Of a DNA stretch of 38,449 nt, positions 1-38,449 are shown in pieces (the first letter of the stretch is position 1; each line of letters opens with the position of its first letter). A program made the translations under genes and the position numbers. The stretch comes from Thauera sp. (lineage in GTDB: Bacteria; Pseudomonadota; Gammaproteobacteria; Burkholderiales; Rhodocyclaceae). The notes beneath the pieces were generated by a model, which did no database searches, was not told the origin of the DNA, and saw nothing but the letters and a program-made list of their open reading frames with translations. The stretch is from positions 169,666-208,114 of the forward strand of contig JAFLDS010000005.1 of the NCBI GenBank assembly GCA_017302295.1, in the 5' to 3' direction.

Positions 1-2
1 CC

Positions 3-1112
3 CGGACCGACGCGGACCACCACCCGCAGCCGCCGGCTGGCATCTTCCGTGAGCCGACGATAGCAGTTGCCGCGGCCACACTGCACCCACCCGCAGCGTC
101 GAATGCGAGCGATGCACTCGATTTCGAGTTGCCTGAATTTCCGCCCTTCGACGCGGTGCCCGAGCCGCAAACGGCCCCGCCCATCGGGGCGGAAACTCGC
201 AACACCGTGACTGCACGGCCCTCCGCAGAGGGGCTCGTCAGCACGAGTGCGGCATCCGCCCCGCGGGAGGAAATGCTGCCGGAGCCCTTCGGAGCCCTCG
301 ACGACAAGACCACGCGCGACGCCTCGGAAACACCGGCAGAAGCGACCGCACTGCCGGAAGTCATCCGCAGCGGACGGCGGGCTGGCTTCGACGCCGACGA
401 GGCCGAGGCCGAGCCGGCAAGCGCGCCGGAGCAGCCGCAGTCCGCAGAGGTCACCACGGCCCCGGAGACGCCGTCAGCGGCGGAGCCCGCGGACGAAGCG
501 ATCCCCGCCCTATGGGCCAACGCGGCCGATTCAGCTGGCTCGGCTGGCTCGCCGGAAGCCAAGAGCGCGGAAGCCCGGCATGTCAACCTGGACCATCTCG
601 ATGCAACCTACGGCCGCCCGCGGCGCAAGTCCAGCCCCCTGCTCCGCACCCTGGGCGGCATGGCGGTCGGGCTGCTGACCGGCACGCTGGCGGTGCAGTC
701 GATCTATCTGTTCCGCACCGAGATCGCCCGCGAACTTCCCGGCCTGCGCCCGGCGCTCGAAGCGGCCTGCGCGAGTGTCCATTGCGAGGTTCCGCTGCCG
801 AGGGACATCGCGCTCATCGGCATCGAAACCTCGGACCTGCAGTCCGAGCCGGGACACCCGGGCCGCTACGTGCTGCACAGCTCGGTGAGGAACCGGGCCG
901 ACTATCCGCAGGCCTGGCCGCACCTGGAACTCACCCTCACCGACGCGACCGAAACCCCGGTCTCGCGCCGCACGCTGCCCCCCTCGGAATGGGTGCCATC
1001 CGCTCAACTCGGGCCCAACTTCGGAGCTCGGACGACGATACCGGTGCGGCTGCCTTTCGACCTCGCGGGCGCCTCGCCCACCGGCTACCGGGTCTACATC
1101 TTCTTCCCCTGA
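3..1112 (+). CDS. DUF3426 membrane protein, C-terminal part (5' end outside window)
   Basis: The reading frame is already open at the left edge, so the true start lies upstream and any start inside the window would be artificial. The visible part has a long Ala/Pro/Glu-rich, poorly conserved linker. It is followed by one membrane helix (a GGMAVGLLTGTLAVQSIYLF stretch at about 665-720) and a folded C-terminal domain with a Cys pair (ACASVHCEVP). That domain, with its NRADYPQAWPHLELTLTD region, matches the DUF3426 family. Members of this family in betaproteobacteria carry an N-terminal zinc-ribbon (MJ0042-type), which would lie upstream here, and often follow prmA. The function is unknown; a cytoplasmic zinc-binding head on a periplasmic domain is the usual picture. 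It converges with the lipoprotein gene on the other strand, 15 bases away. Confidence 0.8.
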   Translation, partial: RTDADHHPQPPAGIFREPTIAVAAATLHPPAASNASDALDFELPEFPPFDAVPEPQTAPPIGAETRNTVTARPSAEGLVSTSAASAPREEMLPEPFGALDDKTTRDASETPAEATALPEVIRSGRRAGFDADEAEAEPASAPEQPQSAEVTTAPETPSAAEPADEAIPALWANAADSAGSAGSPEAKSAEARHVNLDHLDATYGRPRRKSSPLLRTLGGMAVGLLTGTLAVQSIYLFRTEIARELPGLRPALEAACASVHCEVPLPRDIALIGIETSDLQSEPGHPGRYVLHSSVRNRADYPQAWPHLELTLTDATETPVSRRTLPPSEWVPSAQLGPNFGARTTIPVRLPFDLAGASPTGYRVYIFFP

Positions 1113-1127
1113 AGGGGCCGCGCGCGC

Positions 1128-1601
1128 TCAGCGAGCGACGCGGGTCACGCCGGCATCGCGCAGCACGCGCACACGCTCGCCGACGCGAAAGCCTTCGCCC
1201 TGGTCGGCCTGTACCACGGCGAGCGTCTGGCCGTCGTCGAGCCGCACCGTCACTTCCACACCCACCTGACGGGTCGCCCCCTCTTCCACCGCCGCGCCGG
1301 TCATGCCGCCGACCACCGCACCGAGCACCGCACCCACCGCAGAACCCTTGCCGCTGCCGATCGTGCTACCGGCGACACCACCCACCGCCGCACCGGCCAC
1401 GGTCCCGATCGGCGTCTTGGTGCCTTCCAGATTCACGCCACGCACGCCGAGCACGGTGCCGAACTGCACCACCATTGTGCGCCGCGCCTCGTCGCGCGAG
1501 TAGTCTCGCCCGCCCATCCCCGCCGCACAGCCGCCGAGCACCATCACCGCCAGCAGCGCGCCGAGCGCCGCCTGCACCTTTACCGTTCGCGTGTTCACCA
1601 C
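1128..1601 (-). CDS. Glycine-zipper outer-membrane lipoprotein (SlyB-like)
   Basis: This 157-residue protein has a lipoprotein signal peptide with a clear lipobox (VLGGC, lipidated Cys about residue 25). A central run of GxxxG spacing (GTVAGAAVGGVAGSTIG, then GAVLGAVVGGMTGAA) is the glycine-zipper 2TM signature of SlyB/Pcp-type outer-membrane lipoproteins. The C-terminal part is a small beta domain (VRLDDGQTLAVVQ, FRVGERVRVLRD). The start is GTG, and a second GTG follows directly, so the exact start is uncertain by one codon. It overlaps the end of the upstream PfkB kinase gene by 7 bases, which suggests translational coupling. Family members help envelope integrity; no specific partner can be read from the sequence. 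Confidence 0.85.
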   Translation of the reverse strand: MVNTRTVKVQAALGALLAVMVLGGCAAGMGGRDYSRDEARRTMVVQFGTVLGVRGVNLEGTKTPIGTVAGAAVGGVAGSTIGSGKGSAVGAVLGAVVGGMTGAAVEEGATRQVGVEVTVRLDDGQTLAVVQADQGEGFRVGERVRVLRDAGVTRVAR

Positions 1602-2530
1602 GGACTCTCCCCGAAAGCCGCCAGATGCCGCGTGGCGATGTCGTCACGCGTCGGGCGGTGGTTCTGCCCACCGCGGTGGGCAATCTTGATGGCGCCCATC
1701 ACTGCCGCCAGGCGCCCGCTCTGCAACCAGTTCCAGCCATTCACCACGCCATACAGCAAACCGGCGCGGTAGGCATCGCCGCAGCCGGTGGGGTCGAGGA
1801 TCTCGTCCGGCCTGACCGCCGGAATCTCGATCGTTTCGCCCTTGGCATGGATGCGCGAACCTTCCGCACCCAGCGTTACCACCAGCGCATCCACCTCGCG
1901 CGCCAGTTCGGCTTCGTTCAGACCGGTCTTCTCCATCATGAGGCGCAATTCGTAGTCATTGACCGTGCAGTACTTGGCCAGTTGCAGGCAATTGCGTAAC
2001 TCTTCTCCACTGAGGATGGGCAGCGCCTGGCCCGGGTCGAACACGAAGGGCACACCCGCGTCGGCAAAGCCCTGCACGTGGCGCAGCATGCCGTCGCGGC
2101 CATCGGGCGAGACGATGCCGAGCTTCACGCCCGCGGCATCACGCACGTTGTTGAGATGCGAGTGGAACATCGCCCCCGGATGGAAGGCGGTGATCTGGTT
2201 GTCGTCGAGATCGGTGGTGATGAAGGCCTGCGCGGTGAAGGTGCCGCGCACCTCGCGCACGTGATCCTGACGCAGGCCGAGCTTGTCCAGGCGACGGCGA
2301 TAGGGGTCCGAGTCCTCGCCCACCGTGGCCATGATCAGCGGATCGGCGCCCAGCAACTTCAGGTTGTAAGCGATGTTGCCGGCGCAGCCGCCGAACTCGC
2401 GACGCAGGTCCGGCACCAGGAAGGAGACGTTCAGGATGTGGATCTGCTCGGGCAGGATGTGATTCCTGAAGCGATCGTTGAACACCATGATCGAGTCATA
2501 GGCCATGGAGCCGCAGACGAGGATGGACAT
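1595..2530 (-). CDS. PfkB-family carbohydrate/nucleoside kinase
   Basis: This ribokinase-fold kinase of about 311 residues probably transfers phosphate from ATP to a sugar or nucleoside. The N-terminal strand MSILVCGSMAYDSI, the GGCAGNIAYNL glycine motif near residue 50, and the C-terminal DPTGCGDAYRAG motif with the catalytic Asp and anion hole are all present. The frame is open 11 codons further upstream, but the ATG at 2528-2530 places the first beta strand exactly where the family begins, so it is preferred. Orthologues in betaproteobacteria are often annotated adenosine kinase or sugar kinase. The substrate cannot be decided from sequence. The gene is followed by the overlapping lipoprotein gene. 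Confidence 0.85.
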   Translation of the reverse strand: MSILVCGSMAYDSIMVFNDRFRNHILPEQIHILNVSFLVPDLRREFGGCAGNIAYNLKLLGADPLIMATVGEDSDPYRRRLDKLGLRQDHVREVRGTFTAQAFITTDLDDNQITAFHPGAMFHSHLNNVRDAAGVKLGIVSPDGRDGMLRHVQGFADAGVPFVFDPGQALPILSGEELRNCLQLAKYCTVNDYELRLMMEKTGLNEAELAREVDALVVTLGAEGSRIHAKGETIEIPAVRPDEILDPTGCGDAYRAGLLYGVVNGWNWLQSGRLAAVMGAIKIAHRGGQNHRPTRDDIATRHLAAFGESPW

Positions 2531-2600
2531 GTCGAACCCTGCACTGGAATGGTAAGCGAACATTATAAGCGGCCCCTCGTAAAGCGCTGCGGGGAACCGG

Positions 2601-3017
2601 TCAGCCCGCCAGTGCCGCCCTCAGCTTCGCCGCCATCTCCTCCAGCGCCTCGCGCGGCGGATTCTTCACCGGCCACGCCAGCGCCATGCCGTCATCCGTC
2701 CACCGCGGCAGCACGTGGATGTGGAAGTGGAACACCGTCTGGGCGCCGGCCGGTTCGTTGGCCTGGAACAGGGTCACGCCCTCGCAGCGGGTCACCTGCT
2801 TGGCCGCACGCGCCATCCGGGCTGCGGTGCGGAAGACCGCGCCGGCGAGTTCGTCGTCCAGTGCATAGATGTTCTCGCGGTGCGGCTTCACCAGCACCAG
2901 CATGTGCCCGGGATTCACCGACTGGATGTCCATGATCACCAGCGTGTGCTCGTCCTCGTACACCTTCGACGCCGGCAACTCGCCCCGCGCAATGCGGCAA
3001 AACACGCAATTTTCCAT
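2601..3017 (-). CDS. HIT-family nucleotide hydrolase/transferase
   Basis: This is a complete 138-residue histidine-triad protein. The N-terminal CVFCRIARGELPASKVYEDE is the Hint/HIT zinc-type start with paired cysteines, NPGHMLVLVKPHR lies mid-protein, and the catalytic triad HFHIHVLP is near residue 98-105. HIT proteins hydrolyse nucleoside phosphoramidates, adenylylated intermediates or dinucleoside polyphosphates. The length and all motifs are normal. It lies upstream of the PfkB kinase on the same strand (70 bases apart), divergent from olsB. The exact substrate is not evident. Confidence 0.88.
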   Translation of the reverse strand: MENCVFCRIARGELPASKVYEDEHTLVIMDIQSVNPGHMLVLVKPHRENIYALDDELAGAVFRTAARMARAAKQVTRCEGVTLFQANEPAGAQTVFHFHIHVLPRWTDDGMALAWPVKNPPREALEEMAAKLRAALAG

Positions 3018-3133
3018 GCCTTACTTCTCCCGTCTGGATATCGACCAACGTCACCGGATCGTAACCAGCACGTCACCGCACCGCAACGCGAGCTTTCGAC
3101 AATGGCCTCGTCCACTCAGAACGAGAACATGCC

Positions 3134-3901
3134 ATGCTCAAGCAAAGCCAGCCTAGTCAGGCACTCGCAGCACGCAAGGGCCGCAACCTTCATGTCGGGC
3201 TCGCCACCTGCGAAACCGAGATCCTCGAAGCGCAGAAGCTGCGCTACCGGGTCTTCGCCGAAGAAATGGGCGCCCGCCTCAACACCCGCACGCCGGGCGT
3301 CGATCGCGACATCTACGATCCGTACTGCGACCACCTCATCGTGCGCGACGAAGACGCCGGGCGCATCGTCGGCACCTATCGCATCCTGTCGCCGTCGGCG
3401 GCGCGCAAGGTCGGCGGTTACTACTCCGAGAACGAATTCGACCTCACCCGCCTGCAACACCTGCGCAGCCGGATGGTCGAGATCGGCCGCTCGTGCATCG
3501 ACGCCGAGTATCGCAGCGGCGCGGTGATCGCGCTGCTGTGGTCGGGCCTCGCGCACTACATGCAGGAAAACGGCTACGACTACCTCGTCGGCTGCGCCTC
3601 GATCAGCATGGCCGACGGCGGCCACACCGCGGCCAACCTGTACAATCGCCTGCGTGAAGATCACATGGCGCCGCTGGAATACCACGTCTTCCCGCGCTGC
3701 CCGCTGCCGCTCGATGCGCTGGCAAACGACACGCCCGCCGAGGCGCCGCCCCTGATCAAGGGCTACCTGCGCGCCGGCGCCTGGATCTGCGGCGAGCCGG
3801 CGTGGGATCCCGACTTCAACACCGCCGACCTGCCCATCCTGATGCCGATGAACAAGGTCGACGGCCGCTACGCCAAACACTTCATGGGACGCAAGGACTG
3901 A
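3134..3901 (+). CDS. olsB: OlsB-like N-acyltransferase (ornithine lipid synthesis)
   Basis: This 255-residue GNAT-fold acyltransferase is probably L-ornithine N-alpha-acyltransferase, which makes lyso-ornithine lipid from ornithine and 3-hydroxyacyl-ACP. Recognisable segments are LRYRVFAEEMGA near residue 35, the DRDIYDPYCDHLIV region, VGTYRIL, VEIGRSCIDAEYRSG (the acyl-donor-binding core) and the C-terminal GYLRAGAWICGEPAWDPDF typical of the OlsB/hemolysin-like acyltransferase family. A GAGAA ribosome site precedes the ATG by 8 bases. The next gene starts 6 bases after the stop and encodes a PlsC-type O-acyltransferase, the expected second step, so the two form an olsB-olsA operon. Ornithine lipids are phosphate-free membrane lipids. 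Confidence 0.82.
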   Translation: MLKQSQPSQALAARKGRNLHVGLATCETEILEAQKLRYRVFAEEMGARLNTRTPGVDRDIYDPYCDHLIVRDEDAGRIVGTYRILSPSAARKVGGYYSENEFDLTRLQHLRSRMVEIGRSCIDAEYRSGAVIALLWSGLAHYMQENGYDYLVGCASISMADGGHTAANLYNRLREDHMAPLEYHVFPRCPLPLDALANDTPAEAPPLIKGYLRAGAWICGEPAWDPDFNTADLPILMPMNKVDGRYAKHFMGRKD

Positions 3902-3906
3902 AGCCG

Positions 3907-4683
3907 ATGAACACCGCCGCAGCCGCGGCCGCAGACCTGCCGCGCCGCGCCGCCAGCCCCAGGCTGCTGCGCGGCTGGCGCTATGTGCGCCTCACCTCGC
4001 ACATCATCCGGGGCGTGCTCACCGTTGCGCTGGTATATCCCTTCAGCGCCGAACCCACGCACCGCCGACTGCGCCAGCGCTGGTCGCAAGGCCTGCTGCG
4101 CCTCCTCGGCATCCGCCTGCAGGCCGAGGGCGTGCCGATCGAACCGGGCTGCATGCTGGTCGCCAACCACATCTCCTGGGTGGACATCTTCGTGATCAAC
4201 GCGCTCGCGCCCGCATCCTTCGTGTCGAAAGCGGAAGTGCGCAACTGGCCGATCATCGGCTGGCTCGCGGCGAAGAACGGCACCATCTTCCTGCGTCGCG
4301 GCAGCCGCGGCCACGCCAAGATCATCAACGACGAAACCGCCGCCCTGCTCGACGCCGGGCGCAACGTCGCGATCTTCCCCGAAGGCACCACCACCGACGG
4401 CAGCCACGTGCTGAACTTCCACGCCGCCCTGCTGCAACCCGCCATCGCAGCCGGCCATGCGGTGCAGCCGGTCGCCCTGTCCTATCACGCCGCCGACGGC
4501 AGCTTCAGCCGCGCCGCCGCTTACGACGGCGACCTCAGCCTGGGGCAGTGCATCGCCAACATCATCGCCGAGCGTGAAATCATCGCCCGCGTGCAAGCCG
4601 AAAAGCCCATGCCCACCGGCGAAGGCACCGACCGCCGCACGCTGGCGAAGTCGGCTCGCGAGGCGATTGTCGGGCTGCTTTGA
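3907..4683 (+). CDS. olsA: Lyso-ornithine lipid / 1-acylglycerol-phosphate O-acyltransferase
   Basis: This 258-residue PlsC-family acyltransferase has the block I motif NHISWVD (HX4D catalytic pair) and the block III motif FPEGTTTDG. An N-terminal hydrophobic segment (RGVLTVALVYPF) anchors it to the inner membrane. The frame stays open upstream into olsB, but the ATG at 3907, 6 bases after the olsB stop, is the sensible start. Because it directly follows an OlsB homologue, the likely role is O-acylation of lyso-ornithine lipid. A general lysophosphatidic acid acyltransferase role cannot be excluded. It converges with apaH with only four bases between stops. Confidence 0.82.
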   Translation: MNTAAAAAADLPRRAASPRLLRGWRYVRLTSHIIRGVLTVALVYPFSAEPTHRRLRQRWSQGLLRLLGIRLQAEGVPIEPGCMLVANHISWVDIFVINALAPASFVSKAEVRNWPIIGWLAAKNGTIFLRRGSRGHAKIINDETAALLDAGRNVAIFPEGTTTDGSHVLNFHAALLQPAIAAGHAVQPVALSYHAADGSFSRAAAYDGDLSLGQCIANIIAEREIIARVQAEKPMPTGEGTDRRTLAKSAREAIVGLL

Positions 4684-4687
4684 GGGC

Positions 4688-5485
4688 TCAGCCCGGCACC
4701 TGAATCGCCGCGCCATCTTCCAGTCGCACCGCAGTCAGCTTGCCGCCCCACACCGCACCGGAATCCAGCGCGATCAACCCCGGCACACGATAGAAACCCA
4801 GCGCCGACCAGTGGCCGCAGACGATGGTGTGGGTGCGGTTGTAGCGGTCGGGCACCATGAACCAAGGCATCGTTCCCGGCGGCGCCTTGTCGGGCGCGCC
4901 CTTGGCGCGCAGCGCCATGCGTCCGTCGGCGGAGCAGAAGCGCATCCGCGTCATCGCATTCACCACGACGCGCAACCTGTCCCAGCCCTTCAGGTCTTCG
5001 GACCACCGTTCCGGCTGGTTGCCCGCAAGCTCCAGCAAGAACGCCTTCGAGTCCGGCCCGGTCAGCACCGCGCTCACCTCGTCGGCCAGCGCCTGCGCGC
5101 GCGCCACCGTCCATTGCGGCAGCAAGCCGGCATGCACCAGCACATAATCGCCCTCCACATGCATCAGCGGCTGGCGCGCCAGCCACAGCAGCAGGCAGTC
5201 GCGATCGTCGGCCTCGAACACCTGATGCAACGTGTCGTCATCCTCACGCCGCGAGTAACCCGCCGCCACCATCAGCAGATAAAGATCGTGATTGCCGAGC
5301 ACGATCGTCGCCGCCCCGCCCAGGTCCCGCAGCAAACGCAGCACCTGCAAGGACTGCGGCCCGCGATTCACCAGATCGCCGACGACCCATAGCCGGTCCT
5401 TCAGCGGATCGAACGCGACTTTTTCCAGCAGCCGATCAAGCGCCGGATAGCAGCCCTGGATGTCGCCAATTGCGTAGGTGGCCAT
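4688..5485 (-). CDS. apaH: Symmetrical bis(5'-nucleosyl)-tetraphosphatase (Ap4A hydrolase)
   Basis: ApaH cleaves Ap4A into two ADP and belongs to the calcineurin-like metallophosphatases. The 265-residue protein is full length. It begins MATYAIGDIQGCY (first metal motif GDIxGC), followed by GDLVNRGP near residue 37 and GNHD near residue 65, with later metal His residues in VHAGLLPQW and CGHW. In many proteobacteria apaH lies with ksgA/apaG, but here it stands alone, convergent with the ornithine-lipid operon. About 220 bases without a recognised gene separate its start from the CBS gene; divergent promoters probably lie there. Confidence 0.93.
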   Translation of the reverse strand: MATYAIGDIQGCYPALDRLLEKVAFDPLKDRLWVVGDLVNRGPQSLQVLRLLRDLGGAATIVLGNHDLYLLMVAAGYSRREDDDTLHQVFEADDRDCLLLWLARQPLMHVEGDYVLVHAGLLPQWTVARAQALADEVSAVLTGPDSKAFLLELAGNQPERWSEDLKGWDRLRVVVNAMTRMRFCSADGRMALRAKGAPDKAPPGTMPWFMVPDRYNRTHTIVCGHWSALGFYRVPGLIALDSGAVWGGKLTAVRLEDGAAIQVPG

Positions 5486-5708
5486 GAAGTGATGCGAGAA
5501 GGCAAGAAGCCGCAGAAAGATGTTCTTATTCTATTCACATCAGCAGGGGATGGCATGCCGCCCTGAAAGCAAACGTGACTCGATCCTCTGCAGCCTCGAA
5601 CGGAGCGCGCACCGGCCCCGATGGCGCTACAAGCCAGGCAGTCTGTGGTCTAGATTGAAATGATAAGAACACCTCATCGATCCGCCCACAAAATCAAGGG
5701 AGCCCACC

Positions 5709-6128
5709 ATGACCAACCGCTGCCTCGCCTACATCGTCAAGCACCAGGACCCGCTCACCCTGGCCCCGGACGCGACCGTGCAGCTCGCCTGCCAGCGCAT
5801 GTGGGAGCGCCGCGTCGGCGCGGTGCTGGTCACCCAAGGAAACAGGCTCGTCGGCATCTTCACCGGCCGTGACGCGGTACGCACGCTCGCCGAAGGCCGA
5901 TCGCCCGCCGACACCCCTCTCTCCGTCGTGATGACCGCCGACCCCGACACGATCGGCCCCGAAGCGATGGCGATCGACGCCCTGCGCCGCATGGCCGACT
6001 GCGGCTACCGCCACCTGCCCATCGTCGACGGCGAATCCGTCGTGGGCATCGTGTCGCGTGGGGATTTCAAGGGCCTGGAGCTCGACAGGCTGGAGGATGA
6101 GACCTGTTTGTGGGAGCGGATTGCTTGA
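5709..6128 (+). CDS. Tandem CBS-domain protein
   Basis: This stand-alone 139-residue protein is made of two CBS domains, which bind adenine nucleotides or related ligands. Domain 1 ends in VGIFTGRDAVR, and domain 2 contains GYRHLPIVDGESVVGIVSRGDFKG, the usual strand-helix ends. There is no effector domain, so it is probably a small regulatory or energy-sensing protein. An AAGGGAG ribosome site lies 6 bases ahead of the ATG. It is the last conserved gene before the accessory patch and converges with the mntA-hepT pair. Its partner is not evident. Confidence 0.85.
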   Translation: MTNRCLAYIVKHQDPLTLAPDATVQLACQRMWERRVGAVLVTQGNRLVGIFTGRDAVRTLAEGRSPADTPLSVVMTADPDTIGPEAMAIDALRRMADCGYRHLPIVDGESVVGIVSRGDFKGLELDRLEDETCLWERIA

Positions 6129-6169
6129 TCACCAAGCGCTCACCGCGCCTGCGCACACTCTCCGCTTTC

Positions 6170-6505
6170 TCAGCCAGAGCAATCAGCCGACACACGAAAC
6201 GGCACCCCGACCCGATCGATATGATCGATCAACGCGGGATTGTCGATCCGTTGCCGAACAGTCAGATCCACCTTCCACGGCAGCAGCAGGTCGTCGATCT
6301 CGTTTTCGATCCTGAGCAACTCGGACAGACTCATCGCGGGCGCATCCAGGCACAGATCGATATCCGACCCGGCCCGATGCTTGCCCGTCGCGCGCGAGCC
6401 GTAGAGCACAACCCCCAGAATCACCGGGTGCGCTTCGAGCACCTCGCGAATCCGGCTGATCGCATGATCCGGCAGTCCGTACCGCCGCTCCGCAGGCAAA
6501 ATCAC
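6170..6505 (-). CDS. mntA: MntA-type antitoxin nucleotidyltransferase (type VII TA)
   Basis: This 111-residue minimal nucleotidyltransferase carries the GSX10DXD active-site motif in full (GSRATGKHRAGSDID, near residues 36-50). A downstream DLTV supplies the likely third Asp. It is encoded immediately after, and overlapping by 4 bases, a HepT-like gene. In characterised type VII systems the MntA antitoxin AMPylates HepT near its active site to inactivate it; here the assignment rests on motif and pairing. A degraded second copy of this gene lies at about 7690-7815 and shares a 37-base identical stretch with it. Confidence 0.85.
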   Translation of the reverse strand: MILPAERRYGLPDHAISRIREVLEAHPVILGVVLYGSRATGKHRAGSDIDLCLDAPAMSLSELLRIENEIDDLLLPWKVDLTVRQRIDNPALIDHIDRVGVPFRVSADCSG

Positions 6506-6915
6506 CGCAGCAGCCCTTTCATCCGCGAGGCGAACGCCACGAACAACGCGTGATAGACACCAACGATCAGGCCCGCGATCTCATCCGCCACCTTCTCGTT
6601 GTACGTGTGCGAAGTCTGGTTGCGACTCTTGATCATCTCCATCCATCCTTCGCCATCGGCAACGAGCCCACGACTGAAGGACTCGCGCGTCGCATCGCGC
6701 GATCCAGTGATGTCGGACGCACCTTGCCAGACGAGGTAGTCCTTCATCACGTTCCACGCAAGTTCGTGCGTGAACTCGAACGCCTGGATCAAGCCCTGCT
6801 TTTCAAGATCGGACAGCGGTCTTTGCTGCGAAAGCTCGACCGCAGCCGAAAGCCGCGACAGCGCGCGCTCGAAGTTCGCGAAACGCTGTTGCCAGCGGAT
6901 ATCCTGCATTGCCAT
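6502..6915 (-). CDS. hepT: HepT-type toxin (HI0074/HEPN family)
   Basis: This 137-residue all-helical HEPN protein resembles HI0074, the partner class of minimal nucleotidyltransferases. The RX4HXY RNase motif appears as RNQTSHTY near residue 100, in the expected KSRNQTSHTYNE context. The N-terminus has DIRWQQRFANFERALSRL, and LIQAFEFTHELAWNVMKDYL is a typical helix of the family. The start may be either of two ATGs two codons apart. It precedes and overlaps mntA by four bases, as in toxin-first type VII operons. Known relatives are HEPN RNases acting on RNA. Confidence 0.83.
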   Translation of the reverse strand: MAMQDIRWQQRFANFERALSRLSAAVELSQQRPLSDLEKQGLIQAFEFTHELAWNVMKDYLVWQGASDITGSRDATRESFSRGLVADGEGWMEMIKSRNQTSHTYNEKVADEIAGLIVGVYHALFVAFASRMKGLLR

Positions 6916-7068
6916 CGGGTCTCAGGCTCCAAGGTGCTGTTCAGAACGATCAAACGCCAGATTCATCGCTTTGGCAAGCGCTGTGGCTTGGTGTCGGCGA
7001 CGAACTACGGTTGAACTCGTCGCGCAGTCTCCCTAGACTTCCCACATCGTGCTTCTATGAGAGTCGGA

Positions 7069-7386
7069 ATGAGCGCCCAAGTTTTCTCAGACCTCGAAGC
7101 AATGTCCCGCCATCAGAGCGCCAGAGAACTCGACGAGGCTCTGCGCGTTCAGGCGATGGATGCTGCTGATTTCAGCGCCTGGCTCGAGCGCTCACTCCCC
7201 CCACTGCAAGCCTTGGCGAGCAGCATCTTCAGCGCCGACGGAGAATCCTTTCGACCGACGGCGCGATGCTTCAAGACCCCGGCCGAGAAGCAAGCCTACG
7301 ACCAGAAACAGGAACTCGATCGCGCGGTCCGACTGGCATTGAAGAGATCCGCCACTGAGCTCAAGCCCCGTGAAAAGAGCACCTGA
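7069..7386 (+). CDS. Small hypothetical protein, first of a two-gene cassette
   Basis: I do not recognise this 105-residue protein. It is predicted to be soluble and mostly helical, with no signal peptide, membrane segment or metal motif. Segments such as SRHQSARELDEALRVQAMDA and EKQAYDQKQELDRAVRLALK are charged amphipathic helices. An alternative ATG lies 12 bases upstream at 7057; the inner ATG has AGAG placed about 6 bases ahead and is preferred. The next gene overlaps its end by 17 bases. Being next to mntA-hepT and a decayed mntA, it may belong to another toxin-antitoxin-like or nucleotidyltransferase cassette, but this is only context. Confidence 0.5.
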   Translation: MSAQVFSDLEAMSRHQSARELDEALRVQAMDAADFSAWLERSLPPLQALASSIFSADGESFRPTARCFKTPAEKQAYDQKQELDRAVRLALKRSATELKPREKST

Positions 7387-7609
7387 CACCACCGACATAA
7401 GGCGCTTGGCAGAAACTTTGAGCGATCACGCCGTCGACGATCTCCGCCCTCACATTCAAACAGTGGTTTTCGATGGCATTCCCATCGCCACACTTGATGT
7501 AGACGGCCTGCTGATGACCAAACAGACGACGCGAGAAACAGACATCCCCGACCGGCAACGCCTGCGACAGCTGCGCGACGCGTTGCGCGCAGCCCGAGGA
7601 TCAAACTGA
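7370..7609 (+). CDS. Small protein resembling a nucleotidyltransferase C-terminus
   Basis: This 79-residue reading frame starts at GTG and overlaps the preceding gene by 17 bases. The middle (VVFDGIPIATLDVDGLLMTKQ, then DIPDRQRLRQLRDAL) resembles the C-terminal segment found in small nucleotidyltransferase-like proteins, where a DxxGLxxTK strand-helix is followed by a DxxRLxxLR helix. No catalytic GSX10DXD part is present and the frame is closed upstream at about 7342. It could be a broken remnant rather than a working gene, or a small stand-alone partner of the preceding protein. No good ribosome site was seen before the GTG. Confidence 0.45.
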   Translation: MKRAPDTTDIRRLAETLSDHAVDDLRPHIQTVVFDGIPIATLDVDGLLMTKQTTRETDIPDRQRLRQLRDALRAARGSN

Positions 7610-7689
7610 CATACGTGCCGAGACGGGCTGCGCCGCACATAGATATAGCTCGCGAACTTGCTGTATCCGTTGCCCCGCTCAGCGGAGGC

Positions 7690-7815
7690 AAACCGCCAAC
7701 ACACAAAGCCACACCCCGCCCAAATCCGATGGTTGTCCATCGCGCGAGCCGTAGAGCACAACCCCCAGAATCACCGGATGCGCGTCGAGCACTTTGAGAA
7801 TCCGGCTGGTGACAA
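7690..7815 (-). pseudogene. Decayed, internally deleted second copy of mntA
   Basis: Two blocks match the intact mntA at 6170-6505 on the same strand. Bases 7741-7777 are identical to 6391-6427 (37 bases), and the similarity extends to about 7810. It encodes the start-side part ILKVLDAHPVILGVVLYGSRA. Bases 7690-7730 resemble the mntA 3' end around 6185-6225. Roughly 160 bases between the two blocks are missing, including the DXD part of the active site, and the joined frame is not continuous. It is therefore a relic of a duplicated or re-inserted nucleotidyltransferase gene. It sits just beyond the stop codon of the glycan operon. Confidence 0.7.
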
Positions 7816-7827
7816 TTTTCGCGTTCG

Positions 7828-9213
7828 TCAATACGCGTTGGGGCTAACAAAGCCCTTGATGATGGTCAGCAACATGATCTTCAGATCGAGCCATACGGAC
7901 CAATTCTCGATGTACCAGAGGTCGCATTCGATGCGCTTGTGAAGGTCGGTGTCCCCCCTCCAGCCATTGACCTGGGCCCACCCCGTAATACCCGCCTTGA
8001 CCATGTGCTTCTGCATGTAACCTGGAATCTCATGCTTGAAGCGATCGACGAACACGGTCCGCTCTGGCCGCGGACCGACAATCGACATCTCCCCGTTCAG
8101 CACGTTGAACAACTGCGGCAGCTCATCCAGGCTGGTACGGCGCATGAATGCCCCGAACCGGGTCGTCTGCTTGTCCCGCGCACGCCCCCATTGCACGCCA
8201 TCGCTTTCGACGCCGACCGGCATCGAACGAAACTTGTACATCATGAAGGGCTTGCCATTCCAGCTCACTCGCTCCTGCCGATAGAAGACCGGCCCTGGCG
8301 AACTCAAACGCACACCGATCGCAAGCGCCAGCATCAACGGGCTAATCAACACAAGGACAAGACTGGCAATGGCGCGGTCCTCGATCGCCTTCGCAAGCAG
8401 ACTGAGACCAGACATCGGTGAGCAGCTCAACTCGAGCAGCCTAAGGCCGGCAACGTTCGAAATGCGGTGATTCATGAGCCAGAAGTCGCGCGGATCCGGC
8501 ATGTAGCGCACATTCGCGGTCGTCAGACTCAATGCCGACTGAATCTCCTTCACGTCCTCACCCATCGACAGGGGGAGACATATCCACACTTCATCCTCTT
8601 CGTGATCGATCGGCACGCCACGAACGAAGTTCTCATGTGCCACGCCATAAAGTTCGGCAGTGTCAGCTTCGCCATGAACGATCACCCGCCCGACATCGAA
8701 CCCCGCAATCGGCGTACGCCGGAGGCGCTCGACCACGGTACCGCAGGCGCCAGCGTTGCCCACCAACAGCACGCTTCGGCGATTACGCCCCTGAAGCCGC
8801 AAGCGATTCAGAACCGGGTAGGCCAGCATGCGCACCGCTACAGACAGCAACGTCGCACCGCAGATCCAGTAGCCGACCCACAAACGCGAGTACTGCGCCC
8901 CCACCTTCGCAAAGAACAGCAGGACGGTCGCCACTGCGCCAACGAGCAGGTAGGCCATCACGAGTTTCGCAATCAGTAACAGCCTGACCCGGCCGCGCCA
9001 CGAACGATATATGCCGAAACCCGGCAACACGATGAGCACCAGCAAGGCACCGATAATGATCGCGACCTCATAGTGCCCCGGGGAGATGACCGGGGTACCA
9101 AAGCGCAGCCAGAAGGCCAACCAGCCCGCGATGACAATGCAGCCGAGGTCGGCCAGACGCGCCAGACCACCGGCCGCGCCGCGCAACCCAGCACTGTCGA
9201 AGAACTGCTTCAA
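7828..9213 (-). CDS. WcaJ/GumD-type undecaprenyl-phosphate sugar-phosphate transferase
   Basis: This is a polyisoprenyl-phosphate hexose-1-phosphate transferase of about 461 residues that would load the first sugar onto undecaprenyl phosphate. The N-terminal half has several membrane helices and a nucleotide-binding-like CoA_binding_3 domain. The C-terminal bacterial sugar transferase domain contains RLSSPGPVFYRQERV, MYKFRSM, RRTSLDELPQLFNVLNGEMS, SIVGPRPE and the final GITGWAQVNGWRGDT. I place the start at a TTG (9211-9213) whose TTGA overlaps the stop of the upstream gene and which has GAGGAG 6 bases ahead. A GTG at 9267 is the in-frame alternative. It is the last gene of the operon. The specificity (glucose, galactose or other) is not readable. 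Confidence 0.88.
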   Translation of the reverse strand: MKQFFDSAGLRGAAGGLARLADLGCIVIAGWLAFWLRFGTPVISPGHYEVAIIIGALLVLIVLPGFGIYRSWRGRVRLLLIAKLVMAYLLVGAVATVLLFFAKVGAQYSRLWVGYWICGATLLSVAVRMLAYPVLNRLRLQGRNRRSVLLVGNAGACGTVVERLRRTPIAGFDVGRVIVHGEADTAELYGVAHENFVRGVPIDHEEDEVWICLPLSMGEDVKEIQSALSLTTANVRYMPDPRDFWLMNHRISNVAGLRLLELSCSPMSGLSLLAKAIEDRAIASLVLVLISPLMLALAIGVRLSSPGPVFYRQERVSWNGKPFMMYKFRSMPVGVESDGVQWGRARDKQTTRFGAFMRRTSLDELPQLFNVLNGEMSIVGPRPERTVFVDRFKHEIPGYMQKHMVKAGITGWAQVNGWRGDTDLHKRIECDLWYIENWSVWLDLKIMLLTIIKGFVSPNAY

Positions 9214-9797
9214 CTCCCGCTCCTCACATCGGACGACCACGGAAAGCGCACGATGGTCTGCCGCCACAGCATGAAATCCGGCTGCACGAGCGGACGCTCG
9301 AAGGTCACGACGATCACCGCGGAACGGATCTCGGCAGCGGCGTTGTGCGACCTGACAAAGCCGATGACATCCCTCAACGTGCCGCCCGAATCAACTGCGT
9401 CGTCGACGACCAGCACCCTCACAGGGCGAGCCAGAATCGCATCGACACTTCCGCCGATCACCACCACTTCGGACGACTCGGCCTTGTGATTACGGAGCCG
9501 GAACAACGTCTTGCGCGCCACCATCTCGATCCGGCGCAGGAAGTCATTCACCTGTGTGGGCAGAATCGGCAGCATCCGCCGCAGCCCCACGGCAGCTTTG
9601 ACACGGGTCACCTGGCGCTGGCGCCGCACCGTCAGTTGCTGACAGTCTCCGGGAAAGTTCATTGCATCCGCCACAAGTTGTCCTCCAGTGGCGACACCGA
9701 TGACGACATCCGGTAGAAATTCGACGGCGACCATTGCACTCAAGGATGCACAGGCACCCTCGAATGCGGACTTGGAACTGCAGTCTACGATGCGCAC
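9210..9797 (-). CDS. PRPP-dependent phosphoribosyltransferase in glycan operon
   Basis: This 195-residue type I phosphoribosyltransferase has an intact PRPP loop VVDDAVDSGGT (residues 130-140). A GVATGGQ strand-loop lies at 34-40 and a purine-salvage-like end, WRQTIVRFPW, at 179-187. Between residues 56 and 105 it has an unusually basic helical hood with about fourteen Arg/Lys, which could bind a lipid-linked or membrane acceptor. The start is GTG, 6 bases after the HAD gene stop; its own stop overlaps the start of the WcaJ gene. It sits in a tightly packed polysaccharide operon next to a phosphatase, so I infer transfer of 5-phosphoribosyl from PRPP to a glycan intermediate. A stray purine-salvage enzyme is the alternative. 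Confidence 0.8.
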   Translation of the reverse strand: MRIVDCSSKSAFEGACASLSAMVAVEFLPDVVIGVATGGQLVADAMNFPGDCQQLTVRRQRQVTRVKAAVGLRRMLPILPTQVNDFLRRIEMVARKTLFRLRNHKAESSEVVVIGGSVDAILARPVRVLVVDDAVDSGGTLRDVIGFVRSHNAAAEIRSAVIVVTFERPLVQPDFMLWRQTIVRFPWSSDVRSGS

Positions 9798-9803
9798 AAA
9801 CGC

Positions 9804-10451
9804 TCACCCCAACACTTCGACACGACCGCCGAGCGGCTTGAACGCCTGGAGCGCCGCGGCGGATGGATGGCACAAGTAGGTTTTCACCGCCGCGATCGCC
9901 GTCGGTAGATCATCCTCGTGGTCGGTGAAGAGAATGAAGTTGCCGCGATCGCTGCCCGCTCTCGACAACCCTGCACAAATACGATCACGCTTAGTCGCGC
10001 CAGTGTTGTCGATGTAGTCCGCCCCTTCCTGCTGGCTGCACACGACGCCGCACACTGGCAACGGCAGGATGGCTGGGACAGCCCTTGCGTAGCAGGAAGG
10101 CGCTGCCGTCGCGATCAGCACCGGCCCTCGTGCCACCGATGCCATTTTTCCAAGCACATCGGCATGCAACCGGGAGCGTAGTTCATTTACAAAATCCGCT
10201 GCCCAACCATCCGGATAGGACAGGCTGTCGACCTTGCGCTTGAACTCGCCATGCTGCGTCGCGCAGAAGATCTTTCGCTTCAGTACAGCAGCAGTGATTG
10301 CCACAAACAACCTGAACCTGAATGTCGTGAGCGAGCGAACGGCGACAAACCGGATCCACAGCGGAAAACTGTTTCCCGAAATCAGGGTGCCATCGAAATC
10401 GGCAACGGTCAGAATCGATGGCGGGGTAACAATCCGCTTATCGAGGCCCAT
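9804..10451 (-). CDS. HAD-superfamily (subclass IB) phosphatase
   Basis: This 215-residue HAD phosphatase has motif I DFDGTL (nucleophile Asp at residue 18), motif II/III around IATAAPSCYARAV and GATKRDR, and motif IV TDHEDDLP. The cap is a small helical insertion with an aromatic, hydrophobic stretch (NSFPLWIRFVAVRSLTTFRFRLFVAI) that may associate with the membrane or a lipid-linked substrate. It overlaps the GT2 gene by 14 bases and is followed 6 bases later by the phosphoribosyltransferase gene. The pairing suggests that it removes the 5-phosphate left after phosphoribosyl transfer. A phosphoserine-phosphatase-like role on another sugar phosphate is possible. Confidence 0.83.
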   Translation of the reverse strand: MGLDKRIVTPPSILTVADFDGTLISGNSFPLWIRFVAVRSLTTFRFRLFVAITAAVLKRKIFCATQHGEFKRKVDSLSYPDGWAADFVNELRSRLHADVLGKMASVARGPVLIATAAPSCYARAVPAILPLPVCGVVCSQQEGADYIDNTGATKRDRICAGLSRAGSDRGNFILFTDHEDDLPTAIAAVKTYLCHPSAAALQAFKPLGGRVEVLG

Positions 10452-11244
10452 GAATGCGGCCCTTCAATGCGGTCAGCAGATTGCGCGGAAACAGCAACAC
10501 CAACAGGCTGCGCGCCAGCCCCAGAACCGATTCGCGATTGATTTCGAAATAGGCAAGCTGCAATTTCAGTTTGCTCACGGATTGCCGCAGACGCCTGCGA
10601 CTGGAAATACTGTTCGGGCTGACCACGTAGGAGGTCAGCACCTCCGGCATGTTTCCCATTCTTCCGATCATCCGCCCCCGCATGAAGTAGGCCCAATCCT
10701 CGAGCGCCGGATAGTCAGCTGGGTAGAAACCGTTCCGCAAGACATAGTCCCTCCGCATCATGACTGATGGATGTACGAACGGGTTGTACATCTTTATCGA
10801 ACGAAGAATTTCCGCGTGATCGACAGGGTGCCGCAGGGTGAACAGTCGCTCTCCTGAGTCGCTGACGAAGTCGACCCACGTTCCACATATGTCCAGCGCT
10901 TGGGCGTCCATGTACTGCTGCTGCTTCGCGAAGCGGTTCGGCGCTACGGTATCGCCTGAGTCCAACCGTCCGATGAAGCCATATCCCCTGTCCAGCACAA
11001 AACGAAGTCCATGATTCAACGCTGTCTCGATTCCATGATTAGCACCGAGGAGAATCAACGACAAACGGGTTTTCGGGTGGCAGACCCGTTCCAGCTCGGC
11101 AAGTTGCGGCGCAGACGGGCTTCCGTCATCCACGACGACGACTGCAACGGCTCGCTCCTCCATGATGCTTTGCAGCGAAACAAGCAGTTCCGACGTTTCG
11201 CCGTAATGCGGTATCACAACGCATGTCTCGGCTTCAGGGCTCAT
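10438..11244 (-). CDS. Family 2 glycosyltransferase
   Basis: This 268-residue GT-A glycosyltransferase opens with CVVIPHYGETSELLVSLQSI, the usual GT2 start. The nucleotide-binding VVVDDGS and the metal-binding DSGD (in GFIGRLDSGDTVAPNRF) are present, together with FVHPSVMMRRD and an EDWAYFMR acid motif (ED) that fits the catalytic base region. There are no strong membrane segments, although the C-terminus has a hydrophobic LARSLLVLLFPRNLL tail that may dock to the membrane. It overlaps both neighbours (ATGA with the upstream GT, 14 bases with the HAD gene). It probably adds one sugar to the undecaprenyl-linked repeat unit. Confidence 0.9.
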   Translation of the reverse strand: MSPEAETCVVIPHYGETSELLVSLQSIMEERAVAVVVVDDGSPSAPQLAELERVCHPKTRLSLILLGANHGIETALNHGLRFVLDRGYGFIGRLDSGDTVAPNRFAKQQQYMDAQALDICGTWVDFVSDSGERLFTLRHPVDHAEILRSIKMYNPFVHPSVMMRRDYVLRNGFYPADYPALEDWAYFMRGRMIGRMGNMPEVLTSYVVSPNSISSRRRLRQSVSKLKLQLAYFEINRESVLGLARSLLVLLFPRNLLTALKGRIHGPR

Positions 11245-12302
11245 TGAGTGATCCTCGATACCGCGGCCCGATCCTCGTCAATCAGCTTCTCCATCCCCTT
11301 GGCGAGCGCAAACACGCGGTGGCCCACCAGTTCATGCGGCAGATGGCGTACACAGCTGGACACACGCGTCGCTGGCGCAAACAGCGGCGAATAAATCATC
11401 GCACTCGAGATCAGGCCGAACAGATGATGGACGACTTGAGGGTTCGCGCAGACATACTTTTCACAACTCATACCCGCATCGAGTACCACCACTTCCTCTA
11501 CATGCACCGCCAAGGCTTGAACGGTAAGTGCAAGCACCTCTCGAGAGGTACGCGGATGTGGTTTTACTAGGAGCGATCGCCCGTCAAGCGTTCGAGCAAT
11601 CGCATCGACATACTTAAGCCAATGCCGGAGCGGAACCCCACACTCCTCCACCAGCAACTCCATCAGGAAAATCCGCATGATGTCGGCTGACTCGCAGATC
11701 TGGGGCAACGCATGTCCGACACCGAGCGGCTGAAGCGTTTCGACATGAGCCCCCGCGGCGCGCTCATCGGCAAAGCTCTTCGGGTGAAGGCTGACGTATT
11801 CGTCGTAGAGCCGACCACGAAACCCGGCAAAGTTGGTCTTATAGGACGGGATCAACACCGAATACGCAAATTCCTTCAGCCCATGCAGCACGCCTGCCCG
11901 ATCACGGTGCCACGCCCGGTCCACAATGGAGCCAGCGCCATCCTCGTACATCACCACACGGGCGGCAGAATATCTGCGCAAGAGCATACCGAGCGCCAAC
12001 CGATATTCGAGGGAAACATCGTTGGGAAGATATATCCGGACCGGGCCGACGGGATCCCGCCCGAGTTCGCCCACAAGCGATTCGACACCACAGCGCACGG
12101 ACCGCCACAACCTGAACTGATTAAACGGAAAGCAGGAATCGTAGCGGCAATCGATAAGGCGTGCGTCCGTCGATAGCCGACTCCCGCTTCGGTTCAATTC
12201 GACTGGAATGAGCCTCACGCCAACCTGCGCCCGATAGCTGCGCATTATCAGTTCGTGGAGTGGCGTAGAAAGCAGCCAGATGATCAGTTTCTCTACAGGC
12301 AT
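11241..12302 (-). CDS. GT-B sialyltransferase-like glycosyltransferase
   Basis: This 353-residue protein is not a GT1/GT4 enzyme. Three short motifs shared by bacterial sialyltransferase families are in the right order: EDG at 120-122 (VVMYEDGAGSI), HP in VKPHP at 247-250, and SS at 299-300 (GLISSAMIYSP). This suggests a GT52/polysialyltransferase-like GT-B fold acting on CMP-activated sugars. No CMP-sialate or Kdo-type synthase gene is in the glycan cluster, so the donor is open. The frame is open further upstream into the flippase gene; the ATG at 12302, 14 bases after the flippase stop, gives a family-like N-terminus. It ends in an ATGA overlap with the GT2 gene. Confidence 0.7.
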   Translation of the reverse strand: MPVEKLIIWLLSTPLHELIMRSYRAQVGVRLIPVELNRSGSRLSTDARLIDCRYDSCFPFNQFRLWRSVRCGVESLVGELGRDPVGPVRIYLPNDVSLEYRLALGMLLRRYSAARVVMYEDGAGSIVDRAWHRDRAGVLHGLKEFAYSVLIPSYKTNFAGFRGRLYDEYVSLHPKSFADERAAGAHVETLQPLGVGHALPQICESADIMRIFLMELLVEECGVPLRHWLKYVDAIARTLDGRSLLVKPHPRTSREVLALTVQALAVHVEEVVVLDAGMSCEKYVCANPQVVHHLFGLISSAMIYSPLFAPATRVSSCVRHLPHELVGHRVFALAKGMEKLIDEDRAAVSRITQ

Positions 12303-12316
12303 ATCGCGGGGTGCGC

Positions 12317-13591
12317 TCAGGCGGATGCGATGGAGTCCGGCTCGCGCACTGTCGGCAGCGGGCCGCAGCGGCGCAGGGCACCCCATTTGACAAGCAGGAG
12401 GAAGAGAAACGCAAATGCCATCGCAGCAGGGATCGCCGCCTCGCGAAGCCTACCCTCCAGGCACCACGCTGCGCCCGCAAATACCGGCAGCGCAAAGAGA
12501 TGACCGAGAATGAGGGGCCTGTCCATTCCCCGGACATACAGCCCATATTGCGGAATGACGCCAAGTGCCGACAGCGCGACGGCCAACATCGTCCAGTACA
12601 GAAGCGGAAGATGCTCGACATAGACGGGATGCTGCAGCCAGCCGAGCAATGGCGGGGCGATCACCAACACGACGCAGGCAAGCACCACAGTAACGACGAG
12701 CGTTTGCCGGGCGAGCCGCCGCATGAGCTCGTCGAAGGCTTGTCGGTCCCCCCTGTTCGCCGCACCCATCAATGCTGGGCCGATGAAAGAAAATACTGTG
12801 GCCTCGAGCAGACTCGTGACAGCGTTTCCCATGCCACCAAACAGGACATACGCAGCCAACACCTCCAGCCCGCCGAGCCCTTCGATCCAGTATCGATCGA
12901 TGGTGTTGATCGCTCGAAGCGACAACGACCCGACCAGAAAGGGAATGGCGACCCGGGCACCGCGCCAGATCCACGTCCAGTCCACCGCACGCGCCAGTGC
13001 CGTGCGGTTCAGCCCATGCAGCCTCGACGCAGCGAGCACGCAGGCGCCCGCGGCACCCACAAGCCAGGCAAGCAGGACGAAGTCCAGCCGGCGCTGCGCA
13101 GGGTCGAGCCACATCCATGGCACCGCGACCAACGCCCAGATCCCCCACCTCAGGAAGAGGACGACGCTCGCCCACAGCGGCTCCGAAATTCCGATCAGCA
13201 CGCGGTGGAACTCCTGGGCAATGTGCTCAAGGACCAGAAGCGGAAAGAACCAGAGGGCGAGCGTCCAGGGAAGCAACTCCATCGAAAAGAGCAGCAGCCC
13301 GAACGGCATCAGCACAAGGTAGGCAAGACCGTAGAAAACGCACTGATCGCGCAGCAATGCGCTCCAGTTCGCCCGGTCGGATGCAACCAGGTTGCGCACC
13401 GCGTGCATGTGAAAATCGAAACCCAGCACCAGCAGCGCATAGCTGATCGTCACGGTCAGCAGGCCAAATACCCCCACCTCGGCAGGCTCGAGCAGTTTCG
13501 CCAACGCGAAAATGAGCAGGAATCTGCTCACAAGCGTCGCCCCACGCAGCGCGAGGCCAAGCATCTGCCGCATCGGTTCGGGCGTGATCAT
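12317..13591 (-). CDS. Wzx-like oligosaccharide flippase
   Basis: This 424-residue, strongly hydrophobic protein has about twelve predicted membrane helices in the MOP/PST flippase pattern. Its N-terminus is LALRGATLVSRFLLIFALAKLLEPAEVGVFGLL, split here by helix boundaries. The repeated half includes ARVAIPFLVGSLSLRAINTIDRYWI, a typical mid-protein segment of Wzx proteins with a conserved R/D cluster. It would flip undecaprenyl-linked repeat units across the inner membrane. It follows the polymerase gene by 65 bases and precedes the sialyltransferase-like gene by 14. The pair Wzx plus Wzy indicates Wzy-dependent assembly. Confidence 0.85.
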   Translation of the reverse strand: MITPEPMRQMLGLALRGATLVSRFLLIFALAKLLEPAEVGVFGLLTVTISYALLVLGFDFHMHAVRNLVASDRANWSALLRDQCVFYGLAYLVLMPFGLLLFSMELLPWTLALWFFPLLVLEHIAQEFHRVLIGISEPLWASVVLFLRWGIWALVAVPWMWLDPAQRRLDFVLLAWLVGAAGACVLAASRLHGLNRTALARAVDWTWIWRGARVAIPFLVGSLSLRAINTIDRYWIEGLGGLEVLAAYVLFGGMGNAVTSLLEATVFSFIGPALMGAANRGDRQAFDELMRRLARQTLVVTVVLACVVLVIAPPLLGWLQHPVYVEHLPLLYWTMLAVALSALGVIPQYGLYVRGMDRPLILGHLFALPVFAGAAWCLEGRLREAAIPAAMAFAFLFLLLVKWGALRRCGPLPTVREPDSIASA

Positions 13592-13656
13592 GGCCTCGCG
13601 CTCATACGATCAGCGGCAGTACGCCTCTCTCATCCGCATCGGGAGACACCTTCCGA

Positions 13657-14961
13657 TCATCCGCCGGGCATCGAACCATTTGCGACTCGCTTCGACAGAA
13701 CGAAAGCAATCAACAGCATGGCAGCAAGGAAAGGGGATGCGTGGTAAAAGATCCCATCGACGAGGCTGTAGAGCAGCAAGGCCAGGAGCGCGGCCACGGC
13801 GCCATTGAGCACGTCGGAACTGCGGCCCTCGTGAGGCATTGGCCAGATCTTGCGGCCAAGGTCCAGCAAGGCAATGATGATCGCCCCAACGCCGACCAGC
13901 CCGAACTCGAGCAGGATCTGAACACCCGCGTTGTGTGCCTGCACGAGGCCCGGAACGACTCGCTCCCGGGCAAATCCCTCCGGCCCCAGCCCGACGAGCA
14001 GACTCAGCCAGTCCGAACTCACCAAATTCAAGACCTTGATCCAGATCTCGGTCCTCCCCGACGTCACGCCAGCAGCAGAGCCGCCAACCGCCTTGCCGAA
14101 GAACCAGGCAACCGCCTCGGGCTGGGTCAGATATAGCATCACGGCCCCAAGCGCAAATGCGATCAGCGCCTGAAGCAGGACGATTCTCCCCTCTACGCGG
14201 CGCAGGAGACACGCCGCAATCAGGACGAAAGCAAAGAAGTTCATCATCTGCCCGCGCCCGCCAGTTCGAAGGCTGACGTAACCGAGCGCCATGAACAGCA
14301 TCCAGTTCCAAAGCCGGTGTGCATTCGGCTTCGCACCCCAGAACACCGCCCCCAGCGACGCGACAACCGCCAGGTCGTAGCCGAGATGACGGATATGACG
14401 GTAGATCGGTAACGGTCTGACATTGCGTAGGTCGAGATCGGATACGTTCGAAAGCGACAACATCACGAAAAGGTAGAAAACGGCGCCTGCCGTCGCCGCC
14501 AGTTTGGCCCAGTAGAGGGACCGCAGCCCCCTATCGCCTGCCCACCGGAACCACGCAACCGCAGCGAGGACGAATAATGGCTGTACTGCGTAGAACCAGG
14601 TGCGGTCGATCATCTCGAGTGGCAGGCCCTGAGTGAGCCAGCCCACCATGCAAACCAGAAAACCGATGACAAGGACGCGGAACGTCAAGGAGTCGGCAAG
14701 GCTGCTCCGCACACTCCTCGCCAACTCCGGCGCCATCAGCGCAACGAACACCCACTGCAGCCACCCGATGTAGCTGTTCGTATGGACTGTGAGATTCCGG
14801 ATCGTCAGTGCCGGCGCAATGAGGATGGCGACCCATAGCACGCATCCGCTGGCGAAATACCGGAAGTTTGAGGAGAAAAGCCGTAAGAACCTGGGATCAC
14901 CATCGTTCTCACAACTCGAGGGACTCAAGCCAACGGCTGTCGATTGGTCGCTCCACGACAT
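13657..14961 (-). CDS. Wzy-like O-antigen polymerase/ligase (Wzy_C family)
   Basis: This 434-residue protein has ten or more hydrophobic helices and a large periplasmic loop containing SGRTEIWIKVLNLV and the AHNAGVQILLEFGLVG motif, hallmarks of the O-antigen ligase/polymerase (Wzy_C) superfamily. Conserved Arg residues in the periplasmic loops (YVSLRTGGRGQMMNF) fit a catch-and-release polymerase. Ligase and polymerase functions cannot be told apart by sequence; because Wzx lies next door, polymerase is favoured. It starts 11 bases after the ABC ATPase stop, so it is probably in the same transcript. Confidence 0.87.
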   Translation of the reverse strand: MSWSDQSTAVGLSPSSCENDGDPRFLRLFSSNFRYFASGCVLWVAILIAPALTIRNLTVHTNSYIGWLQWVFVALMAPELARSVRSSLADSLTFRVLVIGFLVCMVGWLTQGLPLEMIDRTWFYAVQPLFVLAAVAWFRWAGDRGLRSLYWAKLAATAGAVFYLFVMLSLSNVSDLDLRNVRPLPIYRHIRHLGYDLAVVASLGAVFWGAKPNAHRLWNWMLFMALGYVSLRTGGRGQMMNFFAFVLIAACLLRRVEGRIVLLQALIAFALGAVMLYLTQPEAVAWFFGKAVGGSAAGVTSGRTEIWIKVLNLVSSDWLSLLVGLGPEGFARERVVPGLVQAHNAGVQILLEFGLVGVGAIIIALLDLGRKIWPMPHEGRSSDVLNGAVAALLALLLYSLVDGIFYHASPFLAAMLLIAFVLSKRVANGSMPGG

Positions 14962-14972
14962 GTCGTTATCCT

Positions 14973-15890
14973 TCAGTTCCCGCGAACATCCGTGCTCTTC
15001 GTCTGCTCGATCACCCGCATGAACGCCGACTCAAGCGAAAGTCGGGGCCGGACCTCCAGCAACTCCTGGCCAGCCGAGCGGATTTCAGCCAGTGCCCGCC
15101 AAAGGTCAGATTGAGAGAGTTCCCAAACCCAACGTTCGCCCGGCTCGGCAATCTGGCCCTCGACTTTCTTGCCTCCAAGACTGCGAACCGTTAGCTGGTC
15201 ATCCTGCCCGACGAGTTCGGCAGGCGAACTTACTGCCCGCAAACACCCCTGATGGATCAATCCATAGCGATCGGCGAGACGTTCAACGTCGTGTAGCACA
15301 TGCGACGAAAAAAATAGCGTACCCCCGCCGCTGCGGTACTCGGCAAGGATATCGACCACATCCCTGCGCCCGATGGGGTCCAGGCCGGAAAGCGGCTCGT
15401 CAAGGATCAACAACTTCGGCTTTATGGCAAGCGCATGCGCCAGCGCCGTGCGCTGCACCATCCCTTTGGAGAACCCGCGGATCACTTTGTTGGCCACATG
15501 AGCAAGTTCGAAGCGTGACAGCCAGCCCATGCAATGGGCACGCAAATCAGCCACGTCCAGTCGATGCAGCTTTGCACCCATCAACAGGATTTCAAGCGGC
15601 GTCATGTAGTCCGGCAGCGAGGGATTCTCTGGAACGTAGCCCAGCCCAGCACGGGCGCGGTGGTCCGACGCCGGCGTGCCGAACAGCATCGCCTCGCCGG
15701 AGGTTGGTTGAAGGCCGCCTGTCAGGATCTTGATCGTGGTGCTCTTCCCGGCCCCGTTTGGCCCGATGAAGCCGAAGGATTCGCCCTGTGCAATCGCAAG
15801 CGACACATTATCGAGCGCGTGAAAGGCCGAACCAAAGGCTGACTTCCTGTAGGTCTTGCCCACTCCGATGAGTTCGATGGCGTGGCTCAC
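14973..15890 (-). CDS. ABC transporter ATP-binding protein
   Basis: This 305-residue ATPase has Walker A GPNGAGKST (43-51), a Q-loop region, a signature written GFSKGMVQR (139-147), Walker B LLILDEP (160-166) with the D-loop SGLD, and the switch His in SSHVLHD. It resembles the ABC-2/gliding or natA-like class used for polysaccharide, lipid or small-molecule export. The C-terminal 70 residues form an extra domain after the nucleotide-binding domain. The start is GTG, overlapping the previous stop (GTGA). It is separated from its permease by one gene for a membrane-anchored helical protein, so the three form one export module. Confidence 0.9.
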   Translation of the reverse strand: MSHAIELIGVGKTYRKSAFGSAFHALDNVSLAIAQGESFGFIGPNGAGKSTTIKILTGGLQPTSGEAMLFGTPASDHRARAGLGYVPENPSLPDYMTPLEILLMGAKLHRLDVADLRAHCMGWLSRFELAHVANKVIRGFSKGMVQRTALAHALAIKPKLLILDEPLSGLDPIGRRDVVDILAEYRSGGGTLFFSSHVLHDVERLADRYGLIHQGCLRAVSSPAELVGQDDQLTVRSLGGKKVEGQIAEPGERWVWELSQSDLWRALAEIRSAGQELLEVRPRLSLESAFMRVIEQTKSTDVRGN

Positions 15891-16735
15891 TGCCGCTTCC
15901 CCTTTGGCCTGTTCAAAAGCACTGGCTCTCCATCTGCGCCCAGCTCAAAACCGAAGCCGAACGGGTCCTCCGGGATGGCCTCGATATACCGATGCGCTAC
16001 GAGCTCACTCAGCGTGGCAGGCTTGCGCCCTAGGTCCGTAATGAACCGCCTGGTCGCCTGGGTCAGCGCCTCCAATGCCCTCAATCGCGCCACGCGCTGC
16101 AGCAGGTAATCACGGAACGCGGAATGCTTCACGCTCTCCGCCATCGCTTCGATAATGCCGATCGCCACGGTCGGCTCGTTACCGGCCTCGAACCAGCGTG
16201 CAGCCATATTCTGCAGCGCGATCCGGTTGTCGACACTCCGGGCGCGGTCAGCGGCTTTCAGCAACCATTGCGCGCCCTCATCGGGATTCTTGTGGAAGTG
16301 GTACACATTGAAGGCATAGTAATAGGCAGGCAATTCATCAAAGGGCCGGGCCTGCATCGCCTTCAACAAGATATTCTGCGCAGCGTCGACCTGCCCCTCC
16401 CAAGGGAGGATGGCCGTTGCGGTGTAGTAGTTGTCTTCATGTGCCGGATTGAGAAAGGCCACATCCGATTGCACCTGAGCAAGCACCTTGACGCGGTCCG
16501 GATCCAACGCCTCTACCGAGGAGACCAGAGCACGCACGGCGGCCAACTCAGCCGCCAGGTAGCGGTCTCCGCCTGCCATCATGACCTGCAGAAACCAGGG
16601 AAGCGCAACCTGCAACTCAAGACTCACGCGCTTTGCGGGAATACGTTGCAGCTGCACGTTGGCAAAAGCAAATGCCGCAATCGCGAGGGCAAGGACGCCA
16701 AACGCTCCAAGGCGACGTAGCAGCAAGGTGTCCAT
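15887..16735 (-). CDS. Membrane-anchored helical-repeat protein of the ABC module
   Basis: I do not recognise a named family. The 282-residue protein starts with one membrane helix (LGAFGVLALAIAAFAFANVQL). It is then helical, with a TPR-like rhythm (DNYYTATAILPWEGQVDAAQNILLKAM split by turns; ALQNMAARWFEAGNEPTVAIGII). It ends in a small domain with PEDPFGFGFELGADGEPVLLN, which resembles the C-terminal end of minor pseudopilin-like or secretion-associated proteins. It most likely sits in the inner membrane with a periplasmic domain. Its gene lies between permease and ATPase and overlaps the ATPase start, so it is probably an accessory subunit. Confidence 0.7.
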   Translation of the reverse strand: MDTLLLRRLGAFGVLALAIAAFAFANVQLQRIPAKRVSLELQVALPWFLQVMMAGGDRYLAAELAAVRALVSSVEALDPDRVKVLAQVQSDVAFLNPAHEDNYYTATAILPWEGQVDAAQNILLKAMQARPFDELPAYYYAFNVYHFHKNPDEGAQWLLKAADRARSVDNRIALQNMAARWFEAGNEPTVAIGIIEAMAESVKHSAFRDYLLQRVARLRALEALTQATRRFITDLGRKPATLSELVAHRYIEAIPEDPFGFGFELGADGEPVLLNRPKGKRQ

Positions 16736-16761
16736 GGAGTGACTTCCGCTACTAGAAGGGC

Positions 16762-17565
16762 TTACAGGAAGTCACGCCGCCTGAACATCAGCACGGCACC
16801 AAAGAAAACGACTGTGAAATAGGCAAGTGCGAGCATGCACGCATACATCATCTCTTGCGCAACCGGCTGCACGCCATACATAGGCCAGACTCGCCAATCG
16901 AGGCGCGACAGATCAGGCAAGACCCAACGTATGAATTGAATGATCGGCCCATACCGATGTACCAGTTCTTCCTGCCCGTCCGCACCGCTGGTCAGATAGT
17001 CCGCCACCGGGCCAATGCTTTGCGAGGCAATGGCAAACGCAGCGCCAACGACAAAGGGGAGCCCACTGATGGTCGACAGCGATGCAACGAAGAAGGAAAC
17101 GGCCGTCACCACAGCGACCGAAAGCCATAAGCCAAGAAGGGCAGTCCAGTATGGAACGCCGAGTTGGGGCGCCCATTCCTGCTCGTATCGCCCGCCCGCC
17201 GCGAGTACGGCGATCTGGAGCAGGAAACCCAGGCCCACCACGACGATGGCCAGCAGCATCACGATGCCCGTCAGCCTGCCGCACAGGTACGCCAAACGCG
17301 AAACAGGGTAGCTAAGCGAATGAAAGATCGTCTTGCGGTCGATTTCGCGTGAGACGAAATCCTGCACCCAGAACAAGGCAAAGAGCACGAGCGCGAATCG
17401 AATACCGGAAAGACCGACATCCAGCGCAACGGTCTTGGGGCTACGCGGAGAAAATGACGCCGCCAGAAAGGCAACGCCAACGAGAAACAAGCCCACCACC
17501 ATGACCGATTGGAAAGAGCGGCTTCTGAAACCGGATCGGACCACAGACCAGGCGAACTCTAGCAT
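16762..17565 (-). CDS. ABC-2-type transporter permease
   Basis: This 267-residue membrane protein has six predicted helices. It has the ABC-2 permease layout: a short cytoplasmic start with VVRSGFRSRSFQSVMVVG, helix 2 preceded by FVSREIDRKTIFHSLSYPVSR (the coupling-helix-like SYPVSR motif common in this class), and a C-terminal FRRRDF basic end. It is followed by the helical accessory gene and the ATPase. The substrate could be a lipid, a glycan intermediate or a peptide; Wzx and Wzy in the same operon suggest that it is not the main repeat-unit flippase. Its start lies only about 29 bases beyond the terminator hairpin of the pilin unit. Confidence 0.85.
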   Translation of the reverse strand: MLEFAWSVVRSGFRSRSFQSVMVVGLFLVGVAFLAASFSPRSPKTVALDVGLSGIRFALVLFALFWVQDFVSREIDRKTIFHSLSYPVSRLAYLCGRLTGIVMLLAIVVVGLGFLLQIAVLAAGGRYEQEWAPQLGVPYWTALLGLWLSVAVVTAVSFFVASLSTISGLPFVVGAAFAIASQSIGPVADYLTSGADGQEELVHRYGPIIQFIRWVLPDLSRLDWRVWPMYGVQPVAQEMMYACMLALAYFTVVFFGAVLMFRRRDFL

Positions 17566-17581
17566 TCTCGATTAGCGCACG

Positions 17582-17620
17582 AAATAAATGAAAAAGCGCA
17601 CCATCAAAGATGGTGCGCTT
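17582..17620 (-). terminator. Rho-independent terminator after the pilin unit
   Basis: A perfect 12-base-pair stem with a 3-base loop lies at 17594-17620 (arms AAGCGCACCATC and its complement). On the minus strand the stem is followed by a T-rich run, TTTCATTTATTT. It lies about 18 bases beyond the stop of the small secreted-protein gene and just before the ABC permease start, so it would end or attenuate the pilin transcript. Confidence 0.85.
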
Positions 17621-17637
17621 AAGGGAAGCTCAAAAAT

Positions 17638-17985
17638 TCAGGAGCCGCCACCAAGAGCCTTCGCCGCGTCTAGGTGAGTAGCAGGCGTCGGATCGGTGCC
17701 GGGCGTAACCGATGCATCTTTGACCGGAACCGCAGCCCCGCCGTTCGTATGCCCCATGAAATAGTTCTTGCCTTTTTTCGATGCAGACACAATCCACGCA
17801 CCGACATTGTCTTCGTCATAGGCCGAAATCACATTGGCCGAACATTTCTGTGAAAAATCGGTAGCAATAAATTTAGTTGCCGTCTTGACAGGAACGTCCT
17901 TGCCATCGCCAGCACACAGGGCTGTCGCGAAGCTCGGGGCGGCAACAAGACTAGCAACCAGACCAAAAATCAACTTCTTGTTCAT
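17638..17985 (-). CDS. Small secreted protein, likely partner of the short pilin
   Basis: This 115-residue protein has a Sec signal peptide (MNKKLIFGLVASLVAAPSFA) and a mature part of about 95 residues. The mature part has two cysteines (LCAGDG and QKCSAN) that could pair, beta-like segments (VISAYDEDNVGAWIVSASKK) and a Gly/Pro-rich end. No database family is recognised. It lies 34 bases after a 61-residue pilin gene that lacks any globular domain, and the two mature proteins together (about 148 residues) add up to the size of an ordinary type IVa pilin. This fits a split pilin as described for Geobacter PilA-N/PilA-C, but the homology itself cannot be shown here. Confidence 0.75.
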   Translation of the reverse strand: MNKKLIFGLVASLVAAPSFATALCAGDGKDVPVKTATKFIATDFSQKCSANVISAYDEDNVGAWIVSASKKGKNYFMGHTNGGAAVPVKDASVTPGTDPTPATHLDAAKALGGGS

Positions 17986-18019
17986 ATCAATCTCCAGATT
18001 CCCAATGACCGGGATGCAA

Positions 18020-18205
18020 TTACTTAACCGAGTTCGCCGTTGCGGTGGTCAGGAAGTTCCGCGCATCGGACTGAGCCGCCTTGTCCTCGCCCTTCTTCGT
18101 GTACTCGCTGAACTGCGGAATCGCGATGGCCGCCAGGATGCCGATGATCGCAACGACGATCATCAGCTCGATCAGGGTGAAGCCCTTCTGCAATTTCTTC
18201 ATCAT
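18020..18205 (-). CDS. Very short type IV pilin (PilA-N-like)
   Basis: This 61-residue prepilin has a leader of eight residues ending in Gly, then [20 protein letters not shown], the canonical class III signal with Phe1 and Glu5, cleaved and methylated by PilD. The mature chain is about 53 residues, essentially only the alpha-1 helix, ending [16 protein letters not shown]. Ordinary type IVa pilins are about 140-160 residues, so the globular domain is missing. The positions of Phe1, Phe24 and Tyr27 agree with Geobacter PilA as I remember it. A GGAG ribosome site precedes the double ATG. A sigma-54 element lies about 60-80 bases upstream and a gene for a secreted protein follows directly. Confidence 0.93.
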
Positions 18206-18267
18206 TTCAAGTCTCCGACTGGATTAACCGGACGCCTGCGGGGTATTGCGGCGCTCGGATTCATTTG

Positions 18268-18284
18268 AGCAGGATCCGTGCCAA
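18268..18284 (-). promoter_or_regulatory. Sigma-54 promoter for the pilin gene
   Basis: On the minus strand this reads TTGGCACGGATCCTGCT. It matches the sigma-54 consensus (TGGCACG, four bases, TTGC) with one mismatch and has the required GG-N10-GC spacing. Predicted transcription starts near 18257, giving a leader of about 50 bases to the pilin ATG. Pilin genes in Pseudomonas and Geobacter are driven by sigma-54 with PilR. No PilS/PilR genes are in this window. Confidence 0.85.
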
Positions 18285-18356
18285 CACGCCGATGCCTGTA
18301 CTTACGGTGAATCTCAGTCCATCCGCCGATGGTTCGCCTCGGGTAATGACAGATGC

Positions 18357-18372
18357 GGACAAGAGATTGTCC
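18357..18372. promoter_or_regulatory. Dyad upstream of the sigma-54 promoter (possible activator site)
   Basis: A perfect 6-base inverted repeat GGACAA-GAGA-TTGTCC is centred about 107 bases upstream of the predicted pilin transcription start. This is the usual distance for a bacterial enhancer-binding protein. TGTC half-sites recur nearby, as reported for PilR sites. It lies between the sulfatase-fold gene end and the pilin promoter. Binding by PilR is inference. Confidence 0.5.
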
Positions 18373-18404
18373 ACTTCTGACATCCAGACCCCGGCTTTGG
18401 GCAC

Positions 18405-20339
18405 CTACTCCCACACCGACGCATAGGAATTGCGCAGACGCACCGCGCTCAGCAACTGCTCCTCGGCCGCGGCTTCCTGAGGCGCGTCAGGCACGAAGAG
18501 GTTCGCGCGCTCATGCGGATCTGCGTTCAGGTCGTAATGTTCGAGCGCGCGCCTACTATAGAGGTAGATCAGCTTGCGCCCTGCGTCGTCGAGGTGCGTG
18601 AGGCAATAGTCCTTGTAGAAGCAGCTCGTGATCAGGGAAGCATGCCCATTGGCGTCGGTAAGCAGGCTCCGGCCCGGGAGCCGTCCGGCAGTCGTGAGCC
18701 CTGCGGCCTCGAGGACGGTCGGCATCACGTCGATGTGCTGACGCAAGCCGCGTATCGGCTCGGTCGAGGCCGGCGCAACGGGTGAACGGATGATCAGCGG
18801 TACGCGCATCCCCTCTTCGTACGCCGTGCCGTTGTGCGCGATCTGACCGTGCTCGGCGAACCCCTCGCCGTGGTCGCCGGTGATGATGACGAGGGTGTTG
18901 TCGAGCACGCCGTTCTTGTCCAGTTCGGCAAAAAGGTCTGCGATGACACGGTCGGTGTAGCGCAGCCCTTCGAGATAGGACGCATAAGCTTCCGCGGGTG
19001 TTTCGGGCGGCGTCGGGTTCCCGGGCGACACGTAAGGGTGATGCGTTGCCAAGGTGAGCACCGAGGCGAAGAAAGGCGTGCCGGCGCGGTGTTGGCGCAC
19101 CATCCACTGTGCTGCAGGCCGGATCAACGCGCGATCGTCGATGCCCAGGTAGCCGAGTGTTGGCCAGTTTTCACCTGCAAAGCTCTCCTGGGTGGTGAAG
19201 TCATCGAAGCCCATGTTGCGCAGCAACTGGCCACGGCTCTCGAAGGTCGCGGACGCCGTCTGGAAATGCGCGCTGCGGTAGCCTGCCCGCGCCAGCAGCG
19301 TAGGCAGGCAGGGAATGCTCAATCCGCCAGCGGTGCCTTCGGTAATTTCCGGATCGAAACGAGGAAAGGTTCCGCAGTAGAGCCCGACCAGCGCCTTCGA
19401 GGTATGCGGGATCGTCGTATAGGCGCGCTCGACCACCCGGCTTCCGCGCGCAAACTCGTCGATGAAGGGCGTGACACTCGATGACGCGCTGCCAGCCCTG
19501 CGATAGGCACCGATGACATCATGACGAATCGATTCGAGCACGACGACGAGCACGTTGGGTCTTGTCTGCCGAGCTTCGACATGCACGGAGGGCGCCGCGT
19601 AGATCCGTTCCACGCCAGCCTTGCGGCTGTATGTATCGAATTCGAGACGGCCGAAGGCGGTTCCGAACGACATGCCTGACAGAATGCCCATGGTCCATCC
19701 CTGCCGAGCCGATGCGTTCCAGGCCAACTCTTGCTGCTTCCAGTTGGCGTACACCCCTCGATAGAGTCCCTTGCCTGCCTCGACCGGACTGGCGGCGGCC
19801 TCTCGACCGTTCATCCTTTCGGCAAGCTCGCACGCGGGCAGCAGCAGGATCGGCATCGCCAGCGTAAGCCGCACCAGGCGGCGGACGGCGGGGCGCGGGA
19901 GGTTGATCCCGGCCAGCGCCACGAAGCCCAGGGCGAACAGCAGCGGTTGCGCCGTCTCCCAGTCCATCTCGCCCGACGCCACGCCCTTCAGTGCGGCAGC
20001 ATTACGCAGGCCGAACTCGATGATGGCGAAATCGAGCAGCTCCCCCGTCTTCACGAACAGGATCTGCGAGAAGACAACAACCGTGATGATCGCCGTGGCC
20101 AAGGCGAAATGGACGGCACGGGAAGCCCGCACGGCGCCCGCGCCCTCGGACCACAGGCGCTCGACCACCCAATGCGCGGCCGCGAGCAGAAGCAATATCA
20201 GCAGATCGGCCACGCCCGCCTGGAGAGCCGTGCCGGCGCTCCACTGCGGGTTCGCAAGCGGACGCTGGATCAGGAACAAGGCAATCAGTGCCCCAATCGC
20301 AAAGTAGTAACGGCAGGGGGTGAGCGCCAAACGTTTCAT
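18405..20339 (-). CDS. LtaS/phospho-form transferase-like membrane enzyme (alkaline phosphatase fold)
   Basis: This protein of about 644 residues has five N-terminal membrane helices and a periplasmic sulfatase-fold domain. Metal-site motifs are present: VVVLESIRHDVIG (first acid), ITGDHGEGF (Asp-His pair) and IAHNGTAYEEG. The nucleophile region reads YTTIPHTSKALVGLYCG, offering a Thr in the HTSKA position. The CxPxR/SxPxR formylglycine motif of true sulfatases is absent. That fits phosphoglycerol or phosphoethanolamine transferases (LtaS, EptA, PptA types), which decorate lipids, glycans or pilins. The ATG at 20339 is chosen because it opens the first membrane helix; the frame is open 38 codons further. 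It lies directly upstream of the pilin promoter. Confidence 0.8.
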   Translation of the reverse strand: MKRLALTPCRYYFAIGALIALFLIQRPLANPQWSAGTALQAGVADLLILLLLAAAHWVVERLWSEGAGAVRASRAVHFALATAIITVVVFSQILFVKTGELLDFAIIEFGLRNAAALKGVASGEMDWETAQPLLFALGFVALAGINLPRPAVRRLVRLTLAMPILLLPACELAERMNGREAAASPVEAGKGLYRGVYANWKQQELAWNASARQGWTMGILSGMSFGTAFGRLEFDTYSRKAGVERIYAAPSVHVEARQTRPNVLVVVLESIRHDVIGAYRRAGSASSSVTPFIDEFARGSRVVERAYTTIPHTSKALVGLYCGTFPRFDPEITEGTAGGLSIPCLPTLLARAGYRSAHFQTASATFESRGQLLRNMGFDDFTTQESFAGENWPTLGYLGIDDRALIRPAAQWMVRQHRAGTPFFASVLTLATHHPYVSPGNPTPPETPAEAYASYLEGLRYTDRVIADLFAELDKNGVLDNTLVIITGDHGEGFAEHGQIAHNGTAYEEGMRVPLIIRSPVAPASTEPIRGLRQHIDVMPTVLEAAGLTTAGRLPGRSLLTDANGHASLITSCFYKDYCLTHLDDAGRKLIYLYSRRALEHYDLNADPHERANLFVPDAPQEAAAEEQLLSAVRLRNSYASVWE

Positions 20340-20474
20340 GAAATTCCGATGTTGTTCCTCAGCAAACGGGGATCGCACGAGCTGCCCGCTTTGCGGCCGC
20401 GTCACAATGGTCGCGGCTGGAAACCTATTCCTCCTGGGAAGCAAAAACCGCACCTATCCACCCCCAGTTCAAGC

Positions 20475-20590
20475 AAGAGACTTGAATCGAGCGCGGGGTT
20501 GGAGTCGGCCAGCAGCGTAGCGAGGTCGGCGATGAGGTCGGTGAACCTGAAAACCGGGTAGTTGAGGCCATACGAGCGGTTGCGCATCGG
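20475..20590 (-). pseudogene. Fragment of an Rpn/PD-(D/E)XK nuclease gene
   Basis: On the minus strand this encodes YGLNYPVFRFTDLIADLATLLADSNP. It aligns with the middle of the intact Rpn gene at 22451-23419 (LNYPVSKLTDLTADFAALLADPNP). At DNA level, 20501-20567 closely matches 22935-23000 in the same orientation. Start, catalytic N-terminal half and C-terminus are missing. The rest of the gap from 20340 to 20733 holds no gene that I can support. Confidence 0.65.
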
Positions 20591-20702
20591 CTACGAATTC
20601 GCTGACAACCACCTCCGCAGAAAGACGCTGAAGATCGCCGGACTGGAGCGGCCTTAGCCTGAATCCAGCCCACTTTATTCTCTGAAACGCACGGTCTAAG
20701 AT

Positions 20703-20714
20703 ATGGCTAGCCAT
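20703..20714. promoter_or_regulatory. Palindromic operator candidate ahead of phd-vapC
   Basis: ATGGCTAGCCAT is a perfect 12-base palindrome about 20 bases upstream of the antitoxin start. Type II toxin-antitoxin operons are usually autorepressed through such palindromes, so this is a likely binding site for the antitoxin or antitoxin-toxin complex. Confidence 0.55.
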
Positions 20715-20733
20715 TTTAAGAATCAGGTCAGCC

Positions 20734-20988
20734 ATGAAGACCATTGCCGTTTTTGAAGCCAAGAACCGCCTCTCCGAACTGCTTGCCAGTGTGGAGCGAG
20801 GAGAGGAAGTTGCGATCACCCGGCGCGGTGTCGCCGTTGCACGGCTTGTGGCGATGGATAGGCAGGTGGATGCCGAGGATCGACGCCAGCAAAGCGTTCG
20901 GGAGACCTTTGTGGAACTTCGCAAGCTACGCCAGTCGATCGAACTGGATGGCGACCTGAAGCAAATGGCACGCGAAGGACTGGCTTGA
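20734..20988 (+). CDS. Phd/YefM-family antitoxin
   Basis: This 84-residue antitoxin has an N-terminal Phd DNA-binding fold (MKTIAVFEAKNRLSELLASVERGEEVAITRRGVAVARLV, split here by its helices) and a charged C-terminal toxin-binding tail (RETFVELRKLRQSIELDG). The N-terminal motif EAKNRLSELL and the ITRRGxxVARLV strand are typical. Its TGA overlaps the toxin ATG (TGATG), so the two are translationally coupled. It likely neutralises the PIN toxin and represses the operon through the palindrome at 20703-20714. Confidence 0.88.
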   Translation: MKTIAVFEAKNRLSELLASVERGEEVAITRRGVAVARLVAMDRQVDAEDRRQQSVRETFVELRKLRQSIELDGDLKQMAREGLA

Positions 20989-21395
20989 TGGCGTTCGTCG
21001 TCGACAGTTCGGTCGTATGCGGCTGGTTCATCGCGAACCAAGCTACACCCTACGCAGAAGCCATTGCCCAGCGACTCGAGACGGAACGCGCAGTTGCCCC
21101 AATCCTGCTGCAACTTGAATACACCAACGTGCTTCGCACTGCGTGCAAACGCGGCCGCGTGGTAGCCCAAGCCGCGCGCGAAGTGGTCGACCGTATTCAG
21201 TCGCTCCCCATCGAGTTCGACTCGCAGCCGCCCGCTCCGAGCACGGTGCTTTCGCTCGCGCTGCGCTTCGACCTGACGACCTACGACGCAAGCTATCTCG
21301 AGCTCGCCCTGCGGGAGCAGCTACCGATCGCCACCCAGGACGAGGCATTGGCCGAAGCGGCGTGGGCTGCAGGTGTCGGCGTAGTGAAGCTGTGA
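20988..21395 (+). CDS. vapC: PIN-domain toxin (VapC family)
   Basis: This 135-residue PIN ribonuclease has VVDSSV (first Asp), LEYTNVL (Glu), TTYDASYLELA (third Asp) and ATQDEAL (fourth acidic residue), the four-acid metal site of VapC toxins. A TTG one codon upstream is also in frame, but the ATG overlapping the antitoxin stop is the natural start. VapC toxins cut tRNA or rRNA; the target here is unknown. Its antitoxin is Phd-type rather than the AbrB-type VapB, a common exchange. The roughly 500 bases after it hold only a degenerate PIN fragment and an operator. Confidence 0.9.
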   Translation: MAFVVDSSVVCGWFIANQATPYAEAIAQRLETERAVAPILLQLEYTNVLRTACKRGRVVAQAAREVVDRIQSLPIEFDSQPPAPSTVLSLALRFDLTTYDASYLELALREQLPIATQDEALAEAAWAAGVGVVKL

Positions 21396-21608
21396 GAATA
21401 GGAAAATTTTTCCGCGGCCTCCCGTCCGCGAACTCCGCTCCGCCAGCAAGACCTTCCGCGCGCGCGGCAAGACCCTACTTGACTCAACTGCTTCGAGCAT
21501 GGCGACAGGCCGGGCGTGCGGCAATCGCAGCGCAGTATGCACAACGCGCGCCGGGCACTCGATGGCATCGGTGGCGGTGCGCGGGTTGGGATGATCTTGA
21601 CCTTGCGT

Positions 21609-21758
21609 CTACACGCGATGAACGTCAGTTGCCGACAGCACCACTTCGACCGCGCCACGCCACCAGTCCGCGACGATCTTGCTCAGGAAGCTGACGGGAT
21701 AGGCGAGGCCTGACGGCCTGACATGGGCATCCAGAACGACGCGTGTGGCGAGCCGACC
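21609..21758 (-). pseudogene. Degenerate N-terminal fragment of a second PIN toxin (COG1569-like)
   Basis: Reading the minus strand from about 21758 gives RLATRVVLDAHVRPSGLAYP, continuing VSFLSKIVADWWRGAVEVVLSATD and then a stop at 21609-21611. This strongly resembles the first third of COG1569-type PIN toxins, which run VVLDTNVLVSGLAYP and later EVVLS. No start codon or C-terminal part is evident, so it is a relic. The remaining sequence of the 21396-21899 gap shows no other gene that I can support. Confidence 0.45.
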
Positions 21759-21859
21759 ACCTCAACGCAGTGTCGGCCAACGGCAACCGCTCAGCGCGAT
21801 CGGACATGCATGGCGGTGGCCGGCATCAGCAAGGGCAATTTTCCAGCGCGGAATTATTC

Positions 21860-21875
21860 GTGCTATTTTTAGCAC
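21860..21875. promoter_or_regulatory. Inverted repeat ahead of relB-relE (operator candidate)
   Basis: GTGCTA-TTTT-TAGCAC is a perfect 6-base inverted repeat 25 bases upstream of the antitoxin start, in an AT-rich patch that probably contains the promoter. Autoregulation by RelB or RelBE would be expected. Confidence 0.5.
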
Positions 21876-21899
21876 CAAATAAAGTGCGAGATTGCCGCC

Positions 21900-22145
21900 G
21901 TGGAAACCATCATTGCCAGCATGACTGTCAGCGTCACCGAACTGAAGCGCAACTTTGCCGGCATCCTGAAGCAGGCGGAGGATTGTCCGGTTGCGGTCCT
22001 CAACCACAACCGACCGGAAGCCTATCTGCTGTCTGCCGCCCATTACGAGCGACTGATGGCGCATCTTGAAGATCTGGAGGATGCGCGGCTCGTTCGCGAG
22101 CGGGCTGACGGCCCATTCGTCGAGATCCGCCTTGACGACCTATAA
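21900..22145 (+). CDS. relB: RelB/StbD-type antitoxin
   Basis: This 81-residue Phd/YefM-superfamily antitoxin resembles StbD/RelB. It begins METIIASMTVSVTELKRN, contains PVAVLNHNRPEAYLL, and ends RERADGPFVEIRLDDL, all typical of the family. The start is GTG at 21900; an ATG seven codons later is the alternative, but the longer form matches family N-termini. The 3' end overlaps the toxin gene by 14 bases. It is likely to repress its own promoter at the nearby inverted repeat. Confidence 0.87.
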   Translation: METIIASMTVSVTELKRNFAGILKQAEDCPVAVLNHNRPEAYLLSAAHYERLMAHLEDLEDARLVRERADGPFVEIRLDDL

Positions 22146-22425
22146 GCTCCGCTTCCACGAGCTTGCGCTTGCCGAATGGAAGAAACTTGACGGCAGTCTA
22201 CGCGCCCAGTTCAAGAAGAAACTGGACGAACGGCTCGATGCGCCCCGCGTACCCTCTGCGGCGCTGTCTGGCATGGCTGACTGCTACAAGATCAAGTTGC
22301 GTGCCGCCGGATACCGGCTGATCTACCGGGTAGACGACGACGTGGTGTTCGTCACCGTGATCGCAGTCGGTCGGCGGGACCGCAACCAAGCCTACGCCAG
22401 CGCTAGCGAGCGCATTGACGAGTGA
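22132..22425 (+). CDS. relE: RelE/ParE-family toxin
   Basis: This 97-residue RelE-superfamily toxin contains YKLRFHELALAEWKKLD, VPSAALSGMADCYKIKL, AAGYRLIYRVDDDVVFV and VIAVGRRDRN, the classic RelE core. It probably cleaves mRNA on the ribosome. I choose a TTG start at 22132 that gives MTTYKLRF and overlaps the antitoxin gene by 14 bases; the frame is open further upstream, but only inside the antitoxin. It is directly downstream of relB in the standard antitoxin-first order. Confidence 0.87.
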   Translation: MTTYKLRFHELALAEWKKLDGSLRAQFKKKLDERLDAPRVPSAALSGMADCYKIKLRAAGYRLIYRVDDDVVFVTVIAVGRRDRNQAYASASERIDE

Positions 22426-22450
22426 CGGGGCGGAAGTGGCTGAGTGAGTC

Positions 22451-23419
22451 TCAGTTGCCGGCGAAAACCTCGTCGAGCGTGTCGGCATCCAGCACGCGCT
22501 CGGCCCACAGGTCGAGCTGCTCGACGCTCGCATGAGCCAAACGATCGGCGACGGCGGCGGGCAGCGGACCGAAGCGGCGGTTGAGCTGCCGGGTCAACAG
22601 TACTGCGCGACCTCTCGCCATTCCCTGCTCGATGCCCTTCTCGATGCCCTGCTCCATCCCGCGCTTGGTCGCGAGCCGCTCCACGCTGGTGACGTACTTC
22701 ATTTTCCTTTCTCCTTCAATGGCTTCGATATCGTGCCACAACTCGGCTTCAAGTTCGTCGGGCAGGCGCATCATCCAGTCGAGCACGCCGAAGAACTCGA
22801 GGATGCGCTGGCGCGTCCAGTTCCGCTCGTACAGCAGCCGCACCAGGCGGCGTTTGGCGTCGAAGCGCCGGGCCGGGTCGCGGCGGGTGCTTCGAGTGAG
22901 GAGATGGGCGGCGGCCACCAGCGCGAAGGGATTGGGGTCGGCCAGCAGCGCAGCGAAATCGGCGGTGAGGTCGGTGAGCTTGGACACCGGGTAGTTCAGG
23001 CTGTGGCGGCAACCGAAGAGATCGACACTGAAGTTGTCCGGTCGCCATGCCGGGTCGTCGTCGGCCAGCACCGCAAGGCTGGCTACTGCACGACGGTGAC
23101 GGTCGTAAATGCGGTAGTTGTAGACGAACATCCGCTCGGCAAAATCGACGTCGCGCTTGCCCTGCACCTCGATGTGGATGCACACCCAGTCCTCGCTGCC
23201 GTCGTGGCGGCACACCCGGGCGAGCTTGTCGACGTGGCGCCGACCGGTCGGCGCGTCGTGGCTGATCTGTTGCAGTTCCTTGTCGAGGAAGGTGTGGCCG
23301 CGCGCCCAGTCGATCTGGCTATGGGCGTCGGGAAAATGGAAGGCGACGAACTCGGGAAAAGCGTTCTCGAGGGCGCCCTTCCACGGGCTGTCGTAGTCGT
23401 CGGCTGCGGTAGGGGACAT
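22451..23419 (-). CDS. Rpn-family recombination-promoting nuclease / DUF4351 protein
   Basis: This 322-residue member of the Rpn/transposase_31-like PD-(D/E)XK group has the catalytic-type stretch VDKLARVCRHDGSEDWVCIHIEVQGKR, split as D...E-x-Q, after a FLDKELQQI start region. The mid-region is LNYPVSKLTDLTADFAALL. The C-terminal DUF4351 domain reads RFGPLPAAVADRLAHASVEQL, then LDLWAERVLDADTLDEVF. A GMEQGIEKGIEQGMARGRA repeat links the parts; such slippage-prone repeats are common in the family. A decayed copy lies at 20475-20590. The role may be recombination or defence and is not settled here. Confidence 0.85.
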   Translation of the reverse strand: MSPTAADDYDSPWKGALENAFPEFVAFHFPDAHSQIDWARGHTFLDKELQQISHDAPTGRRHVDKLARVCRHDGSEDWVCIHIEVQGKRDVDFAERMFVYNYRIYDRHRRAVASLAVLADDDPAWRPDNFSVDLFGCRHSLNYPVSKLTDLTADFAALLADPNPFALVAAAHLLTRSTRRDPARRFDAKRRLVRLLYERNWTRQRILEFFGVLDWMMRLPDELEAELWHDIEAIEGERKMKYVTSVERLATKRGMEQGIEKGIEQGMARGRAVLLTRQLNRRFGPLPAAVADRLAHASVEQLDLWAERVLDADTLDEVFAGN

Positions 23420-23517
23420 TGCCGCCTCAAGAACAATGGCATTGACCCGATACTACCCAGCCAATGCCGTTGTCACAACAGCAGCACGTCGCCCGGGCCG
23501 CGCTCGACCCGCCCGCG

Positions 23518-24525
23518 TCACACCCCGTAATACCCCCGATACCACTGCACGAACCGCCCGACACCCTCTTCCACACTGGTGGCCGGGGCGAAGCCGGTCC
23601 AGGCGTTGAGCTCGGAGGTGTCCGCGTAGGTGGCGGGCACGTCGCCGTCCTGCAGCGGCAGGAAGTTCTTTTCGGCAGTCTTGCCGAGCGACTTCTCGAT
23701 GGCGGCGATGAAGGCCATCAGCTCGACCGGGTCGTGGTTGCCGATGTTGAACACGCGGAACGGCACGTTGCTGCGGCCGGGATCGGGCTGGTCGGGGTTG
23801 AAGCCGGGGTCGGCCTCGGCGACGTGGTCCATGGTGCGGATCACGCCTTCGACGATGTCGTCGATGAAGGTGAAGTCGCGCTTCATCTTGCCGTGGTTGA
23901 ACACGTCGATGGCGCGGCCTTCGAGGATGGCCTTGGTGAACAGGAACAGCGCCATGTCGGGCCGACCCCAGGGGCCATACACGGTGAAGAAGCGCAGGCC
24001 GGTGGTGGGCAGGCCGTAGAGGTGGCTGTAGGTGTGCGCCATCAGCTCGTTGGCCTTCTTGGTGGCCGCATACAGGCTCACCGGGTGGTCGACGCTGTCG
24101 TGCTCGGAGAACGGCATCTTGGTGTTGCCGCCATACACGCTGGAGCTCGACGCGTAGGTGAGGTGCTGCACCTTGTTGTGGCGGCAGCCTTCGAGGATGT
24201 TGATGAAGCCGACGAGGTTGCTGTCCACATAGGCGTGCGGGTTCTGCAGCGAGTAGCGCACACCGGCCTGGGCGGCGAGGTGGATGACGCGGTCGAACTT
24301 TTCCTCGGCGAACAGGCGCTCCATGCCGACGCGGTCGGCGACGTCCATCTTGACGAAGCGAAAGCCCTTGTTGGGCGTGAGACGAGCGAGCCGCGCCTCC
24401 TTCAGCGTGGGATCGTAGTAGTCGTTGAGGTTGTCGAGGCCGACCACTTCGTCGCCGCGGGCGAGCAGGCGCTCGGAGGTGTGCATGCCGATGAAACCGG
24501 CGGCGCCGGTGACGAGAATTTTCAT
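23518..24525 (-). CDS. UDP-glucuronate 4-epimerase-like NAD-dependent epimerase
   Basis: This 335-residue extended short-chain dehydrogenase has the GAAGFIG NAD motif at residues 7-13, the catalytic YAATK (Tyr-Lys) and an upstream SSSVYGGN Ser motif. [10 protein letters not shown] and [17 protein letters not shown] are typical of CapI/LspL UDP-glucuronate 4-epimerases, which interconvert UDP-GlcA and UDP-GalA. It is full length. It lies divergent from waaA and close to the accessory patch, and may feed UDP-GalA into LPS core or the glycan made by the 8-18 kb operon. Confidence 0.87.
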
Positions 24526-24672
24526 GTGCGGGGAATGAGGCTTCAGAAAGGGTTTGAAAAGATGGCGAATTATCGCACGCAGCCATCCGCCCGGCGTATT
24601 TCATGCGTCCGGCCAGCGCGACTTCGGGCACACGCCGCTTATACTTGCACGGCCTCATCACGATGATTCTGG

Positions 24673-25938
24673 ATGCTGACCCGCCTGCCCTACTCGTTTC
24701 TGTGGCTGTTCGTGCTGCCCGTGGCCTTACTGCGGCTCGTGTGGCGCGCACGACGACAGCCCGGTTATCTGAAGCACGTCGGCGAGCGCCTCGGCCGCTA
24801 TCGTGTTCGCGCTCCTGGCAAGGTGATCTGGGTGCACGCGGTGTCGGTGGGCGAGACGCGCGCGGCAGAACCGCTGGTGCGCGCCCTGCTGGCCCGCTGG
24901 CCGGAGCACACTGTGCTGCTGACGCACATGACGCCCACCGGGCGTGAGACTTCCAAGGCCCTGTTCGGCGGCGAATCGCGTGTGCTGCGCGTGTATCTGC
25001 CCTACGACCTGGGCTGTTTCATGCGCAGCTTCCTGCGCCATTTCCGGCCGGCTTTCGGCGTGATCATGGAGACCGAGCTGTGGCCGAACCTGCTCGCCGC
25101 CTGCCGGAGGCGCAAGATCCCCGTTTTGCTGGCCAACGCGCGTCTGTCGGAACGCTCGGCCGGCCGCTATGCGCGCCTGCCTGCGCTCACCGGGCTGACG
25201 ATGCGCGCGCTGTCGGCCATCGGCGCGCAGACGGCGGCCGACGCCGCGCGCCTGTCGGCGCTCGGCGCCGAGCGCGTCACGATCACCGGCAACATCAAGT
25301 TCGACATCGCGCCCCCGCCCGCCGCGCTGAGCCTGGCCGACACTTTCCGCGCGCGCATCGGCAGCCGGCCGGTGCTGCTGGCCGCCAGCACGCGCGAAGG
25401 GGAAGAAGGTCCGCTGCTCGACGCCTTCGCCCGCCTCGCCCCGCCCGATGTGCTGCTCGCGCTGGTGCCACGCCACCCGCAGCGCTTCGACGAAGTCGCC
25501 GCGCTCGTGCGCCAGCGTGGCCTCGCCCTGCAGCGCCGCTCCGACGACAGCGCCGTCGATGCGAAAACGCGCGTCTGGCTGGGGGATTCGATGGGCGAGA
25601 TGTTCGCCTACTACGCCGCGGCCGACGCGGCGCTGATCGGCGGCAGCTGGCTGCCCCTGGGCGGGCAGAACCTGATCGAAGCCTGCGCGGTGGGCACGCC
25701 GGTGATCGTCGGCCCGCACACTTTCAACTTCCAGGTCGTGGCCGATCAGGCCGTGGCCGCGAATGCCGCCAGGCGCGCGACCGACATCGAAGATGGGATG
25801 GCCATGGCGCTGGCGCTGCTCGCCGACCCTGGCGCCCGCGAGGCCATGGCGACCGCCGGTAAGCGCTTTGCGGAAGCGCATCGCGGCGCGACTCAGCGTT
25901 CGATCGAATTGCTGGAAAAGCTGAGCACCGGGCACTGA
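24673..25938 (+). CDS. waaA: 3-deoxy-D-manno-octulosonic acid (Kdo) transferase
   Basis: WaaA adds Kdo from CMP-Kdo to the lipid A precursor on the inner face of the inner membrane. This GT30 protein of 421 residues begins with a membrane anchor (YSFLWLFVLPVALLRLVW). It then carries GERLGRY, WVHAVSVGETRAAEPL, THMTPTGRETSK, METELWPNLL and ANARLSERSAGRY. The C-terminal domain has GSWLPLGGQNLIEACAVGTPVI and GPHTFNF. All are standard. It is divergent from the epimerase; hipBA lies between it and tolC. Confidence 0.95.
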   Translation: MLTRLPYSFLWLFVLPVALLRLVWRARRQPGYLKHVGERLGRYRVRAPGKVIWVHAVSVGETRAAEPLVRALLARWPEHTVLLTHMTPTGRETSKALFGGESRVLRVYLPYDLGCFMRSFLRHFRPAFGVIMETELWPNLLAACRRRKIPVLLANARLSERSAGRYARLPALTGLTMRALSAIGAQTAADAARLSALGAERVTITGNIKFDIAPPPAALSLADTFRARIGSRPVLLAASTREGEEGPLLDAFARLAPPDVLLALVPRHPQRFDEVAALVRQRGLALQRRSDDSAVDAKTRVWLGDSMGEMFAYYAAADAALIGGSWLPLGGQNLIEACAVGTPVIVGPHTFNFQVVADQAVAANAARRATDIEDGMAMALALLADPGAREAMATAGKRFAEAHRGATQRSIELLEKLSTGH

Positions 25939-25960
25939 CGAACGGCGCCGGGGCCGCGTC

Positions 25961-27205
25961 TCAAGCCCCGATCAGCCGCGCCTGCTGGCCAAAGCAGTGC
26001 TCCACGCGACGCATGATCTGCGCGTCCGCGCCGGTCGCTTCAAACACGCTACGCCACGCGCCGACACCCACCCGGATGTGCTGGATTTCATCGCTCGCCT
26101 GGTGTCGCGAGAGTCCGAACTCGGCAGAGTGATCCAGCGCAAGCGATAGATCCGACTCAGGACGGCCATCGACGATGGCCATGCCCTGATAACCCAGGTT
26201 ACCGAGCTGCGGCACCAGATCGAACGCAGGCGCAAGGCGGAAGCGGTCTGCAGCCACGTGCAGGACGCCGTGGTTCTTCACGTGGTCGTCGGAATTGTCG
26301 ATGAAGAGATTGAACACGAGCCTGCGGAAAAGCTCGCGCAGATCGCTCGCAACGTCTGCACCGTGAAGCCGAAGATGTCGCGCCAGTCGCACATAGCTGC
26401 CTTCGGACGACGCATAGGGACTATCGGTGAAAGCCGCGGCGGACAGGTAATGCAGGCGCAAGTCCCGCTCGATGCTCCCCGGACGGTCGAAGCGGCGCAA
26501 CACCAGTGCCCGCGCGCTGCGCAGCGGGACGAGTTCGAACTCGGGCACCCGGATGCCGCAACGCCGAGCGAGCGCCATGGTGCAGGCTTCGAGCGTCTCG
26601 ACATCGAGTTCGTCGTCGCGCGCGGGAAACTTCGCCATCCACAGCGCGTCGCCGCGAATCAAGGTCGCCTTGGGGCGAACCCCGCCCAGGCTGCCGCCGT
26701 GCCGCAGCAGGCGCCGCATCTCTCGCGGCACTTCCATGTCGAACGCGAGCCGATGGGCGGCTTCGGCGAGATCCTCCAGCGCGTAGCGTTCAAGCGGCCC
26801 ATCGACCGCCCCGAGCGAAGGTGACTCGGCGAACGTCATTGCACCGACGCGGTCTGCATTGGTGGCGAGCAGCACGTCAACATCGTCGAGCTCCCGCCAG
26901 TCATTGCGCGCGGCCAGCACCAGCCTGCCCCAGGCATCCGGTAACGCATCGCGAAAAGTCTGGTTGAGTGCGCCGCCATCGCGCAAACGGCGTCGCGGCA
27001 TCGTCGTCACACCGGGCCCAAGCGGCAGATAGGCCGGGTTCAGCGACACCGCGTCAGGCCGGGCAAGATAGCCACGGCCGTAGGCGAAGACCCCTTCCTC
27101 GCTCAGGCCATCGCGCACGACACGCATCAACCCTGCCGGCACCGGCAGCGATGCGCCGGGCAGATGCAGGCCGACGTACAGGGATCGCTCAGAAATCGAG
27201 CTCAT
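25961..27205 (-). CDS. hipA: HipA-family serine/threonine kinase toxin
   Basis: This 414-residue HipA-like kinase has an N-terminal HipA_N-type domain (LYVGLHLPGASLPVPAGLMRVV), the Gly-rich GGSLGGVRPKATL loop, and KFPARDDELDVETLEACTMALA with an ATP-binding Lys and Glu. VLRRFDR, the catalytic loop NLFIDNSDDHVKNHG and the metal-binding FDLVP in LAPAFDLVP complete the fold. Relatives phosphorylate aminoacyl-tRNA synthetases such as GltX. The start overlaps hipB by 17 bases. It is complete and all kinase residues that I can check are present. Confidence 0.9.
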   Translation of the reverse strand: MSSISERSLYVGLHLPGASLPVPAGLMRVVRDGLSEEGVFAYGRGYLARPDAVSLNPAYLPLGPGVTTMPRRRLRDGGALNQTFRDALPDAWGRLVLAARNDWRELDDVDVLLATNADRVGAMTFAESPSLGAVDGPLERYALEDLAEAAHRLAFDMEVPREMRRLLRHGGSLGGVRPKATLIRGDALWMAKFPARDDELDVETLEACTMALARRCGIRVPEFELVPLRSARALVLRRFDRPGSIERDLRLHYLSAAAFTDSPYASSEGSYVRLARHLRLHGADVASDLRELFRRLVFNLFIDNSDDHVKNHGVLHVAADRFRLAPAFDLVPQLGNLGYQGMAIVDGRPESDLSLALDHSAEFGLSRHQASDEIQHIRVGVGAWRSVFEATGADAQIMRRVEHCFGQQARLIGA

Positions 27206-27527
27206 CGTCGCGAATCGTGGCGGATTTCAGTTCAGTCGCGCGCGCGCGACGACCGCTCGCCAGCGTCGCAGGAACGGGCGCGACGCTGTCCAGCGAAGAC
27301 AACTGGCCGACGAGCCACAAGGCGTTGGCAAGATGCCCGACACTGCATGCGGGCTTGCCCGCCTCGAGCGCACGGTAGGTGTTGATCGAGCAGAGCATCC
27401 GCTCCGCCATCTGTGCAATCGAGAGCTCGCGCGCAATGCGGCAGGCGCGCAGACGTTCGCCCAAGGCCTTCAGGCTGCCTGCGACATCGGGAGAAATGGC
27501 ATCAAGTCCGCGGGAGGCTCTCGGCAT
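27189..27527 (-). CDS. hipB: HipB-like helix-turn-helix antitoxin
   Basis: This 112-residue DNA-binding protein has a Cro/C1-type helix-turn-helix (LGERLRACRIARELSIAQMAERMLCSINTYRALEAGKP, split by helices, about residues 23-60) and a basic/acidic C-terminal tail ending DDELDF. It precedes and overlaps hipA. A 13-base perfect inverted repeat lies directly upstream, so autorepression is very likely. No clear ribosome site precedes the ATG, so the message may be leaderless or start very close to the ATG. Confidence 0.87.
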   Translation of the reverse strand: MPRASRGLDAISPDVAGSLKALGERLRACRIARELSIAQMAERMLCSINTYRALEAGKPACSVGHLANALWLVGQLSSLDSVAPVPATLASGRRARATELKSATIRDDELDF

Positions 27528-27529
27528 GG

Positions 27530-27570
27530 CAATAGAATGATATTAGAAGCCAACTAGTATCATTCTATTG
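27530..27570. promoter_or_regulatory. 13-base inverted repeat, HipB operator candidate
   Basis: CAATAGAATGATA at 27530-27542 and its exact reverse complement at 27558-27570 flank a 15-base spacer and begin 3 bases upstream of hipB. It is AT-rich in a GC-rich genome and must overlap the hipBA promoter. This is the expected layout for autorepression by HipB or HipAB. Confidence 0.75.
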
Positions 27571-27627
27571 AACGCATCGAGAAAAACAAGGAAGGCGTCG
27601 GTCGCGCCCGGGACAGTGCCAGCCCGC

Positions 27628-28935
27628 CTACTTCGACTGCGTCAGCAGCGCGTTGATCGTCTGCACATCCTCTTCGCTGAGCGTGCCCGCCGCAGCCTTC
27701 AGGCGCAACTGGGCGATCAGCGTGTCGTAGCGGGCGCGGGCGAGGCGTTGCAGGGTGTCGGCAAGCTGGGTCTGGGCATTCAGCACGTCGATGTTGATGC
27801 GCACGCCGACTTCGTAACCGAGCTTGTTGGCCTCGAGCGCCGAGATTGAGGACGTCCGCGCGGCCTCCAGCGCCTTGACCTGCGCCAGGCCGCTGGTCAC
27901 GCCCAGCCACGACTGGCGCGCAGCGAGCGCGGCGCTGCGTCGCGCATCTTCCAGGTCCGAATCGGCCTTCATGCGCAGCGCGGCCGCCTCGCGGGTGACG
28001 GACGACGTGCGGCCGCCGGAGTACAGCGGCACGTTGAGCTGCAGGCCGATGGCGGTGCTCTCCGAACGCTCGGTGACGATCGCCGGACGATTGTTGAGCC
28101 CGTGCGTGGCGACGATATCCACCGTGGGCAGGTGCCCCGCCTGCGAGCGCTCGACTTCGCGCGCGGCGATCTCGCGCACCAGCTGCTGGGCCTGCACGCC
28201 GAGGCTGCCGGCCTCGGCGGCCGAGACCCAGTCGGCGATGCTGTCGGGCTGCGGGCGCTGCAGCTCCACCCCCGGACGCAGGCCGGCGAGCGCCTCGGGC
28301 TGCTTGCCGATGATCTGGGCCAGCGTGTGGCGCGCGACCTCGAGCTGGTTCTGCGCGGCGATCTCCTGCGCCACCGCGAGGTCGAAGCGCGACTGCGCCT
28401 CGTGCACATCGGTGATGGTGACGGTGCCGACCTCGAAGCTGGCATTGGCGAGCTGGCGCTGCTCGGCCGCGGCGGTGCGCAGCTGGGTGACGGCGGCGAG
28501 CGCGTCCTGCGCGTTGAGCACGTTGAAGTAGGCTTCGGACGCGCGCAGCACGAGGTCCTGCCGGGCGATGCCGAACTGGCTGTCGGCGAGCGCGGTCTGG
28601 AGTTCGCCCTGCTTGTACTGCACCCAGTTCTGCCAGCGGAACAGCGGCTGCGTCAGCTGTACGGCGTAGCCGTTGCTGTTGTAGTCACGCTCGAGGGTAA
28701 CGTTACCGGCGCGCGCTTCGGCCTGGTTCCAGGCCGAATTGGCGCTGGCGCCGATCTGGGGCAGCAGCCCGGACAGCCCCTGCACCACTTTTTCCTGGCC
28801 GGCGTCGCGCTGCGCGCGTGCCGCGGCGAACTTCGCGTCGTTGGCGAGCGCATCGCGATACACCTGCAGCAGGTCCGCGGCGGACGCGCTGCCACACAGC
28901 AGGCCACCCAGACAGATCGCAACCAGTCGCTTCAT
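27628..28935 (-). CDS. tolC: TolC-family outer-membrane efflux channel
   Basis: This protein of about 435 residues has a signal peptide (MKRLVAICLGGLLCGSASA). The mature part starts ADLLQVYRDALANDAKF, the standard TolC opening, followed by two OEP repeats with long helices and PLFRWQNWVQY and PLYSGGRTSSV turns. The ATG at 28935 is used because it opens the signal peptide; the frame is open 27 codons upstream. It forms the outer-membrane duct of type I secretion and RND pumps, possibly for the RND pair at 30-34 kb. It is followed on the same strand by the HipBA region and preceded by the rhodanese gene. Confidence 0.92.
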   Translation of the reverse strand: MKRLVAICLGGLLCGSASAADLLQVYRDALANDAKFAAARAQRDAGQEKVVQGLSGLLPQIGASANSAWNQAEARAGNVTLERDYNSNGYAVQLTQPLFRWQNWVQYKQGELQTALADSQFGIARQDLVLRASEAYFNVLNAQDALAAVTQLRTAAAEQRQLANASFEVGTVTITDVHEAQSRFDLAVAQEIAAQNQLEVARHTLAQIIGKQPEALAGLRPGVELQRPQPDSIADWVSAAEAGSLGVQAQQLVREIAAREVERSQAGHLPTVDIVATHGLNNRPAIVTERSESTAIGLQLNVPLYSGGRTSSVTREAAALRMKADSDLEDARRSAALAARQSWLGVTSGLAQVKALEAARTSSISALEANKLGYEVGVRINIDVLNAQTQLADTLQRLARARYDTLIAQLRLKAAAGTLSEEDVQTINALLTQSK

Positions 28936-28966
28936 CAATCTCGCTCCGCTCGGCAAGGGACAGGAA

Positions 28967-29290
28967 TCAGTACTGCGGCATGCGCGGGTCGACCTGCGCC
29001 GCCCAGCCTGCCACACCGCCGGCGAGGTTGATCACCTTGTCGAAGCCCTGATGCGCGAGAAACATGCACACCTGCGCGCTGCGCCCGCCGTGGTGGCAGA
29101 TCACCACCGTCTCGCGATCACGCTCCAGCTCGGCCAGGCGCGCCGGCACCGACGACATCGGCATCAACTGCGAACCGCCGATGTGACAGATCTGGAATTC
29201 CCACGGTTCGCGCACGTCGAGCAGCAAGGGCGCGGGCTGGGTGTCGTCGGCAAGCCAGGCGGCGAGCTGGTCGGGGCGGATCTGGCGCAT
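28967..29290 (-). CDS. Rhodanese-like sulfurtransferase
   Basis: This single-domain rhodanese has 107 residues. LLLDVREPWEFQICHIGGS is the first CH2 region, and the active-site loop is VICHHGGRS with the catalytic Cys. FDKVINLAGGVAGWAAQVDP is the typical end. It probably handles persulfide sulfur in the cytoplasm. It lies between pcm and tolC on the same strand, with 6 and 31 bases of spacing, a cluster I know from related betaproteobacteria. Confidence 0.9.
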   Translation of the reverse strand: MRQIRPDQLAAWLADDTQPAPLLLDVREPWEFQICHIGGSQLMPMSSVPARLAELERDRETVVICHHGGRSAQVCMFLAHQGFDKVINLAGGVAGWAAQVDPRMPQY

Positions 29291-29296
29291 GGAGTC

Positions 29297-29950
29297 TCAG
29301 AAGCGGAAAGTCTCGTGGCGCGGTGCGTTCTTCAGCATGGGCACGAGGGTTTCGAAAACATCTTCGCTGCGATAACGGCCCTCGGCCTCACAGGTGACCA
29401 GGCGCGCCTTCATCACCGGCGCCTCGCCGACGAAGGCGAACAGGCGGCCGCCGACCTTGAGCTGCTCGAGCAGGGCCTGCGGCAGGAAGGGCAAGCCGCC
29501 GGAGACGACGATCACGTCATAGGGTGCACGGCCGGGCCAGCCCATAACGCCGTCGCCTTCCTCGACGATGACGTTGTCGACCTTGTTACGCGACAGGTTG
29601 GCGCTGGCGAAGCGCACGAGTTCGGGATCGATCTCGATCGAACGCACCCACTCGGTCCGCGCCGCCAGCAGCGCTGCAAGGAAACCGGAGCCAGTACCGA
29701 TCTCGAGCACGGAGTCGGCGCGGTTGAGCTGCAACGCTTGCAGGATCTTGCCCTCGATGACCGGCTTCAGCATGACCTGGCCGTTGCCGATGGGAATCTC
29801 GACGTCGGCGAAGGCGAGCGCACGCGACTTCTCGGGGACGAACTCCTCGCGCTTCACCGTCATCAGGAGGTCGAGCACATTCGGATCCAGCACCTCCCAG
29901 GGGCGGATCTGTTGTTCGACCATGTTGAAACGCGCTTTCTCGAAGTTCAT
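29297..29950 (-). CDS. pcm: Protein-L-isoaspartate O-methyltransferase-like protein
   Basis: This 217-residue SAM-dependent methyltransferase of the PCMT family methylates or recognises damaged aspartyl residues. It starts MNFEKARFNMVEQQIRPWEV and contains IGNGQVMLKPV, the SAM motif EIGTGSGFLAALLA and VIVEEGDGVMGWPGRAPYDV. The ATG at 29950 with AGGAG 7 bases ahead is clear; an upstream in-frame codon would add 9 residues. The family's usual P-hydrophobic tail is short here. In beta- and alphaproteobacteria this clade often lies with tolC, as it does here, and may not be a true repair enzyme. Confidence 0.87.
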   Translation of the reverse strand: MNFEKARFNMVEQQIRPWEVLDPNVLDLLMTVKREEFVPEKSRALAFADVEIPIGNGQVMLKPVIEGKILQALQLNRADSVLEIGTGSGFLAALLAARTEWVRSIEIDPELVRFASANLSRNKVDNVIVEEGDGVMGWPGRAPYDVIVVSGGLPFLPQALLEQLKVGGRLFAFVGEAPVMKARLVTCEAEGRYRSEDVFETLVPMLKNAPRHETFRF

Positions 29951-29980
29951 CGGGCACTCCTGGCGAAATATTAGCACACG

Positions 29981-30009
29981 CTTATAATAAAAGCGTCGTC
30001 GAAAAGCAA
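29981..30009 (-). promoter_or_regulatory. Sigma-70-type promoter for pcm-rhodanese-tolC
   Basis: On the minus strand, TTGCTT (-35), a 17-base spacer and TATAAG (-10) stand about 30 bases ahead of the pcm ATG. Both boxes are near consensus and the spacing is ideal. It lies in the short gap after the RND pump stop and may drive the three-gene unit. Confidence 0.5.
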
Positions 30010-30016
30010 AATCGCA

Positions 30017-33000
30017 TCATTCTAACGCAGTTGCTGCACCGCGATCGGTGCCGCCGCCCGCCGCTTGCGAGGGCTGAACCCGGTACCAGGCCGCATACAG
30101 CGCCGGCAGAAAAAGCATGGTGAGCACGGTCGCCACCGTGAGCCCGCCCATGATGGCCACCGCCATCGGGCCGAAGAAGGCGCTGCGCGACAGCGGGATC
30201 ATCGCCAGGATGGCCGCAGCCGCCGTCAGCATGATCGGCCTGAAGCGGCGCACGGCGGACTCGACAATCGCATCCCACTGCGACCTTCCCGCGGCGATGT
30301 CCTGTTCGATCTGATCGACCAGGATGACCGAGTTGCGCATGATCATGCCCGACAGCGCGATGGTGCCGAGCATCGCAACGAAGCCGAAAGGCTTGTTGAA
30401 GGCGAGCAGGAAGGCGGTGACGCCGATCATGCCCAACGGCGCCGTCAGCACGACCATCAGCGTGCGCGAGAAGCTCTGCAGCTGCAGCAGCAGCACGGTC
30501 AGCACGACGAGGATGAACAGCGGCACCCCTGCGGCGACCGAAGATCCGCCCTTCTCGCTCTCTTCGACCGCGCCGCCCACCTCGATGCGATAACCAAGCG
30601 GCAGCGCGTCGCCGATCGCGTTCATCTTCGGCGCGAGCTCGCTGACGATTTCGGCGGCCTGCGTGTGCCCGTATAGCGTCGCGCGCACGGTGACGGTGGG
30701 AAGTCGGTTGCGGCGCCAGATCACGCCTTCCTCGAAGCCATACTCCGCGGTGGCGACCTGTGCCAGCGGCACGCTGCGTCCGCCCGCCACCGGCAGCGCC
30801 AGGTCGGGCAGCAGGCCAAGATGCACGCGCTCGGATTCGGCCCCGCGCAGCATCACCGAAATCGTTTCCGTGCCCTCGCGGAACTGCGTCACCGTCATCC
30901 CCTGCAGCGAGGTCGCCAGCAGGTTGGCGATATCCTGACTGGAGACCCCGAGCAGTCGCGCCTTGTGCTGGTCGATCTTCAGCCGCACCACCTTGGACGG
31001 CTCCTCCCAGTCCAGGTGCACGTTCGACAGCCGCGCATCGGCGCGCATCACGTCGGCGACCTGATGCGCGATACGGCGCATCTCGGCGAAATCCTGCCCG
31101 CTGACGCGGTACTGCATCGGAAAGCCGACCGGCGGCCCGTTTTCCAGGCGCACCACCGTGCCCAGCAGCGGCCAGGGCTCTTCCGCGAACAGGTGGATCA
31201 GCGTGGAGCGCAGCGCTTCGCGCTCGGCGACGCCCTGGGTGAGGATCACGAACTGCGCGAAATTGGTCTGCGCCAGTTGCTGATCCAGCGGCAGGTAGAA
31301 GCGCGGGCTCCCCGCGCCCAGCCACGCGACGTAATTGTCGATGCCCTGCTGGCGGTCGAGGAAGCCCTCGAGCCGGCGCACCGACTCCTCCACTGCCTGA
31401 TGCGACGCACCTTCGGCGAGGCGAAGATCGACGATGAGTTCGGGCCGGGTCGAGTCGGGAAAGAACTGCTGCGGCACGAAGCGTCCGAACACCGCGAGCG
31501 AACCGACGAAAGCCGCCAGCGTCAGCGCGATGACGATCCAGCGGTGCGTGACGCACCAGTTCAGCAGCGCGCGAAAGCGGGTATAGAAGGGCGTGTGGTA
31601 GATCGCGTATTCGTCGTGCGGCTCGTGCGAGTGCAGCGCACGCTCGGCCATGCGCTGCCCGAGTCGCGGGAAAAAGCGCCCGACCAAGCGCGCCAGCGTC
31701 GAGGGCTTGCCCGCGTTGGCGCGGAAATCGGGCAGCAGGTAGTAACCGAGGTATGGCACGAACAGCACCGCCGCGACCCACGACACCAGCAGCGCGATCA
31801 CCGTCACCTGAAAGATCGAGCGCGTGTATTCGCCGGTCGACGACGCCGCGGTGGCGATCGGCAGAAAGCCGGCGGCGGTGACCAGCGTGCCCGACAGCAT
31901 CGGCATTGCGGTCGAGGTCCAGGCGTAGCTTGCCGCGCGTAATCGGCTCCAGCTTTCCTCCATCTTGGTCGCCATCATCTCGACCGCGATGATGGCGTCA
32001 TCAACCAGCAGGCCGAGCGCCAGGATCAGCGCCCCGAGCGAAATCTTGTGCAAGCCAATGCCGAACAGATGCATGAACAGGAAGGTGATCGCCAGCACCA
32101 CCGGAATCACGATCAGCACCACGATGCCGGTGCGAAAACCGAGCGACAGCAGACTCACCGCCATGACGATGACCACCGCTTCGGCCAGCACGTTGACGAA
32201 CTCGCTCACCGAGCGGCTCACCGCCTTGGGCTGGTCGGCGACGCGCTCGAAGCGGATGCCCAGCGGCAGTTGCTGCTCGATCTTCGTCACTGCGGCGTCA
32301 AGATTGCGGCCGAGGGCAACGATGTCACCGCCGCTACGCATCGACACGCCGATGCCGAACGCGTCCGCGCCCTTGAAGCGCATGCGCTCGGTGGGCGGGT
32401 CGACATAGCCTCGGCTCACCTCGGCCACGTCGCCGAGGCGGAAAGCGCGCCCCTTCGCGCGGATCACCGTGTCGCGAATGGCGTCCAGATCCTCGAACTG
32501 GCCGGTCGGGCGCAGCCAGATGCGCTCGTCCTGCGTTTCGAAGAAGCCGGCGCCGGTCTCCGCGTTCTGCCCCGACAGCGCGGAAACGATGTCGGTGAGT
32601 TGCAAGCCGAAGGTGGCGAGCTTGGTGTTCGACAATTCGACATACACCCGCTGCGCCTGCTCGCCGAAGAAACTCACCTTGGCGACGTCCTTCACCCGCA
32701 GCAGTTCGCTGCGGATCGCCTCGGCATGGCGTTTGAGTTCGGCGTGCGACACGCCGTCGCCGACCAGCGCGAAGATGTTGCCGTAGGTGTCGCCGAATTC
32801 ATCGTTGAAGAACGGCCCGCGCACGCCGGCGGGCAGCGTATGGCCGATGTCGCCGATCTTCTTGCGCACCTGGTACCAGACGTCGGGCATCTCGTGCGGC
32901 GGGGTGGAGTCGTGCGTAAGGACGAACACCATCGATTCGCCCGGCTTGGAGAAGCTGCGCACGATGTCGAGTTGCGCGATCTCCTGCAGCTTGCGCTCGA

Positions 33001-33226
33001 CCTTGTCGGTGATCTGCAGTTCGACCTCGCGCGCCGATGCGCCCGGCCACTCGGTACGCACGATCATGATCTTGAAGGTGAAAGGGGGATCCTCCGACTG
33101 GCCGAGACGCCCGTAGGCGACGAGCCCGATCATCGTCGACACGAACAGCAGGTAGAGCACCAGGGACCGATGCGCCAGCCCCCATTCCGACAGGTTGAAG
33201 CGGCCTCCACCGCCGTCGCCGCTCAT
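30017..33226 (-). CDS. RND efflux transporter inner-membrane subunit (HAE1/AcrB-like)
   Basis: This 1069-residue pump has twelve predicted helices and two large periplasmic loops. The proton-relay Asp pair is in GLLVDDAIIAVEMM near residue 410. The C-terminal counterpart reads GMIMRNSVILVDQI, where the usual Lys-Asn pair is Arg-Asn, a variation seen in this clade. The start at 33226 overlaps the adaptor stop in an ATGA; a longer open frame into the adaptor gene is an artefact. It exports drugs or other small molecules with the adjacent adaptor and probably the TolC encoded at 27.6 kb. Confidence 0.92.
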   Translation of the reverse strand: MSGDGGGGRFNLSEWGLAHRSLVLYLLFVSTMIGLVAYGRLGQSEDPPFTFKIMIVRTEWPGASAREVELQITDKVERKLQEIAQLDIVRSFSKPGESMVFVLTHDSTPPHEMPDVWYQVRKKIGDIGHTLPAGVRGPFFNDEFGDTYGNIFALVGDGVSHAELKRHAEAIRSELLRVKDVAKVSFFGEQAQRVYVELSNTKLATFGLQLTDIVSALSGQNAETGAGFFETQDERIWLRPTGQFEDLDAIRDTVIRAKGRAFRLGDVAEVSRGYVDPPTERMRFKGADAFGIGVSMRSGGDIVALGRNLDAAVTKIEQQLPLGIRFERVADQPKAVSRSVSEFVNVLAEAVVIVMAVSLLSLGFRTGIVVLIVIPVVLAITFLFMHLFGIGLHKISLGALILALGLLVDDAIIAVEMMATKMEESWSRLRAASYAWTSTAMPMLSGTLVTAAGFLPIATAASSTGEYTRSIFQVTVIALLVSWVAAVLFVPYLGYYLLPDFRANAGKPSTLARLVGRFFPRLGQRMAERALHSHEPHDEYAIYHTPFYTRFRALLNWCVTHRWIVIALTLAAFVGSLAVFGRFVPQQFFPDSTRPELIVDLRLAEGASHQAVEESVRRLEGFLDRQQGIDNYVAWLGAGSPRFYLPLDQQLAQTNFAQFVILTQGVAEREALRSTLIHLFAEEPWPLLGTVVRLENGPPVGFPMQYRVSGQDFAEMRRIAHQVADVMRADARLSNVHLDWEEPSKVVRLKIDQHKARLLGVSSQDIANLLATSLQGMTVTQFREGTETISVMLRGAESERVHLGLLPDLALPVAGGRSVPLAQVATAEYGFEEGVIWRRNRLPTVTVRATLYGHTQAAEIVSELAPKMNAIGDALPLGYRIEVGGAVEESEKGGSSVAAGVPLFILVVLTVLLLQLQSFSRTLMVVLTAPLGMIGVTAFLLAFNKPFGFVAMLGTIALSGMIMRNSVILVDQIEQDIAAGRSQWDAIVESAVRRFRPIMLTAAAAILAMIPLSRSAFFGPMAVAIMGGLTVATVLTMLFLPALYAAWYRVQPSQAAGGGTDRGAATALE

Positions 33227-34320
33227 CGCTTCACGTCCAGCGAAACCGGTGCGCCCTCTTCCACCGGCCGCACTGTCGTCCCCTCGACGAGCCGGTGCAC
33301 GCCGGCCACCACTACCCGCGCATCGGGCGGCAGCCCGCCACGCACCACCGCGCCGTTCTCGCGCCAGGCGGCGACGTCGACCGCAAGCGGCTGAACCACG
33401 CCCTGCGCATCGACCACCCACACCCGCGCCTGGTCCCCGATCTTCGTCACTGCGGGCAAGGGCAGCAGCACGCCGTCCGCTTCGGCGGCAACGAACGCCA
33501 CGCTGGCGGTCGCTCCCAGCGGCAGCGCATCGTCTGCGCCGGGGACGCTGACGCGCAGCGCATAAGTGCGCGTCGCGCTGTCAGCCGCAGGCGAAACCTC
33601 ACGCACGCGCGCCGAATACGTTCTCTCGGGCGCCATCCACGACCGCACGACTGCGGCGGCGCCCGGTGCGACGTCACGCACACGGCTTTCGGGCACATGG
33701 ATCAGCACCTCTCGCTCGCTCGGCCGCGCCACGCGCAGCACGGCCTGCCCGGCGGTCACGACCTGGCCCGGCTCGGCCAGCACCGCGGTGACGACGCCAT
33801 CGGCGTCGGCCAAGAGACGGGTGTAGTCGGCTTGATTGGTCGCGGTCGCTGCCTGCGCACGGGCCTGGCGCAGCCTGGCTTCGGCCGCCTGCAGCGCGGT
33901 ACGACGCGCATCCAGCGCCGACGCACTGATGAAGTTGCGCTCGCGCAATTCGCCTGCGCGCCGGAACTCGGCCTGAGCAAGCGCCAGATCGGCCACTGCA
34001 GCCGACGCCGCCGCCGATGCCGCCTCGGCGGAAAGGCGGGCATCCTGTGGGTCGAGCACGGCGAGCACGCTGCCGCGCGTCACACGAGCCCCGGCATCGA
34101 CCTGCCGCTGCAGGATCTTGCCGCCGACACGAAACCCCAGATCGGTCTCGATGCGCGCCCTCACCTCGCCGGTGTAAGCCTGCACGCTGGCCGCCCCCGG
34201 AGCCGCGCCGATGCTGCGGACCAGCACCGCAGGCGGCGGCGGAACCTCCGCGGGGGGTCCGGAACAGCCGGCAAGCAGTGCTCCGCCAGCAAGAAGAATT
34301 GCCCAATCACGCAGATGCAT
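33223..34320 (-). CDS. RND efflux periplasmic adaptor lipoprotein
   Basis: This 365-residue membrane-fusion protein has a lipoprotein signal (LLAGGALLAGC, Cys19), a lipoyl half-motif GEVRARIETDLGFRVGGKI, and a coiled-coil hairpin rich in Ala (AAVADLALAQAEFRRAGEL). ADGVVTAVLAEPGQVVTAGQ is the second lipoyl half, followed by beta-barrel and membrane-proximal domains. It bridges the pump with an outer-membrane channel. No regulator gene (TetR/MarR) lies next to it, which is a little unusual. It ends in the ATGA overlap with the pump gene. Confidence 0.92.
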   Translation of the reverse strand: MHLRDWAILLAGGALLAGCSGPPAEVPPPPAVLVRSIGAAPGAASVQAYTGEVRARIETDLGFRVGGKILQRQVDAGARVTRGSVLAVLDPQDARLSAEAASAAASAAVADLALAQAEFRRAGELRERNFISASALDARRTALQAAEARLRQARAQAATATNQADYTRLLADADGVVTAVLAEPGQVVTAGQAVLRVARPSEREVLIHVPESRVRDVAPGAAAVVRSWMAPERTYSARVREVSPAADSATRTYALRVSVPGADDALPLGATASVAFVAAEADGVLLPLPAVTKIGDQARVWVVDAQGVVQPLAVDVAAWRENGAVVRGGLPPDARVVVAGVHRLVEGTTVRPVEEGAPVSLDVKR

Positions 34321-34418
34321 CGACCCACCCCGGCAGCGGCGACAATGAATGAGGCCGACGCCCGCCGACCCCGCGCCCGTTCAGCGCAGCGGCATTATCT
34401 CACCATCGATGCTGGCAA

Positions 34419-34437
34419 CGCCGGCCATGCGCCGGCG
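34419..34437 (-). other. Hairpin after the carbonic-anhydrase-like gene
   Basis: CGCCGGC-CATGC-GCCGGCG forms a 7-base-pair GC-only stem 12 bases beyond the stop of the adhesin-E/CA-like gene. There is no T-run on either side, so it may be a weak terminator or only chance in GC-rich DNA. Confidence 0.3.
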
Positions 34438-34448
34438 AGACGCCACCC

Positions 34449-36185
34449 TCAGCGGGATTCGAGCACGAGGCGCCCGTTCGCGGGCTGGATCGGACGGCTG
34501 TTGCGCGGGTAAAGCCTTGCGAACACCGCGAGCTGCTCGGCCGACATCCCGACCGGCTGCTTCATCACCACCCACAGCACGTCCTCGGTGCAGGGCGGCT
34601 CGGGCAAGGAGCCGATGTACAGGTAGTGCGCAGGGCTGCCGGGCAGCAACTGGCCAAGGTCGATCGACGCGGCGGGTGCGTAGCTGCGTCCCTTGTCGAG
34701 CGGAAGGTTGTTCCACAGCATCTGCAGCGCCGGATTGGCCTCCGCGCCTGCCGCCAGCAGCACGGCGAGGACGGCGACATTGCCGTCGGGATCGCGATGC
34801 CTGAAGTGCGCCACCATGTCGTGCGCCATGCCGCCGATGCGCTCCTGAGACGGACGATGCAGGGTGATGCGCTCAAGCAGGAAGCGCCGACCGCGCACCT
34901 CGATGCCCATGGGCTCGTCAAGGTCGACCTGCAGGGTGTTGCCCGTGTCGGTGACACGAAAGCGCGACGGCCGATAGTCGAACTTGACCGGTTCGAGGTC
35001 GACGCCGACCCCTTCGCGCAGATCGATCGGCGACTGTCGCGTGCCGCTCGAACACAGCTTCCAGTCCGGACGCAGCTTGCCCCACTGGTCGGGGCCGTTC
35101 TCGCCCTGGTAGCTCCAGGTGCCCTCACCTGCGCCCGTTGCCGCGGCGGCGGCCCGCGACGGCACGGCCTTGGCCACCGGCTTGCGCGCGGCAGACTCCA
35201 CCGCCGGCGGGTCTCGCCGCCGCAGGATGCGGGCGAGCGCCTCCTCGTCCTCGATGAACGCGCGCCGCGGCGCGGTAGTCGGCGGCGCCTGCTCCTCGGC
35301 CAGACGGGCCAGCGGCGCCGTCGGGGTTGCCGCCCGGGCGGGCTTGGGTTCGGGCCGCACGTCGGCCCTGACCTCAGCCTTAACATCAGCCTTGACCTCG
35401 GTCTTCGGCGGCGGCGTGCCGACCTGCGCCTTCACTTCGGCTTTCGCCTCAGCCTTCGCTGCCGTCCCCGCGTCACGCTCGGGCGGTGGCGGCAAGGAGA
35501 TTTTCGGCAGCGGAGGCACGATCGAGCCACTGGGCTTCTCACCCTCCGCCGGCTTGATCTCGCCCGTGCGCGCCTGCGCAGCCGCCGTGTCGCGCGCGGC
35601 GATCGGAGCCGGACGCGCAGCCGGATCGTCCTTCGCGATCGGCTCCGGCCTGGCTTCGGCGACTGGCGCCGCCTTGGGCGCCGGGCGCGCAGCCGGAGTC
35701 GGAGGGGGGGCAGGCGCGCGGACCTCCTTCTTGGCGTCGAGCGTACCGGCAGTAGCCTTCACCGCCTCGTCGGCGACCTTCTCCAGATCCTTCGTCGTGG
35801 GAGGACGACAGACCTCGCGCCACAACCGCTCGTCGACCGAGTTGCGCGTGACGAGCATCGGCGCCTGATCTCCCGCCGATTCCTCGCGCACGATCTGCTC
35901 CTGCGCATCGAGATAGACCCGCTTGACCGTGAGGAAGCTGCGGTTGATGCAGTCGTAGCGATTGAGCGCCTTGATCGTCGCGTAGCCGGCGCTCTTTGCC
36001 TCTTCGGAGGTCAACACCACCCTCGCCCACGACACCTTGGTGCCGCGGTCCGAATCGAAGATGCTGGAGCGGTCGATTTCGACCTGACGATTGCGGTCGC
36101 GCACCACCACCTGCCAGTCGGCAGCAGCCACCGGCGCGGCGACGGGCAACAACAGCAGGGCGGCAAGCAGACGGATGGGCTTCAT
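34449..36185 (-). CDS. Secreted adhesin-E-like/alpha-carbonic-anhydrase-like fusion protein
   Basis: This 578-residue protein has a signal peptide (LLAALLLLPVAAPVAAA) and an N-terminal domain with VEIDRSSIFDSDRGTKVSWARV, then KALNRYDCINRSFLTVKR. It resembles the surface-adhesin-E family. A long Ala/Pro/Lys-rich linker (about residues 150-350) follows. The C-terminal alpha-carbonic-anhydrase domain shows RQSPIDLREG, LHRPSQE, AHFRHRDPDGNVAVLAVLL and LPEPPCTEDVLWVV. The first zinc His of FHFH aligns with Thr441; the PSEH Glu and His align with Gln and Glu; the T199 equivalent is Leu. The second and third zinc His align with His443 and His460. It is therefore probably not an active CA. It is divergent from thiD. 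Confidence 0.85.
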   Translation of the reverse strand: MKPIRLLAALLLLPVAAPVAAADWQVVVRDRNRQVEIDRSSIFDSDRGTKVSWARVVLTSEEAKSAGYATIKALNRYDCINRSFLTVKRVYLDAQEQIVREESAGDQAPMLVTRNSVDERLWREVCRPPTTKDLEKVADEAVKATAGTLDAKKEVRAPAPPPTPAARPAPKAAPVAEARPEPIAKDDPAARPAPIAARDTAAAQARTGEIKPAEGEKPSGSIVPPLPKISLPPPPERDAGTAAKAEAKAEVKAQVGTPPPKTEVKADVKAEVRADVRPEPKPARAATPTAPLARLAEEQAPPTTAPRRAFIEDEEALARILRRRDPPAVESAARKPVAKAVPSRAAAAATGAGEGTWSYQGENGPDQWGKLRPDWKLCSSGTRQSPIDLREGVGVDLEPVKFDYRPSRFRVTDTGNTLQVDLDEPMGIEVRGRRFLLERITLHRPSQERIGGMAHDMVAHFRHRDPDGNVAVLAVLLAAGAEANPALQMLWNNLPLDKGRSYAPAASIDLGQLLPGSPAHYLYIGSLPEPPCTEDVLWVVMKQPVGMSAEQLAVFARLYPRNSRPIQPANGRLVLESR

Positions 36186-36281
36186 CGGCGGATCGGGACT
36201 TCGATGCGGTATCGAGCATTTTGACGGCAGCGCTGCGCAAACCTTGAGCGAAACCTGCGCCCGACTGCGGCATCGGTCACC

Positions 36282-36310
36282 TTGTCACGACGGAGGGCAT
36301 CCAGTATCGT
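36282..36310 (+). promoter_or_regulatory. Promoter of thiD-thiC
   Basis: TTGTCA (-35) and TATCGT (-10) with a 17-base spacer place the transcription start near 36317, a few bases before the TPP riboswitch. The position is exactly right for a riboswitch-led transcript, which supports an otherwise moderate match. Confidence 0.55.
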
Positions 36311-36320
36311 GCCCCATTGC

Positions 36321-36399
36321 CGTTGGGGGTGCCCGCCAGGAAGGCGGGCTGAGAAAAACCCTTGGAACCTGATCCGGCTAACACCGGCGTAGGGAAACG
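36321..36399 (+). ncRNA. TPP riboswitch (THI element)
   Basis: This leader has the conserved THI-box core: GGGGGTGCCC, then a variable stem GCCC/GGGC, CTGAGA, ACCC, AACCTGATC, and the final GCGTAGGGAAACG. The closing stem pairs CGTT at the start with AACG at the end. It binds thiamine pyrophosphate. The aptamer ends within about 6 bases of the thiD start and its GTAGGGA overlaps the ribosome-binding region, so ligand binding would block translation. Regulation by termination is less likely because no terminator hairpin follows. Confidence 0.96.
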
Positions 36400-36404
36400 T
36401 GTAC

Positions 36405-37283
36405 ATGAGTCCGCCTGCCAGCTCGTCCGCCTCGTCTCAATCCACCCACCGCTCCCGCATTCCGAACGTCGTGTCCATCGCCGGCGTCGACCCCAGCGGC
36501 GGGGCCGGTGTGTTCGCCGACCTGAAGACCTTCTCCGCGCTCGGCGCCTACGGCTGCGGCGTCATTGCCGCGCTCACCGCGCAGAACACCCAGGCCGTCA
36601 CCGGCGTGCATGTGCCGCCCATCGACTTCCTGCGCCTGCAGATTGACACCTTGTTTGCCGACGTCGCGCTGCATGCGACCAAGATCGGCATGCTCGGCAG
36701 CGCCGAAGTGACCGCGACGGTGGCTGATCGCCTCGCCCACTGGAAGGCGGCTAACGTGGTCCTCGACCCAGTGATGGTGGCCAAAAGCGGCGACAGCCTG
36801 CTGGCCAGAAGCGCCATCGCGATGCTGCGCGAGGCCCTGTTCCCGCAGGCCTTCCTGATCACCCCCAACCTGCCCGAAGCCGGCGTCCTGCTCGAACAGC
36901 GCGCGCCCGAATCCGTAAAGGAAATGTATCGCGCGGCCGAGCGCCTGCGCGAGTTGCTGCCGCTGTCCTCCGAGCGCTGGGTGCTGCTCAAGGGCGGCCA
37001 CCTGCCCGGCAACGAGCTGGTCGACCTGCTGTTCGACGGCGATCGCATGGTCGAACTACCGGCACCGCGCATCGACACCAAGAACACGCACGGCACCGGC
37101 TGCACGCTGAGTTCGGCCGTCGCCGCGCTGCTGCCGCAGGCTGAAGGCCAGTTCCGCCCCGTCGAATCGGCCGTGCGTCACGCCCGCCAGTGGCTGCTGG
37201 GCACCATCGCGCATTCGGGCGAGCTTGCCGTCGGCAGCGGCCACGGCCCGGTCCACCATTTCCATGCGCTGTGGCGCAAATAA
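36405..37283 (+). CDS. thiD: Hydroxymethylpyrimidine (phosphate) kinase
   Basis: ThiD phosphorylates HMP and HMP-P to HMP-PP in thiamine synthesis. The 292-residue ribokinase-fold protein has VSIAGVDPSGGAGVFADLKTF (split by strand), LGAYGCGVIAALTAQNT, KIGMLGS and VLDPVMVAKSGDSLL. It also has LITPNLPEA, LLKGGHL and the active site THGTGCTLSSAVAA. The ATG at 36405 is preferred because AGGGA of the riboswitch end stands 10 bases ahead; the GTG at 36399 is too close. It is followed after 21 bases by thiC, and both are under the TPP riboswitch. Confidence 0.95.
   Translation: MSPPASSSASSQSTHRSRIPNVVSIAGVDPSGGAGVFADLKTFSALGAYGCGVIAALTAQNTQAVTGVHVPPIDFLRLQIDTLFADVALHATKIGMLGSAEVTATVADRLAHWKAANVVLDPVMVAKSGDSLLARSAIAMLREALFPQAFLITPNLPEAGVLLEQRAPESVKEMYRAAERLRELLPLSSERWVLLKGGHLPGNELVDLLFDGDRMVELPAPRIDTKNTHGTGCTLSSAVAALLPQAEGQFRPVESAVRHARQWLLGTIAHSGELAVGSGHGPVHHFHALWRK

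Positions 37284-38449
<1,166 letters not shown>

Follow-up and report, generated by a model that had tools for sequence, protein, structure and literature searches.

Known routes to ribofuranose

The closest described systems are the gPRT/PRP enzymes, which transfer ribosyl-5-phosphate from PRPP and then dephosphorylate it with a HAD domain. They include ORF5 of K. pneumoniae O4 and ORF7 of O7, CriT-CrpP in Bcs3 of Hib, Cj1432 of C. jejuni and KrkA of E. coli, all of them dual-domain enzymes encoded in surface-polysaccharide loci. In Cj1432 the gPRT module occupies residues 574–914. CriT comprises residues 599–1036 and has three helical bundles; two of its loops, one with D680 and one with E818, share the DD function. 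Citrobacter ORF15 has a UbiA-type membrane enzyme together with a HAD domain and uses polyprenyl phosphate as acceptor. The gPRT family goes back to Kelly et al. 2022 (doi 10.1038/s41589-022-01006-6). In butirosin biosynthesis BtrL and BtrP carry out a PRPP-dependent O-ribosylation followed by a phosphatase step, with a small molecule as acceptor.

A gene pair in a polysaccharide operon of Thauera

The window, which is the whole stretch of 38,449 nucleotides analysed here, carries a phosphoribosyltransferase (PRT) gene and a HAD phosphatase gene inside a polysaccharide operon, an observation which we have confirmed. The features of this region are:

7828..9267, (-): WcaJ-type polyprenyl-phosphate sugar-phosphate transferase, the initiating enzyme (PF02397 Bac_transf, E 1.6e-67; PF13727, E 8.6e-24)
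9210..9797, (-): PRT, type I and compact, a proposed glycan 5-phosphoribosyltransferase (195 aa, GTG start; PF00156)
9378..9410, (-): PRPP-binding motif VVDDAVDSGGT, PRT residues 130–140 (sequence)
9483..9632, (-): basic segment of the PRT, residues 56–105, containing a helical hairpin with helices 70–78 and 81–101 (composition and model)
9804..10451, (-): HAD-IB phosphatase, proposed phosphoribosyl 5'-phosphatase (215 aa; PF12710)
10438..11244, (-): GT2 glycosyltransferase (PF00535, E 1e-15)
11241..12386, (-): polysialyltransferase-like glycosyltransferase (PF07388, E 4.4e-07, 30.2 bits, cut-off 23.3)
12317..13591, (-): putative Wzx-like flippase (sub-threshold PF01943, about 10 hydrophobic stretches)
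13657..14961, (-): putative Wzy-like polymerase or ligase (about 9 hydrophobic stretches, position)

The PRT matches PF00156 Pribosyltran with E 1.1e-10 and 41.4 bits (curated cut-off 26.3). The HAD, whose reading frame contains the motifs DFDGTL and TDHEDDLP, matches PF12710 above the curated cut-off (E 1.9e-08); in NCBIfam the pair has sub-cut-off matches only. Both genes are separated by 6 nt. The start of the HAD gene and the end of the GT2 gene share 14 nt, and the longest WcaJ frame, whose true start is uncertain, overlaps the end of the PRT gene by 58 nt. The original prediction had described a PRT with an intact PRPP loop and a HAD with both motifs, consecutive and overlapping or abutting their GT2 and WcaJ neighbours, which the open reading frames and Pfam matches bear out. 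It had also placed about fourteen Arg/Lys in residues 56–105 of the PRT; there are exactly 14 Lys and Arg, with 2 Asp and Glu. That the operon is of the Wzx/Wzy type is plausible, but this part is softer: the Wzx-like protein has 12.6 bits with Polysacc_synt (Pfam cut-off 28.2), the Wzy-like protein gave no match in a Pfam search, and the hydrophobic stretches of both were counted with a crude window.

The GT2 of the window has three strong homologues in the loci of relatives (42% identity in L093, 36% in L073 and 30% in L116), all of them beside a PRT-HAD pair. In L093 a homologue of the window WcaJ, with 43% identity, also adjoins the pair.

Conservation of the pair

Relatives were collected by scanning a species-genome collection with a four-row alignment, of whose 307 matches 89 proved to be relatives; only the 80 best of these were retained. 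A scan of this collection with a single sequence gave 75 pattern matches, with no relative among them. Near-duplicates were left out of the counts: L044 (on the same plasmid as L024), L036 (on the same contig as L056), L106 (close to L108) and L115 (close to L117).

Among 80 non-redundant PRT loci, the window included, 75 have an unfused HAD on the same strand; it lies within 60 nt of the PRT in 72 loci and overlaps it in 63. Both gene orders, PRT-HAD and HAD-PRT, are present. The two genes are separate in 79 loci and fused in a single one (L074). One locus has the HAD on the opposite strand and three have none, one of these at a contig end. With the window excluded, 75 of the 79 other loci have a same-strand or fused HAD, so that the pairing is not a matter of chance. 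When PRT and HAD were each searched alone by tblastn in 72,556 plasmid records, both led to the same single record, with the genes side by side in what reads as an EPS locus. As a control, 30 loci around other PF00156 proteins were searched with the HAD model of the family, and none gave a match at E ≤ 10; in this set L009 and L013 are truncated by the ends of their contigs, and L125 overlaps L127. Seven genomes were searched whole: five with a HAD in the locus carry exactly one such HAD (E ≤ 1e-20), and the MAGs of two PRT loci without HAD (L075, L079) have none elsewhere at E ≤ 1e-20.

Two groups of matches were rejected. PRT matches in the taxonomic order of the window, from 20 genomes besides its own, are purine-type PRTs and not members of the family. 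Seven weak HAD matches (L037–L043) were dropped: there is no family PRT in the surrounding stretches of 6.9–19 kb, all seven have HAD-type Pfam models only, and the six scanned with NCBIfam resemble generic HAD-IB proteins of the histidinol-phosphatase or PGP type.

Genomic context of the relatives

A glycan marker is found within 4 kb in 51 of the 80 PRT loci and none in the other 29, according to home-made profiles whose seeds were picked by eye in a part of these loci, the window among them, so that the census is partly circular. The profiles may miss divergent Wzx/Wzy proteins and some loci are short; an acyltransferase is counted as a marker, and L075 has that alone. The original prediction expected PRT-HAD pairs to be conserved in other polysaccharide loci. 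The pair is indeed conserved, with a glycan marker nearby in 51 loci, but the 29 loci without a marker at this distance mean that this expectation is not cleanly borne out.

In 27 of the 80 loci a GT2 gene of the same strand lies no more than 100 bp away. Upstream, GT2 makes up 28 of 101 same-strand neighbours, the next commonest among the families listed being RecR with 8 of 101; downstream, PS_pyruv_trans (8/69) and Glycos_transf_1 (6/69) stand out among the families listed. These Pfam tallies cover the first 25 of 69 and the first 25 of 70 families, from lists which are without the window, L024 and L036 and which retain the near copies L106 and L115. In L080, L090, L092 and L096 the pair lies by recR and no GT2 was found; in L036/L056 and L087 it lies among unrelated genes.

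Sequence and fold of the two proteins

The AF2 model of the PRT has a pLDDT of 92.3. Its best solved matches in Foldseek are the purine PRTs 4zfn and 1vdm, and the best 50 of 738 matches are all named PRT or PyrR entries, except for one hypothetical protein, 5vog. R88, D132, D133, D136, G138, W187 and D190 are present in all 79 aligned members, although VDDA and RFPWS were search patterns and the conservation of these motifs is partly built in. The adjacent acidic residues of the PRPP loop (DD, 79/79) together with the PF00156 match place the protein in the type I PRT superfamily. The fused L074 is absent from alignments A7 and A8 and from the tree, and A8 also lacks L121 and the three loci that have no HAD.

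The family shares with purine PRTs of the XGPRT/HGXPRT type (1vdm, 4z1o/4zfn) the fold, the PPi loop, the PRPP loop, the catalytic Asp and the PW motif. It differs from them by its HAD partner, by about 37 extra residues which include the basic hairpin, and by changes in the base pocket. The hairpin separates the PPi loop from the PRPP loop: the spacing from PPi loop to DD is 80–102 aa in the family, whereas it is 52–58 aa in the 20 nearest other PRTs. R88 and E91 are specific to the family, their columns being gaps in those 20 proteins. At the position of the base-pocket Lys, which we take to be Lys165 in human HPRT and Lys115 in XGPRT, the family has Thr in 78 members and Ser in one by alignment (with the motif anchor the position was located by pattern in 75 of 79 and by eye in the remaining four), so that this mark of purine-salvage PRTs is absent. 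When the AV[IL] motif just before it is used as anchor, all 20 nearest other PRTs have the Lys; with MAFFT alone the column contains Lys in 11 of them.

A Trp found 19 residues past the pocket Lys in other PRTs is replaced in the family by Leu, Ile or Met when the position is anchored by spacing. In the other PRTs this Trp precedes I-x-x-P (19 of 20 by pattern, the twentieth by eye). MAFFT gives a different picture: in the 20 other PRTs its column 182 (Trp/Leu) has Leu in 12, Trp in 7 and Met in one, and Trp stands opposite W187 in 20. In HMMER alignments to 1vdm and 4z1o the two PW motifs line up, and the Trp faces the Leu of the family. In salvage PRTs the Asp equivalent to Asp136 acts on the purine. 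The retention of Asp136 and of the PW motif is also what is expected of a PRT which uses a base.

The HAD model has a pLDDT of 94.3 and its best solved match is 3fvv, followed by SerB; 5'-nucleotidase structures rank 33–35 among the fold matches. D18, D20, T22, K154, D177 and D181 are invariant in 75 of 75 HADs. A 75-row profile also has 3fvv as its best match in the PDB (E 2.4e-9), with no Bcs3 chain among 31 matches at E ≤ 10. The family HAD combines the catalytic motifs with genetic coupling to a phosphoribosyltransferase, as PRP phosphatases do.

Comparison with the known systems

The pair resembles the gPRT/PRP enzymes by its HAD phosphatase, its presence in surface-polysaccharide loci and a PRPP donor, the latter deduced from the motifs. 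The PRT is different: it is a type I protein of 195 aa, encoded by a separate gene in 79 of 80 loci, in contrast with the larger dual-domain modules; its DD is contiguous and not split as in CriT; its nearest solved relatives are purine PRTs. The Bcs3 and T. composti structures are not found among the first 60 of the 104 PDB sequences which match a 79-row PRT profile, nor in the best 50 of 738 Foldseek matches.

Citrobacter ORF15 and the mycobacterial DPPR synthase with its phosphatase follow a similar path, from PRPP to ribosyl-5-phosphate and to a dephosphorylated ribosyl group, and ORF15 also uses a HAD. They are UbiA-type membrane enzymes with a polyprenyl-phosphate acceptor, whereas the PRT has the PF00156 type I alpha/beta fold; it lacks the membrane helices of UbiA, a crude hydropathy window flagging one stretch. 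The original prediction drew its parallel with the mycobacterial synthase, which is not the closest one, as the gPRT/PRP pair is closer. Its mention of PRPP-dependent ribofuranosyl transfer in some enteric surface polysaccharides gave only half of the picture: the two-step scheme has experimentally proven precedents, and gPRT/PRP enzymes are known from K. pneumoniae O4/O7, Hib (Bcs3) and C. jejuni (Cj1432). The proposed ribosylation followed by a phosphatase would also be like that of BtrL/BtrP.

Proposed function

The pair is probably a split cytoplasmic beta-D-ribofuranosyltransferase, which ribosylates in two steps from PRPP. The PRT would bind PRPP-Mg through its PPi loop and DD motif and transfer 5-phospho-beta-D-ribofuranosyl, with inversion, onto a hydroxyl of an undecaprenyl-PP-linked repeat unit. 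This unit would be started by WcaJ and lengthened by the GT2 (and the polysialyltransferase-like enzyme). Asp136 may have been re-used as a base towards the hydroxyl of the sugar; the basic hairpin could hold the anionic lipid-linked acceptor. The HAD would then strip the 5-phosphate and leave a ribofuranose residue, which might be extended before Wzx flips the unit and Wzy polymerises it. Proven precedents, the conserved pair, the frequent glycan context and the changed base pocket argue for this course of PRPP transfer and dephosphorylation, already suggested in the original prediction, whose idea is largely right; the loci without glycan marker, those by recR or among unrelated genes and the two PRT loci with no HAD in their MAGs speak against it. 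We know of no member of the family with a proven ribose-containing glycan, and a short search of the literature on some of the host genera gave none.

It is rather unlikely that the PRT instead acts on undecaprenyl phosphate and makes a polyprenyl-phosphate ribose donor, which after dephosphorylation by the HAD would be flipped and serve in the periplasm, like that of the three-component Citrobacter system. ORF15 shares the PRPP donor and the HAD step, the hairpin could dock at the membrane and the lone recR-PRT-HAD loci require no adjoining glycosyltransferase, but the known synthases are nine-helix UbiA proteins, far from the compact fold found here, and 27 pairs adjoin a GT2 instead. The operon has no Pfam GT-C either, although the Wzy-like protein, with no Pfam match, could be one. 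We give still less credit to a free nucleoside, for which the PRT would couple phosphoribose with a heterocycle resembling a nucleobase and the HAD would be a 5'-nucleotidase, the product decorating the glycan or being a small metabolite. The purine PRTs as nearest solved relatives, the retained Asp136 and PW motif, the 5'-nucleotidases among the HAD fold matches and the loci which are not glycan loci are consistent with it. The pocket Lys, missing in 79/79 and present in 20/20 of the nearest others, argues against it, as do the enlarged basic segment, the neighbouring GT2, Wzy and sugar-phosphate transferase and the replaced Trp of the spacing-anchored alignment, which MAFFT places otherwise.

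An ordinary purine or pyrimidine salvage enzyme, in the operon by accident, is highly improbable. The PRT does belong to PF00156, but ten further PF00156 matches are present in the genome, and the best paralogue of the window PRT reaches only E 0.024. In the tree, where the bootstrap is not settled, a 99/95 branch separates the family from the 20 nearest PRTs. Its distribution is also patchy: at E ≤ 1e-25, besides the probe genome, it is present in one of 298 genomes in the phylum of the window and in none of 295 in the Barnesiella phylum.

A possible new lineage of phosphoribosyltransferases

The chemistry of two-step ribosylation is already known; the PRT lineage seems to be the new part. 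In the literature searched we found no description of a type I PRT paired with a HAD in glycans, though the founding gPRT survey might list such pairs. We lean towards a separately evolved ribofuranose route, in which a PRT of the purine-salvage type lost its base pocket and acquired the basic hairpin, turning into an O-glycan phosphoribosyltransferase that has a dedicated HAD. An enzyme of nucleotide metabolism would apparently have changed its target, a sugar hydroxyl taking the place of a base. If so, it represents a new glycosyltransferase family with a sparse distribution in Alphaproteobacteria, Gammaproteobacteria, Bacteroidota and a few other groups, and beta-ribofuranose is predicted for many capsules, EPS and envelope glycans not yet characterised, among them those of gut Bacteroidales. 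The split PRT-HAD pair by GT2/Wzx/Wzy could serve as a sequence marker for glycan ribofuranose, which the existing gPRT markers may miss. With its 195 aa the PRT is short enough to be tested quickly, both structurally and biochemically.

The gene pair in its operon

The phosphoribosyltransferase (PRT, 195 aa) and the HAD-IB phosphatase (HAD) are found within a polysaccharide operon of the window. In order of transcription its genes are:

13657–14961 (−), Wzy-like membrane protein
12317–13591 (−), Wzx-like flippase
11241–12386 (−), polysialyltransferase-like glycosyltransferase (GT)
10438–11244 (−), GT2
9804–10451 (−), HAD phosphatase
9210–9797 (−), PRT
7828–9267 (−), WcaJ-type initiating transferase

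The GT2 and HAD genes overlap by 14 nt, the polysialyltransferase-like gene and GT2 by 4 nt, and a gap of 6 nt separates HAD from PRT. Wzx and Wzy are putative roles suggested by hydrophobicity and position; Pfam gives neither protein a match above its cut-off. The motifs and coordinates of the pair in the original prediction agree with the window sequence, and PRT residues 56–105 do contain the 14 basic ones that it counted. The two steps predicted were the transfer of ribosyl-5-phosphate from PRPP to a glycan by the PRT and removal of the phosphate by the HAD, which would leave a ribofuranose residue. The comparative evidence presented here largely supports this proposed reaction. Directly upstream, on the same strand, the region 14973–17565 (−) codes for an ABC ATPase, a 282-aa protein with no Pfam match and an ABC-2 permease.

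Pairing in other genomes

A four-row PRT alignment was searched against a species-genome collection: it gave 307 pattern matches, 89 were confirmed and the best 80 of these 89 were kept. The patterns contained RFPWS and part of the D132–D136 motif. With the window and locus L035 added and duplicates removed, the set has 80 non-redundant loci. The pairing expected elsewhere is indeed found: 75 of the 80 loci have an unfused HAD on the same strand as the PRT, and 30 loci of other PF00156 proteins (10 from the genome of the window, 20 from its order, with flanks of about 1.5 kb) have no match to the HAD family up to E 10. The two genes are within 60 nt in 72 loci and overlap in 63; they are farther apart in L070 (903 nt), L102 (136 nt) and L108 (62 nt). 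In L074, a MAG labelled Clostridiales, both are fused in a single 485-aa frame (8997–10451, +). L121 is the sole locus of the 80 with HAD on the other strand (10527–11123, −), converging on the PRT, which may be a local inversion or an assembly error. HAD is missing at L075, L079 and L107, the latter at a contig end. Seven chosen genomes were searched completely: five have exactly one family HAD at E<=1e-20, and none was found at this threshold in the other two, both MAGs whose PRT has no HAD. The order HAD before PRT is limited to the window and Zhongshania (L097), which cluster with Moritella in the PRT tree (support 99/92, bootstrap not settled).

The search was also made from the HAD side. 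A two-row HAD profile gave two strong matches besides the window in 398 genomes of its phylum, both with an adjoining PRT; seven weak matches had no family PRT within the stretches examined around them. Among 72,556 plasmid records, tblastn with the PRT matched a single record (35% identity over 93% of the query) and HAD matched the adjacent gene of the same record (33% over 78%). The order there is PRT-HAD, flanked by genes which by eye are Wzy/ligase-like and polysaccharide pyruvyltransferase-like; in the equivalent neighbours at locus L045 Pfam matched PF04932 and PF04230.

Features of the two proteins

The HAD model (pLDDT 94.3) is closest, among the matches listed, to 3fvv and then to SerB. 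Its catalytic residues are unchanged in 75 of 75 aligned members. The PRT has the compact form of a canonical type I enzyme. Among the matches listed for its AlphaFold model (pLDDT 92.3) the best are archaeal purine PRTs: 4zfn (E 4.7e-9, TM 0.57 on the query) and 1vdm (TM up to 0.79 on the target). A 79-row profile has the same best relatives among its listed matches (1vdm, E 1.3e-14).

The 79 members stand on one side of a 99/95 branch (bootstrap not settled) which separates them from the 20 nearest other PRTs. They differ in the segment from the PPi loop to the DD motif, which has 80–102 residues in the family and 52–58 in the others, with a mean net charge of +8.4 versus +0.65. The lengthened segment contains a helical hairpin, with R88 in 79 of 79 members and E91 in 77. 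Since D132, D133 and D136 are present in all 79, a motif partly included in the search patterns, the PRT is likely to use PRPP. Use of purines appears unlikely, because a Lys and a Trp of the other PRTs, which from HPRT and XGPRT structures we take to be purine recognition residues, are replaced in the family. Where the 20 others have Lys we find Thr (78) or Ser (1); at the position of Trp, 19 residues further on, there is Leu (74), Ile (3) or Met (2). The latter placement is anchored on spacing, as is that of Lys; HMMER, aligning to 1vdm and 4z1o, puts the Trp in the same place, a MAFFT alignment does not.

Known systems add beta-ribofuranose from PRPP with a glycan phosphoribosyltransferase (gPRT) and a HAD phosphatase, according to the portions consulted of PMC11127046, PMC10299916, PMC12096443, PMC11231755 and PMC12887879. 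On our reading the window pair would work as such a pair. CriT, the gPRT module of Hib Bcs3, is described in the part of PMC10299916 consulted as having three helical bundles and an acidic pair divided between two loops; this split pair, the sole structural gPRT feature compared, is absent from the window PRT. Within the literature searched, which did not reach the founding 2022 gPRT paper, the novelty is the PRT lineage and not the chemistry. The marine bacterium Microbulbifer sp. KMM 6242 is reported to have an O-polysaccharide of the beta-Ribf-Gal type (PMC3210612, consulted in part).

Glycan context of the loci

The prediction that the pair belongs to glycan loci holds for a part of them: a glycan-synthesis marker gene is found within 4 kb in 51 of the 80 loci (anywhere in the locus DNA examined in 55), and none within 4 kb in the other 29 by the profile census. 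The marker-less loci include recR-PRT-HAD arrangements in which no GT2 was found and clearly non-glycan surroundings (L036/L056, L087). In such loci the acceptor glycan would have to come from elsewhere, or the function would have to be different.

A GT2 gene on the same strand is within 100 bp in 27 of the 80 loci. By profile and by eye, several settings are apparent: Wzy-PRT-HAD-pyruvyltransferase, with an acyltransferase and GT4 on the opposite strand (Rhodospirillales type); GT2-PRT-HAD (Bacteroidales); and recR-(GT2)-PRT-HAD (Flavobacteriaceae). Larger polysaccharide loci with sugar-phosphate transferase and GT2 genes are found in Vreelandella (L093), Zhongshania and an Oxalobacteraceae MAG (L119); L093 and L119 also have a Wzx-like gene, itself a seed of the marker profile. 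In L114 a sugar-phosphate transferase is 76 nt from the PRT. At three loci, L093, L073 and L116, the window GT2 has a strong homologue beside the PRT (at 1,320, 4 and 3 nt, respectively), and at L066 it has a weak one on the opposite strand.

Eight Bacteroidota loci (L073, L080, L090, L092, L096, L100, L116, L120) have the pair near recR, with or without GT2 in between: it is a repeated chromosomal niche. In a Rickettsiales-labelled MAG the pair L036:8467-9623 (−), on the same contig as L056, is away from glycan genes and is followed by a short gene which reads as DUF1003; of 69 downstream neighbours run against Pfam, 2 matched this domain.

Distribution

The PRT gene is rare. At E <= 1e-25 its profile detects one genome besides that of the window among 299 sampled from the window's phylum, namely G552, which contains the Rickettsiales contig of L056 and so points to Pseudomonadota as the phylum sampled; in 296 genomes of the Barnesiella phylum it detects none besides the probe. 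When 100 further genomes from the family of the window were searched with the single sequence, none had the PRT. So scattered an occurrence fits a serotype-type glycan gene better than a gene of housekeeping salvage. The PRTs of two MAGs labelled Staphylococcus and Pseudoflavonifractor are placed among Bacteroidota in the tree (bootstrap not settled) and may be mis-binned.

Other features of the window

A GNAT acyltransferase (PF13444) of N-acyl amino acid synthase type is found at 3134–3901 (+), with FeeM and autoinducer-synthase matches below cut-off. A sulfatase-fold protein (PF00884; 18405–20453, −), hydrophobic in its N-terminal part, may be a membrane enzyme that transfers phosphoethanolamine or glycerol phosphate. 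A HipA-type kinase (PF07804, PF13657) is present at 25961–27205 (−). One frame, 34449–36185 (−), joins a carbonic anhydrase domain (PF00194) to a Surface-adhesin E match (PF16747), and a TPP riboswitch aptamer is found at 36315–36412 (+) with 73.5 bits.
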